Of a DNA stretch of 64,000 nucleotides, positions 1 through 64,000 are shown piece by piece. Each line of letters begins with the position of its first letter. Positions within the stretch are counted from its first letter, which is position 1. Position numbers and translations under genes: made by a program. The notes under the pieces are model-generated. The model was not told the DNA's origin. It did not search any database and saw only the letters and a program-made list of their open reading frames with translations. The DNA comes from Caldithrix sp. (lineage in GTDB: Bacteria; Calditrichota; Calditrichia; Calditrichales; Calditrichaceae): assembly GCA_020720405.1 (NCBI GenBank), contig DYOS01000003.1, positions 1 through 64,000 on the forward strand. The letters run 5' to 3'.

Positions 1-122
1 GCAAATGAGATTTTGCTTTTGGTCGATGGATTATTTTCTCTGGCTAAAACATCGCTGCTCATGGAAAACAGGAAGGCCACGATGGTTAACATCCAGAGAT
101 AATATTTAAATCTTTTTATCAT
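1..122 (-). CDS. Exported protein, N-terminal fragment (continues beyond the window)
   Basis: An open frame starts with ATG at 120-122 behind a GAGGAG Shine-Dalgarno 5 nt upstream and runs off the left edge after 40 codons. The peptide begins MIKRFKYYLWMLTIVAFLFS, a basic start then a hydrophobic stretch, ending near DVLA, a likely signal peptidase I site. It begins 49 bases after the TonB-receptor stop. In the second receptor cassette of this window the same position holds a 1055-residue secreted protein, so this may be its counterpart. That is inferred from position only; nothing of the mature protein is visible beyond about 13 residues. Confidence 0.6.
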   Translation of the reverse strand, partial: MIKRFKYYLWMLTIVAFLFSMSSDVLARENNPSTKSKISF

Positions 123-170
123 GTCATCTCCTCATTAATCGGTTACAATATTGTCTAAAGCTTGAACAGA

Positions 171-3131
171 TTAATAGGTCAATTTAATACCAAACATGAT
201 CTGGCGGGGCTGTCCCCACATTTCCAAACCAAGCTGGGATAAATAAGACTCAGCATTAACGATATTAATCGCTTTATACAATTCAACATATTTATCACCG
301 CCGTATTGAGCAGCGTTTGGTCCGTAGCGGTCAGGATCCGTGATGTACCCGTCATCCGTGTCTGAACCGGTTTCCTGGTAAACATTCATGACGTTTTTGG
401 TATTCAGCAGATTTGTGACACGGACATAAACCGTAGCCCTGGCCATATCCATTACATTAAAGGATTTGTCCACACGAAGGTCCACATTGGTCACCCAGGG
501 TGTACTGGAAGCATTGATCGGTTCCAGAGCGGTACGTGAGCGGGTGTCGTTCATATAGTCAACACCACCGTCGTAAGCACCGGACTGTCCGCCAACGTTC
601 CTGACCCGGGTATAGGGATGCCCGCTGTTAAAACGGACGATCAGATTGGCACCCATTTGTTCAAACACCGGTCCGCCGTCTTTTTCGCCGAAGCGGTAGT
701 CCAGCAGAACCGAACCACGGTGGGTCTGCGAATAATCAAGCGGGGTAAGAACCGTAGGCAGCTGACCAAGAGCACGATCAACAGCCGAAATGTATCCAGT
801 CTCACCGGAACCGGTTCCCTCAGCCGAGGTCAGAGTATAATTGAACTGGCCCTGAATCCGGTTTGTCCGGCGAAGCGTCAGTTTCAACTCAAGACCTTTA
901 TTGGTCGAGAAGTCACCATTACCAAGCACATTGTACACGGTCAGACTATTATCACCCGTCGGGGTAACCCTTTGAACCTGGATCTGCCCTTTAACATTCT
1001 TATAGAAGCCGGCAATATCCAGTGCGGCAAAACCGCCGACCTGTTTACGGAAACCAAGTTCATAGGAAGTGGTCTGAATCGGGTCAAAGCCATAACCAAT
1101 CGGCTGCAGATAGAAAAATCCGCCGGTTACCATCTGACGACCGAACTGATAATTATTGTAATAGAAATCATTAAATTCGGGCATCTGAACAAACTTACCA
1201 TATTGTGTATAGAACACCGTTCCATCGCTGACCGGGAAGGACATGCCTAAACGCGGGCTTACAGTTATGCTTGGATCTGCTTTCTTCCATTCGCTATCAA
1301 CGATATTACTGGTTAAAGGATCAACATCGGCATTTTCCCTGTCTTCAAGGGTATAATCATCGGCGTCAAAATAATCCAAACGCAGACCAGCATTGATGAT
1401 CAGGTCTTTGTACTCAATTTTGTCTTTAAAATAAACAGCGCCGGACATTGGTGTCCTTGGGCCGTCAAGACCATCATTATTGGTTTCATTACCCATATAA
1501 TCATAGCCATAAGTATTACCGATATAAAGTCTGTGATCGGCATAAGGTATATCGCCCAAGGTTGGATAATACTTACCGATGATATCGGTAAAATTCGAAT
1601 CGGTGAAAGCGACCATCAGCGGATTTACCGAATAGCTGCGGATTTCATAGCTTTTACCTTCCAAACCGAATTTTACTTCATGGTTCTTATTGAGCTGACT
1701 AACGAAGTCAAGACCGCCGCCGACATAGGTCTGTTTGCTTTTGTCATAATTACCATATGCACCCGGACGGGTAAAACCGATACCATTAATCAGATAATTA
1801 TAATCAGCCTGCCAGGCATTGCGGTAAGTATAAGCACTCTTTTCTGCCACCGCAGCGCTGTCCGCCCATTTCTGCCAGTCATTGCCAAACAGATCATCTT
1901 CTTCATCTGTTGCCCGGTAATAATAACTCAGGTTAACATCATAGTAGGTGGTCGGATTGATGACATGGGTAAATTTTCCGGTGATCAGGGCATGATCATT
2001 AACACCGGTGACCCAGCGATCCTGCAGAATAGAAGTCATCGGAATAGTGGTTCCGACATTTTCGGTATGGTTATACACACCGCTGACGCGGAAATGGAAC
2101 GGATCAAAATTAAAGGAAACCGTACCATTGGTTGCCCAGCGCTCTGACCAGTTATTTGGCGTAAAGCCATCCGGATAAACGATATCAATAGTGTCTAAGT
2201 GAGCTTGTTGTGCTGGATTTGCATCAATTTTGCCCAGAAACTCAAAACCTTCGCTGAACCGTTTACTAACATCACCGATGCTTTCATTTTCACCGGCCAG
2301 GAAGAAATTAATATTCTGGGTGATCGGCCCACTTACAGTAGCCGTAATGATATGATCGCGATAGGAATTGGTACCAAGGAATGTTTTGCCTTCAGCAGCA
2401 AATTTATCGGTTTCTGCCGTAAAGCTAGCATGAAAATTCGGTGTACCCTGACGCAGCTGGGTCTTAACGATACCTGAGTTGGCATCACCGTAATCTGCAT
2501 CAAAACCACCGGTCAAAACCTGAACTTCTTCAATAGCTTCCTGAATAATATGAACCGCATTGGTTCTGTTAACAGGATTCAATGTTGAAGCACCATCCAG
2601 ATAATAACCAACTTCTTCACCACGGCCACCACGGATATTTACAGCGCCATTCTGAACAACGACACTGGGCATAATTTCCAGGAAAGCCTGTAAACCACGG
2701 ATAGGAGCATTTTCAATAACTTCCGTACCGACATTTACAGTACTCATGGTGATGTGTTTTTCAACCAGAGGCTTATCGGCTGTGACTACAACCGCTTCGC
2801 CTAATTCAAGTGTTGTCGGCTGCATTTTAATATTCTGCTCTGATGTAACATCAGCAGAAACACGCAGACCGGGGAAAACCATTTTGCTGTAACCAACATA
2901 GGTGGCTTCCAATGCATACGTTCCAACCGGAACATTAAGTATAACATAGTAACCATCCACATCGGTAGTTGCACCTATTAAGGTACCCTGTAAAACCATA
3001 TTTACACCCGGCAAAGGCTCACCCGTTTCTTTATCAGTAACCACACCGATAATTTTACCGGATGATTGGGCGAGTGCCAATATCGGAAGGATACCTACCA
3101 GCAATAGAATGAGCAATAATTTTCTAGACAT
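171..3131 (-). CDS. TonB-dependent outer-membrane receptor with carboxypeptidase-regulatory-like N-domain
   Basis: This is an outer-membrane active-transport receptor whose substrate cannot be told. A signal peptide ends near ALAQ. A carboxypeptidase-regulatory-like beta-sandwich follows (about 30-115, IIGVVTDKETGEPLPGVNM). Next is a plug domain (about 120-235) with NIRGGRGEEVGYYLDGAS, and then a long barrel rich in aromatic strands ending in IKLTY. I start it at the ATG at 3131 (986 residues) because GGAGG lies 7 nt upstream; a start at 3149 would put that site inside the gene. It has its own sigma70-like promoter (3257-3284). Such receptors in this phylum group usually sit beside a large secreted protein and a PorV-type protein. 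No TonB/ExbBD genes are in the window. Confidence 0.93.
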   Translation of the reverse strand: MSRKLLLILLLVGILPILALAQSSGKIIGVVTDKETGEPLPGVNMVLQGTLIGATTDVDGYYVILNVPVGTYALEATYVGYSKMVFPGLRVSADVTSEQNIKMQPTTLELGEAVVVTADKPLVEKHITMSTVNVGTEVIENAPIRGLQAFLEIMPSVVVQNGAVNIRGGRGEEVGYYLDGASTLNPVNRTNAVHIIQEAIEEVQVLTGGFDADYGDANSGIVKTQLRQGTPNFHASFTAETDKFAAEGKTFLGTNSYRDHIITATVSGPITQNINFFLAGENESIGDVSKRFSEGFEFLGKIDANPAQQAHLDTIDIVYPDGFTPNNWSERWATNGTVSFNFDPFHFRVSGVYNHTENVGTTIPMTSILQDRWVTGVNDHALITGKFTHVINPTTYYDVNLSYYYRATDEEDDLFGNDWQKWADSAAVAEKSAYTYRNAWQADYNYLINGIGFTRPGAYGNYDKSKQTYVGGGLDFVSQLNKNHEVKFGLEGKSYEIRSYSVNPLMVAFTDSNFTDIIGKYYPTLGDIPYADHRLYIGNTYGYDYMGNETNNDGLDGPRTPMSGAVYFKDKIEYKDLIINAGLRLDYFDADDYTLEDRENADVDPLTSNIVDSEWKKADPSITVSPRLGMSFPVSDGTVFYTQYGKFVQMPEFNDFYYNNYQFGRQMVTGGFFYLQPIGYGFDPIQTTSYELGFRKQVGGFAALDIAGFYKNVKGQIQVQRVTPTGDNSLTVYNVLGNGDFSTNKGLELKLTLRRTNRIQGQFNYTLTSAEGTGSGETGYISAVDRALGQLPTVLTPLDYSQTHRGSVLLDYRFGEKDGGPVFEQMGANLIVRFNSGHPYTRVRNVGGQSGAYDGGVDYMNDTRSRTALEPINASSTPWVTNVDLRVDKSFNVMDMARATVYVRVTNLLNTKNVMNVYQETGSDTDDGYITDPDRYGPNAAQYGGDKYVELYKAINIVNAESYLSQLGLEMWGQPRQIMFGIKLTY

Positions 3132-3189
3132 TCTAATTCCTCCACACAATTATTAACCTTTACACATTAATTCACCAACTGATTGACGC

Positions 3190-3198
3190 TTAAATCAT
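3190..3198 (-). other. Minimal start-stop frame in the receptor leader
   Basis: Within the leader of the receptor gene a full AGGAGG Shine-Dalgarno sits 6 nt before ATG-ATT-TAA, a two-codon frame, 58 nt upstream of the real start codon. It may be chance, or a ribosome-stalling or standby element. Nothing beyond the arrangement supports a function. Confidence 0.25.
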
Positions 3199-3256
3199 AT
3201 CTGGCCTCCTCTGCTGATTGACAAACAATGATTGAATCTGACTCAAGGAATGCAGG

Positions 3257-3284
3257 AATATACTCAAACCGAAATTATTGTCAA
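3257..3284 (-). promoter_or_regulatory. Sigma70-type promoter of the TonB receptor gene
   Basis: Read on the minus strand there is a perfect TTGACA (3279-3284), a 16-nt spacer and TATATT (3257-3262). The predicted start near 3250 gives a leader of about 120 nt. The -35 box overlaps the U-rich tail of the terminator-like structure at 3281-3368. The gene-free stretch 3132-3543 holds this promoter, the terminator and the two-codon frame; I see nothing else in it. Confidence 0.7.
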
Positions 3285-3368
3285 AATAAAATAAAAGGTT
3301 GTTTTGATTCACCGGAACCAATCCGGTCCGACTGATTCTGCTTCACAGAAGCTATTGGAAAACAACTT
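3281..3368 (-). terminator. Branched terminator-like structure after the matrixin gene
   Basis: An outer stem pairs 3298-3305 with 3359-3366 (8 bp, plus two more pairs across a one-base bulge). It encloses two hairpins: a 6-bp stem at 3311-3316/3322-3327 and a 5-bp stem at 3340-3344/3348-3352. On the minus strand it is followed by a T-rich tail (TTTTATTTTATTTTG). It lies about 175 nt past the matrixin stop and probably ends that transcript just before the receptor promoter. The three-way-junction form is unusual for an intrinsic terminator. Confidence 0.45.
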
Positions 3369-3543
3369 CCATTTTAAATTCAAGACAAATAACCGTGTTT
3401 AATAATTAATGCATCCTGGAGCCGTGAGGCTGAAAAACAATGGGGTTGTAACTATAACTATAGGCATTTTCTCCTTATATTTTATGAATTTACCAAACAT
3501 TAAAATCATTATAGAATTTCATGTGATTAAAATCAATATTTTT

Positions 3544-5694
3544 TTAGCGGATCAATACCACCTTTTTCGGGATATTCATGCTAGCCGAATTAATATTAAT
3601 CAAATAAACTCCTGATGTAACCGAAGTTCCGTTTGAATTCATTCCGTCCCAGTGAAAGCGATGTTCTCCAGGAGTCAGACGTCCTGAATAAAGATTTATA
3701 ATTTTCTGCCCAAGCAGATTATATATCGTAATCTCCACCACCTGAGATTTTGGAAGGATCAAAGAAAAATAAGTGCTTGGGTTGAACGGATTAGGGAAAG
3801 CCTCGGAAATGATTACTTGATCCGGAATTTTTTCCGGAACAGAATGAATGGCAGTGGGATCTAATATCCAGTTCAGAGATCGTTCGAAAACAGTTTCAGG
3901 TTTCAAGTAGTTTTTACTGATTTGCTCTACGCCGAATGAAAATAAAACCAACCTATAACTACCGTCAAACTTTACAGCACCAGCATAAGCAGTACCCAGA
4001 TACTTAAATACATCCGTTGAACCGGGATCAGCCAACTTTTCCATCCGCTGCGCATTAGCCTTATTTATACCGATAAATTCATTATTTCCTATAGGATCAC
4101 CTTCCACCCCGCGCAACAGTTGCGTGGTGCTTGTTCCTGCATAACGGACATGCAGATAGTCTGCAGCAAAGGCCGAGTCTAATCCGGAATTAAACAAGGC
4201 ATCCCCGGAGAGTATCAGCTTACCACCCTGCGCAAGATAATTCTGGAGGAGAGAAGTATTACTGAATAATTTGGGTTCAGTATTTGAGTTCGCATACCAG
4301 ATACACAAAGGCACCAGTTGGAAAAGTGAATCGGAGATGGAGTCTCGCGGCAGTTCAACAAGAGCAAACTGATTAGCGAATCCATTGGTGGTCACATTGT
4401 CCATATAAAAATCGCGAATGCCTTGCCGGGTGTCAGAAGAGAGTGGCGCAATATCTTCAATCAATGCCATTGCTGCCGGTTCAATCTCGAGTTGAATCGT
4501 AGTATCTGCCTTGATAACTAAATCTTTTATCCCGATATATGGATATGGCAATTCTGGATAGATCTGAAAAGAGTACAGATCTTCAGATAGGATAAGCTCG
4601 GTTTCTTTATCCTGGTTACTTTTACTTTCAATGATATTCGTTCCGAGCACGTCACTCGATGCGGTTATCACAGCTCTATTGGCAATAAGCTGACTCGAAG
4701 TATTATCAATTAATTTAAAAGTCACCGCATGTTTTGGTTTTGGGCTCAGAGCAATTGTTGCCATTACTGTCGTGTCTATCACAGAACTGCTTCCAAGATA
4801 CAAATGAATGTTTTTATCCTGATATCCAAATGCGGATACTGTAAGTAAGGGGGTCTGATTTAAACTGATAAAACTAAAAGCAGCCGTCCCGTCGTTTACT
4901 TTCTCTAATTCGTCTGAGACATAACCAGCACGCTGATAAACGGCTTCCAAAACAACCGATGAAATATTTGCGGTCTGCTGGCCATTGAGATAATAAGTCG
5001 CAAAATCCAATAACTCACCAGTAACACTGTCCGTTACGGTTCCTGAAAACCTCCAACGTGGATAAATTGAGACCAGACCCAGGATATCATCAATATGTAA
5101 AGAGCGTTTTGATGTATCCCCATCGGAAGAGAAGCCATACATAGTGGCTTCCGGGATAACATCACCGACTCCCGGCGGAGAGCCAGGCTCCCCGGCATGT
5201 CCCAGACCGAGGTGGTGTCCAAATTCATGGGTGATAACAGATTGCAGGTCCTGTGCACCGGCGGCACCCGTTGTACTTGGTGGAAAATCAGCCGAATTCC
5301 AGATAAGATCAGACTCAACTGCCCGGTAGTTTGGCGTTGAATAGCCAGTGACAAAAGTGCTGGAGAATGCGATGGTTGAAGTTCCCTGTTCAAAATTTTC
5401 ATGATTGGAGTCAAAATAAACAAGGCTTGTATCGTCGTTTACCACACTATTGGAGTGCGTCATTCCGCCATATGCAAACTCAAAATATGACCCTGGAATA
5501 GCATTCCAGCTTTGTGCGCCTTGCTGAATTGGTTCAAGAAAATTATCCGGTGTGCTGTGATGCATAAAATAAACGAATGGCAGCTCAAATTTGCGGTAGG
5601 AGCGGTATCGGCCATCATCATCTGTCAGAATGCTAAATCCAAACAGGAATGATACAATAAGGGCGACGCTGATAAGATAAGTTTTTATTGTCAT
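3544..5694 (-). CDS. Secreted matrixin-type zinc metalloprotease with type IX sorting domain
   Basis: This 716-residue exported protein carries the complete metzincin zinc motif HEFGHHLGLGH (H156, E157, H160, H166). A Met-turn candidate (ATMYGF) lies about 20 residues on, so the peptidase is probably active. An N-terminal hydrophobic segment (about 7-22) is the signal. After beta-rich domains, residues about 415-620 form a Rossmann-like domain related to one in the protein at 6366-8414. The C-terminus has PNPFNPST, LLGQKI and TSGVYLI, the type A sorting domain of type IX substrates. The ATG lies 6 nt after the stop of the upstream gene with no clear Shine-Dalgarno, suggesting coupled translation. 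Substrate unknown. Confidence 0.85.
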   Translation of the reverse strand: MTIKTYLISVALIVSFLFGFSILTDDDGRYRSYRKFELPFVYFMHHSTPDNFLEPIQQGAQSWNAIPGSYFEFAYGGMTHSNSVVNDDTSLVYFDSNHENFEQGTSTIAFSSTFVTGYSTPNYRAVESDLIWNSADFPPSTTGAAGAQDLQSVITHEFGHHLGLGHAGEPGSPPGVGDVIPEATMYGFSSDGDTSKRSLHIDDILGLVSIYPRWRFSGTVTDSVTGELLDFATYYLNGQQTANISSVVLEAVYQRAGYVSDELEKVNDGTAAFSFISLNQTPLLTVSAFGYQDKNIHLYLGSSSVIDTTVMATIALSPKPKHAVTFKLIDNTSSQLIANRAVITASSDVLGTNIIESKSNQDKETELILSEDLYSFQIYPELPYPYIGIKDLVIKADTTIQLEIEPAAMALIEDIAPLSSDTRQGIRDFYMDNVTTNGFANQFALVELPRDSISDSLFQLVPLCIWYANSNTEPKLFSNTSLLQNYLAQGGKLILSGDALFNSGLDSAFAADYLHVRYAGTSTTQLLRGVEGDPIGNNEFIGINKANAQRMEKLADPGSTDVFKYLGTAYAGAVKFDGSYRLVLFSFGVEQISKNYLKPETVFERSLNWILDPTAIHSVPEKIPDQVIISEAFPNPFNPSTYFSLILPKSQVVEITIYNLLGQKIINLYSGRLTPGEHRFHWDGMNSNGTSVTSGVYLININSASMNIPKKVVLIR

Positions 5695-5700
5695 ATTATT

Positions 5701-6228
5701 TCAATATTGTTTTATTCTTTGAATAAAGGTAGTTAATTCAAATTTTGGATGAAGCGGATCTTCAGAATCCAGTCCTTCTATGAAAAGGGTTTTATTATCA
5801 GCAATTCTGTTGAGAACAATTACTTTTCCATTTTGCTCCAATACATCAAACTTTCCGAGTCCCAATGAGGCCACTCGGTAATGCCCCTGATGGAAAGACA
5901 AAAAGACAACGGCCTCTTCGCTAACCTGAAAATCAGGAGCTCCCTGAATCAGCAGAGCATCCTCGCCAACAACACCACCCAATTGCTGAATCACAATTTT
6001 ATCTCCAGCCTGGCCTTTAATGATTTCGATAACAGCAAATTCAATAGTTGTATAAATCCGATTTTTCTGCTCATTCCAGGAGGAAGCCAGTGCACTTACC
6101 CTGACCCGGGCAATTAATTGCGATTGTCGTGATAATTTTTCCAGGTTGGTTGGTGCGAATACCGTTGATTCTGCGGTGCCAACACCCAAAAGGAAAAATA
6201 TTAATATCAATAGGATTGTTTGACGCAC
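5701..6228 (-). CDS. Small exported protein paired with the matrixin gene
   Basis: I place the start at GTG 6226-6228 (175 residues), because GGGGAG lies 5 nt upstream and the signal-like sequence then begins at once (RQTILLILIFFLLGVGTAES). The mature part has a beta-strand pattern with TTIEFAVIEIIKGQAGDKI, QQLGGVVGEDALLIQGAP and EEAVVFLSF. This kind of secreted protein often sits beside matrixin proteases in other bacteria; I know no proven function. It is separated from the protease gene by 6 nt. A role as partner or inhibitor of the protease is possible but is inference only. Confidence 0.7.
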   Translation of the reverse strand: MRQTILLILIFFLLGVGTAESTVFAPTNLEKLSRQSQLIARVRVSALASSWNEQKNRIYTTIEFAVIEIIKGQAGDKIVIQQLGGVVGEDALLIQGAPDFQVSEEAVVFLSFHQGHYRVASLGLGKFDVLEQNGKVIVLNRIADNKTLFIEGLDSEDPLHPKFELTTFIQRIKQY

Positions 6229-6315
6229 ATTTTCTCCCCGATAAATAATGGGTAATTTATGCAACCCGATATTAAATACAATATGCAGTGCTTAGAGCCG
6301 GCAACTGCTTTATTT

Positions 6316-6348
6316 AAAAAAAAAGCCAGCCCGAATGAGCTGGCTTTT
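6316..6348 (-). terminator. Intrinsic terminator after the 682-residue secreted protein gene
   Basis: A perfect 10-bp stem (AAAAGCCAGC / GCTGGCTTTT, 6321-6330 and 6339-6348) with an 8-nt loop is followed on the minus strand by a run of nine T. It begins 17 nt past the stop of the gene ending at 6366 and closes the receptor/secreted-protein/PorV operon. Confidence 0.9.
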
Positions 6349-6365
6349 AGAAATACATTTACAAA

Positions 6366-8414
6366 CTACTTTACCAGAAGCATCTTTCGTACTGCACTGT
6401 AATCGTCAGCACTTAGCTTGTAATAATACAAACCGGACGCAACTTTTTGTCCATCTGCATTCAAACCATTCCAAACGGCCTGATGCTCGCCTGCTGTCAA
6501 ATCTTCATTAATAATTTCAGCGATTTTTGCACCAAGTGTATTGTATACAATTAATTTTACGGTTGATTTTTTAGCTAAAGTAAAATTAATAGTAGTTGTT
6601 GGGTTGAACGGGTTGGGATAATTCTGAGCCAGACGATAACCCGAAACGAGATTTGAGTTATCATCATCGACCGCCGTGGCTAAATTGAACCAGGTCAGGG
6701 TATTGTCCAGTACGGTCTGCAACTGCGCCTCATCCGATGCTTCAAGCCGGAATGTATAAAGTGCCGTGGCAAAATTACCATCAGAAAAACGTATGGCGGT
6801 ATCATACCCATAAGCAGCCGATCGTCCGGTATGCATAAAACCGGTGGCATTATCATTTGGTATAATATAATCCATCCAGTCGGTTTCATAATCTGCATTC
6901 CAGACCCCAAAGGTTTCCGGCATTGTTACAAAGGAATCCGCCGGAGCGACAAAGGAGCCGGAAATCGGGTCAGCATCAACGCCAAAATGAACTGAGTCAT
7001 CCGAACCAACATCGCTCAAACCATAAACCAGACCAAGATAATCAAAACCGAATTGGCCGGCAGCCAGTACGCTGTCATCATAGCCATGGATAAATAAATA
7101 ATCGGCATCAACGATCATCAGATGGCCACCATCGTTCAGGTAATCTTTTATACCCTGATCATCTGTCTCAAACGGTGAAGGCAGTTCTGAACTTCCAAAA
7201 CCATACCACAGAATATTGTCAAAACCCCAATTGATTTCATAAGAAGTGATCCCACCATGAGCATTTACATCCCAGGAGAAAACATCTTTACCATCCAGAA
7301 CAGCATCAAAAGCGCCGTCAACTTGACCACCCTGATTGACATAGAAGATATCTGTACCCTGCGCTGGTGGGGTAACAACTTCGAATGAACTGGATGAAGT
7401 AGCACGGAAATTACCTTCATCATCTGTCGTTTCGATCCAGAAAGTAACTATTTCGCCACCGGGGAAGGTTGTACCAAAATTACCGGAATACACATCATCG
7501 CCCGTAGGTGTCATGGCGACCCGGCTTTCAGCACCAGCACCAACCTGGAAAACCAAATCGGCTGTGGCCACTGTACCATCAAGATCAAAAATTGTTGCTT
7601 CAACTGATGGATAATAGGGATTACCTTCAAAAAAATCAGGAATATAGGTAATATGTTCAACCAGAGGTGCAACTTTTTTGTAGAACACAACAATCTGTTG
7701 AATGAATTCAGTCCAGGTGGTTGAGGTAGCCCAGGAATACCAGTTACCAAAGCTTGCAATATACATTAAGGAACGTCCCCAACCGGCATCCGACCTGAGA
7801 TGGTTTCCATCGTCCATAAACATTTTAGGACCATTCGTTCCATCAAAATACTCACCAACATAACACCCTTCGGCTACTTCAGCTGAAAGCCCCTGACCGT
7901 AGAGATCGAGAACCTGCAGATTACTGGAAGGTGAACCATCTGCATTCGTATCAGCCTGGGTAATTGTCCAGGGCACATCCAACAAAAGTTTATAGTCAGA
8001 AGTTTTCGGGCGATACTTATCTGTTACATTACCCCAAACATTCCAGGAGCCGGTACCTGTAGTAATAAAAGAAGCATGTATTTCACGGATTTCTGCCGTG
8101 TCTGCGGCAAACCAATACCAGTTTACAACGGTATCCGGAACAGCACCACCACCGGCATAACTCTGAATACCTTCATCCTCGGGCGCAGATACATTGGCAT
8201 GGGTAATCGTGTCAATTACACCACCGGCAGCAGGCAAACCAAGCTCGGCAGCCCTTTTTTCATTCATGACAACCAGATGATGGCGCATACCTTTTTCATA
8301 ATAAACATGATCTTCTTTAACTGCTGTTTTATTCTTATGATCACCTGCTATCACATTTGCAGAAAGCCCAAAGAAAACAACAGATAAAACCATTAGTCGT
8401 AATAATTGTCTCAC
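6366..8414 (-). CDS. Large secreted protein with type IX (type A) sorting domain
   Basis: This 682-residue protein has a signal peptide ending near NVIAG. It is predicted to be translocated by the type IX system because of its C-terminus: QNYPNPFNPTTTINFTLAKK, then YNTLGAKI and ASGLYYYKL. The middle has an Ig-like stretch (about 255-345) and a Rossmann-like stretch (about 375-570) with YLNDGGHLMIVDADYLF. The latter resembles the domain in the matrixin at 3544-5694. No catalytic motif is evident. It is the last gene before the terminator at 6316-6348 and lies 80 nt after a PorV-type gene, which fits a role as a cargo of the same secretion route. Function otherwise unknown. Confidence 0.75.
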   Translation of the reverse strand: MRQLLRLMVLSVVFFGLSANVIAGDHKNKTAVKEDHVYYEKGMRHHLVVMNEKRAAELGLPAAGGVIDTITHANVSAPEDEGIQSYAGGGAVPDTVVNWYWFAADTAEIREIHASFITTGTGSWNVWGNVTDKYRPKTSDYKLLLDVPWTITQADTNADGSPSSNLQVLDLYGQGLSAEVAEGCYVGEYFDGTNGPKMFMDDGNHLRSDAGWGRSLMYIASFGNWYSWATSTTWTEFIQQIVVFYKKVAPLVEHITYIPDFFEGNPYYPSVEATIFDLDGTVATADLVFQVGAGAESRVAMTPTGDDVYSGNFGTTFPGGEIVTFWIETTDDEGNFRATSSSSFEVVTPPAQGTDIFYVNQGGQVDGAFDAVLDGKDVFSWDVNAHGGITSYEINWGFDNILWYGFGSSELPSPFETDDQGIKDYLNDGGHLMIVDADYLFIHGYDDSVLAAGQFGFDYLGLVYGLSDVGSDDSVHFGVDADPISGSFVAPADSFVTMPETFGVWNADYETDWMDYIIPNDNATGFMHTGRSAAYGYDTAIRFSDGNFATALYTFRLEASDEAQLQTVLDNTLTWFNLATAVDDDNSNLVSGYRLAQNYPNPFNPTTTINFTLAKKSTVKLIVYNTLGAKIAEIINEDLTAGEHQAVWNGLNADGQKVASGLYYYKLSADDYSAVRKMLLVK

Positions 8415-8494
8415 AATAGTTCCTCCAGTTTTAATTGAAATACATCTCCATTACGAACTTAATTTTTCCCAAAGTCTCCTTTCTTTTTTAAAGT

Positions 8495-9490
8495 TTAGAA
8501 ACCAAAAACAAAGCCAAATCTGTGCAGATCGCCCAGATACTGATGGCGTTCATAGGCATAATCTATTTTAGCATCTATAGTATTCAGGTTTAACCCAACC
8601 CCGGCGCTGAAATTTTTATCATTCAATGTTGTATAACCAAGACGTAGTGCTAATGTATTTAAGGCGAGATATTCAACACCTGCTCCAAACATTTCAGACT
8701 GATCCGCCGGATTAATACCATCAAAACTGAGCACTATTTTTTGATTATCTGTATTAATCACGTCAATTGCAAATCCTAATTGCAGCTTTAGCGGTAATTG
8801 ATATTCTTCGGTTAAATATTCGGCCCGGCTATCCTCCTGTTGATTGATTTCATCCTTAAACACACGGGTTCTGAAAATGAGATCATCCCCGGTATATCTC
8901 AAATCCGGTCCAAAATTAGTAATAGCAAACCCAATTCTGAGGTTATTAAGTAACCCGGTGCGGTACATTCCGCCGATATCCATCGACCAGCCATTGGCTG
9001 ATAATTCGGCAATGTTTTGATTAATCACCTTAAAGGAAATTCCAGCCGAAAATTTATTTGAGATCTGGCGGCTATACGAGAGCCCGAAGGCATAATCGTT
9101 AGCATCATAGAATTCACCGGTGCCATCCGGAGCATCAACCGTTGTAATTTCAATATCTCCGCTTAATAAACCCATACCAAAAACACCAATAACACCATTC
9201 ATAAACGGTGTTGAAATAGCAAAATTTTCATAGGTCATATCCGCAAAATACTGCGTATGATTAAATCCAGCGTACACCTTATTGTTTAAGGTGGCCAAAC
9301 CAGCGGGATTCCAATATATCGCATCAAGACCTTCGGCAACTGCCGTATAAGCCGAACCCATTGAAATTGCCCGGAGACCGGAGCCAATTTGCATAAACTG
9401 TGCACCGGAAGATCCAATTCCAGCAAATAAGGAGCCGAAAGAGACAAGCAATAGCAGTGCACTTATATACGTAACAGATTTAGTTTTCAT
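8495..9490 (-). CDS. PorV/PorQ-family outer-membrane protein
   Basis: This 331-residue FadL-like beta-barrel has the family's start: signal peptide, then GAQFMQIGSGLRAISMGSAY followed by DAIYWNPAGLA. The rest is alternating aromatic strands ending in FGFVFGF. In Bacteroidetes, PorV acts as the shuttle that takes type IX substrates from the translocon to the attachment complex. That role here is inference from family membership and from its neighbours, two of which are large exported proteins with C-terminal sorting-like domains. The gene starts 15 nt after the upstream stop. Confidence 0.85.
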   Translation of the reverse strand: MKTKSVTYISALLLLVSFGSLFAGIGSSGAQFMQIGSGLRAISMGSAYTAVAEGLDAIYWNPAGLATLNNKVYAGFNHTQYFADMTYENFAISTPFMNGVIGVFGMGLLSGDIEITTVDAPDGTGEFYDANDYAFGLSYSRQISNKFSAGISFKVINQNIAELSANGWSMDIGGMYRTGLLNNLRIGFAITNFGPDLRYTGDDLIFRTRVFKDEINQQEDSRAEYLTEEYQLPLKLQLGFAIDVINTDNQKIVLSFDGINPADQSEMFGAGVEYLALNTLALRLGYTTLNDKNFSAGVGLNLNTIDAKIDYAYERHQYLGDLHRFGFVFGF

Positions 9491-9505
9491 TCTCGATTCT
9501 CCGTT

Positions 9506-12500
9506 TTATAGTATAACTGCAAATTTGCCAACTTTTTCTTCACCACTGTTCAGGTCTTTAATCTGATAGATATAAAGGCCACTGGCAATATCCAGTTCTT
9601 CACTATTCCGTAAATTCCACTGGTGATACCCGCTCGGATCCCCATTACCCTCATTGTGATGAATCGTGTTGATTAGAATTCCGGATGTGGTAAATATCAT
9701 GATCCGGCAGAGTTCCGGAAGGTGCGTGAATTTAACATGCTTGTTAAAACGATCCGAGTCCCATTGAGCTCTTACATAATACGGATTTGGCACCACCCGG
9801 ATTTCAGATAATTTATAGGCATCATCTGCCTTCAGTTCATGAAAAGCCTGAGTTGAGAACGTAAACCGATCAGACACTAAAAATGGTTTCAATGTTTTAA
9901 TTATAAACACATCACCCGGTTGAATAGGATCCGATGTATTATTCATGTTGATCTGCAGACCAAAAGCAAAATCATTAGTATTTCTATACTTCTCCCGCAT
10001 TACCCGGATGATCGAATTATGCTTTATTCCGGTTGTGATCAATGGGAAAGCATAGGCGGAGGCAGTCTTGTTTTTTGTCAGATTAGTGACATGCCAGGGA
10101 GATTTTGCACCATTTGGCAAGATAACCGGATCTCCGGTAAATGGTGAAGCCGTAACACTATCGACAAATTCAATCTGATAGTCAAAGGGTTGAGGTGTGC
10201 CTCCGATCTGACTAAAAGTAAATGATGATTCTTTGCCTTCTGCCCAGTCAAAATTTGCCGTATCGATGCTGGATGTACCAGGAGCGACCGCAGCCAGGTC
10301 GATTCCATAGAAAGAAACTGCAGCTTGTCCACTGACCAGGCCCAGGCTATCGACAACGATCGTATCGGCGCTGACATTTATAACACGCAGATATTGGGCA
10401 AGATTGGTTAAGGTATCAGAACCGATAAACTCAATTTCAAAATCCGCAGTGATCATCTTAAGGGGATTATGAATTTCCACCGTTACCTTTCCGGCACTTT
10501 CACCGGCTATTCTGGTAACTGAAGAAAGCTCCTCAAGGGTGCGGTCTACCGGAGTACCCCGTGGGATTACTACCGTACGGTTGGTAAACAGCGAACTCTC
10601 CAGACTGGGTAAGTTAATTGTAGGATCTCCCTGATCAAAAGCGGTGACGGAGTAAATATAAGTGATACCATTGATCAGCTTATCATCAATATGCACATAA
10701 TCTAAACCAAGTTGTTCTCCGATTGGCTCGCTTTCAAAGGTTTGTACCCTGAACACATCACCGACAGCCGGAGGTGAAGCAATGGGGTTTCCATCATCGT
10801 CGGTATCCACACCATCGGTAATTGAAATATAAACACCATCAAAGCTGATAAATTCTCCGGAGCGATAGGTGGCATCGTTAAAGGCAGCTAAAGTTTGGTG
10901 ATTTACAACTGTAAACCCTACTCCGTCCGTAACTGCAGTTTTATTGAAAGAATAGGCCTTTTGCTGATCTATATTGTAAACCAATAATTGCCGGCCGGGT
11001 AAGATCTGAATGGTATAAGTTGCTTGAATGTAAAAATTAGCAGCTTGCGCCGTAAATCCTTCAAATTTGATAGCAGAAAGTGAAGCACCCGAAGTATAGG
11101 CGACGGAAACATAGCGACCGGTTTCATTCCCGGAAACATCAAATTCAGCAATCGGTATATAGCCGTTTGGATAACGATCCAAATCCGTTGTAGCCGTTCC
11201 CCAGGATAACCCGTCATCGGAGCTGCGATAAACCCGGTAACCTTCGAAATCAATCTCCTGACTGGCCGGATCGGGTATTGTTTCTGAGAAATTATCCCAA
11301 CCCAGAATAACCCGTTTATCCCCTGGTTCTGCAACCAAATTTGGGGAAGGCGGTGCTTCAGGGCCGATATATGCATTGTTATAACGGTCAAGCGCCGCTA
11401 AAGTATTCGCCCGGACTTCGGCCAAACTGCCTCCGGCAACAACTGCTAAAGTGACTTCAACTGTTTCGCCAGGCTCCAGGGATATGTAAGGTCCTGATGC
11501 CGTTAACTGACGGACATCCTGGGGAATCGAAAAAATTTCATAACCACCTTTAGCCAGTTGCTGATATTTCAGATCATCCCGGCCGGAATTATCAACGTCG
11601 GCTTCATCCCCATCGATGGTCCAGGTTTGGAATCCGGTTAAGCCCAGTTCATTACCCAATGTATCATCCGGGGTTTTTAGAAAAACGGTTCCAATATACC
11701 CTGCTAAGGCCGGCCAACCTGCTTCCTGAAAATCGGAATCATAGGAATATCCCAAATTCAGATTTTCATCATAACCAATTAAATCGTCTGAAGCTTTACC
11801 CACATCATTATCCATAAAATAGCCAAAATAAACATCTTCAATAGGGAATTCATTCATGTTGGTTATTCTGTAATTCAAATAAATATAAGAATCGGTGCTC
11901 CAGGAATAGGTGCGTTGTTCAACCCGAATACCTAATGGCTCGGTATCATATTTATTCGTAAAAATGCAGGCCGCCTCTTTTTCTTCCCAATAATCTCCCC
12001 AGACGGTATAGGTGTCTTCATGTGATAAATAGTCACCTTTTGCAGGATCAAGCTGGAGATCGGAAAAACCCAGAGCACGACGCCTGGCATTGACTGAGGT
12101 ATCTGCATAAGCCCAGAGTTTTTGATAATCCGCCGCCGCCGGTACTCCCTTCTGTTTGAACAGAAAATCACCTTGCCCATCCATATCTTCCGGGATACGT
12201 TGGTTGGTCTGGTACAAATTACTCAGGGCACCCTGATCGGAATAATATGCAGCGGTCGCTACCCGAGGTTCTTTTATGGTTAGAGTATCATTGATCTGAA
12301 CTTCAACCATACCACCAACCCATAACCCGGCTGCCCAGGTATAAAACTGTTTACTGCCGCGCGGATACTCACCTGTTCTGCCATTTCCAGAGGTTAGACC
12401 GGAAGGCCATTCACCGGTATAACCGGTCCAGCCTACGGGTGGCTCAAAATATCCATTTTGACCTGTGTTCGAAATGGTATACACACCCAATTTTCCCGTT

Positions 12501-12673
12501 CCAATCCAGGATAACATAATCGGGACTGGTTGATCTTGTTCGCCTAAGGCTACTTTTTGGAAATAAATATTTGTATTCCCGAGAGTTCCGGCATCGGCCC
12601 GGCGATCCCGACCAAATACCAGATTTCCCAGAACCATAACTAATAAAAGGACAACTTGCAGATTTTTTAACAT
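9506..12673 (-). CDS. Very large secreted protein of the receptor/PorV cassette
   Basis: This 1055-residue exported protein has a hydrophobic start (LKNLQVVLLLVMVLGNLVFG). The N-terminal half, with many aromatic residues and acidic loops, includes TYSWSTDSYIYLNYRITN and YFGYFMDNDVG. Around 440-700 there is a fibronectin-III-like region (EAPPSPNLVAEPGDKRVILG, then YSVTAFDQGDP). The C-terminus, VVPNPYY through FTTSGILI to ASGLYIYQI, is a type A sorting-like fold without the full PNPFNP motif. It lies between a TonB receptor (32 nt upstream) and a PorV protein (15 nt downstream). Proteins of this layout recur next to such receptors in this phylum group. A role as surface partner of the receptor is inference. 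Confidence 0.75.
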   Translation of the reverse strand: MLKNLQVVLLLVMVLGNLVFGRDRRADAGTLGNTNIYFQKVALGEQDQPVPIMLSWIGTGKLGVYTISNTGQNGYFEPPVGWTGYTGEWPSGLTSGNGRTGEYPRGSKQFYTWAAGLWVGGMVEVQINDTLTIKEPRVATAAYYSDQGALSNLYQTNQRIPEDMDGQGDFLFKQKGVPAAADYQKLWAYADTSVNARRRALGFSDLQLDPAKGDYLSHEDTYTVWGDYWEEKEAACIFTNKYDTEPLGIRVEQRTYSWSTDSYIYLNYRITNMNEFPIEDVYFGYFMDNDVGKASDDLIGYDENLNLGYSYDSDFQEAGWPALAGYIGTVFLKTPDDTLGNELGLTGFQTWTIDGDEADVDNSGRDDLKYQQLAKGGYEIFSIPQDVRQLTASGPYISLEPGETVEVTLAVVAGGSLAEVRANTLAALDRYNNAYIGPEAPPSPNLVAEPGDKRVILGWDNFSETIPDPASQEIDFEGYRVYRSSDDGLSWGTATTDLDRYPNGYIPIAEFDVSGNETGRYVSVAYTSGASLSAIKFEGFTAQAANFYIQATYTIQILPGRQLLVYNIDQQKAYSFNKTAVTDGVGFTVVNHQTLAAFNDATYRSGEFISFDGVYISITDGVDTDDDGNPIASPPAVGDVFRVQTFESEPIGEQLGLDYVHIDDKLINGITYIYSVTAFDQGDPTINLPSLESSLFTNRTVVIPRGTPVDRTLEELSSVTRIAGESAGKVTVEIHNPLKMITADFEIEFIGSDTLTNLAQYLRVINVSADTIVVDSLGLVSGQAAVSFYGIDLAAVAPGTSSIDTANFDWAEGKESSFTFSQIGGTPQPFDYQIEFVDSVTASPFTGDPVILPNGAKSPWHVTNLTKNKTASAYAFPLITTGIKHNSIIRVMREKYRNTNDFAFGLQINMNNTSDPIQPGDVFIIKTLKPFLVSDRFTFSTQAFHELKADDAYKLSEIRVVPNPYYVRAQWDSDRFNKHVKFTHLPELCRIMIFTTSGILINTIHHNEGNGDPSGYHQWNLRNSEELDIASGLYIYQIKDLNSGEEKVGKFAVIL

Positions 12674-12704
12674 TCATTTCTCCTTTATAACCGGATCAAT
12701 AGAA

Positions 12705-15698
12705 TTAGAATTTTATCATCATTCCCAATTGTATTATGCGTGGCATCCCATAATTAGCCGGATTATTGACAAAGCTTTTCCATCCTGCCAGATCCGCATT
12801 ATACATGTCATAAGCAGATTCATAACCCCACTTTTTGTAATCGGCATAAGTACCCAAATTTTCCGGATCCCAAATTGGCTTATATCCATTATCATCCGGC
12901 TTCCCTGTGAGACCATAAATGTTAACCACATTAAGCACATCAAAAACATTACGAACATCAAGAAAGAAATCGAGTTCTATGTTTTTCCAGGATTTAAAAT
13001 ATTTATCTATACGCATATCAAGCCGGTTTTGTGATGGCAGCCTGCCGGAGCCGACTTCCAACGGATTCCCTTTGCTATCAACCGGTGTATAGGCCGAACC
13101 AGTATTAAAAGTAAAGAAGAAATTGGTATTTAAATCTTGCAGCGGTTTTATGCCAAATATCTGTGGCCCGGCATTTTGTGGGATATAATAATTAAGCCGG
13201 GCTTTAATATCATGGGTTATGTCGAAATCTAAAGGATATTCCTTCCGTGGTAGCTCGCTGTCTGAATTCAGGAAAAGATAATAAAAATCACGGCTGTCGC
13301 TTCCTGTACCCTTAGCATCGGTATAACCATAAGACAGGGAGCCGGAAAGAAGCCCGAAATGTTTACGCAGTTCGATTTCAAAACCCTTAACTTTCGCGAA
13401 GTCATTAATTTTATAGATAGTATAAGAAGCAAATGTGTTGTCAAAGATGGTATTTACATTATCTGTACTTAAGAGATTTTGCACATCTTTATAATATGTA
13501 TTTAATTTCAGCGAAACATCCGGATTGATGGCAGTTTCAAAACCTGCCTCATAAGCGGTTTCCTTTTGCGGTGGCAAGTTTGGATTACCTATCAGAGGAA
13601 CACCATTGGTGATATCTGAATTCAGGTTTTGGAATAGATCGGAAAGATCTACATTCTGGAAAAACTGACCGTAATGAATATACATCTTGGAAGTGGCTGA
13701 CATGGCGAAAGCAATACCAAGTCGAGGACTAATTTGCCATTTAGGCGGTGTTTTTTCCATCCCGGCATCCAGATTATTCAGATCAATCGGATGAATGGCA
13801 TCCGGATCAAAATAGTCATACCGAAGCCCAGCATTAATAGATAAATCATCATAGTCAAATTTATCCTGTATATAAAAGGCTAGGCTGAGTGGGGTTTTTG
13901 AGTAGGTATCAAAATAAGGTTTATTATTTAAAAATTGAATATCCGTATAATTCAGATCGTAATAACGTGCAAAGCCACCAACTTTCATCAGATTATGCCG
14001 GTTAAACTGGCTTGAAAATGCTAATTCGGCTGTATAATTCTTATTATTGCGATCATGCCAACGTGGGGTGTAATTCAAAATAAAATTACCAAGAACATCT
14101 CTGGGATATGGAAAGGCAAATACATCAATATCTCCGAAATAATCATAATCTTCATAATCAGAATTTTCAGGATCACTTAGAAAAGTATTGTAATTACCGA
14201 TATTAAACTCCCGGAAAGCCAGTTGGCCATTTTCAGCAATATACCAATCACCGGTATTAAACTCCCGATTATCATAAGCTTCTTCCTGCAATTTGATGTC
14301 AAGCCATTTCCATTCACCATTAACAAGCGAAACATAAGGGCGACCATCTGAGGTTTTGGCTTTATTCGAGTAAAAATGATAAAACGCCTCCTCTTCACTC
14401 ATACCGGTAAATTCTCCGGTTTGCCGATTATACCAACCCTGATCTTCAGCTTCTTTTACCCAGGCCAAACTGGTACTGAGTCCTTTCCAGTCAGAAAAAT
14501 GGGCACCATTTTGAGGAGAATAACGTTGAAAGTTTTGGAATCTGGTCAATGTTAGTTCGTACCAGGTGGTTGGGGATAAGGTATGAGTCATAACCAGACT
14601 GAATCTGTTATCTCCGGCTTTATTCCCGACACCCTGGTTTAACCAATAAGGGTTTGCCGATACGCCATGACTGTACCATTTTTCATCACGCTGTGTAAAG
14701 CTGCCGTTTAACTGGAATTTTAAAACCGAGCGGATTGGTTCAAGATGTAATTTGGCGGTTGAATTCAATTGCTGCTGATCATTGTGACTCTGCCTGAATA
14801 TAGACGGATTTCGGTCATCTGTCGCCAGATAACTAACTTGAGTATAAAAACTTCCGCCATATTTTTTTAAACCAGGCAATGGTCCATCCAGGCTGGCAAA
14901 ATACTTATTGTACCCCCAGTCATAATCCGATCCCTGAAACATAACATCTGAGGTTGCTTCGAATTGGGCAGAAAATTTTTCCTTGTTCCCGGATTTGGTC
15001 ACAATTTGGACAATACCTGACATCGATTCACCATATTCTGAATTGAAGCCACCGGACAAAATATTAATCTGTTCGATAGCATTATTATCCAGGTTGACAC
15101 CTGCGGTTCCAACAAAGGGATCATTTGAATTAACACCATCCACATAATAAACAATTTCGTTATTACGACCGCCACGGATATGAATCCCACCAGATCGCCT
15201 ACTTCTCCCGGTCTCAACTGCACCAATCTGCTGAGCTATAACCTGATTAAAATTGGAAACCGGGCTATGCCGGATTTCTTCACTGGTGATCTCCTTAACT
15301 GAGGCGGTTACATCTCTTTGGATAATCTGTTTTTCAGCGGTAACCTCAATAACATCACCTTCAATGTACTGCGTTTTCATTTCCACGTTGACCGTTGTGC
15401 TATAATCAGGCTTAATCTTTACCTGATTTACTTTATTCACGGTATAACCAATATAGGAAAAGGTTAAATTATATGTTCCGGTAGGAATATTTAATATCTG
15501 ATAGAAGCCATCCTGATCGGTTGAAGCACCTAAAAAAGTATCATCAACAATAACATTGACACCAACCAATACTTCCCCGGTTTCCTTATCTTTCACCATG
15601 CCGGCTATTTTCCCTGAGATACGGCTGTTTTGCGCAACGGCGACTGTGATCAATAGGAAAAACAGTATACTTATATATTGTAGCTTTAAACGAACCAT
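12705..15698 (-). CDS. TonB-dependent outer-membrane receptor with carboxypeptidase-regulatory-like N-domain
   Basis: This 997-residue protein is of the same class as the receptor at 171-3131. After a signal peptide (ending near VAVAQ) comes a carboxypeptidase-regulatory-like domain (about 28-115, GMVKDKETGEVLVGVNVIVD). The plug (about 120-240) has IHIRGGRNNEIVYYVDGVNS, and the barrel ends in GMMIKF. The start is certain: AAAGGAGGTGGC stands directly before ATG. It opens a four-gene unit (receptor, 1055-residue secreted protein, PorV type, type IX cargo) that ends at the terminator at 6316. The substrate cannot be inferred; the nearby genes give no nutrient clue. A leader of up to 240 nt precedes it. 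Confidence 0.93.
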   Translation of the reverse strand: MVRLKLQYISILFFLLITVAVAQNSRISGKIAGMVKDKETGEVLVGVNVIVDDTFLGASTDQDGFYQILNIPTGTYNLTFSYIGYTVNKVNQVKIKPDYSTTVNVEMKTQYIEGDVIEVTAEKQIIQRDVTASVKEITSEEIRHSPVSNFNQVIAQQIGAVETGRSRRSGGIHIRGGRNNEIVYYVDGVNSNDPFVGTAGVNLDNNAIEQINILSGGFNSEYGESMSGIVQIVTKSGNKEKFSAQFEATSDVMFQGSDYDWGYNKYFASLDGPLPGLKKYGGSFYTQVSYLATDDRNPSIFRQSHNDQQQLNSTAKLHLEPIRSVLKFQLNGSFTQRDEKWYSHGVSANPYWLNQGVGNKAGDNRFSLVMTHTLSPTTWYELTLTRFQNFQRYSPQNGAHFSDWKGLSTSLAWVKEAEDQGWYNRQTGEFTGMSEEEAFYHFYSNKAKTSDGRPYVSLVNGEWKWLDIKLQEEAYDNREFNTGDWYIAENGQLAFREFNIGNYNTFLSDPENSDYEDYDYFGDIDVFAFPYPRDVLGNFILNYTPRWHDRNNKNYTAELAFSSQFNRHNLMKVGGFARYYDLNYTDIQFLNNKPYFDTYSKTPLSLAFYIQDKFDYDDLSINAGLRYDYFDPDAIHPIDLNNLDAGMEKTPPKWQISPRLGIAFAMSATSKMYIHYGQFFQNVDLSDLFQNLNSDITNGVPLIGNPNLPPQKETAYEAGFETAINPDVSLKLNTYYKDVQNLLSTDNVNTIFDNTFASYTIYKINDFAKVKGFEIELRKHFGLLSGSLSYGYTDAKGTGSDSRDFYYLFLNSDSELPRKEYPLDFDITHDIKARLNYYIPQNAGPQIFGIKPLQDLNTNFFFTFNTGSAYTPVDSKGNPLEVGSGRLPSQNRLDMRIDKYFKSWKNIELDFFLDVRNVFDVLNVVNIYGLTGKPDDNGYKPIWDPENLGTYADYKKWGYESAYDMYNADLAGWKSFVNNPANYGMPRIIQLGMMIKF

Positions 15699-15732
15699 GC
15701 CACCTCCTTTGGTGTCGTAAAACTTAGTTAAA

Positions 15733-15789
15733 TTAAAAATTGCCTGATTGCAACGATTCTATTTCGGTGCTCTCTATTCCCATAGTCAT
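15733..15789 (-). CDS. Possible 18-residue leader peptide before the TonB receptor
   Basis: A frame of 18 codons (MTMGIESTEIESLQSGNF) starts 4 nt after an AGGAG Shine-Dalgarno and stops 34 nt before the receptor start. It lies in the leader of the receptor gene, as the two-codon frame does in the other receptor's leader. No homologue is recognised. It may be an upstream regulatory peptide or chance. The rest of the gene-free stretch (15790-15938) is very A+T rich and shows no clear promoter. Confidence 0.3.
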   Translation of the reverse strand: MTMGIESTEIESLQSGNF

Positions 15790-15938
15790 TGATCTCCTAG
15801 ACAAACAGATTACATACAATGTTTATAGTGAATATAATAAAATAATAAACAATAATTTAAAAACAAATATTAAAACTGGTAAATTGTTCCGTTTACTGTA
15901 CACAAACCTTTAATATTGAACAGGTAATATATAACCAA

Positions 15939-16274
15939 TCATATTGCATCTGGATAGATCAAAGCAATCTTGTTCAGATCCTCATCCGATAAAAAATCAA
16001 ATTCCACACCGGCTTGAAATTTGTCACCCGAAACCGGGCTGCAGTTCCTGACTGTCCCCTGCACTTTGAGCAGTTCATTTCCTATTCCAATCGTCAACTG
16101 GACCATAGCGCCAATTTCAAACTTAAACCCGGCTTGCAGCGAGATGCCGGTCCGGCTTAAGTCACGAGAGAGTATCATTCCTTCATTAAGCACCTTTCCG
16201 GTATCATCCAGAAGCCGGTAAGAAACAAAATTCTGCGTATCAATTCTTGATGCACTTCGCCCTTCAAACTTCAT
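15939..16274 (-). CDS. PilZ-domain protein
   Basis: This 111-residue single-domain protein has the two c-di-GMP-binding signatures of PilZ. An arginine motif lies near the N-terminus (RSASRID) and DLSRTGISL lies about 35 residues later, the D/NxSxxG element. It is therefore probably a cytoplasmic c-di-GMP receptor. I start it at the ATG at 16274; the longer frame to 16310 would run far into the gene before it, whose end it already overlaps by 11 nt. It is the last gene of a group with a small unknown protein and a GDP-mannose synthesis enzyme. Control of surface-polysaccharide production would fit, but that is inference. Confidence 0.8.
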   Translation of the reverse strand: MKFEGRSASRIDTQNFVSYRLLDDTGKVLNEGMILSRDLSRTGISLQAGFKFEIGAMVQLTIGIGNELLKVQGTVRNCSPVSGDKFQAGVEFDFLSDEDLNKIALIYPDAI

Positions 16275-16560
16275 AGGACCCTGCCTCCTCCAGATTTGAA
16301 AAGTCAACATACTCCTGAAGCAATTTTTTTGCTGCTTCAGATAAACTTTCCTGCGAAATACCCAGTTCGGTCAGTTCTTTAAAGATCAGACCGATATTTA
16401 TTTTAGACGATAACTTTCGGTTTAAACAGAAAATCCGGTCATTATAATATTTAACCAAACCAGACCTGAATTCGCCGCGGTCTTTCCGGACGAGCACATT
16501 TTCTTCCTCCAGCAGGCCGAGCATTTCTTTCAGTATGGAATCATAATCGTAAGCTGCCAT
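16264..16560 (-). CDS. Small helical protein of unknown function
   Basis: I do not recognise this 98-residue protein. It starts at the ATG at 16560, overlapping the preceding stop by one base (TAATG). It has no signal peptide or membrane segment. It is charged and mostly helical by composition (SILKEMLGLLEEENVLVRKD, then SLSEAAKKLLQEYVDFSNLE). It sits directly upstream of, and overlapping, a PilZ gene. The other PilZ gene in the window (52610) is likewise preceded by an overlapping small unknown gene, though I see no clear sequence likeness between the two. Confidence 0.65.
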   Translation of the reverse strand: MAAYDYDSILKEMLGLLEEENVLVRKDRGEFRSGLVKYYNDRIFCLNRKLSSKINIGLIFKELTELGISQESLSEAAKKLLQEYVDFSNLEEAGSYEV

Positions 16561-17636
16561 TATAACCACTGATTCAGGTTTTTTCGTTTAAGTATGTCCA
16601 CCAGGTCTTTTACCCGCTGAGATTCATCTTTTCTGCAGATTAATAAGGTGTCATCAGTTTCCACGACCACCAGGTTTTCAATCCCGATAGCCGATACAAC
16701 TTTCTTGTTTGTATAAAAAAAGTTGTTGGCTGCATCCAGAGTTACAGCCTGACCACCATTAACCACATTCCCATGAGCGTCTTTCGGAGAGATATTATAC
16801 ACAGCTTCCCACGAGCCGACATCGTTCCACTCAAAATCGGCTGCAATTACACAGACCTGTTCAGCAACTTCCATTATCCCAAAATCGATGGAAACGGCCC
16901 GGATGCCTGAATAAACATCAAGAATTGCATTATTCTGTTCAGGGGTATCGAGTGAGGTAACCATTCCCCGGAATAACTCTGCGTGTTCCGGCAGATGATT
17001 TTCAAATTCATTTAAAATCGAGGCTACAGACCAGATAAACATACCACTATTCCAGAAAAAATCACCGGAATGAAGAAATCTTTCAGCGGCTTCGCGATTC
17101 GGTTTCTCAGCAAATGTTTTCACACTGAATATATCTGTAGCATTAACAGTGGCTTTTAAATGATTACGCTGAATATAACCATAACCGGTCTCCGGGTAGG
17201 TCGGCTTTACGCCTAAAGTGATCAGACAGCTCGATTTTCCGGCATATTCAACTGCGGCAAGAATGGTTTTCCTGAACAAATCATCATTTTTAATAAGGTG
17301 ATCTGCCGGCAGGACAACCATTATTTCAGCCTTACCGGCCCTTTTTTCGATTAAGGATGCCGCCAGGCCGATGCACGGTGCAGTATTCCGGCCAAATGGC
17401 TCACCAATAATATTTTCTTGCGGCACTTCGGGCAGTTCATTCCGCACCGCGGCAACCAGATTGGTGTTTGTGACAACAATAATCTTTTCGGCCTGGGCAA
17501 TTGGCCGTATACGCTCGAAAGTCATGCGCAACATACTGCTCTCACCCAGCAGATTAAGCAACTGTTTGGGTTTATCAGCACGACTCAACGGCCAGAATCG
17601 TGAACCAACCCCACCAGCCATAATGACAAAATACAT
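16560..17636 (-). CDS. manC: Mannose-1-phosphate guanylyltransferase
   Basis: This enzyme joins GTP and mannose-1-phosphate to give GDP-mannose for glycan synthesis. The nucleotidyltransferase signature is complete: MAGGVGSRFWPLSRADKPKQ at the N-terminus. It is followed by the GEPFGRNTAPCIGLAA motif, the acceptor-site FAEKPN and WNSGMFIW, and ends near residue 358. It therefore lacks the C-terminal isomerase domain of bifunctional ManC/AlgA enzymes. I prefer ATG 17636, which has GGAG 10 nt upstream; a start at 17657 would overlap the previous gene by 14 nt and is also possible. GDP-mannose from here could feed the polyprenyl-phosphate mannose synthase at 37880-38605. Confidence 0.9.
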   Translation of the reverse strand: MYFVIMAGGVGSRFWPLSRADKPKQLLNLLGESSMLRMTFERIRPIAQAEKIIVVTNTNLVAAVRNELPEVPQENIIGEPFGRNTAPCIGLAASLIEKRAGKAEIMVVLPADHLIKNDDLFRKTILAAVEYAGKSSCLITLGVKPTYPETGYGYIQRNHLKATVNATDIFSVKTFAEKPNREAAERFLHSGDFFWNSGMFIWSVASILNEFENHLPEHAELFRGMVTSLDTPEQNNAILDVYSGIRAVSIDFGIMEVAEQVCVIAADFEWNDVGSWEAVYNISPKDAHGNVVNGGQAVTLDAANNFFYTNKKVVSAIGIENLVVVETDDTLLICRKDESQRVKDLVDILKRKNLNQWL

Positions 17637-17643
17637 TGATGAT

Positions 17644-18549
17644 TTACTCCGTTTCATCCAAAATTAATAACCAATCTCTGGCTCTGACATCATCAGGCTT
17701 AAGTGACAATACAGTATTAAAAACCTTGCGGGCATTTTCCTTTTCCTTGTACAAAAAATAAGCCTCTCCAAGATTATTCAGAGCTGCAAAATATCTTGGC
17801 TTAAGCGAAATGGCTTTAAGAAATACCGGGATGGCTTTCTCATAGTTTTCCCGATCCATCAGGATATAGGCATAATTATTCAGCGCTTCGGGATAATCCG
17901 GATTTACCCGAATCGCTTTTTCCAGATAAAACATAGCACTATCCGTTTGTCCCGAAAAATAATAGGCTGCAGCCATATTATTATAAGCCTTTGAAAAGGT
18001 TGAATCGAGACTAATCACTTTTTTATACAGCGATATCTGGGATGAATGAGTAGTTTCCATGGCCGCTTTCTCGGAAAGGTCAAAAGCTTTTTTATCAAGA
18101 TTACCCTGCAGAACACTCTCGGTTAATTGTTTGTTTTTGAGGGCCGGCTGGTACGAGGGATTAACGAAAAGACTACGATTAAAATGAAGCAGAGCCTGAG
18201 AATAATTCTCTTTCAGGAAAAGCATGTAACCAAGATTATTTTCGGCCTCAAAATAATTCGGATTCAGAGCAGTTGCCTTCCTGAAGCTCCACAAGGCCGA
18301 ATCTACCTTATTACTGCGATGTTCAGCCATACCTTTAAAATTGTAAACTTCAGCATCCGCCGGAATAAGTCTGAGCGCCGCATTCCAGCGGTTGATGGCC
18401 AGACTATCCTGTCCATTAAGAAAATAAGCCACCCCTTCCTCAACCATCGGTTCGGCCAGTTCAGCTTTACTGGTCATTTCTTCATGGGTTTTGAACCTGC
18501 TGCAAGAACTGCTTAACAGAATTACTGCAAACAAAAGTAAGAACTTCAT
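17644..18549 (-). CDS. TPR-repeat lipoprotein
   Basis: This 301-residue protein has a lipoprotein signal (FLLLFAVILLSSSC, cysteine 16). It is followed by about six tetratricopeptide repeats, with recurring patterns such as AEVYNFKGMAEHRSNKVDSA and PEALNNYAYILMDRENYEKA. TPR arrays act as protein-binding scaffolds; as a lipoprotein it would be anchored in the envelope. It lies 15 nt after dapF and overlaps or abuts the GDP-mannose gene, so it is part of that operon. The partner is unknown. It could serve outer-membrane or motility assembly as PilF/Pgl-like TPR lipoproteins do, but no specific evidence points there. Confidence 0.8.
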   Translation of the reverse strand: MKFLLLFAVILLSSSCSRFKTHEEMTSKAELAEPMVEEGVAYFLNGQDSLAINRWNAALRLIPADAEVYNFKGMAEHRSNKVDSALWSFRKATALNPNYFEAENNLGYMLFLKENYSQALLHFNRSLFVNPSYQPALKNKQLTESVLQGNLDKKAFDLSEKAAMETTHSSQISLYKKVISLDSTFSKAYNNMAAAYYFSGQTDSAMFYLEKAIRVNPDYPEALNNYAYILMDRENYEKAIPVFLKAISLKPRYFAALNNLGEAYFLYKEKENARKVFNTVLSLKPDDVRARDWLLILDETE

Positions 18550-18564
18550 GGGTCCACCTTTCTC

Positions 18565-19377
18565 TTAGATGATAAGCTGACCGGTAAAACTAATTTCTAC
18601 CGGCCCACAAAGATAAACTTCTTCATCCCTGAATTGCACCTCTAATCTGCCTCCGGAAGTATCAATAATCACATTTTGATGATAATCGATTTCACCGCTT
18701 GTGGCCAGAGCTATGGAAGCTGCCGCAACTCCCGATCCGCACGATTCCGTAAAATCCTCAACACCACGTTCATAGGTCTGAACGAGGATGTGGTTATCGT
18801 CCATTTTTCTGACAAAGTTTACATTCACACCTGCACTATCAAAATCCTTCTGCCAACGATAATACTCAGCCCATTTTCTGCGGTATTCAATCCCGGCATT
18901 TCCTGCCTCGAGCAAAATCAGATGCGGTACGCCGGTATCAATAAAGGAATGCAGATGGAACTCCGGACATGAGCCGTTTTGATTTACATCCAATTTTTTC
19001 AAAGACGACAGATCCGGCAGTATCTGAACCATAAATTTGTTTTGATCGAGGCTGGTTGCTTTGTGCAACCCCGAATCGGATTCAATTAAAAATGTAGTAC
19101 CCGGTCTGGTTAAATTTCTCAGTTCAGCAAATAAACAGGAGGCTCTGAGGCCATTTCCACACATATTTCCGGATGAACCGTCACGGTTAAAATATTTCAT
19201 CAGGAAACTGGCTTGAGAAGATGGGTAAATGATAATCAAACCATCACCACCAACCCCATAATGACGATCACAAATGTTCCTGATTTGTTCACTGCTCATC
19301 GTCCGCCCCCGCAGTTCACAGGCATCAATAACAATAAAGTCATTCCCTGTTGCCTGGATTTTTGCAAAGACGATCAT
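18565..19377 (-). CDS. dapF: Diaminopimelate epimerase
   Basis: This enzyme converts LL- to meso-diaminopimelate in lysine and peptidoglycan synthesis. Both catalytic cysteines are in their motifs: GNMCGNGLRA and TESCGSGVAA. The N-terminal FAKIQATGNDFIVID matches the family start. The true start is the ATG at 19375-19377, which shares ATGA with the stop of the upstream gene and gives 270 residues, normal for DapF; the upstream in-frame extension to 19488 has no family likeness. It sits between two lipoprotein genes, an unusual setting for an amino-acid gene but common in compact genomes. Confidence 0.95.
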   Translation of the reverse strand: MIVFAKIQATGNDFIVIDACELRGRTMSSEQIRNICDRHYGVGGDGLIIIYPSSQASFLMKYFNRDGSSGNMCGNGLRASCLFAELRNLTRPGTTFLIESDSGLHKATSLDQNKFMVQILPDLSSLKKLDVNQNGSCPEFHLHSFIDTGVPHLILLEAGNAGIEYRRKWAEYYRWQKDFDSAGVNVNFVRKMDDNHILVQTYERGVEDFTESCGSGVAAASIALATSGEIDYHQNVIIDTSGGRLEVQFRDEEVYLCGPVEISFTGQLII

Positions 19378-21095
19378 TGCCCGTTTATCTCCGGCAGGGT
19401 TAGAATAATCCCCGCCGTCTCCCACCGTTTTCGTACGGAGACTGTATCGGGATGAGAAAAGATCCATTCCGCCGGTGTGTACGGCCAAAGCTTGCCGGTA
19501 TCAGCTTGGCCGTTGCGGTTCTTATCCCAAAAACCATCGATCAAATATTTTCCTTCGGGCAGCCAGGGGAAATGAAATTCACTTCCGGCTACAAAGACGG
19601 AACTCCGGACCAGCTTTTTACCACCTAATTGACGCAGCCTTAAAATTATATGATTGTCACTTTCCCATACCGATCGGCTCAGACCTGAAATCGAACCCAG
19701 TTCGCTTTCACTGATAACAGAAAATGTAAATAATGAGTCTTGAACTTGCACTGACTTGCCCCAAATATCCTGGATTGCCAGAGAGTCGAGACTGACTTTA
19801 ATTGTGTCCCCGAAGGTCCAGGGATGATCAGGTGTAAAAGACCATACCTTAGGATTGGGCTTTGACCAATAACCGGAAATATTTCCTGCAGTAGAAGCCA
19901 CCTTAATCTGTCCGGCCAGAGCAGTATCATAAACCGGATGATTAAAAGCGAAACGAAGTGGAAAATCCTCAAAAATATTTTTGCTTTTATGGTCGGGGAA
20001 ATATTTAATAAGCCGGGCGGCGGATGTGTCTGCTTTGTTGATGAACGGCACCCGAAATTCAGTGCTCAGGTAATTTTTATTCCCCAATGAATCGGCAAGT
20101 GAATCAAGACAAAAGAAAATTGAATCGGCCCGGGCCAGGAGCGGCAAATACAGGTCAATACTGCTCGGGTTTTCGTTGTTGTATTCCAGCGCCGCGGGAA
20201 CGATTATGGAATCCTGCGGCCAGATTTTTATCCGCGCACTCTGAATGTATTCCAGTAGTATTTTTTTGTTAAACCGAAGCCGGAGCTGGACGTCCGATAT
20301 CGATCGTAATCCGGTCAGCTTTGGTTTAACCGTATCCGTAATGGAAAGCTGAAAATTTAGCGGCCCCTGCATCGGTTGGCTATCGGTTAACCGGACCTCG
20401 GCCGGTGCAATCCCAAAATATTCCCGGTAGGGATTAAGGGCATAATCCATATCCTTATCCGCAATGGCCAGCAGGCGGTAAGCCTGTATTTTTAGATTTG
20501 AAAATGTGAACCGGCCATTTTCATTCGTTTGAGCAACATATGCCGGGGCTTGTCTGTACCAGGCCTCATTCTCACTTCCTGATAATGGATAAGCCAATAT
20601 AGTCAGAACCTGCCTGGGTTCGGTCAACCGCACATTGCCATAAATTATACCGCTATCAATGGAATCGCCGGTTGAAAAAGCACTTTGGAAACTGCCGGAC
20701 ATTTTATTTTTTCGCAAATCCTGAACATTTGCGCCAACCGATATAACATAGGTTTTGTCCTGCTGAAGCATATCGTTAAGAATTAAATTTAATACCTGGT
20801 CATTTTCCCAATCGATTTCAAAACGGGTTGGCGGAGAGATGAAAATAATATTCTGGACCGATGCGGCCTCAATTTCTTCAGAGAAGCGAAGGGTAATGTT
20901 TTTAAGATTTATAGAAACCCCTGTTGAATCCACTGCCGGAAAAATACTGACGACCTGGGGCTTAATTGTATCCAGTGGACCTCCACCCGGTGCAGTTTTA
21001 TGAGCGCATCCGGAAATAAGCAAAATTATAATAATGCAGCAAAATTGGAAATACAGCTTACCGGATTGAACTTTCACATTGTCCTTATTTTTCAT
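19374..21095 (-). CDS. Lipoprotein with N-terminal Ig-like (Big_5) domain
   Basis: This 573-residue protein has a lipoprotein signal ending LLISGC, then AHKTAPGGGPLDTIKPQVVS and a Big_5/SbsA-type Ig-like domain (about 45-145, containing ITLRFSEEI and FQSAFSTG). Further beta-rich segments include a carboxypeptidase-regulatory-like stretch around 150-215. The second half repeats the Big_5 style with LRFAFNHPVYD and WSFTPDHPWTFGDTIKV. Such proteins are widespread in Bacteroidetes and relatives, with no known activity; they are assumed to sit in the envelope. It starts a new operon after the rplS terminators, and its stop overlaps dapF by four bases. Confidence 0.8.
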   Translation of the reverse strand: MKNKDNVKVQSGKLYFQFCCIIIILLISGCAHKTAPGGGPLDTIKPQVVSIFPAVDSTGVSINLKNITLRFSEEIEAASVQNIIFISPPTRFEIDWENDQVLNLILNDMLQQDKTYVISVGANVQDLRKNKMSGSFQSAFSTGDSIDSGIIYGNVRLTEPRQVLTILAYPLSGSENEAWYRQAPAYVAQTNENGRFTFSNLKIQAYRLLAIADKDMDYALNPYREYFGIAPAEVRLTDSQPMQGPLNFQLSITDTVKPKLTGLRSISDVQLRLRFNKKILLEYIQSARIKIWPQDSIIVPAALEYNNENPSSIDLYLPLLARADSIFFCLDSLADSLGNKNYLSTEFRVPFINKADTSAARLIKYFPDHKSKNIFEDFPLRFAFNHPVYDTALAGQIKVASTAGNISGYWSKPNPKVWSFTPDHPWTFGDTIKVSLDSLAIQDIWGKSVQVQDSLFTFSVISESELGSISGLSRSVWESDNHIILRLRQLGGKKLVRSSVFVAGSEFHFPWLPEGKYLIDGFWDKNRNGQADTGKLWPYTPAEWIFSHPDTVSVRKRWETAGIILTLPEINGQ

Positions 21096-21175
21096 ATCGA
21101 AAACACTTTAATTTAAATTAGCTGAACTTAAAAACAACCAGTAAAATACCTGATGCTGCAAAGTCATGGATCAGA

Positions 21176-21203
21176 ATTTTATTCTCTGTATTTAAGCAGC
21201 CAA
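21176..21203 (-). promoter_or_regulatory. Possible promoter of the Big_5 lipoprotein / dapF operon
   Basis: TTGGCT (21198-21203), a 16-nt spacer and TAAAAT (21176-21181) on the minus strand resemble a sigma70 promoter (4/6 and 5/6 matches). The start would be near 21170, about 75 nt before the gene. The gene-free stretch 21096-21410 holds this and the two terminators at 21273-21302 and 21354-21391. Confidence 0.35.
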
Positions 21204-21272
21204 ATTTAACCAGAGCTAAACATTACCGGGAAAGCAATAGCAAATTTCTCCTGCCAGTCATTCATAACCCAT

Positions 21273-21302
21273 AAAAAAGGCTGTGCGTATAAAATGCCTT
21301 TT
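21273..21302 (-). terminator. Second, weaker terminator after rplS
   Basis: A 7-bp stem (AAAAGGC / GCCTTTT) with a 14-nt loop is followed by T residues on the minus strand. It lies about 50 nt beyond the main rplS terminator and may act as its backup. Confidence 0.4.
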
Positions 21303-21353
21303 CAGATTGATTTGAAAATAGCAGAGGAATGTGACCCGCATTTTCGATCAGAT

Positions 21354-21391
21354 AAAAAAAAAGCTGCATAATCTTTTGATTTGCAGCTTTT
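21354..21391 (-). terminator. Intrinsic terminator of the ribosomal/SRP operon
   Basis: A perfect 10-bp stem (AAAAGCTGCA / TGCAGCTTTT, 21359-21368 and 21382-21391) with a 13-nt loop is followed on the minus strand by a run of nine T. It begins 19 nt past the rplS stop. Confidence 0.9.
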
Positions 21392-21410
21392 AAATTTACA
21401 TCTGAAAATA

Positions 21411-21755
21411 TCAGACACCACGTTCTTTGATACGGGCGGCTTTACCAACCAGATCACGCAGGTAGTAAATTTTAGCCCGGCGAACTTTGCCTTCTTTTTT
21501 CAATTCAATTTTAGCAATGCGCGGTGAATGGAGCGGAAAAATGCGCTCAACACCTACACCGTCGGAGATTTTACGGACGGTAAAGGTTTCATTAATTCCA
21601 CCACCTTTTCGCTTGATGCATACACCCTGAAAAATCTGGATACGCTCTTTATCACCTTCGATTACCCGAACGTGAACAGCTAAAGTATCCCCGGTTCTAA
21701 ACTGGGGAATATCCGATTTTAACTGATTGGCGGTTACGTTATGAAGTAAATCCAT
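21411..21755 (-). CDS. rplS: 50S ribosomal protein L19
   Basis: This 114-residue protein of the large subunit sits at the interface of the two ribosomal subunits. Family motifs are present: [20 protein letters not shown], then [11 protein letters not shown], and [20 protein letters not shown]. Its length is normal for L19. It is the last gene of the classic rpsP-rimM-trmD-rplS order, 21 nt after trmD, and is followed by a strong terminator. Confidence 0.98.
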
Positions 21756-21776
21756 GTTTTTGTTCCTGCTTTAAAT

Positions 21777-22478
21777 TTAAACTATCAAATCTTTATATTT
21801 TTTATACAAGTCCGGCCTTCTGCTCCGGGTCAATTCTTCCTTTTTCTCAAGACGCCAGGTTTCAATTTTCTGATGATTCCCGGATAACAAAACTTCCGGC
21901 ACCGCTTTGCCCCGAAATTCTTCAGGTCTTGTGTAGCATGGCGCATCAAGCAAATCATCGTTAAAAGAATCCGTCCAGGCCGATTCAATATCACTGATGA
22001 CACCGGGCAGCAACCGTATAACTGCATCGATCATGACCAGGGCAGCTATCTCTCCCGAACTGATTACATAGTCACCAATTGAAACTTCTTCAATCGGATA
22101 AAACTCATGAACCCGTTCATCTATACCCTTAAAATGCCCACAGATAAAGACCAGATGCCCGGTCAGTGCTAATTTCGTGACCAAACTCTGATCCAAAACC
22201 TGGCCACGCGGCGAGGGCATAATAAACTTAACGGAACCTTGCCCGGTTTGAGATAAAGCAGATTCCAGAGCAAGAACAATGGGTTCTACTTTTAAAACCA
22301 TTCCCGCACCGCCGCCATAAGGATAATCATCAATCGTCCGGTGCCGGTCAGAAGTGAAGTCACGGAGATTATGGATGACTATTTCCACAATGCCCTTCTT
22401 TACACCCTGGCCGATGATGCTCTGCCCAAGCGGCTCTTTCAGAATCTGCGGAAATCCGGTTATGACATCAATACGCAT
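21777..22478 (-). CDS. trmD: tRNA (guanine37-N1)-methyltransferase
   Basis: TrmD methylates G37 of tRNAs with S-adenosylmethionine, preventing frameshifts. The SPOUT-fold knot motifs are visible: YPYGGGAGMVLKVEP, then MPSPRGQVLDQ, and the cofactor loop SIGDYVISSGEIAA. DAPCYTRPEEFRG with a downstream LLSGNHQKIETWR is typical. At 233 residues it has the usual length. It lies 8 nt after rimM and 21 nt before rplS in the conserved order. Confidence 0.98.
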   Translation of the reverse strand: MRIDVITGFPQILKEPLGQSIIGQGVKKGIVEIVIHNLRDFTSDRHRTIDDYPYGGGAGMVLKVEPIVLALESALSQTGQGSVKFIMPSPRGQVLDQSLVTKLALTGHLVFICGHFKGIDERVHEFYPIEEVSIGDYVISSGEIAALVMIDAVIRLLPGVISDIESAWTDSFNDDLLDAPCYTRPEEFRGKAVPEVLLSGNHQKIETWRLEKKEELTRSRRPDLYKKYKDLIV

Positions 22479-22486
22479 TTCAAAGA

Positions 22487-22990
22487 TCAGATTTTAGTTA
22501 AACCGTCGATCGGGTCGATCACGATCTTTTTTCGGTCAAGATCAACCCTGATAATAAACTGCCGGACAAAAGGGACCTGAATTTCCGGACCGTCTTCCTG
22601 ACGGATGATGACTAAATCATTAGCCGGGTATTCTTCTACGTCAACCACTTTTCCAAGAAACCGGTCGGCCTGATCATAGGCATCAAGACCAATCAGGTCA
22701 TGATAATAAAATTCGTCATCCGGGAGCAGGGTCAATTCATTCTGAGTTATGTACAGAAATTCACCTTTCAGGGCTTCTGCACCATTCCGGTCAACTATTT
22801 CTTTAAATTTGACAATGGCAAACTGATTGTCAATTCTGACCTTTTCAAAATGCAGTTCGGCCAATCCGGAATCATTTTTCAACAGCAGTTTATGTAAGTT
22901 TTTCAGGTGTTCAGGGAAGGATGAAATTATCCGGATTTTTACTTCTCCGTTTATTCCCTGGGCTTTAAGCACCTCTCCAAATACATACAC
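22487..22990 (-). CDS. rimM: Ribosome maturation factor RimM
   Basis: RimM helps the 30S head mature and binds S19. This 167-residue protein has the N-terminal barrel (VFGEVLKAQGINGEVKIRI) and the PRC-barrel half with EFYYHDLIGLDAY and VPFVRQFIIRVDLDRKKIVI. It follows khpA by 3 nt and precedes trmD by 8 nt. Order and spacing agree with the conserved operon. Confidence 0.95.
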   Translation of the reverse strand: MYVFGEVLKAQGINGEVKIRIISSFPEHLKNLHKLLLKNDSGLAELHFEKVRIDNQFAIVKFKEIVDRNGAEALKGEFLYITQNELTLLPDDEFYYHDLIGLDAYDQADRFLGKVVDVEEYPANDLVIIRQEDGPEIQVPFVRQFIIRVDLDRKKIVIDPIDGLTKI

Positions 22991-22993
22991 TGT

Positions 22994-23224
22994 TTATTCT
23001 AAAATCTCTAAAACAGCGCGTTTTCCTGCTTTGGCTGAGGCTGCAGCCAACAGGGTGCGAATAGACTTGGCAGTTTGGCCATGTTTGCCAATCACCTTAC
23101 CCAAATCCCCTTCACCAACACGTAATTCATATACCGTGACCCGCTCACCTTCCACTTCAGCGACATGAACATCTTCCGGCTTGTCAACCAGGTGCTTTGC
23201 GATAAATTCCACGAATTCTCTCAT
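22994..23224 (-). CDS. khpA: KH-domain RNA-binding protein KhpA
   Basis: This 76-residue single KH-domain protein has the RNA-binding loop GKVIGKHGQTAKSIRTLL (GxxG as GKHG). KhpA works as a small RNA chaperone, often with KhpB, in cell division and small-RNA control. Its place between rpsP and rimM is the conserved one for this family in many phyla. The lack of other domains and the length fit. Confidence 0.93.
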   Translation of the reverse strand: MREFVEFIAKHLVDKPEDVHVAEVEGERVTVYELRVGEGDLGKVIGKHGQTAKSIRTLLAAASAKAGKRAVLEILE

Positions 23225-23285
23225 AACTACAGCCTCCTAAGTATTGGTTCCGAATTGCTTTATCACAACTATATGAGATTGAACG

Positions 23286-23726
23286 CTATTCCTTTGATTC
23301 TTCTTCCGGCGCCTCGCTGGCAGCAGCGGAGGCCTTTTCTACCTCAAGCTTGCCTTTGGTATTAGTTTTTTCTTCCGTTTTTTTTGCAGCCTGGGCCAAC
23401 CGTGCGGATTTCATTGCTTCCCACTTGGCATATTCCTCAGCAATCTTCTGCTCATCGGCGCCATTTTTCATAAGATCCCATTTCAGCCACAAGCCACCAT
23501 GCTGAAAAAGGTTTTTAACCGTATCCGAAGGCTCTGCGCCATTTTTCAACCAATATAGAACACGATCTTCTTTAAAAGTAACAGCCTGTGGTTTGGCAAG
23601 AGGATCGTAGGAACCAATCATTTCAATAAAACGACCATCTCGGGGGGCACGACTGTCCGCAGCAACTATTCTGTAGTAGGGGCGTTTTTTTCTACCCATT
23701 CTGCGCAATCTCAATCTTACAGCCAC
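23286..23726 (-). CDS. rpsP: 30S ribosomal protein S16 with a long acidic tail
   Basis: S16 binds 16S rRNA early in 30S assembly. The start is a GTG at 23724-23726, 7 nt after GGAGG, giving [20 protein letters not shown], the usual S16 start. The ribosomal domain ends near residue 85. The remaining 60 residues form an extension rich in Ala, Lys and Glu (ending EAPEEESKE) that is not needed for the fold; tails of this sort occur in S16 of the Bacteroidetes side of the tree. The protein is thus 146 residues against about 80-90 in E. coli. The gene lies 22 nt after ffh. Confidence 0.97.
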
Positions 23727-23748
23727 TGAAAAACCTCCTAAATATTTT

Positions 23749-25074
23749 TTAAGCAAGCCCGAAAGGTAAATTTCGCATATTTTTCAAGCTTTTACCTTTC
23801 ATTTGTTTCATCATTTTTTGCATTTGTTCAAACTGATTCATCAACTGATTCACTTCCTGAACCCGGGTTCCGCTACCGGAAGCAATTCTTTTCCGCCGGC
23901 TGCCATTAAGAATCCGGGGATTTTGCCGTTCTTCGCGGGTCATAGACCGGATTATCGCTTCCGTCCGGCCAAAAGCCCGATCATCTATTTTAGCATTCTT
24001 TAACTGACTACCCATACCGGGGATCATACCTAAAAGAGACTGCAGCGAACCCATTTTTTTAATCTGTTGCAATTGTTCAAGGAAATCTTCAAGGTCAAAC
24101 TGAGCTTTTTTCAGTTTTTCCTCGAGTTTTGCTGCTTTCTCCTGATCCATGGTTGACTGGGCCTTCTCAACCAAAGTTACCACATCACCCATACCCAAAA
24201 TTCGTGACGCAAGCCGATCCGGGTGGAAGGGTTCTATCTCATCTAATTTTTCACCAATACCTAAAAATTTTATCGGTTTACCCGTCACAGCACGTATGGA
24301 AAGAGCCGCTCCGCCCCGGGCATCGCCATCCATTTTTGTCAGAACCACACCGTCGAAATTCAGCTTCAGGGCAAATTCCTGGGCCGTATTCACTGCATCC
24401 TGACCGGTCATCCCGTCTGCGACAAACAGAATTTCATGAGGACGAATACGGTTTTTGACCCGAACCAACTCATCCATCATATTGGCATCGATATGCAGCC
24501 GGCCGGCCGTATCTAAAATAATGGTGTCACAAAATTCCCGCCGCGCCGCCTGAATGGCATTAAAAGCAATATTCACCGGATCGCCGATACCTTCATCATA
24601 AACGGCAACACCCAGCGAACGGCCAAGAACTTTCAATTGCTCAATAGCAGCCGGACGGTAAACGTCGGCCGCAACCAGCATGGGTTTGCGTCCCCGGACT
24701 TTTAAATAGGAAGCCAGCTTCCCGGCGAAGGTTGTTTTACCCGAACCCTGCAATCCGGAGAGCATGATTATCGTTGGGGGAATCCCGGCACTTTTTAGCT
24801 GAACATTCTGCTGGCCAAGCAGCCGGACCAGTTCATCATGGACAATTTTTACGATCATCTGGCCGGGAGTCACGCTGCGCAGAACTTCTGAGCCGACAGC
24901 TTTCTCCTGGACACTCTGAATAAAGTCTTTGACAACTTTATAATTCACATCCGCTTCAAGAAGTGCCAGGCGAACGTCTTTTAAAGAATCGGCAATATTT
25001 TGCTCGGTTATTTTTCCAAAACCGCGCAATTTCCGAAAAGTAGATTCAAGACGTTCCGTTAATTGTTCAAGCAT
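23749..25074 (-). CDS. ffh: Signal recognition particle protein
   Basis: Ffh binds signal sequences and 4.5S RNA and delivers nascent membrane proteins to FtsY. Visible are the N bundle, the G domain with [15 protein letters not shown] (P-loop), DTAGRLH and [12 protein letters not shown]. The methionine-rich M domain follows, containing [13 protein letters not shown] (RNA-binding helix) and [20 protein letters not shown] use ATG 25074, with AGG 7 nt upstream (441 residues); a TTG two codons earlier is less likely. It lies 58 nt after rsmB and before rpsP. No SRP RNA gene was recognised in the window. Confidence 0.98.
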
Positions 25075-25132
25075 TTTCAACCTTGCTTAATTTTGCCATG
25101 ACCGCTGAATATATAAAAAGAGGTTTTATTTA

Positions 25133-26461
25133 TCAAGATAAGGACGTTTTTTTCAGGACTGCTGCAAAACTGCCATCCATCTGGTCCGTGTGCGGAAAGG
25201 TGCGCAAAAAACCTTCATCCGTGGCTTTGATTTTTTCGGGCGCCGGCGGCCTGATCTGCATTTCAGGATGCCTCTTTAAAAACGTGCGGATAACCTGCTC
25301 ATTTTCATCCGGATCAATACTGCAGGTGCTGTAAACCATGGTGCCGCCGCTGGCCAGACCAGCCATTACCGATTCCATAATTTCATCCTGCAGGCGACTA
25401 AATTCACCAATTTCGGACAACGACCTGCGCCAGCGGATATCCGGATGTTTCTGAACAACACCGCTTCCTGAGCAGGGCGCATCGACCAGAACCAGATCAA
25501 ACTGCCGGCGGAAAGGCAAATGCCGGGCATCGGCCACAACAAGCCGGCTCTGGCCACTCACCTGCCGGGTCAGAATCGCTTTTAGTTTCTTCAGGCGTTT
25601 CAGATTATTATCCAGGCCGATAACCACTGCCCGGGGATATTTCAAGGTCAGTTGGCGGAACTTCGTACCGGGCGCGGCGCAGGCATCAAGTATCAGACCG
25701 CTTTGCAGATCGGGCAACAACCTGACTGGTATCTGGGCGCTTTCATCCTGCACCGTAATTTGACCACTTCCAAATTCAGGCAGGCTGAGCAAATTTTGCA
25801 GATTCTCAATCCGCAGGGAGTTTTCAAAATATTCTGATTTTTGAAAGCCGATACCCCGATTTTCCAGAGCTGTTTCAACCCGGCTGACCTCCCCATCAAC
25901 CCTGATATCGAAGGTTGGCACTTGATTTAGCCGGTTGAGAAGGGATTCAGTGAATTCCATTCCCCAAAATCCTACCCAGCGTTCGACCAGCCAGTTGGGA
26001 AAAGAATAACGCAGACCGAGATAGCCGGTATTAACCGGTGAGGGGCGTTCGGGTTCTGGCATCGACGGCAAGGCAGCAACTTTTCTAAGCACCGCATTGA
26101 CCTGCTTCTGACGGGATGAAACCAGCCGCCGGGCTAACCCGGCATACTGATCAACCGTAGCAAAAGCGGGGATATTCTGAATAAAAAATATTTCATAGGC
26201 CGCCGCAGACAAAATAAGACTGAAAGCGGGCGGTACTTTTTTAAATCCACCATGAACAAAGCGAACCACAACCCATTCGAGCAGGGTTCGGTTACGAAGC
26301 ACTCCGTTGGTCAGTTGCAGCAACAGCCTTCGGTCCTCTGCTTTTTTCAAATGCGTGATCAATTCGTTGTTTATCTCGCTGAGCTTCTCTCGTTTTTTTT
26401 CGAAGCGCAGCAGAACCTGCACCGCCAACAGACGGGCCGGGTTTAGTGCTGTATTTGACAT
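25133..26461 (-). CDS. rsmB: 16S rRNA (cytosine967-C5)-methyltransferase RsmB
   Basis: This 442-residue enzyme methylates C967 of 16S rRNA. An N-terminal NusB-like RNA-binding domain (about 1-140) is followed by the Rossmann methyltransferase. The latter has the S-adenosylmethionine motif LDACAAPGTKF, the LVDAPCSGSG cysteine that resolves the adduct, and the catalytic cysteine in MVYSTCSIDPDENEQV. Its start overlaps the stop of the preceding reductase gene by 19 nt, and ffh follows 58 nt later. This tight packing ties an envelope-type gene group to the translation genes. Confidence 0.93.
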   Translation of the reverse strand: MSNTALNPARLLAVQVLLRFEKKREKLSEINNELITHLKKAEDRRLLLQLTNGVLRNRTLLEWVVVRFVHGGFKKVPPAFSLILSAAAYEIFFIQNIPAFATVDQYAGLARRLVSSRQKQVNAVLRKVAALPSMPEPERPSPVNTGYLGLRYSFPNWLVERWVGFWGMEFTESLLNRLNQVPTFDIRVDGEVSRVETALENRGIGFQKSEYFENSLRIENLQNLLSLPEFGSGQITVQDESAQIPVRLLPDLQSGLILDACAAPGTKFRQLTLKYPRAVVIGLDNNLKRLKKLKAILTRQVSGQSRLVVADARHLPFRRQFDLVLVDAPCSGSGVVQKHPDIRWRRSLSEIGEFSRLQDEIMESVMAGLASGGTMVYSTCSIDPDENEQVIRTFLKRHPEMQIRPPAPEKIKATDEGFLRTFPHTDQMDGSFAAVLKKTSLS

Positions 26462-27315
26462 AATTCTTCCACATAGAGGCGAAAGGATTTTAAACGCCTC
26501 CCGCTTTCCGGGTAAAGTGTATCCAGGGCCACCCGGGCCGGTCTTGGATATAGGTTAAAGGATTGTACAGAAGATTCTGTGATCAGATTGCCGGAGAATC
26601 CCCCGACCCTGATCATGATCCTTCCCATTTCGGTTCGGCTCAGAATTTCCGGGCCGGGCATATGGCGAATTCCGGCCGCCCGGCCCAAAGCCAGTTCCCA
26701 GATGCCGGCGGCGGCATCCTCGGACCAAAGCGCAGCCCGGTATTCATCACTAAACAGGGTTATCGGCTGGCTTTTGCGGAAGGAATGAAGCATCCATTCT
26801 GAAAAATTCGGGCTCCGGCCGTCACTCCGGCCAAACATAAGTGGTAAACGAATAACCAGGTTCGTACCCCCGGTCTGCAGAACATAGTCTTCACCTGCTT
26901 TTTTACTCAATCCGTAAATGTTAACCGGATCAGGCCGGGCTGTCTCAGTGATGGCAAAATCGGAATGGCGAAAAACAAGATCGGTTGAAATATAAATAAA
27001 CCTTATCTGGCGCTGAGCACACCATTCCGCCAAACGGCCGCTGGCCTCGGCATTAATCTGCCCGGCCAGGGCCGGGTTTTGCTGGCAGGCTGCCGCCTGG
27101 GATAAGGCCGCGGCGTGTATCACTAATTCGGGATTCAATTTTTGAAGCGCCGGCCAATCCGGGTGCAGCAGATCAAAATCTATCAACGGGCAGGATGGAG
27201 TTATGGAAAATTCCGCCCCCGGGCGGACCAAACCGGTAAGTTTAATTTCCGCAGGACAAAAACGATAAAGTTCGCGGCCTAGAAAACCGTTCAACCCGGT
27301 TATAGCAACCTTCAT
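26443..27315 (-). CDS. RmlD-like NAD(P)-dependent sugar-nucleotide reductase
   Basis: This 290-residue short-chain dehydrogenase has the extended GxxGxxG site in MKVAITGLNGFLGRELY, the FIYISTDLVF stretch with its serine/threonine, and the YGLSK catalytic Tyr-Lys pair. Overall it resembles dTDP-4-dehydrorhamnose reductase, which makes dTDP-rhamnose, but it is more divergent than the homologue at 38598-39503. Its substrate is open. It overlaps the previous gene by ATGA and rsmB by 19 nt. Confidence 0.75.
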   Translation of the reverse strand: MKVAITGLNGFLGRELYRFCPAEIKLTGLVRPGAEFSITPSCPLIDFDLLHPDWPALQKLNPELVIHAAALSQAAACQQNPALAGQINAEASGRLAEWCAQRQIRFIYISTDLVFRHSDFAITETARPDPVNIYGLSKKAGEDYVLQTGGTNLVIRLPLMFGRSDGRSPNFSEWMLHSFRKSQPITLFSDEYRAALWSEDAAAGIWELALGRAAGIRHMPGPEILSRTEMGRIMIRVGGFSGNLITESSVQSFNLYPRPARVALDTLYPESGRRLKSFRLYVEELCQIQH

Positions 27316-28049
27316 TTTTGCATTTCTAAAGGAAAATTCAGATGAACAGCAAGGCCATGCCAGTTCTGCCCCGAACCAAGCGCCTCAAAATGGAGCCCGA
27401 GGCCGTTCCGTTTCATTTCCCGGTTATCCCGGCGGGCCAGACGCATGGCATTGATACCACTGACCAGGTGATTGAGAACAACCGCGGTATAAAAATAAAT
27501 TTTCTGATTGGAAACCATAGTAGCATCGATACGCATCCGGTCGTAAGTGTAACGATTGTCTTTTGAATCCCAGTTCCAATATTGGCTTGTCTCATCATAC
27601 AGCTCATCGAAATAACGTTGATTCGAGCGTTTCTCATTAAAGGCATACACATCATCATACTTGCCAATATCTATCAGGAACTGCTTATCAAAATTCATAG
27701 GGGTAGAAAGACCGGCATGATCTGCGGCATAAGCAATGTACTCATCCCTGAGATGATGATAATACTGATCGTTCAGCCACAAACCCAGCCAGAGGGATAC
27801 TTCCGCCGCAAAAAAGCTTTTGGCATAGGATGGATGACCCAGATAAAATTCTCCGGCGCCCGGCAAAACCAGTGAATACAAAAGTGCTTTGCTAATAGAT
27901 TTATACTGAATTCCGGCCGGATCATCCCAGGCTGAACCGCTGACATTTTCCTGCAGGTACGTTCCACTGCCGGTTTTATTCTCCTCCAGCCCGGCTTCCT
28001 GGGCCGAAAGCAGCATGCACATCGCACCAATAATAATAAGTGTTTTCAT
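27312..28049 (-). CDS. DUF5683-type exported protein, second of a tandem pair
   Basis: This 245-residue protein starts at the ATG at 28049, which overlaps the preceding stop (TGATG). It has a signal-like N-terminus (KTLIIIGAMCMLLSAQ), then the family core SKALLYSLVLPGAGEFYLG with a hydrophobic helix (KSFFAAEVSLWLGLW). A further hydrophobic helix follows (FYTAVVLNHLVSGINAM). The core LYSxxLPGAGxFxxG is shared with the gene before it (FSAVVPGAGQFANG), so the two are paralogues. Proteins of this type are common in Bacteroidetes and relatives; no function is established. Confidence 0.7.
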   Translation of the reverse strand: MKTLIIIGAMCMLLSAQEAGLEENKTGSGTYLQENVSGSAWDDPAGIQYKSISKALLYSLVLPGAGEFYLGHPSYAKSFFAAEVSLWLGLWLNDQYYHHLRDEYIAYAADHAGLSTPMNFDKQFLIDIGKYDDVYAFNEKRSNQRYFDELYDETSQYWNWDSKDNRYTYDRMRIDATMVSNQKIYFYTAVVLNHLVSGINAMRLARRDNREMKRNGLGLHFEALGSGQNWHGLAVHLNFPLEMQK

Positions 28050-28885
28050 CAGAACCTGACCTGTAACTGCCAGGATTGTATCCACTCGCCACGACGGTAT
28101 TGCGGCATAACCCTGAAATAGGCCATTTGTTTTTTGGCCGACCAGCCTGCCTCGAGGGCACTGATCACATGGTTGATCAAAATTGCATTTAACATATTCG
28201 TGGCGGTCTGGTAATAATCATTGGATTCGTTGCGCAGATCGCGGTACTTAGAAATATGCGGGGTTAGCTTCCCAAGATTTGAACTGATTTCGTAATGGTC
28301 GGGGGCCGGTACATCATCCCAGCCGACACCGAACTGACCCAGGTATTTATAGATCATTTCATAATATTGCTGAGTCTTGGTTTCCGGCAGAATATGGGTA
28401 TAGCCAAAGCGTGAATCGTTCTGAAGTTCAAGCAACATAGCCCGATCCTCTGCACTGTAACCAATCAGGGCATCGTCAACTACCTGAAGATTGTTTCCCG
28501 TCCACAGGCTAAGATCTACTGCATCGCGGTAAACTTCGGCCAGGTAGCGGTCTTCCGACCAGTGCAGCTCACCGTATTGACGCATTTCAGTATCCGTTTC
28601 CCCGCCCTTGTTATCATAGATGATATTGGCCGTCCACAAACCAGCTTCCAGGGTAAAAAAAGCGGCGGCTTTCCAGTATTGCCCGTTGGCAAATTGTCCG
28701 GCGCCCGGTACAACTGCCGAGAATAAAGCTGCTTTGGGCGGGGTCACCTTTAGGGCGGCTTCGTCCTGCTTTTGCCCGGCCGAGAGCAGACGGTATTTTT
28801 CAGCATTAAGCGGCAGCGGGTTTTGAGCCTGAAGTGCAGTGCTGCTGACCAATAACAGAATAACATAAAGGACGATTTTTTTCAT
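28049..28885 (-). CDS. DUF5683-type exported protein, first of a tandem pair
   Basis: This 278-residue protein has a signal peptide (KKIVLYVILLLVSSTALQAQ) and then PPKAALFSAVVPGAGQFANG, the DUF5683-like core. The hydrophobic helix AAAFFTLEAGLWTANI and a second one near residue 235 (NAILINHVISALEAG) follow. It is probably in or at a membrane of the envelope. It starts 11 nt after the large metallopeptidase/barrel gene and overlaps its paralogue downstream. The two diverge strongly outside the core, so the duplication is old. Function unknown. Confidence 0.7.
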   Translation of the reverse strand: MKKIVLYVILLLVSSTALQAQNPLPLNAEKYRLLSAGQKQDEAALKVTPPKAALFSAVVPGAGQFANGQYWKAAAFFTLEAGLWTANIIYDNKGGETDTEMRQYGELHWSEDRYLAEVYRDAVDLSLWTGNNLQVVDDALIGYSAEDRAMLLELQNDSRFGYTHILPETKTQQYYEMIYKYLGQFGVGWDDVPAPDHYEISSNLGKLTPHISKYRDLRNESNDYYQTATNMLNAILINHVISALEAGWSAKKQMAYFRVMPQYRRGEWIQSWQLQVRF

Positions 28886-28896
28886 AATCTTTCCCT

Positions 28897-31800
28897 TTAA
28901 AATTGTTTTTTCAACGGATAAACCCGCTCACGCAGATCAAAATCAAACAGGGCGCCGAAGTAATAACGCCATTCCCGGTTGTAGCGGATATCGCCATGCC
29001 GGACTTCATCGAGAGGATAGGCTGCTTCCAGAAAAAAGCGGGTCGGGAACAGGTAGAAGGAAAAAGTTTCCAGCCGGAGCTGGACACCAACATCTCTTTT
29101 AAAATCGGCGAGACTGGCCTTTTTCTCCGACCAGGCATTTCCGTAATCGGCAAAAAAGCCAAGATAAATTTTATCAAGGTTAATATGCAGCAGATGTTGA
29201 TTAATATCCTGCAGCAGCGGGAAACGGTATGAAACCGAACCGATCAGCTTGTGCCGGCCTTCAATACTGTAAAATGAATAACCACGCATACCAATCAGCC
29301 CGCCGGCGAACAGGTTAAAAAAACTGTCTACCGGACGGTCGATGTACCCGGCGCGCAACCGCAGGGCCAGACCGTGCGATTTCCAAAGCGGATTTTTGCC
29401 ATATTCTTCCCAGTCCAGATAGAACTGGTTAAACGTATAATTTTTGAAGCTTTCCAGGCCATACTGATTGGATGTGCTGAACCCGTCCAGAAAATCGTTG
29501 CTTTCCAGGGAATGGCGAAAATAGATATAGCGTCCGCCGCTGGGATTAATTTCCTGATGGCGGTCCGCGGCCACAAAATCCATCAGCGCCGACCATTCCA
29601 TGGCCTGCCCTTTAAGATAATTATAGCGGAACTCGGAGATGGACTGCTTTTGCCCGCTGATCGGGTCCGTTGCAGTGGCCAGGTGCAGCAAGGCGCCATA
29701 ACGCCGGTAAATCCAGCTCAGATCAAAACGAATTTTCCGGCTCAGCATATACCAGGTACCGACCCGGGCTTCGATCAGATTGAAGTCGACATCCCGCCCG
29801 AAACGCAGGTAACGCTGCTCGCCAATGGGGATGGATAGGGTATCGGTAATGCTGGCTGAAGCATTGTAGGCTTCGATGTAAAAATGTTTACCGGCCAGGT
29901 CATTAACGGTCATGTTGCCATAGAGATCGTATTCGCCATCGCTGTTGGCGGCGGCGCCAAAGATAAGGCTGGTTTTATCCAGCACATCGGCGTTGAAAAC
30001 ATAAAAGCCCGGTTTGACCGTGCCGTAATCAATCATCAACCGGGGCAGGATATGGATTCCGGTATAGGACGGGCGGTAATTTTTCCCGACCTGTTCAGGT
30101 TCAGGTATAAGCGGCCAGTCAGCCACCGGTACGTTCTCCGGGTAATCCGGGTCGTACCCGGCAAATTGGGGATCAAGTGCGTTGGGAACATCAAGCCGGT
30201 AAATTTTATAGCCGGCATTTTCATACTGGGCAAAGAGAATCTGCCCGTCCGGTCCGGATGCCGGCATCATTGCGCCGCCAATAACATTGGTCAGCAGTTC
30301 ACTCTGACCGGTTTCTTCATTCAGGCGGTAAATATTGTATATCCCGGTCTGACTGCCGGCGTAATAAATATACCTGCCCTGCGGGAATGGATAGCGGTAT
30401 TCCGGTTTCCCGTTGAGAATTTCGCGGAAGGTCCGGGTCTCAAAGGAATACATGGCCAGGTTGCGGCCGTAATCCGTGGCTGTGTCGAAAACGATACGCT
30501 GCCCGTCGGGCATCCAGCGCGGGTGAAAAATCTGCCGGCTGTCGGGGAAAACCAATAGCTGATCAAGGGATTCACCCAGATAAGCCACGGTGCGGAAAAG
30601 ATTTGGATCATCGCTGCCCTGCGTTTTCAAAACACCGCTTTCCACATCAAACCAGGTTGTTTGCCATTTGCTCCCGTTCAGATCATCGGGCAGACGAAGT
30701 GTGTTAAGCTGATGACGGCCATTGGCAGCGCTGACAAAAACCAGAGATTTCCCATCCGGGCTAAAGTCCGGGTTATTACCGCGCAGATTTTTAGTAAGCC
30801 GGATTTCCTTTTCCTGCTGCAGGTCATACAGAAATAAATCATTGAACAGACTGCCGTAGGGGTTGGCCTCGCGCCGGGCATAGGCAAGATAACGGCCATC
30901 CGGCGACCAACTCAGCGATGAGGAAACCTGTTCTGTCAGAGTTTTTTCTTCGCCGCTTTCCATATCCTGCAGGTACAGCCGGTTGAAACTGAAATAATCC
31001 TGGCCTTTGTTCGAAACCCAGGCTGCCCGTTTGCCATCCGGCGACCAGACCGGGTAAAGATTAGCATCGCCTTCGGTTTTAAATGGCTCACCCATTACCT
31101 GATGGGCCCGGATTTGTTCGGTCTGAGTGGTATAGCGCTCTTTCAGTTCCGTTTTCCAATCGCCATAAAGTTCTTCAGCCGGAAAGCCGGTCGCAATCTG
31201 CAGCACTGACGCGAAGTTCAGTGTGTTCCATTGGCGCGACACATCGGAAATTTTAGCCAGCAATGCCTCGCCAAAGCGGTCGGTCAGATAATTAACAAAG
31301 GCAAAACCCTGGTTATAGGCAGATTCATTGCCGTGGCTGTTTTTGCCAAAAACCGATATGGCATCAAATCCGAGCAGATTATTGTTCAGTGTGCGGTCCC
31401 GCAGAATCATTTCCCGGTGCGGATCACGGTAGTCGTGGCGTTGCCCGTCTACCTGATGCTGGGCGGTTCCCTCGGCGTACCAGACCGGAATCTGAATAGA
31501 ACTCAGGGGATAGGAAATAACGGTATTCGGAAAGCCGCGGACTACATCTTTGCGCCGTTCATCCTCATAGCCAAACCATTGGAAAAATCCGTAAGGCACG
31601 GTTTTGGATGTTTTGATCATGCTCTGGATGGAAATCATGTGCGTGTATTCATGGGTCACCACATCCTGCAGCCAGTTTTTGGTACCGCGCATGATATAAT
31701 CCAGGTTGGAAGCCCAGATTTCCACTTTGTCATCAAAGAAATAAGCCCCGCCGTTGGAATAATCATCTACATCACGGACGACAAAATGAATTTTCTTTTT

Positions 31801-32013
31801 GGGTTCGTAATGATACAAATCCACCAGCGGCTGATGAATTCTTTCAGCAATTTGGGAGATCGTATTGGCTGTGAAGCGGGTGCCGCTATGGTAATGAATT
31901 ACAAAATGATCTGTTTCAAAAGTTTTCCAGGTCAGCTCGGGATGGACATACTCGTAGCTTTGAGCAGCAAGCGCAGCGGCAAAGGCAAACAACAGAATAA
32001 GAGAACGAAGCAT
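28897..32013 (-). CDS. Metallopeptidase, beta-propeller and outer-membrane barrel fusion
   Basis: This 1038-residue exported protein combines three parts. Residues about 20-290 form a gluzincin-type peptidase with HEYTH (H121, E122, H125) and a downstream glutamate in WYAEGTAQH (E181), all zinc ligands present. Residues about 305-620 form a TolB-like propeller with repeats of the type YPVWSPDGKRAAW and LSWSPDGRYLAYA. Residues about 660-1038 look like an Omp85/BamA-type barrel: GGLIGMRGYSFYSIEG carries an RGY signature, and strands such as YLGFFADYGNAWS follow. It overlaps the upstream gene by TGATG. A surface-tethered or periplasmic peptidase with its own barrel is inferred; the substrate is unknown. 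Confidence 0.8.
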   Translation of the reverse strand: MLRSLILLFAFAAALAAQSYEYVHPELTWKTFETDHFVIHYHSGTRFTANTISQIAERIHQPLVDLYHYEPKKKIHFVVRDVDDYSNGGAYFFDDKVEIWASNLDYIMRGTKNWLQDVVTHEYTHMISIQSMIKTSKTVPYGFFQWFGYEDERRKDVVRGFPNTVISYPLSSIQIPVWYAEGTAQHQVDGQRHDYRDPHREMILRDRTLNNNLLGFDAISVFGKNSHGNESAYNQGFAFVNYLTDRFGEALLAKISDVSRQWNTLNFASVLQIATGFPAEELYGDWKTELKERYTTQTEQIRAHQVMGEPFKTEGDANLYPVWSPDGKRAAWVSNKGQDYFSFNRLYLQDMESGEEKTLTEQVSSSLSWSPDGRYLAYARREANPYGSLFNDLFLYDLQQEKEIRLTKNLRGNNPDFSPDGKSLVFVSAANGRHQLNTLRLPDDLNGSKWQTTWFDVESGVLKTQGSDDPNLFRTVAYLGESLDQLLVFPDSRQIFHPRWMPDGQRIVFDTATDYGRNLAMYSFETRTFREILNGKPEYRYPFPQGRYIYYAGSQTGIYNIYRLNEETGQSELLTNVIGGAMMPASGPDGQILFAQYENAGYKIYRLDVPNALDPQFAGYDPDYPENVPVADWPLIPEPEQVGKNYRPSYTGIHILPRLMIDYGTVKPGFYVFNADVLDKTSLIFGAAANSDGEYDLYGNMTVNDLAGKHFYIEAYNASASITDTLSIPIGEQRYLRFGRDVDFNLIEARVGTWYMLSRKIRFDLSWIYRRYGALLHLATATDPISGQKQSISEFRYNYLKGQAMEWSALMDFVAADRHQEINPSGGRYIYFRHSLESNDFLDGFSTSNQYGLESFKNYTFNQFYLDWEEYGKNPLWKSHGLALRLRAGYIDRPVDSFFNLFAGGLIGMRGYSFYSIEGRHKLIGSVSYRFPLLQDINQHLLHINLDKIYLGFFADYGNAWSEKKASLADFKRDVGVQLRLETFSFYLFPTRFFLEAAYPLDEVRHGDIRYNREWRYYFGALFDFDLRERVYPLKKQF

Positions 32014-34889
32014 CAGTGAACCACCATAATTTTAATAAGTGTTGAAACCGTTTTGGATGTGGTTTTTGCTTCGATATGGGCCAGGTAAATGCCCGAAGAA
32101 ACGGCGCTGACATTCCAGATTTTTTCATTGGCCTGATGGGCTGCACCCGGGCCGTCAAACTCGGTAACCGGATCACCGGCCAGGTCGAAAATCCTGATTC
32201 TGACCCGGGCTGCTTCGTTCAGATAATAGCGGATCGTTGTAAAATCACCCTGGTTTGGGTTGGGATAATTAAAAACGGATTTGACCGGCATAAGCCCGCC
32301 GGAAAGGGCCACCGGGTTTGAAGAAAGTGGCCGGAAACGGTTATTACCGGCAGTCAGATCGCTGCTCAGCCAGTCGCCCGGCTGAGGTAAACCCGAACCG
32401 ATCTTCCAACTGTACAAATTGCCATCGGCGCTTAGCAGAAGCAGCAGCATAAGACTGCGTCCGGAGTTATAGAAAAGTGCCGGTGCCCCGCCAATCGGCG
32501 CTGAGCAGGTCAGCGGAAAAATCGACTGCTCTTCATCGCCGATGCGGAAAAGGACTCCATTTTCACTGGCGATAAAAATTTCAGACCGGCTATCCTGGTT
32601 TTCATCCCACAACAATGGTGTGGTCAAAAAAGTATCATTTTTCTCCAGATTGAAGGATTTGGGAAAACCGCTTAATAAGCTGCCATTGAGATGACAGGCA
32701 AAAACCTGGTTTCCCGAGGCAAAAACCAGATCGGGCAGACCATTGCCATCCACATCGCCAACGGCAAATTCACCGGAAAAAGCGGGATCGGTATTGACAA
32801 TTCCTGTTGTTTTGTCCGCATCCATAATCCGGATTTGGTGCAGCGAGGGATCAAAACCTGCGCTCAGCATTTCCCCATTAGCATAAAAGGCGGTCAGGTT
32901 AATAAGCTCAAATCCCGAGGTCAGAACATACCCATCCGGGTCGATGAGCAGCGATCTGGCTTCAGCCGAAACCGGTTCAGAGCTAAGCTGTGTTCCGCTG
33001 TCAGACCATACTTCCAGTTGCAGATCAGCGGTAATAAAGGCAAGCCTGTTTTTCGCTGCCGCCACCAGACCCGGTTTGACGGTACGGTTAATGACAAATT
33101 GCTCCGTGAACTGTAAACCGCTCAGGGCTTCCGAAACCTGTAAGGCCTGAACAGACTGATTCAGCACGATATAAAGCAGAGCCGGGTTATCGGGATCTAT
33201 CAGAACCGTACTTATGGAATCCGTGGTGACCAACTGAGCCGGCCAGGAAATCTGCCGCGCTGCGCCGACCCCGGCCTCAACAAAAACCAGGCGCGAACCA
33301 TGATCATTCAGAACCAGCCATCCGCTATCCGGGGCCGGACTAAAATATTTTATGTTTTGCTTTCCGCTTCCGGGCATGGTGACGGAGATGGGATAACCCT
33401 GATCCAACCCACCCCGTTCAAAATTGAAATAGATAAGCGGACTTTTCTTTGTAGTAAAATTTTTTAGTGTAATCCCGGAATAAGCCCGGTTCACATTGGC
33501 CGCTGTTGACGGCCGGGTTTGCGGACCGAACTCATTGCGATACAGATAGGCCGGGTTACCGTCATACCAGAAATCAGCAAAATAGCCCAACTCGGTTTGA
33601 TAACCGGCATCTAACAGGGTGTAATATTTGCCAAGATCCTGCGACCCGTCGGCTTCTTCGAGATCGACCCCGCGCCGGGCATCATCGCCATTGATATGGT
33701 TTAATTCCAAACCAGCGCTGATCGCCTGGCGGTCAATATGCCAGATCAGTACGCCGCTGCCGGGCAGACCCAGATCATAATTTTCCACGCCTAAAAGAAC
33801 ACCGCTTGAATCGGAAATATGAATTTTCTCCGGGAAATGCTCAGCCAGCACTTCTAAGTAGCCGGGCAGTTTATCGGTAATTGCGGCGGCGTACAGGCTG
33901 TCCAGGTTTTGACCGGGCAGCCCGCGGTGTTCAAGCAGATAGTATTCATTCTCATTCAGCGGAATTTTAATCAGCTTTGAATGACCGCTGTTGGCAGCGG
34001 AAAAATAATTTTCCAGTCCGATTTGTGCCGAATCCGATTTTATTTCCAATGGAACATCCCAGCCCAGCCATTCCCGGGTAAAGGCTCCGGGCGGCGCCGG
34101 TATTAAACCGTTGGCATTGAGTAAACCGGCATCCATCAAGCCGAAACGACCAACTACAGTTCTGCCGCTCAGCGGATTAAACAGATCGGGCGCACCGAGA
34201 TAGCTGGCAATGTTGGAAACAAATAGTCCGGTCAGGGCAATCTGCAAACCTTCCTGATTCAGCATTTCCGGCAGGATAATGCCCTGGTTTATGAGCATAT
34301 CCTGATCAACCAGAAATCCGGAGAAAGCCGAGCCGTATATTCCCTGCAGAAAATTTTCGGTCAGGAAAAGCGAGGGGATATCCTGTGTCGTTTCATCAAA
34401 ATCGAATTCAATATCTTTACCGACCCCGGCATGGAAAACCACAATCAGATCATAATCAGCAAAACGGATATCCGGGTCGGCATCAGCCAAACCGAGGGCA
34501 TCGGCAAAAAGACGGGCCAGACCGCTGTTGATCTCCTGTTCGGTCGTATTGGGATTATAAAAGGACATTTTCTCCGGAAGCTGGTAAACCAGGTTTTGTT
34601 GCTTTGGGAAAACATCGCCGTCGATACGCACCAATCCACCGGAAACCGTATTAAAATAATGGTCGGCCGCCCGGATCTGGTCATAAAAATAAGTGCGGTT
34701 ATGAGGCGCCGGATCAATGGCATAAGGTGTGGTGGTTACACTGTCATCCAGCATCAGACCCCGGCCGGTAGTCAGCGGGTTGTCATCCGCGGGGAATTCA
34801 GCACGGATAGCGCAAATCTGTACGGTTCTCTGTGCGTAAAGCAGAAACGGAAGTGACAGTAACAAAATTAAACGTTGGATAGAGTTCAT
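32013..34889 (-). CDS. Secreted M6-like protein with a lost zinc-binding motif and type IX sorting domain
   Basis: This 958-residue protein has a signal peptide ending near LYAQ and an immune-inhibitor-A-like (M6) fold up to about residue 360. The stretch DYDLIVVFHAGVG, the later LGAPDLFNPLSG and FGLMDAGLLN, and TREWLGWDVPLEI correspond to M6 landmarks. Where M6 proteases have HExxH before LGLPDLY, this one has SNIAS (225-229), so both histidines and the glutamate are gone. A VCBS/FG-GAP-like repeat (VGDVDGNGLPDLVFASGN) follows. The C-terminus (FNYPNPNQGDF ... SGIYLAHI) is a type A sorting domain. It is probably a binding protein rather than a protease (inference). Confidence 0.75.
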   Translation of the reverse strand: MNSIQRLILLLSLPFLLYAQRTVQICAIRAEFPADDNPLTTGRGLMLDDSVTTTPYAIDPAPHNRTYFYDQIRAADHYFNTVSGGLVRIDGDVFPKQQNLVYQLPEKMSFYNPNTTEQEINSGLARLFADALGLADADPDIRFADYDLIVVFHAGVGKDIEFDFDETTQDIPSLFLTENFLQGIYGSAFSGFLVDQDMLINQGIILPEMLNQEGLQIALTGLFVSNIASYLGAPDLFNPLSGRTVVGRFGLMDAGLLNANGLIPAPPGAFTREWLGWDVPLEIKSDSAQIGLENYFSAANSGHSKLIKIPLNENEYYLLEHRGLPGQNLDSLYAAAITDKLPGYLEVLAEHFPEKIHISDSSGVLLGVENYDLGLPGSGVLIWHIDRQAISAGLELNHINGDDARRGVDLEEADGSQDLGKYYTLLDAGYQTELGYFADFWYDGNPAYLYRNEFGPQTRPSTAANVNRAYSGITLKNFTTKKSPLIYFNFERGGLDQGYPISVTMPGSGKQNIKYFSPAPDSGWLVLNDHGSRLVFVEAGVGAARQISWPAQLVTTDSISTVLIDPDNPALLYIVLNQSVQALQVSEALSGLQFTEQFVINRTVKPGLVAAAKNRLAFITADLQLEVWSDSGTQLSSEPVSAEARSLLIDPDGYVLTSGFELINLTAFYANGEMLSAGFDPSLHQIRIMDADKTTGIVNTDPAFSGEFAVGDVDGNGLPDLVFASGNQVFACHLNGSLLSGFPKSFNLEKNDTFLTTPLLWDENQDSRSEIFIASENGVLFRIGDEEQSIFPLTCSAPIGGAPALFYNSGRSLMLLLLLSADGNLYSWKIGSGLPQPGDWLSSDLTAGNNRFRPLSSNPVALSGGLMPVKSVFNYPNPNQGDFTTIRYYLNEAARVRIRIFDLAGDPVTEFDGPGAAHQANEKIWNVSAVSSGIYLAHIEAKTTSKTVSTLIKIMVVH

Positions 34890-34935
34890 ACAATTTCAAT
34901 TCCGGACATTGATAAAAGAAGGACCAGACCAGCAT

Positions 34936-34983
34936 AAAAAAAGGTCTTGTTTTTCACATCAGTATGCTGAAACAAGACCTTTT
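34936..34983 (-). terminator. Intrinsic terminator between the PorV-type gene and the M6-like gene
   Basis: A 13-bp stem (AAAAGGTCTTGTT with its complement, 34939-34951 and 34971-34983) encloses a 19-nt loop region and is followed by T residues on the minus strand. It starts 18 nt past the stop at 35002. Only 46 nt separate it from the next start codon at 34889, so the downstream gene depends on read-through or on a promoter overlapping this hairpin. Confidence 0.85.
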
Positions 34984-35001
34984 ACAATTTATTTCATAAT
35001 A

Positions 35002-36084
35002 CTAAAAGTCAACAGAAACGGAGAATCTCATGGTGTCCGATAGAGGATGGTTCTGCGCTGCGGAGATATAGCCAAAATCAAATCCGAACATATCCGCATA
35101 CATCAGACCGGCGCCAAAGGTAAGAAATTTACGGGCACCATATTTTTCGTCTTCATAGAAATACCCGGTGCGCAGGGCGATCAGGTTGCCGTACCAGTAT
35201 TCCATACCGACGGAATGGGAGAATCTTTTGAACGAATCTTCCTGCCCCCAGGTTGTGAAAAGCGCCGTGGTCCAGTCATCAGGTTTCTTGTCCTTGTATT
35301 TGCGGACCAGCAGGCGGTTCACATCGTAGAGGACATGAATCCGGTTGAATTCATCATCATACAGTTTATAGGAAAGCCCGAGACGCAGATTGGTGGGCAG
35401 CGGATCGGCCTGATCACGGTCAATATAAGTAATTTTTGGACCCATATTGGAAAGGTTAAAACCAAGACTAAGACGGTTCTGCAAATATGGTGTGGCAGGT
35501 GTCCAGAGCATACCCAGATCTACGGCAAATGTGGTGGCTACGCCTTTATCGTTTTCAGAGCCAACGGTAACATCCGAGAGTTGACTGTGGATGATTTTTA
35601 CATTTACACCGGTGCCAAGATTTTCCATTATTTTCGTGGCATAGGAAAGAGCAAAGGCATATTCATAGGAATCAAAAGTACCAAGCTCTGCCCCGTTTTC
35701 ATCGGTCCATACATTTTTACCCAGATTAAGGTAGGTAATACTTCCGCCCACTGTACCCAGATCTTCAATATAGTAACGGGCGGCCAGGTAATCGTAGTAC
35801 AGATCTTCAAAATTGAATTGGGGCAGCCATTTGGAATGCATAAAGGATATTTCGCCGACTTTGTCGGTTTCGGGATTTTCGTACTGAAAGGCCAGACCGG
35901 CCGGATTCCAGTAAACGGCATTGGCATCGTGAGCATAAGCCACACCGGCTTCACCCATTCCGCCATTGCGGGCGCCCGGAGAGATAACTAAAAAAGGAAC
36001 TGCGGCTTCACCCTGGGCAAAAACCACGGATTGCCCAAGAAAGGTTACAGCAAGAAAAAGTAGGAATGCAGTGAAGCGTTTCAT
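35002..36084 (-). CDS. PorV/PorQ-family outer-membrane protein
   Basis: This 360-residue protein has a signal peptide (KRFTAFLLFLAVTFLGQSVV) and then PFLVISPGARNGGMGEAGVA and NAVYWNPAGLAF, the landmarks of the PorV/PorQ family. The rest is a FadL-like barrel with strands such as LIALRTGYFYEDEK and ending MRFSVSVDF. A type IX shuttle or attachment role is inferred. The start has AGGAGG 6 nt upstream. The gene is flanked by a terminator (34936-34983) and by a structured leader with its own promoter (36100-36289), so it is largely an isolated, probably strongly expressed unit. The family protein at 8495-9490 is a paralogue. Confidence 0.88.
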   Translation of the reverse strand: MKRFTAFLLFLAVTFLGQSVVFAQGEAAVPFLVISPGARNGGMGEAGVAYAHDANAVYWNPAGLAFQYENPETDKVGEISFMHSKWLPQFNFEDLYYDYLAARYYIEDLGTVGGSITYLNLGKNVWTDENGAELGTFDSYEYAFALSYATKIMENLGTGVNVKIIHSQLSDVTVGSENDKGVATTFAVDLGMLWTPATPYLQNRLSLGFNLSNMGPKITYIDRDQADPLPTNLRLGLSYKLYDDEFNRIHVLYDVNRLLVRKYKDKKPDDWTTALFTTWGQEDSFKRFSHSVGMEYWYGNLIALRTGYFYEDEKYGARKFLTFGAGLMYADMFGFDFGYISAAQNHPLSDTMRFSVSVDF

Positions 36085-36254
36085 GATGGTCCTCCTGATA
36101 AAAAAAAACCGGTTAACCAGAACGTTTACCTTAACGTCTAATCAACCGGCGAAATGCACTCAGAGCGATTTGATAAAGGTAAACTTAAATAATTCAGTTT
36201 TGAAACTGTTTAAACCTTTAGCAAATAGCTGATAAGCAACCTCTTTTAAATTTC
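36085..36254 (-). promoter_or_regulatory. Structured leader with terminator and antiterminator-like segments before the PorV-type gene
   Basis: The predicted transcript starts near 36254 and reaches the start codon after about 170 nt. Near its end is a long hairpin (36109-36149). It has a 6-bp outer stem (CCGGTT/AACCGG), six further pairs with three wobbles, a one-base bulge and a 5-bp inner stem (ACGTT/AACGT), and is followed directly by nine T and then AGGAGG. About 45 nt earlier, 36176-36184 reads GTTTACCTT, the exact complement of AAGGTAAAC (36124-36132), which covers the loop and inner right arm of that hairpin. The two pairings exclude each other or form a pseudoknot, as in attenuators and riboswitches. 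No known riboswitch motif was recognised. Confidence 0.55.
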
Positions 36255-36260
36255 GGATCG

Positions 36261-36289
36261 AATATAAACGTAATCGATAAAACTGTCAA
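36261..36289 (-). promoter_or_regulatory. Consensus sigma70 promoter for the PorV-type gene
   Basis: On the minus strand a perfect TTGACA (36284-36289), a 17-nt spacer and TATATT (36261-36266) are present. It lies just past the stop of the Trm112-like gene and ahead of the structured leader. Confidence 0.8.
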
Positions 36290-36314
36290 GAATGGCCTCA
36301 TTAAATTTACTGGT

Positions 36315-36494
36315 TCAATCTCCGGCCCCGGGTAAAGGTTCCGCTTCATTGATCAGCATAACCGGGATGTCATCTTCAATGCGGTAAACAAGGCGGCAGG
36401 CCTGGCAGATTAACTGATTGGATTCGGGCCGGTACTCCAGATCCCCTTTGCATTTGGGGCAGACCAGAATTTCGAGAAGTTTTTCATCAAGCAT
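36315..36494 (-). CDS. Trm112-like small zinc-ribbon protein
   Basis: This 59-residue protein starts at the ATG at 36492-36494. It begins [20 protein letters not shown], and has a second cysteine pair in [20 protein letters not shown], which is the signature of the Trm112/UPF0434 family (CPxCKGxL ... C..C...Y.I.DdIPvM). In bacteria these proteins are small partners or zinc-ribbon proteins of unclear role, often encoded in lipid or lipopolysaccharide gene groups. It starts 4 nt after the thioesterase gene and closes that operon. Confidence 0.88.
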
Positions 36495-36498
36495 ATTT

Positions 36499-36903
36499 TT
36501 ACCTGAAAAAAGGTTTTAATTTTTCCATAAATCGTTTAGGCGGTTTCACAGCCCGGTACTCTTTATTCATAAAGGAATGGCGGCTGCTGCCGGCGGCCCG
36601 CAGCGTCTGGTCAGAACCTGTAACTTCATAGGATATTTCAAAGGCAGCACCGGGCATGACCGATATTTTTGCCAACACATTTACCTGCTCACCAAAGCGG
36701 ACCGGTTTAAAAAATTCACAATTCACCGCCAACACGGGCATAAAATAGCCCTCCGCTTCAAAGGAGGCATAGGGCATGTCAAGAGAATTCAACAGTTCAA
36801 TGCGGGATTGTTCAAACCAAATTATATACACGCTGTGGTGCACAATACCCATCTGATCGGTTTCGGCGTAGCGAACTTTTATCGATGCCGTGTTGGCGAT
36901 CAT
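36499..36903 (-). CDS. Acyl-CoA thioesterase of the YbgC/FadM hot-dog family
   Basis: This 134-residue hot-dog-fold enzyme hydrolyses acyl-CoA thioesters. The family start is clear: [20 protein letters not shown], with the catalytic aspartate in TDQMGIVHH and the following [10 protein letters not shown]. It overlaps accA by ATGA and lies 4 nt before the Trm112-like gene. Together with AccA it suggests a small fatty-acid gene set. The exact chain length it acts on cannot be told. Confidence 0.9.
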
Positions 36904-37871
36904 TCTTCGGTCCAGGCGCCCATCCGGCCATATTTCTCAATCCGCGCTTCAATTAGTTTTTTCGGTGGGATTTTAACCAGTTCAGAAAGATGGCGCAGGA
37001 TCACTTCTTTCAGAATTTCAGCCGTTTTATCCGGATCAGCATGGGCACCGCCGACGGGTTCGGGAATAACTTCATCAACAATGGCCAGATCGACCAGGTC
37101 CTGAGCTGTCACCTTCATCTGCTCGGCGGCTTCGGGCGCTTTGGAGGCATCCCGCCAGAGAATGGCTGCGCATCCTTCCGGTGAAATAACCGAGTACCAG
37201 CCGTTTTCCATCATCAGGATGCGGTCGCCGACACCGATGCCGAGTGCGCCGCCCGAAGCACCTTCGCCAATGACCACATTAATGATCGGAACAGGCAACT
37301 GGGCCATTTCATAAAGATTGCGGGCAATGGCTTCGGCCTGGCCGCGTTCTTCGGCCCCGATTCCGGGATAAGCCCCGGGGGTGTCAATCAGGGTGACAAC
37401 CGGTTTGTTAAATTTTTCGGCCAGGCGCAGGGCACGCAGCGCTTTGCGGTAACCTTCGGGATTGGGCATCCCGAAATTCCGGCGCAGTTTGTCTTTGGTA
37501 TCCCGCCCTTTCTGCTGACCAATAATAACCACAGTCATGTCACCCAGCCGGGCCAATCCGGTGATCATAGCCGGGTCATCGCCGAAAAGGCGGTCGCCGT
37601 GCAGCTCATCAAAATAGCTGCACATGCGGTTGATATAGTCCAGCGTGTAGGGACGTTCGGGGTGGCGGGCCAGTTGAACCCGTTCCCAGCGTGACAGATT
37701 CTGAAAAATTTCAGCCCGCAACTGACCGGCTTTATTCTCCAGCCGGCGAATATCATCTTCCAGAACAATGCCTGATTTGGCGGCATATTCGCGCATTTCG
37801 GTAATTTTATTTTCCAGATCGATAATCGGTTTTTCAAACTCGAGTACGAATTTTGATTTTTTTTCAGCCAT
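36900..37871 (-). CDS. accA: Acetyl-CoA carboxylase carboxyltransferase, alpha subunit
   Basis: AccA with AccD transfers CO2 from carboxybiotin to acetyl-CoA, the first step of fatty-acid synthesis. I start it at ATG 37871 with AGGGG upstream (323 residues); the longer frame to 37940 adds sequence unlike the family. Landmarks are [57 protein letters not shown] and [19 protein letters not shown]. The accD gene is not in the window. It lies between polyprenyl-phosphate mannose synthase (8 nt upstream) and the thioesterase (4-nt overlap). Confidence 0.96.
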
Positions 37872-37879
37872 ACTCACCC

Positions 37880-38605
37880 CTAAAGCTTTCCGATAAGATG
37901 CAGGAAGCGCAGTTTCCAGACCAGGAAAATAGCTTCCCACATTATTTTGGTGGATAATTTCGATTCGCCGTAAATCCGGTCTACGAAAATAATAGGAATT
38001 TCCAATACACGAAAGTTTTTTCTCCAGGCCCGGACATTCATTTCAATCTGAAATCCATAGCCGTTGCTTTTAACCTGATTCAGATCGACTGTGGCCAGAA
38101 CTTCTCTCCGGAAACATTTAAAGCCGCCGGTACAATCACGGATCGGGACACCGGTAACCAGACGGGTATAAGCGTTGGCATAATAACTGATCAGCAGTCT
38201 TTTCAACGGCCAGTTGATTACGTTGACACCACGGATATAGCGGGAACCGAGGACAAGATCATTATTCTCCATCGCCGCCAGAAAATTGGGTATTTCCCGG
38301 GCATCATGGGAAAAATCGGCATCCATTTCGAAGATGTACTCAAATTTATTTTCCAGGGCGTACTTAAAACCGGCGATATAGGCCGTGCCCAAGCCCAGCT
38401 TGCCAGAACGGCTTATTAAATGGATAGCCGGATGGTTTTGCTGCAATTTTTGAATAATCTGCGCCGTGCCATCCGGTGAATTGTCATCTACAAAAAGCAG
38501 GTTGATGGCCGGTTCAACCGAAAAAATACGGTGAACCAGTTCTTCAACATTTTCCTTCTCATTATAGGTCGGGATAACTATCAGCGCTTGGGAAGCTTCA
38601 ACCAT
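37880..38605 (-). CDS. Polyprenyl-phosphate mannose synthase (Dpm1-type GT2)
   Basis: This 241-residue GT2 enzyme probably transfers mannose from GDP-mannose to a polyprenyl phosphate at the inner membrane. The motifs are [33 protein letters not shown] (metal and donor site), [15 protein letters not shown] and [14 protein letters not shown]. It has no transmembrane tail, like soluble Dpm1 and bacterial Ppm1. Donor specificity is inferred from the family; glucose cannot be excluded. It overlaps the RmlD-like gene by 8 nt. The product would serve a membrane mannosyltransferase; the DUF2723 protein at 41514 is a candidate. Confidence 0.87.
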
Positions 38606-39503
38606 TTATATTTTCCAGTTGCCTTTTGAGTTTTTGCAGACCCTGCTCGATATTAAGCGGAAGGAATCCGGCCCGATTGACAATTTTGTCAATTCTGAAA
38701 GTGGAATTGGCCGGGCGCGGCGCCTTCTGATTTAGTTCGGCTGTGTTGACCCGGTTGACCAAACTGCGGTCCAGTCCAAACTGATCGGCGATTTTCAGGG
38801 CAAAATCGTAGCGCGAAATACTTTGCGACCCGGAGATATGATAAAGACCGTACTCTTCCCGTTCCAAAAGCTGCTGAATACCATAGGCGACATCATCAAC
38901 ATGAGTCGGGTTGCCGGTCTGATCGGAGACGACCTGCACCGGCTTTTGACTTCGGAGTTCGGAAATCAGCCAGGTTACAAAATTTGGCCGGAGATTCCGG
39001 CCCGGGCCGTAAAGAATCTGTGTCCGGATAATGATATATTCCATCGTTGAACTGCGGATAATGTTTTCGGCGGCCATTTTACTGCGGGCGTAATTGCCGC
39101 GCGGCGACGGTGCATCATCTTCATCATAGGGCGGATTATCACCGCTGAAAACATAATCACTGGAAAGGTGAACATATACGGCGCCATTCAGCCTGTTTGC
39201 CGCATCAAGAATATTTTCAACTGCTTTTACATTAACTGCCCAGCATATTTCCCGGTCTGTTTCACATTTATCAACATTGGTGAAGGCGGCTGCGTTGATT
39301 AAAACAGAGGGCTGTATTTCATCAATCAGGTCATTCACCATCGACCGCACGGTGATATCCACCTGCCGGTAATGTCCGGTTTCAAGATCACTAACAGATT
39401 CTTTCTCGAGTGAGGCACCAAACAATTCTGCTTTTCCCGGCATGGTTCTGACCAGGCTTTGGCCAAGCAGACCATTCGAACCAAAGATTAAAATCCTTTT
39501 CAT
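38598..39503 (-). CDS. rfbD: dTDP-4-dehydrorhamnose reductase
   Basis: This 301-residue enzyme would make dTDP-L-rhamnose from the 4-keto sugar with NAD(P)H. It has ILIFGSNGLLGQSL, INAAAFTNVDKCE, VHLSSDYVFSGDNPPYDEDD and YARSKMAAE with the catalytic Tyr-Lys pair, which is the RmlD pattern throughout, including APRPANSTFRIDK near the C-terminus. The other rml genes are not in view. It lies 11 nt after the DUF4837 gene. With the GT2 of the rhamnosyltransferase type at 44274 it points to rhamnose in a surface glycan. Confidence 0.9.
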   Translation of the reverse strand: MKRILIFGSNGLLGQSLVRTMPGKAELFGASLEKESVSDLETGHYRQVDITVRSMVNDLIDEIQPSVLINAAAFTNVDKCETDREICWAVNVKAVENILDAANRLNGAVYVHLSSDYVFSGDNPPYDEDDAPSPRGNYARSKMAAENIIRSSTMEYIIIRTQILYGPGRNLRPNFVTWLISELRSQKPVQVVSDQTGNPTHVDDVAYGIQQLLEREEYGLYHISGSQSISRYDFALKIADQFGLDRSLVNRVNTAELNQKAPRPANSTFRIDKIVNRAGFLPLNIEQGLQKLKRQLENING

Positions 39504-39514
39504 TTTCCCTTCCG

Positions 39515-40540
39515 TTACTGCAGTATTTCAAAGGTATTGGCAATTACTTCCAGCTGATCCAGGTAAGGTTTTTTTAGTTCACCGGGGGACATGACGGAGA
39601 TATCGACAAAAAAATAACCCTGCCCCTGTTTGTCAGGGACAACATAAGTACGGAACGGCCCGCCGACCAGAAGCGAATCGTTGCGCCAGACACCGACCAG
39701 TTTTCGGGACGGTATATCATTCAAAACGGAGTAAACTAATTCCGTGCTTTCCCGGTCGATAATGTCTCCTTCGTAGCGCACAGCCGAAAAACGATCCCGT
39801 TCGTTCATCATCGCCTCACGCAGAAGCAGGGTACTGTCGCCGTTTACATGCCAGACCGAGATCCAGCGGTTGGGCTGAACCCGGCGCAGCCAGGCAAAAC
39901 GGGTTTTAACATCTTCATCAGCGACAAAATAGTCGTGCTGGACGCGGACTTTCCAGTTAAAATGACGAGCCAGATATTCTTCAATATCCTTCTGTTCGCC
40001 CCGGTCGAACATCGTCTCTTCAAGCCGCTCAAAGTAACGCTGATTAAAGGAGGTGAACAGGTCTTCGCGGTTTAAATTTAGTCTGGCTATAAAATCGGAG
40101 TCATTCCTGGCCATCATAAACAAGCCGATTTGTTGTTTAGCAAACAGATCCGGTTTATAGGCATAAAAATTCCGGCCGGCCTCAACCTGACTGATAAATT
40201 CTGCCGGCAGTATTTTCTTCAAATAAGTACTGACCTGATCGTCGCTTTCTGTAAAGCCAATAAAAAACAGGTTCATCCGCTGCTTCAGCCCGCTTAGTTC
40301 GGAAAGAGATTTTTGCTCCAGAAAAAAGCTGCGTTCAGTATGGGGCACATAAATTATTTTCTCGAAGACCGAGCGCAGATCAGGTTCAACTTTTTGCCAG
40401 ACCAGTGAATCGGCAAAGACAAAAACCCGGTTCTGGTAACCCATGGAGGTTCTTCCCATTTTACACTGGGTCAGCAGAACCAGTACAGCCAGCAAACCAA
40501 CAGCAAAAACAGTTAATCTATAAGGCATCTTTGACCGCAT
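39515..40540 (-). CDS. DUF4837-family envelope protein
   Basis: This 341-residue protein is placed at the ATG at 40540 because AGGAG lies 6 nt upstream; it then overlaps the flippase-like gene by 23 nt. The N-terminal hydrophobic helix ends LLTQC, a lipobox-like end with an unusual Q before the cysteine. The body starts with NRVFVFADSLVWQKVEPDLR and ends with the LDQLEVIANTFEI type of tail seen in the family. DUF4837 proteins are found in Bacteroidetes and relatives; I know no function. Its place in an operon of glycan genes suggests an envelope role. Confidence 0.7.
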   Translation of the reverse strand: MRSKMPYRLTVFAVGLLAVLVLLTQCKMGRTSMGYQNRVFVFADSLVWQKVEPDLRSVFEKIIYVPHTERSFFLEQKSLSELSGLKQRMNLFFIGFTESDDQVSTYLKKILPAEFISQVEAGRNFYAYKPDLFAKQQIGLFMMARNDSDFIARLNLNREDLFTSFNQRYFERLEETMFDRGEQKDIEEYLARHFNWKVRVQHDYFVADEDVKTRFAWLRRVQPNRWISVWHVNGDSTLLLREAMMNERDRFSAVRYEGDIIDRESTELVYSVLNDIPSRKLVGVWRNDSLLVGGPFRTYVVPDKQGQGYFFVDISVMSPGELKKPYLDQLEVIANTFEILQ

Positions 40541-41504
40541 CGACCTCTCCTGTTCTGATTTTGTTTTTCTGAATGATGAATAATATTGCACCATATATAC
40601 TCAGAATCAACGGAAGAATCAGGTTCATGATAGATATGGACAAAGCTGCCGGGGCAGACACTTTAATTTTGCGCAGCAGGTAAACAAAACCTCCATCCCT
40701 TATTCCCACACCGTTTATTGAAGGCAGCATGGTCAGGACAAAGGTCACCGGGACAACCATCATCAGGTAAAGAAAACTGATCTTTATCAGCAGAGCACTG
40801 GCCATCAGGTAGTTCATCAGCACAATAGCCAACTGGGAAAAGAGGGACAATATAAAAGTAAAAAGCAGAATCCGCCGCCGGGTTCTGAAAAAATGGATGG
40901 CTTCGAGTAACTTGTTGATGCGCTCACCAATTTTAAACAGAGTCAGCTTTTCAAACAGACGGAGCATAAAACGGAATGGCCGGTTGCGGGTCATCAGCCA
41001 AAAAAAGAAAATAATAACCATAAAAATACTGACAATAATCAGGGTCAGTTTAAGATTGCTGTATTGGGACAGTACCGCATACAAACCAATCAGGGCAATG
41101 AAAAGTGTAGCTGCAATACCGATAATCCGCTCAATGATCACACTGGCAAATCCGGAAGTCCGGTCCTCGGTTTCGGAAACTATTTTATAAATCCGGACCA
41201 CATCACCGCCGATGCTGGTTGGTAAAAAATTATTAAAGAATAAGCCGACCATATAGTAATTGAAGAGCGTGGACAGGGATTGTTTGTGGCCGTAACCGGA
41301 AAGTAAAATCTGCCAGCGCCAGGCCATCAGGTAATAAGCCAGAATTAGCGAAATCAGGGCCAAGGCAGACAGAAGCAAACCTGATGGGTAAATTAGCGGG
41401 CGTAAAGATTCAAGAATTTTAGCCGGCTCAGCCTGGTAAATAAGAAAACCCAGCAAGCCGGCCGAAACGGCCGACTTGAAAAATGTACTAAGGAAGGATT
41501 TCAT
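40518..41504 (-). CDS. Flippase-like integral membrane protein (MprF-N/AglD type)
   Basis: This 328-residue protein has about eight transmembrane segments. It carries the family features LLFNNFLPTSIGGDVVRIYK, IIERIIGIAATLF, and SINGVGIRDGGFVYLLRK near the end. Such UPF0104 / lysylphosphatidylglycerol-synthase transmembrane domains flip or bind lipid-linked substrates. In a glycan operon it may help move a lipid-linked sugar. It starts 9 nt after the DUF2723 gene and overlaps the DUF4837 gene. Confidence 0.85.
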   Translation of the reverse strand: MKSFLSTFFKSAVSAGLLGFLIYQAEPAKILESLRPLIYPSGLLLSALALISLILAYYLMAWRWQILLSGYGHKQSLSTLFNYYMVGLFFNNFLPTSIGGDVVRIYKIVSETEDRTSGFASVIIERIIGIAATLFIALIGLYAVLSQYSNLKLTLIIVSIFMVIIFFFWLMTRNRPFRFMLRLFEKLTLFKIGERINKLLEAIHFFRTRRRILLFTFILSLFSQLAIVLMNYLMASALLIKISFLYLMMVVPVTFVLTMLPSINGVGIRDGGFVYLLRKIKVSAPAALSISIMNLILPLILSIYGAILFIIQKNKIRTGEVDAVKDAL

Positions 41505-41513
41505 CGATCATTT

Positions 41514-44210
41514 TTATTGTTTGGAGCCGGATTGTATCCCCGGGGCTGAATTTGCAGAAGGAGTATTTCCATCCCTGAGCCTGGCCTGAATCGATTCCAG
41601 AAATTGGCGGGCATTGGCATCACCCGGGTTGGCCTGAAGCCAGAGATTCAGCGGTTCAATGCTTTTTTCAGGCTGACCATTTGCTTCATAAACATTGATC
41701 AGAAGACTCAGATTACGGACATGGCGCGGGTTGATCTGGTACAATTTTTCAGCAATCTGAGCAGCATTCGGATAATCACGGAACCGCATCAGATATTCGG
41801 TCAGATATTGCAAGGTACGCTGATCGTTGTAATTTTCGAGTATATAACCGATCCGGGCCGGATCAATCCGGGTCAGAAATGCTTCCCGGACACCGAGCAA
41901 CAAGGGACTAACCCAGGGGATGGCTTTTTCGTCTATTTTTTCATCCATAAAATGCAGAGTTTCTTTCAGCTTTTCCATTTCTCCGTTGTTGTAATAATAT
42001 TCAGCCAACTGGATAAAAGCCGTCCGGTAGTTCTGCAGTAAAGTCGTTATGTTCTCGTTGTAATAAACTTTTTCATTATTCAGGTTGCGGTACTGATAAT
42101 GTTTAAAAAGATTTTTTTCAAGATGGGTTGGCGAGATGCTCCAGTTTTTAAAGGGCACCAGTTTCATGGCTAATCCATCCATGCGCAGGTAATCGGCCAT
42201 TTCGGAAAGCATATTCGATTTTGGGACCGTTACTGCAAAATAAACCGGGCGTTTCCAGCGGTTGGCTTCAACGATATTCAGAATCATCCAATCCTGGGTA
42301 CGGAGCATCGGACCGTATGGTGTATTCATGGCCGGATCAACTTTAAACTCTATTTTATCCGGTGTATTCACATTTACAAAAGAGAAGCGTTCGACGAACT
42401 CACTCTGTTCTTTGATGGCAATTCCCTGCGGCACATCAATTCTGACTTTCTGGCCTTTCCAGGGCATCAGGCCAACCCGGTCGATATTCTGATCGGGCAT
42501 GTGCATCGGCACTTTCGGTTCCATATCGCGGAGCTGTTTTATATACCAGTCGGTGTTCAGCAAACTCAGGTTTACAATCCGGACATCGGTGCGGATACCT
42601 TCTACTTCCTGCAGGTACCAGAGTGGAAAAGTATCATTATCGCCATTGGTAAAAAGCAGGGCATCCGGTTCAACCGACATAAGCAGGTTATAGGAATAAT
42701 CCCAGGCCACAAAATCACCGCTCCGGTTGTGGCTGTGATAATTGGCCGTAAATACTTTCAGCGGAATCAGGACAAATAATAATGCGAACACGGCCATTCT
42801 GGTCAGACTGCTCAGGCCGCTATCCTGCTTATTAAAATATTCTTTAATCCAGTCAACCACGGCCGCATAACCCAGCCCTACCCAGATGGCAAAGGCAAAG
42901 AAACTGCCGACATAGCTGTAATCGCGTTCCCTTGGCTGCGGATCGGGCTGGTTCAGATAGAGAATAATGGCAAAACCGGTCATAAAGAACAGAGCGAAGA
43001 CAGCGAAACCATGTTTCCAGTCGCGGTAGAAATGCCAGGCCATACCAAGCAAACCCAAAATCAGCGGTAAGGCCCATAATTGTTTTGGATTTACACTGAA
43101 CTCATTACTATCCATGCCGACAAAATTCCACAGGAAATAGCGGTTGTACATGTGATCGACCTGGTATTTCCAGAAAAATTCACCGACCGATTTGTATTTT
43201 TTACCATTATCCGAGTTTTTCCAGGTGGCGCTGCGGTCAATGGAAGAGTGCTCACCGTACTGTTCACGGTTGATGTATTTGATAAAATTTTCGATTGTTT
43301 CCGGGTTGTTCTCATCAATATTCGGATTCAGACCGGAACGGATATAAATGGTGGCATAAGAAGCATAACCGATGGAAATCAGGAAAACCGACATAAAAAT
43401 CAGACTCACAATATGACGCCGGTTGTTATAGGCCCAATAGGTGCCCAGAATCATAACCACAAAAAAACCGAGCAGTCCGGCGAAACCAAAATCGAGGGCG
43501 ATCAGCGGCATATATTTAACAATGCCGGGATAGATAGCCAGCATGCCAACTGCCGTTATCGCTGCCATTATCAGGAAAGACGGAATTGAAAATGTATAGC
43601 GCTTGTAATAAAAAATCATGGCCACAAAGGGCAGGGCAAGAATATTTAGCAGGTGGACGGCAATAGCCAGACCAATAATATAGGATATCAGTAAAAGATA
43701 GCGCTCGTTGCCGGGTTTATCGGATTTTTCAGCCCAGACCATAGCCAGCCAGACAATCAGGGCGGTAAACAGCATGGATGGTCCATAAACTTCCGCCTCA
43801 GCGGCATTAAACCAGAAACTATGCGTGAAGGCAAAGGTCAGCGAGCCGATAACACCGGAGAAGATTGCAGTCCACCAATCATCGCTGCTTTCCAGTGAAC
43901 CGCGCCATTCCCGTACCAAATGGACGATGGTCAGGTGAAGCAGCAGAATCGTAAAGGCACTGGAAATAGCGGAGATAAGATTTATCCGGAAAGCAATATC
44001 TGCTGAAACCGGCAAAAGTGAAAATACACGGCCAACTAAAAGGTATAATGGCGCTCCGGGCGGGTGCGGAACAGCCAGCCGGAAACTACAGGCAATAAAT
44101 TCGCCGCAATCCCAGAAGGATACCGTATCGGCCATAGTGGCGATATAAACGACCAGAGTTATCAGAAAAATAAGGAGTCCAACAAGTCGGTTCAGCTTAT
44201 CGAATTTCAT
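41514..44210 (-). CDS. DUF2723 membrane protein with C-terminal TPR-like region
   Basis: This 898-residue protein has around twelve membrane segments in its first 500 residues, starting FDKLNRLVGLLIFLITLVVY. The family landmarks are DTVSFWDCGEFIACSFRLAV and PHPPGAPLYLLVGRVF. The next region has NGDNDTFPLWYLQEVEGIRTD. The last 200 residues are helical with TPR-like units (NPRHVRNLSLLINVYEANGQ). DUF2723 is related to the animal TMEM260, which is reported as a protein O-mannosyltransferase with the GT-C architecture. Enzyme function here is inferred from that relation and from the mannosyl-lipid synthase in the same operon. Confidence 0.88.
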   Translation of the reverse strand: MKFDKLNRLVGLLIFLITLVVYIATMADTVSFWDCGEFIACSFRLAVPHPPGAPLYLLVGRVFSLLPVSADIAFRINLISAISSAFTILLLHLTIVHLVREWRGSLESSDDWWTAIFSGVIGSLTFAFTHSFWFNAAEAEVYGPSMLFTALIVWLAMVWAEKSDKPGNERYLLLISYIIGLAIAVHLLNILALPFVAMIFYYKRYTFSIPSFLIMAAITAVGMLAIYPGIVKYMPLIALDFGFAGLLGFFVVMILGTYWAYNNRRHIVSLIFMSVFLISIGYASYATIYIRSGLNPNIDENNPETIENFIKYINREQYGEHSSIDRSATWKNSDNGKKYKSVGEFFWKYQVDHMYNRYFLWNFVGMDSNEFSVNPKQLWALPLILGLLGMAWHFYRDWKHGFAVFALFFMTGFAIILYLNQPDPQPRERDYSYVGSFFAFAIWVGLGYAAVVDWIKEYFNKQDSGLSSLTRMAVFALLFVLIPLKVFTANYHSHNRSGDFVAWDYSYNLLMSVEPDALLFTNGDNDTFPLWYLQEVEGIRTDVRIVNLSLLNTDWYIKQLRDMEPKVPMHMPDQNIDRVGLMPWKGQKVRIDVPQGIAIKEQSEFVERFSFVNVNTPDKIEFKVDPAMNTPYGPMLRTQDWMILNIVEANRWKRPVYFAVTVPKSNMLSEMADYLRMDGLAMKLVPFKNWSISPTHLEKNLFKHYQYRNLNNEKVYYNENITTLLQNYRTAFIQLAEYYYNNGEMEKLKETLHFMDEKIDEKAIPWVSPLLLGVREAFLTRIDPARIGYILENYNDQRTLQYLTEYLMRFRDYPNAAQIAEKLYQINPRHVRNLSLLINVYEANGQPEKSIEPLNLWLQANPGDANARQFLESIQARLRDGNTPSANSAPGIQSGSKQ

Positions 44211-44273
44211 TCAATTTCCTTTGTTCAGATATGTAAAAAGAAGCGGCCAAAGTACATAAAACGGCCAGTCTTA

Positions 44274-45332
44274 TCAAGACGATTTTCTCCGGAAACGCCG
44301 GATACACTGGAGTGGTTTCATGCGCCGGACGAAGTGATCGATGACTACACTGCTGCGGTACATATTCTGCCAGATAGCCCGGTCGGAAACCTGGCGCAGC
44401 TTCTGAACCTGGAATCTTTTACGGAGAATAAACAGCGGATGGGTGGAAATAAAAAACAATGCTTTCATCACTGCCTTAGCCCTTTTGCCATCCCAGAGAA
44501 TGGTGTCGGCAACGATAGCTGCCAATTCCAGCAACAGGCGCGGCGGAAACAAAATAAGCAGATTCAGTGCTGAATAGTTTTTGAGCATCATGATCAGATT
44601 ATTGCGGTGGTTGAGATACATTTTGTACTGATTATGACTGCGCAGAGTGAATCCGCTGTAATGATAAATATAGGTAGAAAGCGCCACATGATTTTCGTAA
44701 CCGGCCAGTTGTAACCGCCAGTTCAAATCAATTTCTTCCTGGTGGGCAAAAAAATCTTCATCCAGATAGCCGACGGTTTTCAGCACGCTGTGGCGGAGCA
44801 ACATGGCGCAACCCGAGGTCCAAAAGACACGGCTGCTGAGAGCATCATACTGCCCCTTATCCTTTTCGACCATGTCAAAAATACGGCCGCGGGCAAAAGG
44901 ATAACCAAGAATATCCATTTCTCCGCCGGCTCCGCCGGAATAATCAAAAAACTGCTTATCCTGTATAGAAAGGATTTTTGGCTGAACGGCGGCAATTTTC
45001 TCATTAGCGCTGATCACCCGGAACATCTCTTCCAGAAAATTGGGCGGCATAACCGTATCGTTGTTCAGCAGAAGAATAAAGTCTGTTTGCGATAGCTTCA
45101 TGCCCTGATTACAGGCGCCGGAATAACCCAGATTGGTTTCGTTTTCAAGCAGGCGGACTTCCGGAAATTCATGGCGCACCATTTCCTGGCTGCCGTCGCT
45201 TGAGCCGTTATCAATCACTATTGTCGTATAGGATTTAAACGTGTTCTGGCGGATGGACAGAAGACAATCGCTTAGAATTTTGCGCCCGTTGTAATGGGGA
45301 ATAATAATGGTAATGCGGTAATCAGAATTCAT
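44274..45332 (-). CDS. GT2 glycosyltransferase, rhamnosyltransferase-like
   Basis: This 352-residue enzyme has the GT-A fold start ITIIIPHYNGRKILSDCLLS, VIDNGSSDGSQEMV, LLLNNDTVMPPNFLEEM and FWTSGCAMLLRHSVLKTVGY. The acceptor region FFAHQEEIDLNWRLQLAGYE is typical of WbbL-type enzymes that add rhamnose or a similar sugar to a lipid-linked glycan. Donor identity is not proven. It starts the envelope operon; an upstream GGAAAG serves as Shine-Dalgarno, and 63 nt separate it from the DUF2723 gene. Confidence 0.87.
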   Translation of the reverse strand: MNSDYRITIIIPHYNGRKILSDCLLSIRQNTFKSYTTIVIDNGSSDGSQEMVRHEFPEVRLLENETNLGYSGACNQGMKLSQTDFILLLNNDTVMPPNFLEEMFRVISANEKIAAVQPKILSIQDKQFFDYSGGAGGEMDILGYPFARGRIFDMVEKDKGQYDALSSRVFWTSGCAMLLRHSVLKTVGYLDEDFFAHQEEIDLNWRLQLAGYENHVALSTYIYHYSGFTLRSHNQYKMYLNHRNNLIMMLKNYSALNLLILFPPRLLLELAAIVADTILWDGKRAKAVMKALFFISTHPLFILRKRFQVQKLRQVSDRAIWQNMYRSSVVIDHFVRRMKPLQCIRRFRRKSS

Positions 45333-45404
45333 GTTCTTTCCGGTTCAGTCTGAGCCCGTAATTTAGTTTTCCAACCAGGCATTTCCAAGATCAGACCTTT
45401 AGCG

Positions 45405-45923
45405 CTATTCCGGAGGATTATGGTTACCCATATCGACCATAACCCGCCACTGATTCTGGTCATCTTTTTTCCAGATATTCAGGTATTTACCGCGCCGGAC
45501 CAGGATTTTGTAGCCATATTGTTTTGCGCTTAAAGTATAAAAGCCCCAGGTATAGCCCATATCGCCCGACCCGGACACTTCCGCACTTTGCGGCTCCCAT
45601 TTTAGCTCAAAATCCGCATCAGCCGGCAGCATATCATTGTAAATACTATCCCTGGTGAAGATCGGCAGTCCGCCATGCGGCAACTGTAAGGCTTCGGGCA
45701 GCAGGTAGGAATGGAAGGCCTCAGCGGCACCTTTTTCGACAGACAGGGCCGAAAACTCACGGTCGGTGGCAAGTAACTTTTCGGCTTCATCAGGCCGGCC
45801 GGCTTCAGAGTGACAGGATGTTGTGCTAATCATAAGTACGAATCCCAAAATAATAAAACTCATCAGACGATTTTTACGGTTCCTGAATCGACTATTGGGC
45901 TCATTCGGTATTTTTAATTTCAT
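45405..45923 (-). CDS. Small NTF2-like (DUF4440/SnoaL-type) lipoprotein
   Basis: This 172-residue protein starts at the ATG at 45923, with AGGAG 8 nt upstream; a shorter start at 45863 is possible. The hydrophobic segment SFIILGFVLMISTTSC ends in a lipobox-like cysteine. After it, AEKLLATDREFSALSVEKGA, then AFHSYLLPEAL and DMGYTWGFYTL with NIWKKDDQNQWRVMVDMG, matches the DUF4440/SnoaL pattern. Such domains bind small ligands; no catalytic role can be told. It stands alone between the ABC importer and the glycan operon and may have its own promoter (46122-46150). Confidence 0.75.
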   Translation of the reverse strand: MKLKIPNEPNSRFRNRKNRLMSFIILGFVLMISTTSCHSEAGRPDEAEKLLATDREFSALSVEKGAAEAFHSYLLPEALQLPHGGLPIFTRDSIYNDMLPADADFELKWEPQSAEVSGSGDMGYTWGFYTLSAKQYGYKILVRRGKYLNIWKKDDQNQWRVMVDMGNHNPPE

Positions 45924-46121
45924 CACTCCTGCTCCTGTGTTTGCCACAAATGTGCAAATTGGTAAAAGTACCATTTTGCATCGGCCTTAATTTTGGGCTT
46001 TAATAAGTAAAATTTGGACAATGGTTGAGAATATCATCTATCAAAATTATTAAAACAGCTTTCATGATCAATAATTCCAGACCTGGCAAATCCACAGGGA
46101 TTCTATTGAATACCGGCATTG

Positions 46122-46150
46122 TTTTTAAACAGACCGGGTAAATTAGTCAA
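46122..46150 (-). promoter_or_regulatory. Possible promoter of the NTF2-like lipoprotein gene
   Basis: TTGACT (46145-46150), 17 nt, TAAAAA (46122-46127) on the minus strand. The -35 is good and the -10 weak (4/6). It would give a leader of about 190 nt. The rest of the gene-free stretch 45924-46188 shows nothing else clear. Confidence 0.35.
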
Positions 46151-46188
46151 TCGCTCAGATAGATGCCATTGCCGGGACAGACCTGCCT

Positions 46189-47208
46189 TCAGGGCAGGAT
46201 GGTGGAAAGACTTAGTGATGTAGTATCAATAGAATTACAGAAGGTCGAATCTAAAAGCCCGGTCATAGAATATTCTGCGGAAAGCAAACCGGATTTTATC
46301 ATTTCGTCAATCAGGACATTCAGGTCAGCCGCTGTGGGTTGGAAGTGATCAAAATCCAGACGCAGGGCAAGCTGTTCGAAGCCATCCTTTATAGACAACG
46401 GATCGCGATGCCAGAAAGCGGACAAAACTTTACCTGCCGCTTCCGGATTGTGTTCAGCCCAATAACCGGCCCGGACCATGCCATGAATAATTTTTCTGAG
46501 CAGATCGGGCTCTTGTTCAATCAATTCCGGCCGGACGATGAGCATATTGGTTATAAATCCTGGCCAATCGGTTTCCAAAGCGGCAAACAGGCTGGCCTCC
46601 CCGGTAACGATGCTTTGCCGGGCGAATGGTTCACCTACACAATAGGCATCTATTGCCCCCTGCTGCAAAGCTACCGCCATATCCGGTGGTTGCAGTTCCA
46701 CGATATGTAAAAACGATTCCGGTAATTCAGCCCGGCGGAGTAAGCGTTGCAGATAAAGATAATGACCCGAAAAACGCAGCGGTACTGCCACCGTCTTACC
46801 CGCCAGGTCGCGGATATCCTGAATTTGCCCGACCGATTGGACCACAAAAGACGACTCATTGCGAATCCCCATATAGACTACCCGCAGCGGGGTACCCTGC
46901 GTTTTCATAACTATCGCCAACGGGGCAATAATAAATGCTGCCTGAATATGATTATGTTTATACGATTCAGCCATTTCGGCAAAAGATGAGAATTGAAGGG
47001 CTTCAATATGTATATCCTGGCCGGAACGGCTGAGGTGATCCAGAATCGGAATGGCCAGGCTGCAGTAAACTGGCATATAACCGATCCGGAATACCCGGGA
47101 AGCCTCATTTTTGGGATTAAGCTTTACATGGAGTACTGTAATTAAGACCAGCCAAAGCAGGGCTGCTAAAAATATCTTCGTGGGTACCGCCGGCAGTCTA
47201 TAGTGCAT
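46189..47208 (-). CDS. ABC-transporter substrate-binding protein (NrtA/SsuA/TauA type), membrane-anchored
   Basis: This 339-residue protein is of the NMT1/NrtA group: FRIGYMPVYCSLAIPILDHL, then AAFIIAPLAIVMKTQGTPLR, DLAGKTVAVPLRFSGHYLYL, GAIDAYCVGEPFARQSIVTG and GYWAEHNPEAAGKVLSAFW. The N-terminal hydrophobic helix (IFLAALLWLVLITVLHV) has neither a lipobox nor a clear cleavage site, so it may stay as an anchor. I use ATG 47208 because AGGTG lies just upstream; it overlaps the ATPase gene by 11 nt. Substrate is unknown; nitrate, sulfonates, taurine and thiamine precursors are all possible. Confidence 0.85.
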   Translation of the reverse strand: MHYRLPAVPTKIFLAALLWLVLITVLHVKLNPKNEASRVFRIGYMPVYCSLAIPILDHLSRSGQDIHIEALQFSSFAEMAESYKHNHIQAAFIIAPLAIVMKTQGTPLRVVYMGIRNESSFVVQSVGQIQDIRDLAGKTVAVPLRFSGHYLYLQRLLRRAELPESFLHIVELQPPDMAVALQQGAIDAYCVGEPFARQSIVTGEASLFAALETDWPGFITNMLIVRPELIEQEPDLLRKIIHGMVRAGYWAEHNPEAAGKVLSAFWHRDPLSIKDGFEQLALRLDFDHFQPTAADLNVLIDEMIKSGLLSAEYSMTGLLDSTFCNSIDTTSLSLSTILP

Positions 47209-47995
47209 AATGCACACCTAAATGATAATAAATTTCCTTGCGGATTTGAGCAAGATTTCCATCATTAAGATCCCTTGGATGCGACGCCTGCAGATGGATA
47301 TTATAACGCAACTCGGCAGGACGGGAGCCGAGAACAATAATATGATCCGCCAATTGCAACGCCTCATCGATATCATGAGTTACCAGAATTATTGTTTTGC
47401 GGATATAAAGATGAAGGTTTAATAACTCTTCGCGCATTTTAAGACGGGTCAGATGATCTAAGCCTGAGAAAGGCTCATCCAAAAACAAAATTTCGGGTTT
47501 TAGAATAAGTGCCCTGGCCAGTTCTGCCCGCTGGCGCATCCCACCGGAAAGTTCATGGGGATAAAGCTGGCCAAAGCCTTGTAATTCAACCATTTCCAAA
47601 TGATTCTCAATCAATAACCGGCGTGCCTCAAGGTCATTAATCTGACGAACACCAAGACCAATATTTTCTTCCACCGTCAGCCAGGGCAATAGTCCACCCT
47701 CCTGGTAGACGAAAATATAATCCGGACGCGGAGCGGTAACTTTTTTGTCCATTATCAGGATTTCCCCGCTGGTTGGGGCTATAAAACCAGCCATCACACG
47801 CAGCAAGGTAGATTTTCCGGACCCGGATGGTCCCAGAATGACAACCAGGTTACCTGTCAGGATTTCCAGATTCAGACCCTGAAACACCCAATGGGCTTCG
47901 CCCTGACTCAGCACTGGATGTTCGTTATCGCGCAGACGCTGGCGCCGTTCGACAAAAGAAATACCCAGTTCTCTGATTTCAATTTTATTTGGCAC
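47198..47995 (-). CDS. ABC-transporter ATPase (SsuB/TauB/NrtC type)
   Basis: This 265-residue subunit hydrolyses ATP to drive the importer. It has VILGPSGSGKSTLLRVMAGF (Walker A), the Q-loop in FVYQEGGLLPWLTVEEN, LSGGMRQRAELARALI (signature) and EILFLDEPFSGLDHLTR (Walker B), then the switch histidine in LVTHDIDEALQLAD. I start it at GTG 47995, which overlaps the permease stop by 11 nt and gives a normal N-terminus; the frame to 48028 adds residues with no family match. Genes on both sides belong to the same importer. Confidence 0.92.
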   Translation of the reverse strand: MPNKIEIRELGISFVERRQRLRDNEHPVLSQGEAHWVFQGLNLEILTGNLVVILGPSGSGKSTLLRVMAGFIAPTSGEILIMDKKVTAPRPDYIFVYQEGGLLPWLTVEENIGLGVRQINDLEARRLLIENHLEMVELQGFGQLYPHELSGGMRQRAELARALILKPEILFLDEPFSGLDHLTRLKMREELLNLHLYIRKTIILVTHDIDEALQLADHIIVLGSRPAELRYNIHLQASHPRDLNDGNLAQIRKEIYYHLGVHYAL

Positions 47996-48740
47996 TAATT
48001 TTCCACTCCAGCAGACGGATACGTTCAATGCGTAATACGAGATGATCGAGAGCCAGGCCGATTAAGCCAATTACGATCATTGCCGCAATTACCAGATCAA
48101 GTCGCAAAGTATTTCGCGCCTCAATAATCAGGTAGCCAAGACCGGTCTTTACAGCAATCATTTCGGCCGCTACAACAACCAGCCAGCTCACACCCAGGGC
48201 AACCCTTATTGCCGTAACAATTTCTGGCAGAATCGCCGGGATAATTATATAACGCAGTTTATCTTTTAAATTAAAATTCAGATTGGCAGCGATCTGGAAA
48301 TAAATTGGCCGGATTTGCTGTACCGCTTTTATCACCGGAAGGAGCAGCGGAAAGAATGAGGCGATAAAAATCAGGAAAATGGCCGGAGGTTCACCGATAC
48401 CGAACCAGGTAATAGCCAGCGGAATCCAGGCCAAGGGTGAAATCGGACGTAGAAATTGAACCAGACCATTTATGGTTTTTTCGCCGGCCGGCCACCTGCC
48501 CAGAAGAATGCCCAGGGGAATGGCCGTGCTGAAAGCCAGGTAAAAACCGCAGGTAACCCGGAACAGACTGGCCACAGTGTGTTTAAGCAAACTACCATCT
48601 AAGATCATCCCGGCCAAACCGTTAATCACCAGAACCGGAGAAGGCATTGTGCCGGTTTTTGAAGCGGCTCCCTGCCAGATTAACAATATGCCGGCCAGAA
48701 TCATTATCCGGACGAGTATTATCTGTTTTTTTTTTGTCAT
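47985..48740 (-). CDS. ABC-transporter permease (SsuC/TauC/NrtB type)
   Basis: This 251-residue permease has about six membrane helices. It has the cytoplasmic EAA-like loop in AANLNFNLKDKLRYIIIPAILPEIVTAI cut around residues 150-175, followed by ALGVSWLVVVAAEMIAVKTG, typical of the nitrate/sulfonate/taurine importer group. The gene starts 28 nt after the ParA stop, so the importer may be transcribed with the chemosensory genes. Confidence 0.92.
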   Translation of the reverse strand: MTKKKQIILVRIMILAGILLIWQGAASKTGTMPSPVLVINGLAGMILDGSLLKHTVASLFRVTCGFYLAFSTAIPLGILLGRWPAGEKTINGLVQFLRPISPLAWIPLAITWFGIGEPPAIFLIFIASFFPLLLPVIKAVQQIRPIYFQIAANLNFNLKDKLRYIIIPAILPEIVTAIRVALGVSWLVVVAAEMIAVKTGLGYLIIEARNTLRLDLVIAAMIVIGLIGLALDHLVLRIERIRLLEWKISAK

Positions 48741-48768
48741 GAGTAACTGGTATCCAACGGAAAATTAT

Positions 48769-49548
48769 TTAACTCTCACCGTTCCTGCCCAGTACCTCAA
48801 GGGCCAAATTCAGGTAGGCTCTGGCACCTTGATCCGTGATGTTAACCAGAGCAGCCGGTTTCTCAAGAAAGGCGGCATAACCAAGGGCTGAGTTTTTTGG
48901 AATAATAGTTTTAAAAAGCAGGCTGCCGAAGGCGATCCGGGCTTCTTGCTGCACCCGCTCCGAAACCCTGGTTCCCTTCTCAAAAAAGTTCAGTAGAATT
49001 CCTTCGATCCGCAGGTCGGGGTTCACCGTCTGCCGCAGTTGCCGTATTATCCGCATTAGACGCCCAACGGCTTTTAGTGCAAAATGGCCGCACTGTAACG
49101 GAATAATAACCGAGTGGCTGGCCAGCAGAGCGCCAATAGTCAGATCGCTCAACGCTGGCGGGCTATCTATTATAATAAAATCGTATGGCTCATTGAGTTC
49201 AGTCAGACCCAGCAATTCTTTTTTTAATAAATTGCGGTTCTTAGCCAGATCGGCCAGCATGGTCTCATGATCACTGGTCCAGACATTACAGGGTACAATA
49301 TCAAGACCATTAAGACCGGTTGAATGTATAGCTGATTTAAGATCAGCGGTTCCACTAAATATATCCAGCACACCACATTTGATTTTGTCCCTGGTCAGAC
49401 CAAGCCCGGTACTGACCGCACCATCGGGATCGATATCAACAAGAAGGACTTTTCTGGCATAAATGGCCAGACTGGCCCCGAGATTTATGGTAGTCGTCGT
49501 TTTACCGACGCCGCCTTTGGGATTGGTGATGGTTATAATTCTGCTCAT
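48769..49548 (-). CDS. Orphan ParA/MinD-type ATPase linked to the chemosensory genes
   Basis: This 259-residue ATPase has the deviant Walker A of ParA/MinD (NPKGGVGKTTTTINLG), the switch region VLLVDIDPDGAVSTGLGL and FIIIDSPPALSDLTIGALLA. No parB gene adjoins it. It lies 32 nt after cheA. In Vibrio and Pseudomonas a ParA homologue in the chemotaxis operon (ParC/PpfA) positions the receptor array; the location suggests the same here, though no ParP-like gene was seen. Ordinary chromosome partition cannot be excluded. There is no clear Shine-Dalgarno before its ATG. Confidence 0.85.
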   Translation of the reverse strand: MSRIITITNPKGGVGKTTTTINLGASLAIYARKVLLVDIDPDGAVSTGLGLTRDKIKCGVLDIFSGTADLKSAIHSTGLNGLDIVPCNVWTSDHETMLADLAKNRNLLKKELLGLTELNEPYDFIIIDSPPALSDLTIGALLASHSVIIPLQCGHFALKAVGRLMRIIRQLRQTVNPDLRIEGILLNFFEKGTRVSERVQQEARIAFGSLLFKTIIPKNSALGYAAFLEKPAALVNITDQGARAYLNLALEVLGRNGES

Positions 49549-49580
49549 GTGATTTCAGACGATCCCTTCGGGCAAAATAA

Positions 49581-52500
49581 TTATTCTTCACCAAAGGCCG
49601 GTGTAATATTGATTAGCCGGCGGATACGTTTTTCTTCTTCCAGAACAGAAGAAATCAGGGAAGGAACATCAACGATCAAAGCTATGTCACCTCCACCCAG
49701 AATTGCGGCACCGCTGATTCCTTCAACCGCAACCACCTCATCTTCAAAAGATTTTATAACAATATCATGCTGGCCAACAAGTTTATTAACGAGCAACCCG
49801 ATTTCGTCACCACCCGACGAAACCACAACCATAAAAATATCACTGCTACTGCAGACCGGAACCGCATTAAATAATTCACCCAGGTCCAGTACCGAAATGA
49901 TTTTACTCCGATAATAAAAAACTGCATGGCCTTCAATGGAATCCAGGTGTTCAGGTTTAACTTTTATGGCCTCTATAACGGAGCTTAGCGGAATGGCCAG
50001 ATGATTATTCTGTACTTTTACAAGGAGAGCCTGAATGATGGCCAGTGTAAGGGGAATCTGAATCGTAAACCGGGTACCACGGGCGGGTTGCGAAGTGACA
50101 AGAATCTGTCCGCTCAAACGATCAATATTCCGTTTGACGACATCCAGACCGACACCCCGGCCCGAGAGGTTGCTTACTTTTTCTACCGTTGAAAAACCAG
50201 GCTGAAACAGGAGACCATAAATCTCTGACTCTTTCATGATATTCACGTAATCCTGGTTTAACAGATTTAGTTCAACCGCTTTGCGGATTACTTTTTCTTT
50301 ATCGATGCCACGACCATCGTCTTCCACTACGATATTAATTTTGCCACTTTCATGAAAAGCCCTGATTGACAATTTACCGGCTTCAGGCTTTCCTGCCAAA
50401 AGCCGTTCATGTGCACTTTCCAAACCGTGATCAATAGCATTCCGAATCAGATGCATCAGCGGATCAAGCATTTTCTCAATAACTGACTTATCAAGCTCAG
50501 TTTCCTCACCTATCATTACCAGCTCAGTTTCCTTTCCCGCTTCCTGGGAAATTTCCCTGACCATCCGTGGAAACCGGTTAAACAAGCTGCTGACCGGAAG
50601 CATGCGGATGCGCATCACCCCTTCCTGCAATTGGTTGGTAATGCGGATTAATTGGTTGGCGGTGCTGTCCATCTTTAATACAAATTCTTTCAGATGATGC
50701 TCAGCCACCGGGTTACGGTTTTCAAGATTCTTAAAAAAGCCGAACATGGAACGTAAATCCGCCGAAAGTTGATCTATCATCGAACGATTAACGACCAATT
50801 CTCCAACCAAAGACATCAGGTCTTCAATTTTTCCCACATCGACCCGCAAAGTTTTCTGCGGCACCATGGAGAGGTCAGCTTTGGCAGATGGCGTTTCCGG
50901 GAGGGGCATGTCAGGCGGCGGCTCAGTAATTATTTGCCTTTCAACCATGCCGGGAGCATTAATGGCAATTTCTTCCGGCTTTTTCTCCGCAGGTAAATCT
51001 GTAAAGATCAGACTCAGATCAAAATCATCAGCAGGTGCTGCTTTAGTTTTGGTTTCCGAATGGTCCGGGATGAGCTGTACAGGAAGACGTAAATATTTAT
51101 TCCAATCAAAACCTGTTGCACCGGGGATACTTTTTAAATCATCACAAAGCCTATGAATAAATCTTATTAAAACCGATTGAACCTCGGGTGTCTGAAAATC
51201 GGTTCCGATACTGACCGTCTCGAGCATATTCTCAACTTCACCAAGATGATTTAGAATAGAATCATAATTCATATAATTGGCCGAGCTATTTATCTGCTCG
51301 GTCAAATCGCGCAGAATTTCAGGAAGCTCATCCTGTATTATCCCTGCCTGAAGATCATTGGCAATACGGTATAATTGATCAAGGTAGCCGATATAATTTT
51401 CCATAAAAATACGCAGAAGCTCGGCATCTTCATTAACAAAATCGGGACTAACCGCTTTGGTTTCGGGCAGGGATTTTTTCGTCAGTTTATCCATTTTGTG
51501 GGCAAACCATGTATCAACCAGAAGGTTCAGGCGGGAAATACCACGCTGTAACTGACTGATATCCTGGCTGGAAAAAACAATTTTACCGGAAACAGCTATT
51601 TGCTGCTCCTTAACCAGGTCAATAACCCAGTCAATATCCATATAAATTGCCGACTGGCTTATTTTTTCGAGTTCCGCTAAAAATTTAACCCGCCCGCTTT
51701 CATTTTCCAGATCGGGCAGCAGCAACTCCAGGTTTTTTATATTGAACTGCAATGATTCAATAAAAATATGGGTTAGATTATGGTCATAGTCATCAAATAC
51801 AGCTCTTTTTTCTGCTTCAGTCAGCATAAAAGAAGATTCAGACCCGGCCTGACCTTCGCCGCTGCCTGATAGCCAGTTTTGAAGAGAATTGAACCAGGCA
51901 ATTATTTTTTCTTTATCCGGCTGATCATTACAAATGACATGCAAGCCCTGCTCAAACTTTTTTAATTCCTTCCAGATGGAATCAAAGCCCTGGTATTCAG
52001 CGATAATAAGCAATTGATTGAAACTGTCCCTTATCTCTTCCAGGTTTTTTAATGACAGTTTTTTCGATCTGATGCGTTGGTCAATTTTTTTAAGCAAAGC
52101 CTGAATGGATTCAGCCGCCAGGCCGGAAAATTCATAAAGCAGAGTACCAGGTTGTTCCTTACTTTCAGCTTGCACTATTACTGCTTGCTGCTGATTGACT
52201 GCGGATGCATCAGGAATAACTGACGGGATGAAGGGTTGCTCGCGTAACAGATTAAATTGCTGGACCAATCGATCGGTTGAAATAGTGCAGGAACCCTGCT
52301 CCTCGTATTGTTTCAGAATAGCCTTGATCTGATCTATCCCGGCGAAGATAGCATCATATATGGCCCGGCTGAATTGCTTCTGGTTTTTACGAATAGGGCT
52401 GAGCAGCTCTTCAACGGCATGGGTCAGATTGTAAATCGGGCTTAGCCCCAGATAACCGGAACTGCCCTTGATACTGTGAAAAGCCGCGAAGATATTATTG

Positions 52501-52613
52501 ATCAGTTCTTTATTCTGCTGATCTTTTTCCAGATTTACCAGATCGGGTTCTATCAGATCAATATGTTCGCGGGTTTCACTGATAAACTCGGGAAGCAAAG
52601 ACTGGTCAATCAT
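49581..52613 (-). CDS. cheA: Chemotaxis histidine kinase CheA with one active and extra degenerate Hpt-like domains
   Basis: CheA autophosphorylates under receptor control and passes the phosphate to response regulators. At 1010 residues it is much longer than the usual 650-700. The N-terminal Hpt has the phospho-histidine H46 in AAFHSIKGSSGYLGL. Three further helical segments (about 160-230, 265-335 and 395-465) follow the same spacing but lack the histidine, for example LTEQINSSANYMNYDSILNH. No CheY-binding P2 domain is seen. The dimerisation domain is 588-690, the kinase N, G1 and G2 boxes are HLIRNAIDHGLE (721-732), VEDDGRGID (763-771) and SGRGVGLDVVK (817-827), and a CheW domain occupies 855-990. 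It overlaps the PilZ gene by ATGA. Confidence 0.95.
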   Translation of the reverse strand: MIDQSLLPEFISETREHIDLIEPDLVNLEKDQQNKELINNIFAAFHSIKGSSGYLGLSPIYNLTHAVEELLSPIRKNQKQFSRAIYDAIFAGIDQIKAILKQYEEQGSCTISTDRLVQQFNLLREQPFIPSVIPDASAVNQQQAVIVQAESKEQPGTLLYEFSGLAAESIQALLKKIDQRIRSKKLSLKNLEEIRDSFNQLLIIAEYQGFDSIWKELKKFEQGLHVICNDQPDKEKIIAWFNSLQNWLSGSGEGQAGSESSFMLTEAEKRAVFDDYDHNLTHIFIESLQFNIKNLELLLPDLENESGRVKFLAELEKISQSAIYMDIDWVIDLVKEQQIAVSGKIVFSSQDISQLQRGISRLNLLVDTWFAHKMDKLTKKSLPETKAVSPDFVNEDAELLRIFMENYIGYLDQLYRIANDLQAGIIQDELPEILRDLTEQINSSANYMNYDSILNHLGEVENMLETVSIGTDFQTPEVQSVLIRFIHRLCDDLKSIPGATGFDWNKYLRLPVQLIPDHSETKTKAAPADDFDLSLIFTDLPAEKKPEEIAINAPGMVERQIITEPPPDMPLPETPSAKADLSMVPQKTLRVDVGKIEDLMSLVGELVVNRSMIDQLSADLRSMFGFFKNLENRNPVAEHHLKEFVLKMDSTANQLIRITNQLQEGVMRIRMLPVSSLFNRFPRMVREISQEAGKETELVMIGEETELDKSVIEKMLDPLMHLIRNAIDHGLESAHERLLAGKPEAGKLSIRAFHESGKINIVVEDDGRGIDKEKVIRKAVELNLLNQDYVNIMKESEIYGLLFQPGFSTVEKVSNLSGRGVGLDVVKRNIDRLSGQILVTSQPARGTRFTIQIPLTLAIIQALLVKVQNNHLAIPLSSVIEAIKVKPEHLDSIEGHAVFYYRSKIISVLDLGELFNAVPVCSSSDIFMVVVSSGGDEIGLLVNKLVGQHDIVIKSFEDEVVAVEGISGAAILGGGDIALIVDVPSLISSVLEEEKRIRRLINITPAFGEE

Positions 52614-53005
52614 ACTTCATCCTTTTTGATTTGGATAAACCGCTTCAAGGCTGCCAATGCTTCGGCATCGATACTGGAGAAATGTAAACCGGTTTCATAA
52701 ACACCGTGGCTTTTGCGATTACAGTAGCGGACAATACCAACGGCATTAATTTCTGATGTATCCACTGTTTTGCCGGACATTACTCCACTGCGACGCGAGA
52801 TGAGCACCGGTAAAGAAAAATCCAATTGCAGGATATCCCCCGGCCTGTACTCAATACTGCTCTCGATGGAAACACCGCCCGTGCTGATATTGGCCGAAAG
52901 TGCTTCATTTTTCTTAAAAGCTGAACTTAAAGGAAACTGCACTTTCTGAAGCTCGACACGGATTGTATTCGGTAAACGGAAAAATTTCCTGTTATCATCT
53001 TTCAC
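52610..53005 (-). CDS. PilZ-domain protein of the chemosensory operon
   Basis: This 131-residue protein has the PilZ signatures for c-di-GMP: RKFFRLPNTIRVEL near the N-terminus and SANISTGGVSIES (the D/NxSxxG element) about 35 residues later. It ends HFSSIDAEALAALKRFIQIK. It should be a cytoplasmic c-di-GMP receptor that links second-messenger level to the chemosensory output; the link is inferred from gene order. It overlaps both neighbours by ATGA, the unknown gene upstream and cheA downstream, so its translation is tied to theirs. Confidence 0.88.
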   Translation of the reverse strand: MKDDNRKFFRLPNTIRVELQKVQFPLSSAFKKNEALSANISTGGVSIESSIEYRPGDILQLDFSLPVLISRRSGVMSGKTVDTSEINAVGIVRYCNRKSHGVYETGLHFSSIDAEALAALKRFIQIKKDEV

Positions 53006-53388
53006 TGTTGACCTCCGCGGGGCACCTGGTCTTTAAACGGGTTTGGGTGATCTTCCCCGGCTCCGATTCGCCGACCGTCATAAGAAACCTGAAAAAACTT
53101 TATCCGGTGCAGTGTCTGGTCAAAGGTGTTTAATTTTTGCAGCAACCGTACAATTTCCGGGTTATTTTCCGAACCGGCCATACTCATCAAGCCATTTCTT
53201 AATTCAAGATTAACAGCAGCCATATACAACAGCAATTCCTGATCATTGGCCTGCCAGTCTGAAAGCAGAGAGGTTAAACCGGCCAGATCACCCGCTTCAT
53301 CGGATGTCAGATCCACGGCCAGGTCGCCATGAATAATGCATTTTATTTTTTCCAGTAATTCTGACCATCGCCGGTCATCGATCTGCAT
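53002..53388 (-). CDS. Unknown helical protein in the chemosensory operon
   Basis: I do not recognise this 128-residue protein. It has no signal peptide or membrane helix and is mostly helical (RWSELLEKIKCIIHGDLAVD, then LLLYMAAVNLELRNGLMSM and RLLQKLNTFDQTLHRIKFFQ), with a proline-rich tail. It lies between hemerythrin (19 nt) and PilZ (4-nt overlap). A CheZ-like or adaptor role would fit its size and position, but I see no CheZ motif. The ATGA overlap with the PilZ gene suggests the two products act together. Confidence 0.65.
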   Translation of the reverse strand: MQIDDRRWSELLEKIKCIIHGDLAVDLTSDEAGDLAGLTSLLSDWQANDQELLLYMAAVNLELRNGLMSMAGSENNPEIVRLLQKLNTFDQTLHRIKFFQVSYDGRRIGAGEDHPNPFKDQVPRGGQQ

Positions 53389-53407
53389 AATAAATTTCTT
53401 TATCTTT

Positions 53408-53833
53408 TTATTCGGTTAACTTTTCCACCTGGCCTTTTTCAATCAGAAACTTCCCAAGTTTTTTATCAATCTTGCCAATATGATCCACCAGCCAGGTCAC
53501 CAGGAATGCTTGTAAGATTACCGCTAACGCGGCGCTTCCACCCTGCTCCTCCAACCGTTTACGGTAACCTAGAACAGCCTGGATAAAGTTCGTATGTTCT
53601 TCTTTATGCTGCGCATAACCAGGATAGCGATGAGTGGTCATTAATTTTTCCTCCATACTAAAATGGAGGGTTACATAATTTGCCAAAAAATCAAAAATCT
53701 TTAAAATATTTGGCTTTGAGCGATTTTCGCGCACGGCAACAAGTAAATCATTTATTTTCTCAAAGAGCTGACGATGCTGCATATCGATTGTTTTTTCACC
53801 GACATTATAAATGTCGTTCCATATCAAAGGCAT
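53408..53833 (-). CDS. Bacteriohemerythrin
   Basis: This 141-residue protein of the hemerythrin fold binds O2 or senses redox through a di-iron site. The ligands are in place: MPLIWNDIYNVGEKTIDMQH (first histidine), VTLHFSMEEKLM (His and Glu), YAQHKEEH (two His) and WLVDHIGKID (His and Asp). It lies in the chemosensory operon 13 nt before the next gene upstream in order, cheY. It may deliver or report oxygen to the system, which is inference; free hemerythrins can also be O2 stores. Confidence 0.93.
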   Translation of the reverse strand: MPLIWNDIYNVGEKTIDMQHRQLFEKINDLLVAVRENRSKPNILKIFDFLANYVTLHFSMEEKLMTTHRYPGYAQHKEEHTNFIQAVLGYRKRLEEQGGSAALAVILQAFLVTWLVDHIGKIDKKLGKFLIEKGQVEKLTE

Positions 53834-53846
53834 ACACTTCTCCTCT

Positions 53847-54200
53847 CTACCCTTTTTCTAATAACACGCCAAGCTGGTCCAGGTCATCTTTATGGATAAA
53901 ACCCCGCACACCCATGTCTAAGGCAGAAGTTTCATATTCGGATTCGCGCAGCATTGTTAAAATATAGATGACGGCATTTGGGTCCATTTGAAGAATTTCC
54001 CTGCTCGCGGTAAGCCCGTCTTTACCGCGCATGGTAATATCCATGGTAACCAATCCCGGCTTTAACCGGTTGTATAATTCAATGGCTTCTCCACCATCCC
54101 GGGCTTCCCCCAGTACGGTAAAACCAAGCGCTGTTAACTGCTCCTTAATCCGTTTTCGCATAAAGGTTGAATCATCAACCACTAATACGGTTTTGTTCAT
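53847..54200 (-). CDS. CheY-like single-domain response regulator
   Basis: This 117-residue receiver starts at ATG 54200 and reads MNKTVLVVDDSTFMRKRIKE. The phospho-acceptor lies in GLVTMDITMRGKDGL and the conserved lysine in GFIHKDDLDQL. Residues for the switch (YILTML) are present. It would be the diffusible output of CheA, though the motor or effector it binds is not in the window. It lies 23 nt after the receptor gene. Confidence 0.9.
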   Translation of the reverse strand: MNKTVLVVDDSTFMRKRIKEQLTALGFTVLGEARDGGEAIELYNRLKPGLVTMDITMRGKDGLTASREILQMDPNAVIYILTMLRESEYETSALDMGVRGFIHKDDLDQLGVLLEKG

Positions 54201-54223
54201 ACACACTCCACAAAACCTTTTAA

Positions 54224-56560
54224 TTATATTTTAAAATTACCAATCAATTGGGCCATAGCCTGAGCTTCTTCGGTTAGAGAAGCAATAAGCCTGGCGTTGG
54301 CGCTGGCCAGTTCGGTGTTTTGAGCACTAATCCCGGAAAGACTATTCAGCGATTCAGCCACCTTCTGGGTACGCACACCCTGTTTGCCAGTCATTTCCTT
54401 AATATCCGTACTCGTTAAACGAAGTTCTTCCGCGCCCTTCCGTAAATCGGAAACAGATTTTATCTGCATATTGGCGCTTTCATCTACTTCTTCTGAAATT
54501 TTACCGATTTCCTGGGAACGGATCAGAATGGAGGATGACGAATTTTTAAGCGTTCCAAGCATTTCCACCACCTGACCGGTTTGTTCGAGTACAGTATCCA
54601 TAGAGGTTTTGATTTCGACGGCGCGGAGGGCATTCTGAGCGGCATTGGCGCCGGCAATTTCCGCATTTTTCAATGTTTTAGATGCCGTATCGATTAATCC
54701 GCCCAAAACCCCGGCCGTGTTACTGATTTGCTGGTTACCTTGCTCAACACGCTTGGTCGATTCTTTAATCAGGCTGGTAATTTCAGCGGCAGCATCCGCA
54801 GAACGGACAGCCAGTTTACGAACTTCATCGGCCACCACCGCGAAACCTTTCCCGTGTTCACCGGCCCGGGCAGCTTCAATAGCAGCATTCAAAGCTAAAA
54901 GGCTGGTCAAGTCGGCGATATCCGTAATGGTCGCCGTGATTTCTTCGATCTGACCGGAGCTTTCCCGAATGGCCGTCATAGCCTGTACCGCATCCTGCAC
55001 TGCCTGCACACCATCCCGGGCAATTTTTTCTGCCTCCTGTGAACGCTCAATATTCTCCTTCGATGCCGTCACAACCTGGGCAATTGCAGCGTCCAGACTC
55101 TGAATTACTTTTCCGGCTTCCTTTGCACTGCCAGCCATATCCTGCGTTGAATTTAAAATTTCCAAGACGATGTCATTGGTTGAAGCGATAATATTGATCG
55201 TATTGACTGAGCCTTCGAGCGCCACCCGTGATTTTTCTGAGAGCTCACCTGAATTTTTCATCAAATTTTCTGAAAATTTTTCTATCGAAGTGGAAAGTTC
55301 ATCGTTTTTAGATGTGTTCTGCTGTACTTCCTGGGCAGTTGTCCGGATATCCCGGATAACCCCGTCAATTTCTCCGGCCAGGGTATTTTGTTCACTGGCG
55401 CCTTTCGCTACCTGTTGAGCATTCTCCTTCACCGTGGTTGAAACCTGGGCCACTTTTACTACCGCTGTGCGGAATCGGCCCATAACCCCCTGCAGAAAGT
55501 CCATGAAAGTATTAAAATTTTGTGCAAGCTGCCCCACCTCATCCCCGGACTCAACCGGGATACGAAAGGTCAGATCCCCGCCGACTGTGGCCAACTGCCC
55601 CATCAAAGCGGCAATCTCGTTTAGGGGTTTGGTAACCCGGCGGATAAGAAAGGTCAAAACAAATCCAAGCAATAAAACTACGCCAATGCCTGTGAAAATA
55701 TTAGCAACCATAGTTGATCTGATTCTTTCGGCGTAGGGCGTATAATCCAATGGGAATACCACTACCCCTTCTGTTTTACCACTGTAATCATTAAAGGGGT
55801 AAATGCCGTAATAAATGTTATTTTCAATAATTGATGAGGGCTGATCATTTTGATAAGTTTGGCCAAAACGCTGAAGCATGGCTTGGGAGAGGATGAGTTC
55901 CCGGCCAGATTTGGCGATAACATCAAACTTTGATGCTTGTGCATTATAGTAAAAAATATATAAATCCTGGTTATTACTACTTTTCATCTTTTGGGCAAAA
56001 TTATCATCAAGACTGGATCCAAATTCCATTGAACCAATATGATTGTTTTTGAAAAAGACGGGGAGTACCGCCCGCACGCCGGCGCCAAACACACCCACAT
56101 CCACACCTATAGCCGGCCGTAATTCCCGGTTGGCAGTAACGATGGTCGGCCGGATTTGCGTCAAGTCGTCGCCATATTTTTCCAGACCGTGAACACGGAG
56201 AAACGAAGTAGCCGGAGCCAGGTGAAACTGAAACTGAGCCATGATCAGGTCTTTGTTCAGGTTGCGAAAAATCGGATACGTCAGCTCAGTCAGCCTCTGC
56301 CGGTCGCGATCGGCAAAAGCCTGAACGATCTGGTCATCTTCAAGCACCCACCTGGCCAATGAAAAAGCCCGAAAACCTTCGTTCTCAATCTGGGTTTTAA
56401 AAAAGGTGAAAGCTGATTCACTCAGTTTTTCGGCTTCATCGCTAATCAAAACTACCTGGTTAGTCGTTTCCCGCCAGGTTCTAAAAATTGAAAAAATAAA
56501 CACGATGGCAACAATCGTGAGCACCAGTTTGGTGGCAATACGCATATTTTTAAAGTTCAT
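54224..56560 (-). CDS. Methyl-accepting chemotaxis protein with Cache-type sensor
   Basis: This 778-residue chemoreceptor has transmembrane helix 1 (about 10-27), a periplasmic Cache-like sensor (28-285), helix 2 (286-306), HAMP (307-360) and a signalling domain (380-778). The sensor has the signature [18 protein letters not shown] and [15 protein letters not shown], the dCache_3-like type. The hairpin tip is [20 protein letters not shown]. No CheR-binding pentapeptide is at the C-terminus (LIGNFKI). It is the only receptor in this operon. Its ligand is unknown. Confidence 0.93.
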
Positions 56561-56603
56561 GGTTCTGTTCTCCCAAAATATATCCTAAATAAAAAATTTG
56601 AAT

Positions 56604-57116
56604 CTACTCAACCAATTTCTGAAGACCGGTTTTTTCTGACAAATGCAGAATTCTGGAAAAATCGAGTAAGATCAGGAGCCGGCCTTCTAACTTACAAACC
56701 CCGGTGATATAAACGGATTCAACCCCGGCGATAACAATGTCCGGTGTTTTTTCTATAACCGAAGCCGGAACTGCCGAGACACCAGTTACTTCGTCAACAA
56801 TAAAACCGATGATTTTATGCTCAATTTCAATATTCAGAATTCGTGTTTTCATCTCAACATTATTTGCTTTTATTTTTAACCGCTTGCGCAGATCAATCAC
56901 CGGAATCACCCGGCCTCGTAGATTGATAACCCCTTCCACAAAGGGCGGTGTATGCGGGACACGCGTCACCTCCTGGTAGCGGATGATTTGATTTACCCAA
57001 TGGATGGAGGTGGCAAATTCTTCAGTCCCAAGTTTGAAACTGACCAACTCAATCATCGATGATTCTTCTGTTCTCTCCGGATGACTGACCTGAAATTTTT
57101 CAGGATTGTTTTTCAT
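56604..57116 (-). CDS. cheW: Chemotaxis coupling protein CheW
   Basis: This 170-residue adaptor joins receptors to CheA. After a 20-residue leader it has MIELVSFKLGTEEFATSIHW, VTRVPHTPPFVEGVINLRGR, VIPVIDLRKRLK, IIGFIVDEVTGVSAVPASVI and GRLLILLDFSRIL, the complete CheW pattern. The start at 57116 is supported by AGGAG 5 nt upstream. It follows the CheB-like fusion gene by 55 nt and precedes the receptor gene by 43 nt. Confidence 0.95.
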   Translation of the reverse strand: MKNNPEKFQVSHPERTEESSMIELVSFKLGTEEFATSIHWVNQIIRYQEVTRVPHTPPFVEGVINLRGRVIPVIDLRKRLKIKANNVEMKTRILNIEIEHKIIGFIVDEVTGVSAVPASVIEKTPDIVIAGVESVYITGVCKLEGRLLILLDFSRILHLSEKTGLQKLVE

Positions 57117-57171
57117 ATTTGCTCCTGCAAAATATATTCTCCCCCTAAGCGGTGATGACTATCTGTTTCGA

Positions 57172-59193
57172 TCAGACATTTTCCATCTCCCGGAAAATAT
57201 CTGCCATACAATAATTATAGATTTTAGTACCCATGTTATTGATCGGGAAAACTTCCATCGCGGCATTTTGACGAAGTGCCGCTGTAATTGAAGTGGAATG
57301 CAAAGCTGTTGATGGATCCTGTACAAGCGTGTAGCCTCCCTGCCGGCGAATCTCGGTTAATCCGTCGGCCCCGTCGGTTTCAGATCCGGCCAGCAACACA
57401 CCGATCACCCGGTCAGTGGCAATATCGGCAACGGAAAACATGGCGATATTTAGGTTTTGCTTTAAATTAGATTCAAAAGGCCTGGCATTGCAGTTAAGAT
57501 GTAAATCAGAACCGGTCAAATTAAAACTGCCATACTGACTTTGAGGTATAAAATAACAGGTTCCGTTTTCAAGTCTGTGGTGTGACCCGGCAATTTGATA
57601 ATGCAATTCGGTATATTTTGTCAGATAATTAACAAAAACCGCTAAATGCTCCTCGGCGATGTATTGAAGAACGACAATTGGGGCAGCAATATCACCATCT
57701 ATTTGACTAAGTAATTGAAGCAGTGCCTGATAATTTCCCGAAGGGGAGGCCAGAAGCAGCAGATTACGATTGGCCGATATATTCGGGGGACTGTGGCGCC
57801 GCTTTGTTTTACGAAGCTGGATGTGGCGGAGACCCCGGATATTTATTGTTGACGCCAATTCAATTTTTGAAAATAATTCCTGCTGCTGCACCTCAAATTT
57901 ATCCTGTGTTTCCTGTACCGGCTTGGTAAAAAAATCTACTGCGCCAAAGCGTAAGGCTTCGAAGGTAGTCAGTGAACCCTCCTGCGTCAGGGCACTTAGC
58001 ATAACAACGGGGGTTGGATGGCTGAGCATGATATGTTTTAACGTCGTTAATCCATCCATACCAGGCATTTGCACATCGAGCGTAATAACATCCGGATGAA
58101 AGGTTTTTACTAACTGAAGGGCATCCGTTCCGCTCTGAGCCTCCATTAATTCAACCCCGGGCGCAACTGCGCGTAGCGAACGGCCGAGCATGGTCAGCAT
58201 TAATTTTGAATCATCCACAAGCAGAATTTTCAAATGATCTTTGGCCACCACTATTGTAGCGTCTGAAGAGTCCAGAGCCGGAACCCGTTCAACCAGTTTA
58301 CATTTCTTGTTCCGCTCCAGATAGAGGTAATTAAAAGCAGCAATGTTCCGGTTTAATTGATTGGCGGCAATCAACTCAGCCAGAGTAAGTTGATTATCGA
58401 TTAAGCTTAGATAAAACCAATGTGATGGATCGATATCATCTTCAATTACCTGACTGCGTCTTACTGGTACCAGCCTTAACAGGTCTTCCAGTTCATCGAT
58501 AAATTTTGTACCATCAAGCAATGCAGAATGAAACCCGGCTGTGAAATTTGCACCAATATTTTCCTGTACATCCCGTTGAAACTGGAAGGAGCCCACTTGC
58601 CAGGATAAGAGATCATACAGGGCCGACTCACCTTCAGCTTCATTTGAAAATACGGCAAATATCTCCCCCTGCCGGATGTGGATGGTAGCCTGCTTATTCA
58701 TATGCTGTAAATACAGTACACCTGTTTTCCGGCTCAGGTTGATAATTTGCAAAACATCGGGCAGACAAATCTCGGTTAGTAAACCATTCAGGGATGATTG
58801 TTTGCTTTTCAGCCGGTTGGCTTCTTCCAAACGCTGTTTTACCGTATGGATCAACGGAAGAAGCACTTCAGGTGACTCTTTTTTATTAAAAAAATCTACC
58901 ACCCCTAAAGCTTTGGCCTGCTCATGGTCTCGCTGCCGGTTATACTCCGAATAAATAATTTTTGGAATCTGGGCATTACTTTTATCTTCATTTATTTTTT
59001 GGATAAGCTGAAACCCATCGATGCCATTTAAATTAATGTCAATGATCATCAGATCAGGCTGCGGGTTTTCATTAAGACGAATCAAGGCCCTAAAGACATC
59101 ACTAAAGATTTCGGTTTCACCTTCGGCTTTACTGATCATACTTTCCAGTTTTGCGGAACTGGTTTCATCTTTGTCAATAATCATTATTTTCAT
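57172..59193 (-). CDS. REC-PATAN-REC-CheB-like fusion with a lost catalytic histidine
   Basis: This 673-residue protein has a receiver (1-118, acceptor D52), a PATAN/DUF4388 domain (about 130-240, SRKTGVLYLQHMNKQATIHI), a second receiver (320-435, D373, TKP lysine) and a CheB-type linker and domain (478-655). In the CheB part, serine S483 (LLASPSGN) and aspartate D607 (GSETDGADG) align with the triad, but the histidine in the QHM motif is tyrosine (IVVLQYIAEEH, Y511). Methylesterase activity is therefore unlikely. It lies 4 nt after the REC-REC-PATAN gene. PATAN domains take part in motility control in cyanobacteria. Confidence 0.85.
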   Translation of the reverse strand: MKIMIIDKDETSSAKLESMISKAEGETEIFSDVFRALIRLNENPQPDLMIIDINLNGIDGFQLIQKINEDKSNAQIPKIIYSEYNRQRDHEQAKALGVVDFFNKKESPEVLLPLIHTVKQRLEEANRLKSKQSSLNGLLTEICLPDVLQIINLSRKTGVLYLQHMNKQATIHIRQGEIFAVFSNEAEGESALYDLLSWQVGSFQFQRDVQENIGANFTAGFHSALLDGTKFIDELEDLLRLVPVRRSQVIEDDIDPSHWFYLSLIDNQLTLAELIAANQLNRNIAAFNYLYLERNKKCKLVERVPALDSSDATIVVAKDHLKILLVDDSKLMLTMLGRSLRAVAPGVELMEAQSGTDALQLVKTFHPDVITLDVQMPGMDGLTTLKHIMLSHPTPVVMLSALTQEGSLTTFEALRFGAVDFFTKPVQETQDKFEVQQQELFSKIELASTINIRGLRHIQLRKTKRRHSPPNISANRNLLLLASPSGNYQALLQLLSQIDGDIAAPIVVLQYIAEEHLAVFVNYLTKYTELHYQIAGSHHRLENGTCYFIPQSQYGSFNLTGSDLHLNCNARPFESNLKQNLNIAMFSVADIATDRVIGVLLAGSETDGADGLTEIRRQGGYTLVQDPSTALHSTSITAALRQNAAMEVFPINNMGTKIYNYCMADIFREMENV

Positions 59194-59196
59194 CGG

Positions 59197-60189
59197 TTAA
59201 ATAGCCAATTCTTCCGGCTCAAGCTGGATATTGCCGGATTTCAAAGTGCTTAGAATATCCAATGCCTCGGCTTCCCGGTATTGATTGAAAGTCATACTGA
59301 TAAATTCGCCACGCTTCATCAAAATACTTCCTGTACCGGCAGGACTTGTGATGGTCAATTTTCCTGAAAACCCGTTAATCTCACAGGTTTTTAGTACTTC
59401 AAGCACACCTTTCCGGCTCAGGTCAAAAACAAGTTCACGGCGTGGTATCACATTAGTCAGTCGCATTAACTTTAGTTTTAAACCATCAACACCAAGATTC
59501 TTATAGACAAATTCATCAACCCCCACCTTTACACCCTCCGCAACCATGTCTGAATTCCCGGAGGAAAGCAATAGAAAAAATTTAACATCCGGATTGGTAC
59601 TTTTCACTTGTTGGCAAAGCGTTGTGCCACTGCCGTCGGCGAGTTTTGTACCGCTAATTACCACATCGAAGGGTGATGAATTGAATATTTTTATTGCTTC
59701 AGCCACCCGGTCTGTCGTATAGATCGTATAGCCATCCCGACTTAGTTCATTTTCAGTTTTTTTTGAAATGATCTGATTGGATTCAACAAAAAGCAACCGT
59801 AAGTGGTGACCTGTATAGTGTTCCTGTTTGCGCAGGATATAGGTAAGCCGGACATTAAGGTCATTTAAATCAAACGGCTTGGTGATATAATCATCGGCCC
59901 CAATTTCAAGACCTTTTAAGATGTCCTCTTTCTCGCTGCGGCTGGAAATAAAAACAAAAGGTAAGGTGGATGTGTCCAGATTTCTTTTCAATGTATAATA
60001 AACTTCAAGGCCGCCAACCGGCTCCATTATCAGATCGCAAAGAATAAGGTGTGGTTTAAACTCACGAATATCACTTAATGCGGAAGCTGCTGAATTCAGG
60101 CACTTAACGTTAAAACCGCAGCCTTTTAGAAAGTCCTGGAGAATGTCTGTAACCAGATGTTCATCATCAAAGATAAGGATTCTGTTCAT
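59197..60189 (-). CDS. REC-REC-PATAN response regulator
   Basis: This 330-residue protein has a receiver with acceptor D52 (LILCDLIMEPVGGLEV) and lysine in YITKPFDLND. A second receiver (about 130-245) has FDVVISGTKLADG, lacking the aspartate (Ser/Gly at 179-180) but with the lysine in FVYKNLG. A C-terminal PATAN/DUF4388 domain (about 252-330, SRKGVLEVLKTCEING, then GSILMKRGEF) follows. The second receiver is probably a phosphate-independent pseudo-receiver. It lies 3 nt before the PATAN-CheB-like gene and 23 nt after the first CheB-like gene. Confidence 0.87.
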   Translation of the reverse strand: MNRILIFDDEHLVTDILQDFLKGCGFNVKCLNSAASALSDIREFKPHLILCDLIMEPVGGLEVYYTLKRNLDTSTLPFVFISSRSEKEDILKGLEIGADDYITKPFDLNDLNVRLTYILRKQEHYTGHHLRLLFVESNQIISKKTENELSRDGYTIYTTDRVAEAIKIFNSSPFDVVISGTKLADGSGTTLCQQVKSTNPDVKFFLLLSSGNSDMVAEGVKVGVDEFVYKNLGVDGLKLKLMRLTNVIPRRELVFDLSRKGVLEVLKTCEINGFSGKLTITSPAGTGSILMKRGEFISMTFNQYREAEALDILSTLKSGNIQLEPEELAI

Positions 60190-60212
60190 TTGTTGTATTT
60201 ACTGCTTTTCAC

Positions 60213-61220
60213 TTAGTACAACTCCCCCAGATTGGGTACAGCCGTTATGGTCAGCTTGCTTCTGCTATCTGAAATTTGTCGTATAAATTGCGGGAAAAGA
60301 CAGGTTTCCGGGGTGGCTGAAAAAAAAACAGCCCCGCTTTTCTGCCATTTGATAATATTTGCATCTGAAATAGATAGATCACTACTGAGCAAAACTATCT
60401 GCGCCTTGCGTCGCAGGTGTTCAGGAAAATTCTCCGGATGGGGAATCTCCCGGTTCTGATTAGGTCCGGTCAGGTTAATGCTGATTTTATTCTCCAATTC
60501 ATCAATCCTTATTTCCTGTTCCAACGAAATAAGAACTACTTTCTCGTTTAGGATGGTAATTGAATCACCGGCAAAAATTATCGGTTCGTTACTAACATCG
60601 TTTAATCTGCGGTTGAATGCCTTTAGTAATCCCGGAGGAAAGTCAAGCATTAGCAAGATTAGTCTTCCCGCAGGAAGCATGGGGTTCTGCATAAATCGGA
60701 TAACCTGACTCAGGGCGCCGGAACCACCGATCACCAGCACGATCCCTTTTATTTTTTGTTGAGCTGTTTCTTTTTTTTGAGTCATTTTCTGCCCGACCCG
60801 TACCCGCCGGATTGCTGATATGTTAACCTTTGACGCTTTTTTTACCTTTGCAATCAGCTCTGATTTTTGTTTGGCAATATCCCCTGAAATACTTCCCGAT
60901 GGCTTTTTAACAACTTCAACAGATCCCAATCGCCACGATTCAAAATTTATTTCCGGGTCATCAGCCAGGGCACTAACCAGAACAATGGGTATCGGTGTCT
61001 TCATCATAAAATGTTTGAGAGCAGTGAGACCATCCATGGTCGGCATATCAATGTCCATGGTAATTACATCGGGTTTAAGCGTCTGTGCTAATTCAAGCGC
61101 TTCCCTTCCGTTCTTTGCTGTCCCAATAACTTCAAGTGCTTCATCCGTACTGAAGATATCAGTCAAGGCTTGACGCATAAACTTTGTATCATCAACTACC
61201 AATAATCTAATTTTCTGCAC
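60213..61220 (-). CDS. CheB-like response regulator with a degenerate methylesterase domain
   Basis: This 335-residue protein has a canonical receiver of the CheB type (D56 in VITMDIDMPTMDGLTALKHF) and the CheB linker. Its C-terminal domain keeps the fold signs VLVIGGSGALSQ (S167) and FPPGLLKAFNRRLN. At the place of the catalytic histidine, however, it has aspartate (LLMLDFPPG, D193), and the GMGxDG aspartate motif is not recognisable (LLSSDLSISDANI). It is therefore probably inactive as an esterase. The start is GTG 61218-61220. It is the first gene of the chemosensory operon after a 283-nt gap. Confidence 0.83.
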   Translation of the reverse strand: MQKIRLLVVDDTKFMRQALTDIFSTDEALEVIGTAKNGREALELAQTLKPDVITMDIDMPTMDGLTALKHFMMKTPIPIVLVSALADDPEINFESWRLGSVEVVKKPSGSISGDIAKQKSELIAKVKKASKVNISAIRRVRVGQKMTQKKETAQQKIKGIVLVIGGSGALSQVIRFMQNPMLPAGRLILLMLDFPPGLLKAFNRRLNDVSNEPIIFAGDSITILNEKVVLISLEQEIRIDELENKISINLTGPNQNREIPHPENFPEHLRRKAQIVLLSSDLSISDANIIKWQKSGAVFFSATPETCLFPQFIRQISDSRSKLTITAVPNLGELY

Positions 61221-61503
61221 CGATCATCTCATTCTGGTTTTTTGTCTTTTAAATCAAAAAAATTCTCGGCACGTGAGAAGGATTCTTTATAAGTTTATAC
61301 AAAACATACAATATTATTAAATATTAAAATCGCTGGTAAGATTTATTGTCCGCTTTTGAAATGGTCTATCAAAAGATTCTGCATCAATCGGAAATAATAA
61401 AAATTCAAGAAGATAAATGAATTCAGGTAGCGGGGAATTCTACTATTTTTTATTCCAGAGTCGGACTTTTTAAAAACAAGAAATGTAGTGCTGCTTTTTT
61501 AAC
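61221..61503 (-). other. Gene-free stretch ahead of the chemosensory operon
   Basis: This A+T-rich stretch of 283 nt must carry the start signals of the chemosensory operon and the end of the recG transcript. TATAAA-like boxes lie near 61285-61310 on the minus strand, but no convincing -35/-10 pair was found. I saw no strong hairpin with a T-run. It contains no believable small gene. Confidence 0.4.
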
Positions 61504-63585
61504 TTAACTCAGCCGCTTCTGGCGCAGATGTCTCCGCGCAAATAAATTTACGGCATTCTTAAGTGCCTGATGCTCTTCTTTTTCCAGCCCGGGATCCCCG
61601 GCCAGTATTTCTCCGGCATCCTGCCGGGCTTTCTCCAGCCAGGCCCGGTCACGGATAATATTGGCCATGCGGAATTCCGGCAGCCCGCTTTGCCGTGTCC
61701 CGAAGAAATCGCCCCAGCCCCGCAGTTCCAGATCCACTTCAGCAATTTTAAATCCGTCGTTTGTTTCGGTCATAATCTCTATCCGCCGGCGGGCGATATC
61801 CGTTAATTCACCCACCGTTTTCAGAATACACCACGACTTTTTTTTGCCGCGCCCGATTCTGCCCCGCAATTGGTGCAACTGGGAAAGTCCGAAGCGTTCG
61901 GCATGTTCAATCAGCATTACCGTGGCATTGGGCACATCAACCCCGACCTCAATTACAGTTGTCGCGACCAGCAGATTTATTTCACCGGCCGCAAATTTAC
62001 GCATCACCTCATCTTTTTCGAAACCGGATAATCTTCCGTGCAGCAGACCAATCCGGAACTGCGGGAATAACCGGCTGAATCGTTCAAACCCTTCAGCCGC
62101 CGATTGCAGGTCAATTTTTTCGCTCTCCTCAACCAGAGGGAAGACCACAAAGACCTGCTCACCCTGCGCCAATCTTTCACCGATAAACTTATTGATGGAT
62201 GGCTCCTGCGTTTCATTGCGCCAGGCGGTAACTATCGGTTGACGGCCGGGCGGCATTTCATCAATTATGGAGGTATCCAGCGAGCCATACACCGTCAAAG
62301 CCAGGGTGCGCGGAATCGGTGTTGCGGTCATCACCAGCAGATCGGCCTGGGCGTTCTTACCCATCAGACGGGTGCGCTGACTGACGCCAAAACGGTGCTG
62401 CTCATCGATAACCACCAGTCCGAGATTCTTAAAATGGACCGCATTCTCAAACACGGCATGTGTTCCAACCACAATATGCGGGTTTTCCCGGCTCAGGTCT
62501 GCCATCAAAAATTCACGGGTCTGGGCTTTGGTACTGCCGGTCAGCAGACTGACCGGAATATCATAATCCTGCAGCAAGCGCTGGAAATTATAAAAATGCT
62601 GTTCGGCCAGAATCTCGGTCGGTGCCATAATCACGCCCTGATAACCATTATCCACGGCAATCAGTAAGGCCATCAGCGCCACCAGCGTTTTCCCGGAGCC
62701 GACATCACCCTGCAGCAGGCGGTTCATGGGTGATGGCTTTTTCATATCCGCTCTAATTTCCCGCATCACCCGTTTCTGCGCTTCAGTCAGTTGAAACGGC
62801 AAATCGTTATAGAGGCGGGACAGGGTGAAACCTGGTTTTTCAAAGGCAATGCCCTGTTGATTTTGATGGTGCAGATGCCGGGTGCGCAGCAGAATAAGCT
62901 GTTGCAGAAAAAAATCTTCATGTATAATCCGGTTCCGGGCGGGATCAAGTCCGGCCATGGTTTGCGGATTATGCAGGGTATATAAAGCTTCGGTCAGTGG
63001 AGCAAGTTTGTGTTTTTTTAGAATCGACTGCGGATAGAACTCGGTTTGGGTTTCAAAACTGTCCCGGATTTGTTGAAAAATGCGCCGGAAGAAATAAGAG
63101 GTCAGGTGGTTTTTCCGGAATAACTCGGTGGATGGATAAAAAGCCAGCACCTTACCCGTGTTGACCAGTTCCTCGCCCTCTTCGCCAAGCCGGTCATAAT
63201 CGGGATGAGCCATCTGAAAACCGCGGAAGAAGGTCACTTTTCCCGAAAGGGCCACCCATTCCCCGACCTTAAACCGATCCTTAAAATAATCGGCACCCTG
63301 AAACCATATTGCTTCCAGATAGCCATGGCCATCGGAAAGCACCATATAAAACTGGCGGGTCCGGGCGTAACGTAAACCCTGGTGTTTTATTTCACCAAGT
63401 ACGGTCACTTCCTGATCGGGCAGCAATTGGTCAATGGTTAAAATCTGGCTGCGGTCGATGTATTTCCGGGGGAAGAAATAAAGCAGATCCTGCAAAGTTT
63501 TAATACCGGCATTTTTCAGAATCTGGGCCCGTTTGGGCCCGATTCCCTTTATAAACTGGAGCTCCGAATTAAGATTTTCGGTCAT
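61504..63585 (-). CDS. recG: ATP-dependent DNA helicase RecG
   Basis: RecG reverses stalled forks and unwinds branched DNA. This 693-residue protein has the N-terminal wedge/OB domain (FIKGIGPKRAQILKNAGI, then VTVLGEIKHQGLRYARTR), LLQGDVGSGKTLVALMALLI (motif I), VIDEQHRFGVSQR (motif II, DEQH), VMTATPIPRTLALTVYGSLD and the C-terminal LVATTVIEVGVDVPNATVML and QLHQLRGRIGRG. It starts 9 nt after the LolD-type gene; ATG 63585 is preferred over GTG 63591. It is the gene before the chemosensory operon, with which it shares no obvious function. Confidence 0.98.
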   Translation of the reverse strand: MTENLNSELQFIKGIGPKRAQILKNAGIKTLQDLLYFFPRKYIDRSQILTIDQLLPDQEVTVLGEIKHQGLRYARTRQFYMVLSDGHGYLEAIWFQGADYFKDRFKVGEWVALSGKVTFFRGFQMAHPDYDRLGEEGEELVNTGKVLAFYPSTELFRKNHLTSYFFRRIFQQIRDSFETQTEFYPQSILKKHKLAPLTEALYTLHNPQTMAGLDPARNRIIHEDFFLQQLILLRTRHLHHQNQQGIAFEKPGFTLSRLYNDLPFQLTEAQKRVMREIRADMKKPSPMNRLLQGDVGSGKTLVALMALLIAVDNGYQGVIMAPTEILAEQHFYNFQRLLQDYDIPVSLLTGSTKAQTREFLMADLSRENPHIVVGTHAVFENAVHFKNLGLVVIDEQHRFGVSQRTRLMGKNAQADLLVMTATPIPRTLALTVYGSLDTSIIDEMPPGRQPIVTAWRNETQEPSINKFIGERLAQGEQVFVVFPLVEESEKIDLQSAAEGFERFSRLFPQFRIGLLHGRLSGFEKDEVMRKFAAGEINLLVATTVIEVGVDVPNATVMLIEHAERFGLSQLHQLRGRIGRGKKKSWCILKTVGELTDIARRRIEIMTETNDGFKIAEVDLELRGWGDFFGTRQSGLPEFRMANIIRDRAWLEKARQDAGEILAGDPGLEKEEHQALKNAVNLFARRHLRQKRLS

Positions 63586-63594
63586 CACCACGGC

Positions 63595-64000
63595 TCAATT
63601 ACGGCGTGTTTCATGGCCGATGCGGCCATCATCCAGCGTTAAAACACGGTTTGCCTGACCGCACATTTCTTCATTATGGGTAACCATTACCAGAGTCTGG
63701 CCATACTGGTTATTCAGGTCAAGCATGAGTTTGTACAGCGCCGAGCTATTATGTTTATCCAGATTCCCGGTCGGTTCATCAGCCAACAGTACTGCCGGCT
63801 GATTGATTAAGGCCCGGGCCACGGCCACGCGTTGCTGTTCTCCGCCGGAGAGCTGGTTCGGTTTATGATCGAGACGGTGGCTTAAACCAACCTCTGCCAA
63901 TAAATCCGCCGCCCGTTTCCGGTTTTCAGCGTTAACCGGTTGATACATCATCAGGGGAATCAGCACATTTTCCAATGCTGTAAATTCTGGCAGCAGATGA
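63595..64000 (-). CDS. lolD: LolD-type ABC ATPase (N-terminus cut by the window edge)
   Basis: The frame continues past 64000. The visible 134 residues start HLLPEFTALENVLIP, a Q-loop region typical of LolD. They include NQLSGGEQQRVAVARALI (signature), PAVLLADEPTGNLDKHNS (Walker B) and LVMVTHNEEMC (switch histidine). LolCDE releases lipoproteins from the inner membrane; a lipoprotein-rich envelope as seen here would need it. MacB/FtsE-like ATPases are close relatives, so the symbol is probable only. Confidence 0.8.
   Translation of the reverse strand, partial: HLLPEFTALENVLIPLMMYQPVNAENRKRAADLLAEVGLSHRLDHKPNQLSGGEQQRVAVARALINQPAVLLADEPTGNLDKHNSSALYKLMLDLNNQYGQTLVMVTHNEEMCGQANRVLTLDDGRIGHETRRN

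Follow-up and report, generated by a model that had tools for sequence, protein, structure and literature searches.

A candidate transcription-attenuator leader RNA before porV in Calditrichota, candidate division KSB1 and other lineages

The targets of UpxY and LoaP are the 5′ leaders of capsule and antibiotic operons (PMC7819879), and LoaP requires a small RNA hairpin located 5′ of an intrinsic terminator (PMC12691694). The leader of porV that we describe here resembles the dfn and mln leaders of Bacillus in this arrangement, with a NusG paralogue as a possible partner. LoaP, however, reads a short hairpin with a UNCG tetraloop, whereas the porV leader has a long hairpin (P1) whose apical loop is free, its terminator loop folds back to pair with P1, and its partner protein is only a candidate. 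In the capsule leaders of Bacteroides, a UpxY-family protein overcomes termination in the 5′ leader (PMC7819879); similarly, one leader of the porV type precedes a polysaccharide-export operon (locus L242). Unlike the upxY genes of Bacteroides, which adjoin their target operon, the gene of this family is encoded elsewhere here, and the main target of the leader is porV. Transcriptional riboswitches, such as those for fluoride and HMP-PP, likewise consist of an aptamer-like domain followed by a terminator platform, with long-range pairing between the two; the porV leader differs from them in having no Rfam match, in conservation that lies in helix strands, in its secretion targets, and in a competing strand carried by the terminator loop instead of the stem. 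Protein-sensing attenuators of the trp/TRAP type also place alternative leader structures and an intrinsic terminator before the gene, but the porV leader has no visible repeated protein-binding triplets and belongs to different genes and a different lineage. In the open-access literature, we found nothing on a porV leader, nor, apart from Rfam scanning, on structured RNAs of this lineage; the scan of the Caldithrix abyssi genome listed B12, TPP and Moco riboswitches, all of them at other genes (PMC5317091).

The window, a stretch of 64,000 nucleotides, derives from a Calditrichaceae (Calditrichota) MAG. All leader parts lie on the minus strand, in the order TTGACA-17-TATATT promoter, leader of about 155 nt, terminator, nine U, Shine-Dalgarno and porV. 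The features are as follows.

36315-36494, minus strand: Trm112-like gene, 5′ of the promoter and on the same strand as porV
36261..36289, minus strand: sigma-70 type promoter TTGACA-17-TATATT (TTGACA 36289-36284, TATATT 36266-36261), near-consensus with 11 of 12 matches
near 36254, minus strand: predicted transcription start, as expected from the promoter position
36158..36237, minus strand: P1, a long hairpin in the MFE fold (5′ strand 36237-36215, GCTTATCAGCTATTTGCTAAAGG; variable apical loop; 3′ strand 36179-36158)
36176..36184, minus strand: shoulder/P1 3′-strand segment GTTTACCTT, exact 9-nt complement of the terminator-loop segment; covaries
36124..36132, minus strand: terminator-loop segment AAGGTAAAC, partner of 36176-36184
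36108..36150, minus strand: intrinsic terminator hairpin (core 36149-36109), MFE −22.9 kcal/mol
36100..36108, minus strand: U-tract of nine T, read from the sequence, then ATC
36091..36096, minus strand: Shine-Dalgarno AGGAGG, read from the sequence; retained in relatives
36084-36082, minus strand: porV start codon ATG, 15 nt beyond the U-tract
35002..36084, minus strand: porV, type IX secretion outer-membrane channel/shuttle protein, the putative controlled gene (NF033710, an NCBIfam equivalog, 265.6 bits; cut-off 250)
32013..34889, minus strand: next gene 3′ of porV, M6-like inactivated metalloprotease with a type A sorting domain (NF052323 519.7 bits, below the cut-off of 600; TIGR04183 32.9 bits, above the cut-off of 23); likely a type IX cargo, judging from these matches

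The layout reported by the first-pass annotation, with a promoter, leader, terminator and Shine-Dalgarno ahead of a PorV-type gene, proved real and more widespread than first noted. The PorV-type assignment was borne out, as the product scored above the equivalog cut-off. The nine T and AGGAGG were also present, but the tract does not run straight into the Shine-Dalgarno as had been stated, ATC lying between them (3 nt). The long terminator hairpin was far more stable than its shuffled counterparts (mean −8.9 kcal/mol, z −5.3; 0 of 200 equally stable) and is retained in relatives, and the fold of the full leader was more stable than 199 of 200 shuffles (z −2.9). At the sequence level, a promoter, a leader and an intrinsic terminator ahead of porV make up the general plan of an attenuator. 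The hairpin could instead be an ordinary terminator of the upstream gene, accompanied by a chance complement and followed by a porV promoter further downstream, and the same-strand orientation of the Trm112-like gene would suit this reading. We regard it as barely credible: a conserved promoter sits between the upstream gene and the hairpin, merely 15 nt separate the U-tract from the ATG, and the upstream gene changes between lineages while the leader stays. A transcription start downstream of the hairpin had been named as a finding that would overturn the attenuator proposal; as far as sequence can tell, the promoter 5′ of the leader was kept at the same place in all 30 Calditrichota leaders checked.

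The 9-nt complement between 36184-36176 and 36132-36124 is exact, as the first-pass annotation had it, and is kept with covariation in relatives. Its upstream strand lies within P1, which that annotation had overlooked and which is the most conserved part of the leader (Calditrichota consensus GCCUAU...UUUGUUAAAGG / CCUUUARCAAA). We analyzed the pairings in A2, a MAFFT alignment of 22 Calditrichota leaders built without structure information. In P1, 82.9% of cells were paired and 8 pairs had double changes; the corresponding values for the terminator were 90% and 5 pairs. The pairing between the terminator loop and the P1 shoulder was present in 86% of cells, with double changes in six of its eight pairs, and its covariation score was matched by none of 500 shuffles, which ignore relatedness. 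Slid controls do account for relatedness: shifting the partner by 1–3 columns lowered the loop pairing to 24–56% paired, and the same controls gave 33–51% for P1 and the terminator. Compensatory changes, proposed earlier as the check to make, were therefore present in P1, in the terminator and in the loop/P1 pairing. The last of these persists while its letters change, reading GTCTACC/GGTAGAC, GACTACCTTT/AAAGGTAGTC, CACTTTT/AAAAGTG, AATCTGTCT/AGACAGATT or ACAGTCTACCTTTA/TGAAGGTAGGCTGT.

The claim that such a complement would rarely arise by chance stood only in part. In the single sequence it is only mildly improbable, with p of about 0.2 for the loop/leader duplex against shuffled loops, whereas comparison across relatives supports the pairing. 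A per-sequence duplex-energy test of loop against leader gave a median p of 0.07, with 42% below 0.05; this test is noisy because the terminator arms themselves pair with anything, and a permutation test was used instead. Among 63 divergent leaders reduced for similarity, the longest loop/leader complement had a mean run of 7.22 with the loop's own leader, above all 300 permutations in which loops were dealt to other leaders (5.91, sd 0.14, maximum 6.28). The long complement is absent in some lineages (e.g. L019 and L202). The leader has a conserved alternative pairing that would contact the terminator or compete with it, as in attenuators.

We found porV orthologues as usable loci in 37 of 40 Calditrichota genomes. 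P1, the terminator and the Shine-Dalgarno occurred in the same order in all 37 readable leaders (30, plus the seven loci L198-L204). Loss of the hairpin or of the complement in relatives had been set as a ground for rejecting the proposal; relatives keep both. In Calditrichia genomes of three families, a model of the full leader (R1) found a single strong copy each (85–125 bits), in every case at porV. In 20 genomes outside Calditrichia, it gave no match better than E 0.04. Opposite-strand matches of R1 at the same places were discarded as palindrome echoes, not extra copies. Genome G079 encodes two PorV homologues; the second (G079:C247:3896-4921) carries a single in-frame TAG and may be a paralogue in decay.

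In candidate division KSB1 and related lineages, many porV leaders have their elements in the same order. A cross-lineage block, GGAG-N3-GCCUAU-N5/6-UUYGYUAAAGG, is followed by its complement CCUUUARCGAA, then by CCGAAUG...CAUUCGG-U7-9 and the Shine-Dalgarno. In KSB1, the 3′ strand GGCUCACC pairs with either the 5′ strand GGUGAGCC or the terminator loop GGUGAGU. The KSB1 alignment (MAFFT, A3) was unreliable around the P1 3′ strand, and pair counts come from the Calditrichota alignment A2 only; counts from a further alignment, A4, whose 3′ arms had been picked for complementarity, are biased by that choice and are not taken as proof. The leader was missing at two Ignavibacteria-labelled porV genes (L089 and L090) and at several KSB1-related ones (L131, L136, L162 and L183). 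Across KSB1 and a number of further lineages, the outer stem of the terminator (CCGAAUG/CAUUCGG) is almost invariant, which is unusual in an intrinsic terminator, and this near-constant stem may be recognized in sequence.

The block also bears on leader-peptide attenuation, in which a ribosome on a short ORF would control the terminator. In a few lineages it reads GGAG-NTG-CCT-ATN-NNN-GTT-CGT-TAA, an ORF of 6 codons. A Shine-Dalgarno with a start and at least 6 codons, however, was found in only 9 of 66 leaders, the 5- or 6-nt spacer in the block shifts the reading frame, and in KSB1 the most frequent form, GGAGTAAGCC, lacks a start codon at that place. With so few leaders bearing a short ORF, we disfavored this mechanism and consider it highly improbable.

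We then searched 147 KSB1-centred genomes with R2, a model of the P1 block trained on porV leaders only. E-values from these searches are rough, as they come from a short calibration. All 30 matches at E ≤ 0.1 lie before type IX or surface genes. Comparison of their positions with the porV tables identified 24 as porV leaders; four precede operons of lipoprotein, propeller and PorV/PorQ-family genes (G067, G072, G073 and G198), one precedes the gene for the type IX sortase PorU (G195), and one precedes an operon for a nucleotide-sugar dehydrogenase, SLBB export protein, Wzz and flippase (G062), which is the polysaccharide-export case L242. All six non-porV matches have both the P1 block and a terminator. 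Two weaker matches lie before a similar lipoprotein gene (G207) and before porU (G290). Second copies likewise retain their own loop complements, CGAACCAGG/TCTGGTTCG in G067 versus CGGACTAGG/CCTAGTCCG in its relative G072. A match at G016:C2:296036, followed by no terminator of the leader type, was judged a probable chance hit, and matches at E 0.1–0.3 without the block (G159, G196, G231, G235, G304 and others) were left out of the counts. At L239, L240, L241 and L243, the operon behind the leader encodes a lipoprotein (one of which has a choice-of-anchor X domain), a BNR/propeller protein with a FlgD-like C-terminus, and one or two PorV/PorQ-family proteins.

The positions of these copies before porU, PorV-family and polysaccharide-export genes fit a signal that would concern secretion or envelope state. 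They also bear on the idea that the leader mainly yields a stable small RNA acting elsewhere, with porV expressed by constitutive leakage. Promoter and terminator do delimit a compact structured RNA of about 155 nt, but the element tracks porV, together with a small number of type IX or surface operons, and is always a leader, not a free-standing unit; also, an RNA acting in trans would not need the loop/P1 covariation. We find this idea improbable.

We consider it likely that the region is a new family of transcription-attenuator leader RNAs whose target is porV, joined in some lineages by further type IX secretion or surface genes. The conservation, the covariation of all three pairings, the conserved promoter and the gene association are observed; the layout is conserved with compensatory change and has no Rfam match, which upholds the attenuator interpretation first proposed. 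We infer the terminator function, the off default, the switch direction and the kind of signal from the sequences. Transcription would begin at the conserved promoter, and P1 would form first. The terminator would then fold right before the Shine-Dalgarno, and by default polymerase would stop short of porV. Since part of the P1 5′ strand is repeated in the terminator loop, this loop could pair with the P1 3′ strand or shoulder. A factor or ligand that keeps P1 from holding its 3′ strand would allow this strand to capture the nascent terminator loop, resulting in read-through; by another route, a bound factor would modify polymerase to the same effect.

In folding calculations, P1 plus the terminator was favored over the forced pairing of the loop with the P1 strand by about 14–22 kcal/mol, suggesting that the default is probably termination. 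Since the antiterminator fold is clearly weaker at equilibrium, the switch would need co-transcriptional kinetics, or a bound factor or ligand that frees the P1 3′ strand. Alternatively, the loop/P1 pairing could be a kissing contact that merely stabilizes the fold in the off state. Extending the attenuator reading, we give roughly even weight to an undescribed RNA class in Calditrichota, candidate division KSB1 and other lineages that would form an RNA-controlled type IX regulon (porV, porU, PorV-family operons and a polysaccharide-export operon). In this leader the loop of the terminator would imitate one strand of the sensor hairpin, and a single trans-acting factor or ligand would report secretion or envelope state.

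If the sensor were a small molecule, P1 with its conserved 5′ block would be the binding domain of a riboswitch and the terminator its expression platform. The block is strongly conserved across several lineages, and the terminator platform with alternative pairing and no Rfam match would suit this possibility. We hold it only tentatively: most conserved residues belong to helix strands and not to a pocket formed by a junction or loop, the P1 apical loop is free in length and sequence, and the leader precedes secretion components, not genes for metabolism or transport of an obvious ligand. That no known riboswitch class was recognizable at first reading agrees with Rfam: its version 15 covariance models gave no match at the gathering threshold in the window and 30 related loci (20 KSB1-type and 10 further), a relaxed scan (E ≤ 10) gave chance-level matches only, and the T-box, B12, TPP and Moco riboswitch models had no match at the leader. 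The leader is very probably an undescribed attenuator family that, from its sequence, belongs to none of the named ones.

Instead of a small molecule, a protein might bind P1 in the nascent RNA and carry polymerase past the terminator, in the manner of LoaP at the dfn hairpin; a UpxY-type NusG paralogue is the strongest candidate. Of 40 Calditrichota genomes, 39 had NusG-family proteins, and in most there were exactly two, the housekeeping NusG and a second of about 170 aa. Four second copies that we examined belong to the UpxY family (NF033644, 128–162 bits; cut-off 100), and their scores against the LoaP model were 39–64 bits, versus a cut-off of 125; the polysaccharide-export copy described above would fit this reading. 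Co-occurrence is rejected as proof of a UpxY role, however, as the paralogues are found with or without the element, including in KSB1-side genomes whose porV has no leader (G107, G113 and G121), and some element-bearing genomes, which are incomplete MAGs, give a single NusG match (e.g. G131). While a UpxY-type protein is encoded in the genome, no upxY gene lies at the controlled operon: the Calditrichota paralogue adjoins sulfate-assimilation and phosphodiesterase-like genes on another contig than porV. Binding of UpxY to an RNA hairpin is not established in PMC7819879 or PMC12691694. Protein-read antitermination by such a paralogue is thus a possibility to which we give limited credence. In most Calditrichota, as at G000:C195:7540-7818 (L263:3834-4322), the paralogue gene lies beside cysN/cysD/adenylylsulfate-kinase-like and alkaline-phosphatase-superfamily-like genes, with no adjacent capsule operon.

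If the attenuator reading is right, a core secretion gene is preceded by a widespread orphan regulatory RNA in phyla where genetics scarcely exists, and the competing strand of this RNA is carried by the terminator loop rather than the stem. As far as the open-access literature shows, RNA control of type IX secretion is apparently undescribed. The system would then be readily accessible: the RNA is short, its gene set has been identified, and a host, Caldithrix abyssi, is in culture.

Some leaders have additional features around P1. In some Calditrichota (L003 and L005), at the equivalent of window positions 36228-36237, P1 begins as a perfect palindrome, GCTTATAAGC; in the DNA, a protein could also bind at this site. 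In L076, L077, L092 and L102, GGTCTGG in the P1 loop matches CCAGACC overlapping the 5′ arm of the terminator, and in L080 the corresponding segments covary as GGTTTGG and CCAAACC. This extra pairing of the P1 loop with the terminator arm is possibly an antiterminator restricted to the lineage of these five leaders.

Follow-up and report, generated by a model that had tools for sequence, protein, structure and literature searches.

Two CheB-like proteins that have lost catalytic residues in an atypical chemosensory operon of an uncultured Calditrichaceae bacterium

CheB is a methyl-removing enzyme with a Ser-His-Asp catalytic triad, and a chemosensory operon that carries two CheB-like proteins with altered triads raises the question of what such proteins still do. 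The window (the whole stretch of 64,000 nucleotides that was analysed) belongs to contig C95 of a 3.33 Mb genome (266 contigs, 97% complete) from an uncultured bacterium, most likely of the family Calditrichaceae. It contains a chemosensory operon of 11 co-directional genes on the minus strand, with intergenic gaps of at most 55 bases, and, as an earlier note on this DNA had claimed, two of the products, here called A and B, join receiver (REC) and CheB-type domains. The genes are given below in operon order, together with one segment of CheA.

60213..61220, minus strand: protein B, 335 aa, REC and a strongly degenerate CheB-type domain (Pfam Response_reg 71.8 bits)
59197..60189, minus strand: response regulator of 330 aa with a REC-REC*-PATAN-like layout (two stretches match Pfam Response_reg, 126 bits)
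57172..59193, minus strand: protein A, 673 aa, REC1-PATAN-linker-REC2-CheB*
56604..57116, minus strand: CheW (Pfam 126 bits)
54224..56560, minus strand: MCP of the layout dCache_3-HAMP-MCPsignal, whose cytoplasmic hairpin is long
53847..54206, minus strand: CheY-like single REC
53408..53833, minus strand: bacteriohemerythrin (NCBIfam score above cut-off)
53002..53388, minus strand: 128-aa protein of no known family
52610..53005, minus strand: PilZ-domain protein (Pfam 38.6 bits)
49581..52613, minus strand: CheA, 1010 aa; a His-bearing Hpt is followed by about 480 aa, largely without domain assignment, and then by H-kinase_dim, HATPase and CheW domains
51093..51824, minus strand: CheA residues 264-507, a segment in tandem, probably Hpt-type without the histidine
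48769..49548, minus strand: ParA/MinD-like ATPase, which closes the operon (Pfam AAA_31 159 bits)

The DUF4388 match of the 330-aa regulator (18.7 bits) falls below the Pfam cut-off of 25, and its second REC, as read from the sequence, apparently lacks the phospho-acceptor Asp.

Five residues, Ser, Thr, His, Met and Asp, are kept in all 29 distinct canonical CheBs that we compared from this phylum and others. The fusion of a PATAN domain to one of the two CheB-like proteins, already proposed for this operon, is borne out in A, where the domain stands next to a REC. The features of A on which the comparison turns are as follows.

58489..58785, minus strand: PATAN domain of A (DUF4388 in Pfam, 60.8 bits against a cut-off of 25)
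57907..58227, minus strand: REC2 of A, with the acid pair, phospho-Asp, Ser and Lys all kept
57220..57750, minus strand: CheB-type domain of A, CheB* (Pfam, NCBIfam, Foldseek)
57742..57744, minus strand: codon of Pro484, at the nucleophile Ser column
57661..57663, minus strand: codon of Tyr511, at the catalytic His column
57373..57375, minus strand: codon of Asp607, the sole remaining triad residue

Tyrosine 511 sits at the histidine of the QHMP motif in alignments to canonical CheBs, as had been read from the sequence. The same reading had taken S483 for the conserved serine, which does not hold: MAFFT, an HMM of the 29 canonical CheBs and phmmer to PDB 6ymz all place Pro484 in the nucleophile column, with S483 one residue upstream, and in the structural model S483 is the last residue of a predicted strand and P484 the first of a loop. 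Changes are also found at the Thr, Met and GMP-loop residues, which are invariant or nearly so in the canonical set, and overall identity between CheB* and canonical CheBs is about 22%. The AF2 model of the REC2-CheB part (pLDDT 88, pTM 0.85) was matched by Foldseek to full-length Salmonella CheB (1a2o) over both domains with a TM of about 0.85, and its CheB* to the Thermotoga maritima CheB domain (3sft) with a TM of 0.91, values to be read with the bias toward the canonical arrangement that comes from including canonical CheBs in the model alignment. A is thus predicted to keep the REC-CheB fold and the interdomain arrangement.

The CheB domain of B has diverged further, with 17% identity to canonical CheBs and 15% to A, and three of its codons bear on the triad.

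60732..60734, minus strand: codon of Val163, which the gapless alignment sets at the nucleophile Ser
60720..60722, minus strand: codon of S167, the alternative for the nucleophile Ser
60642..60644, minus strand: codon of Asp193, at the catalytic His column

Alignments to canonical CheBs confirm that D193 occupies the position of the QHMP histidine and that the GMGxDG aspartate motif has decayed, its aspartate column being Ile. The claim that B keeps its serine at S167 fares worse. In the gapless alignment the nucleophile column is Val163, and S167 lies four residues downstream at the start of a helix; the HMM alignment does bring S167 to the Ser column, but has to delete the four residues TGGt to do so and gives the match a low posterior. 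The model likewise begins a helix at S167, just where the canonical STGG turn would end, and the serine turn is gone or remodelled. Together with changes at the Thr, Met and GMP-loop residues relative to the 29 canonical CheBs, the alignments leave no triad residue of B that can be called kept with confidence. The only histidines of B are His70, 261 and 268, and the phospho-site residues of its REC are intact. The AF2 model of B (pLDDT 84.5) reaches a TM of 0.80 overall to 1a2o, a value that drops to about 0.7 when the CheB domain is taken by itself. We also considered B as a duplicate of A and did not retain the idea, the branch of B being long and the tree unable to place it. Both CheB-like domains have therefore lost catalytic residues, and the loss exceeds what had first been claimed, the nucleophile of A being gone as well.

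Profile scores set the two proteins apart. Among 43 CheB_methylest matches in 40 genomes of the phylum, 40 score 144-227 bits; the three low ones are A (about 103-106), its homologue in a second genome, G010 (99.8), and B (about 19.5-19.9), and A passes the Pfam gathering score of 24 bits whereas B does not. Under the NCBIfam CheB model (cut-off 293), A (232.8), B (165) and the G010 homologue (143) all fall below the threshold, and the two intact CheBs of the window's own genome score 439 and 411 bits. The full architecture of A was sought in 385 genomes, about 345 of them outside the phylum, and was found in none beyond G010. A scan of 84,980 named genomes, which used two short patterns only and is thus not exhaustive, returned two hits: G010, there named CSMAG_417, and a single mis-binned copy. 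No report of a catalytically dead CheB was found in the literature searched.

G010 (CSMAG_417) belongs to the same family, Calditrichaceae, and is 73% complete. It encodes a full-length homologue of A (29% identity, 283 bits), the only one besides A itself. The two CheB* domains share 30% identity and form a supported clade (99/96), and REC1 shares 32% with REC1; the CheB* of the G010 homologue is about 22% identical to canonical CheBs. Being closer to each other than to canonical enzymes, the two domains suggest that the changed domain was kept and not lost. Whether homologues share the substitutions, as the earlier note had asked, receives a divided answer: the His column of the G010 protein is Asp, and its Ser and Asp are kept. 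Its REC2 lacks the phosphorylation residues, so gating through REC2 cannot be general.

The surroundings of the G010 gene differ from those of A. A glycosidase-like ORF lies upstream and an ECF sigma factor gene downstream, and between the homologue and the sigma gene, directly downstream of the former, stands a stand-alone ORF of 274 aa. Its product is colinear with CheA residues 264-507 (BLASTP 75 bits, E 3e-19; the best of 200 shuffled controls reached 28.9 bits). No kinase, CheW or MCP sequence was found on this contig, and searches of the G010 genome returned no CheW domain, no MCP, no CheR and, as CheB, only the orphan homologue of A, absences that are not firm at 73% completeness. The CheA segment and A co-occur in only two of the 40 phylum genomes, that of the window and G010; clear matches to the segment were confined to these same two, with two more being marginal (E about 0.003-0.007). 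This orphan pair and its co-distribution point to the middle segment of CheA as the partner of A, and the survival of an A-type protein in a distant relative, beside only one other piece of sensing machinery, suggests that a dead enzyme has been kept as a switchable binding part.

The CheA segment itself returned no matches in Pfam and PDB searches. Residues 264-507 fall into two helical repeats that are related to each other (P 8e-6), with an Hpt-like layout and Glu at the position of the His (LEKISQSAIYMDI and TEQINSSANYMNY versus FHSIKGSSGYLGL), and they match the true Hpt of CheA weakly (P 0.016). Judged on these features, the segment is probably a pair of histidine-less Hpt repeats. Histidine-less Hpt domains occur in CheAs with multiple Hpt domains, where their role has been stated to be undetermined (PMC10782961).

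On this evidence we lean modestly towards A being a REC-gated, non-catalytic binding and output protein that reuses a former methylesterase domain within a chemosensory operon of unusual make-up. CheB* of A has lost its nucleophile and general base, and it is predicted to keep the fold and its contact with the receiver. CheA would phosphorylate the receivers, A may dock on the Hpt-like, probably histidine-less segment in the middle of CheA, and the PATAN domain may carry the output, a role suggested by the cyanobacterial PATAN-REC proteins, which bind PilB. B would be a second, more decayed CheB-like protein, perhaps acting only as a phosphate sink.

How the array adapts bears on this reading. 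No cheR lies in the window or the operon, as originally observed; a genome-wide search, which had been suggested as a check, found two intact cheR-cheB pairs in the same genome, on contigs C148 and C192. By sequence reading, C192 also carries two MCPs and CheD-, CheY- and CheZ-like ORFs. CheR and CheB can work across arrays in other bacteria, and it could be that enzymes encoded elsewhere still methylate the operon's array, with A and B as extra regulators. The receptor argues against this: the C192 MCPs, beside cheR-cheB, show consensus pairs for methylation at -88 and +101 relative to the hairpin tip, whereas in the operon MCP, each hairpin arm of which is longer by about twelve heptads, no consensus pair stands at the equivalent places and no strict site at the methylation-helix positions. 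A single match at -29 lies close to the tip, and an NWETF-type tail is lacking. We regard continued methylation as improbable, and the array probably adapts without it. The claim that methylation-based adaptation has been lost is supported in part, by the receptor's missing sites, and is weakened by the two CheR and two intact CheB proteins elsewhere, which could act in trans and leave the loss likely, not proven.

That A and B still act as methylesterases or deamidases, by means of a catalytic residue that has been displaced, is very hard to credit. A does keep Asp607, and His516 and His632 lie near the canonical active-site motifs in sequence; against this, proline stands at the nucleophile of A, the equivalents of Thr, Met and the GMP loop have changed, and B offers none but its three histidines. 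His516 and His632 were rejected as displaced histidines, being Tyr and Lys in the G010 homologue. A more serious competitor, to which we nevertheless give a limited chance, is simple decay, in which the operon lost cheR, both CheB domains drift neutrally, and only the receivers (and PATAN) work. It draws on the low identities of the B domain and on a second metagenome copy, L108, a 4253-bp contig from a SulCav-labelled metagenome binned under Draconibacterium orientale, which is 99.88% identical to window positions 56827-61079 and probably a mis-binned piece of the window's own species. The two differ at five nucleotides, every one of them within gene B, which makes up about a fifth of the stretch, and three of the five alter amino acids of the CheB domain. 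Few as they are, these differences fit relaxed constraint on B. Protein A, on the other hand, is identical in L108, with no difference over 2 kb, its CheB* is as conserved towards G010 as REC1 is, and its fold is predicted to be intact. For B, a function still in place is no more likely than decay. The proposal that the CheB fold serves as a binding or signalling module thus persists for A, through the modelled fold and the orphan homologue, and does not extend readily to B.

Set beside known systems, the non-catalytic role that we favour for A has partial parallels. A and B resemble CheB (Salmonella 1a2o/1chd, Pectobacterium atrosepticum 6ymz) in the order REC-linker-CheB, the predicted fold and the interdomain arrangement, and differ from it in lacking the nucleophile Ser, the catalytic His and the GMG/GMP loops, in the extra REC1-PATAN part of A and in an operon without cheR. 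Chemosensory systems free of methylation include that of Helicobacter pylori, with CheV, and the cyanobacterial tax systems. The operon's array is likely similar in doing without receptor methylation, yet it keeps two dead CheB-like proteins, whereas those systems, to our knowledge, have no CheB at all. Cyanobacterial PATAN-REC regulators of type IV pili (PixG, PilG, TaxP2, PixE) share with A a PATAN-receiver fusion in a Che-type operon, and differ in that, as far as we know, none of them has a CheB domain. Such PATAN regulators bind the pilus motor PilB in Synechocystis (PMC10519157, PMC9090330), a link that for A is analogy only. ChpA-type CheA of Pseudomonas aeruginosa (Tfp class) likewise combines a true Hpt with Hpt-like segments without His (PMC10782961); unlike it, the operon CheA has no C-terminal REC and a segment unseen by Pfam, and the G010 segment is a free-standing protein. 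In Rhodobacter CheA3 the ends are conserved and the Hpt domains between them degenerate (PMC10782961), a layout that the operon CheA, with its probably Hpt-type inner segment, resembles. The kinase core, on the other hand, is intact in the operon CheA and missing next to the G010 gene.

A further and more speculative step, which we hold to be possible and rather doubtful, is that the dead CheB-receiver-PATAN protein and the histidine-less Hpt-like segment, cut out of CheA, signal as an independent pair that needs no receptors, no kinase core and no methylation, and that the so far unexplained histidine-less Hpt domains of CheA are docking sites for specific response regulators. A clade of dead enzymes with a retained fold suggests that a second use is open to the REC-CheB unit, as a binding module that can be switched, and the orphan pair of G010 opens a direct test of the role of histidine-less Hpt domains in CheA.

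The 4253-bp metagenome contig DYQT01000259.1 matches the Calditrichaceae window (56827-61079) at 99.88% identity over positions 1-4253 despite belonging to a MAG that carries the name Draconibacterium orientale (Bacteroidota), and its placement under that species in the public record is therefore likely a binning error. Elsewhere in the window, three genes point to a type IX-like secretion system:

3544-5694, protein with a Por_Secre_tail / FlgD_ig C-terminus
8495-9490, PorV-like protein
35002-36084, PorV-like protein

The operon MCP (54224-56560, minus strand) has a very long cytoplasmic hairpin. Its N-terminal EQ site lies approximately 84 residues farther from the tip than in the two MCPs that adjoin the cheR-cheB pair on another contig of the same genome (L070, contig C192):

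L070 11628-14357, MCP
L070 15326-17476, MCP

Both of the latter end in similar acidic-aromatic C-termini (LDDDEFGDF and LDDDDFQDF), a tail not found on the remaining MCPs of the genome. Where other receptors use NWETF, this tail may be what tethers the adaptation enzymes.

Two further genes are encoded within the chemosensory operon:

53002-53388, minus strand, 128-aa protein, between the bacteriohemerythrin and PilZ genes
53408-53833, minus strand, bacteriohemerythrin

The 128-aa protein matched no Pfam or NCBIfam family. The presence of a bacteriohemerythrin inside the operon suggests that oxygen or another small ligand is one of its inputs.
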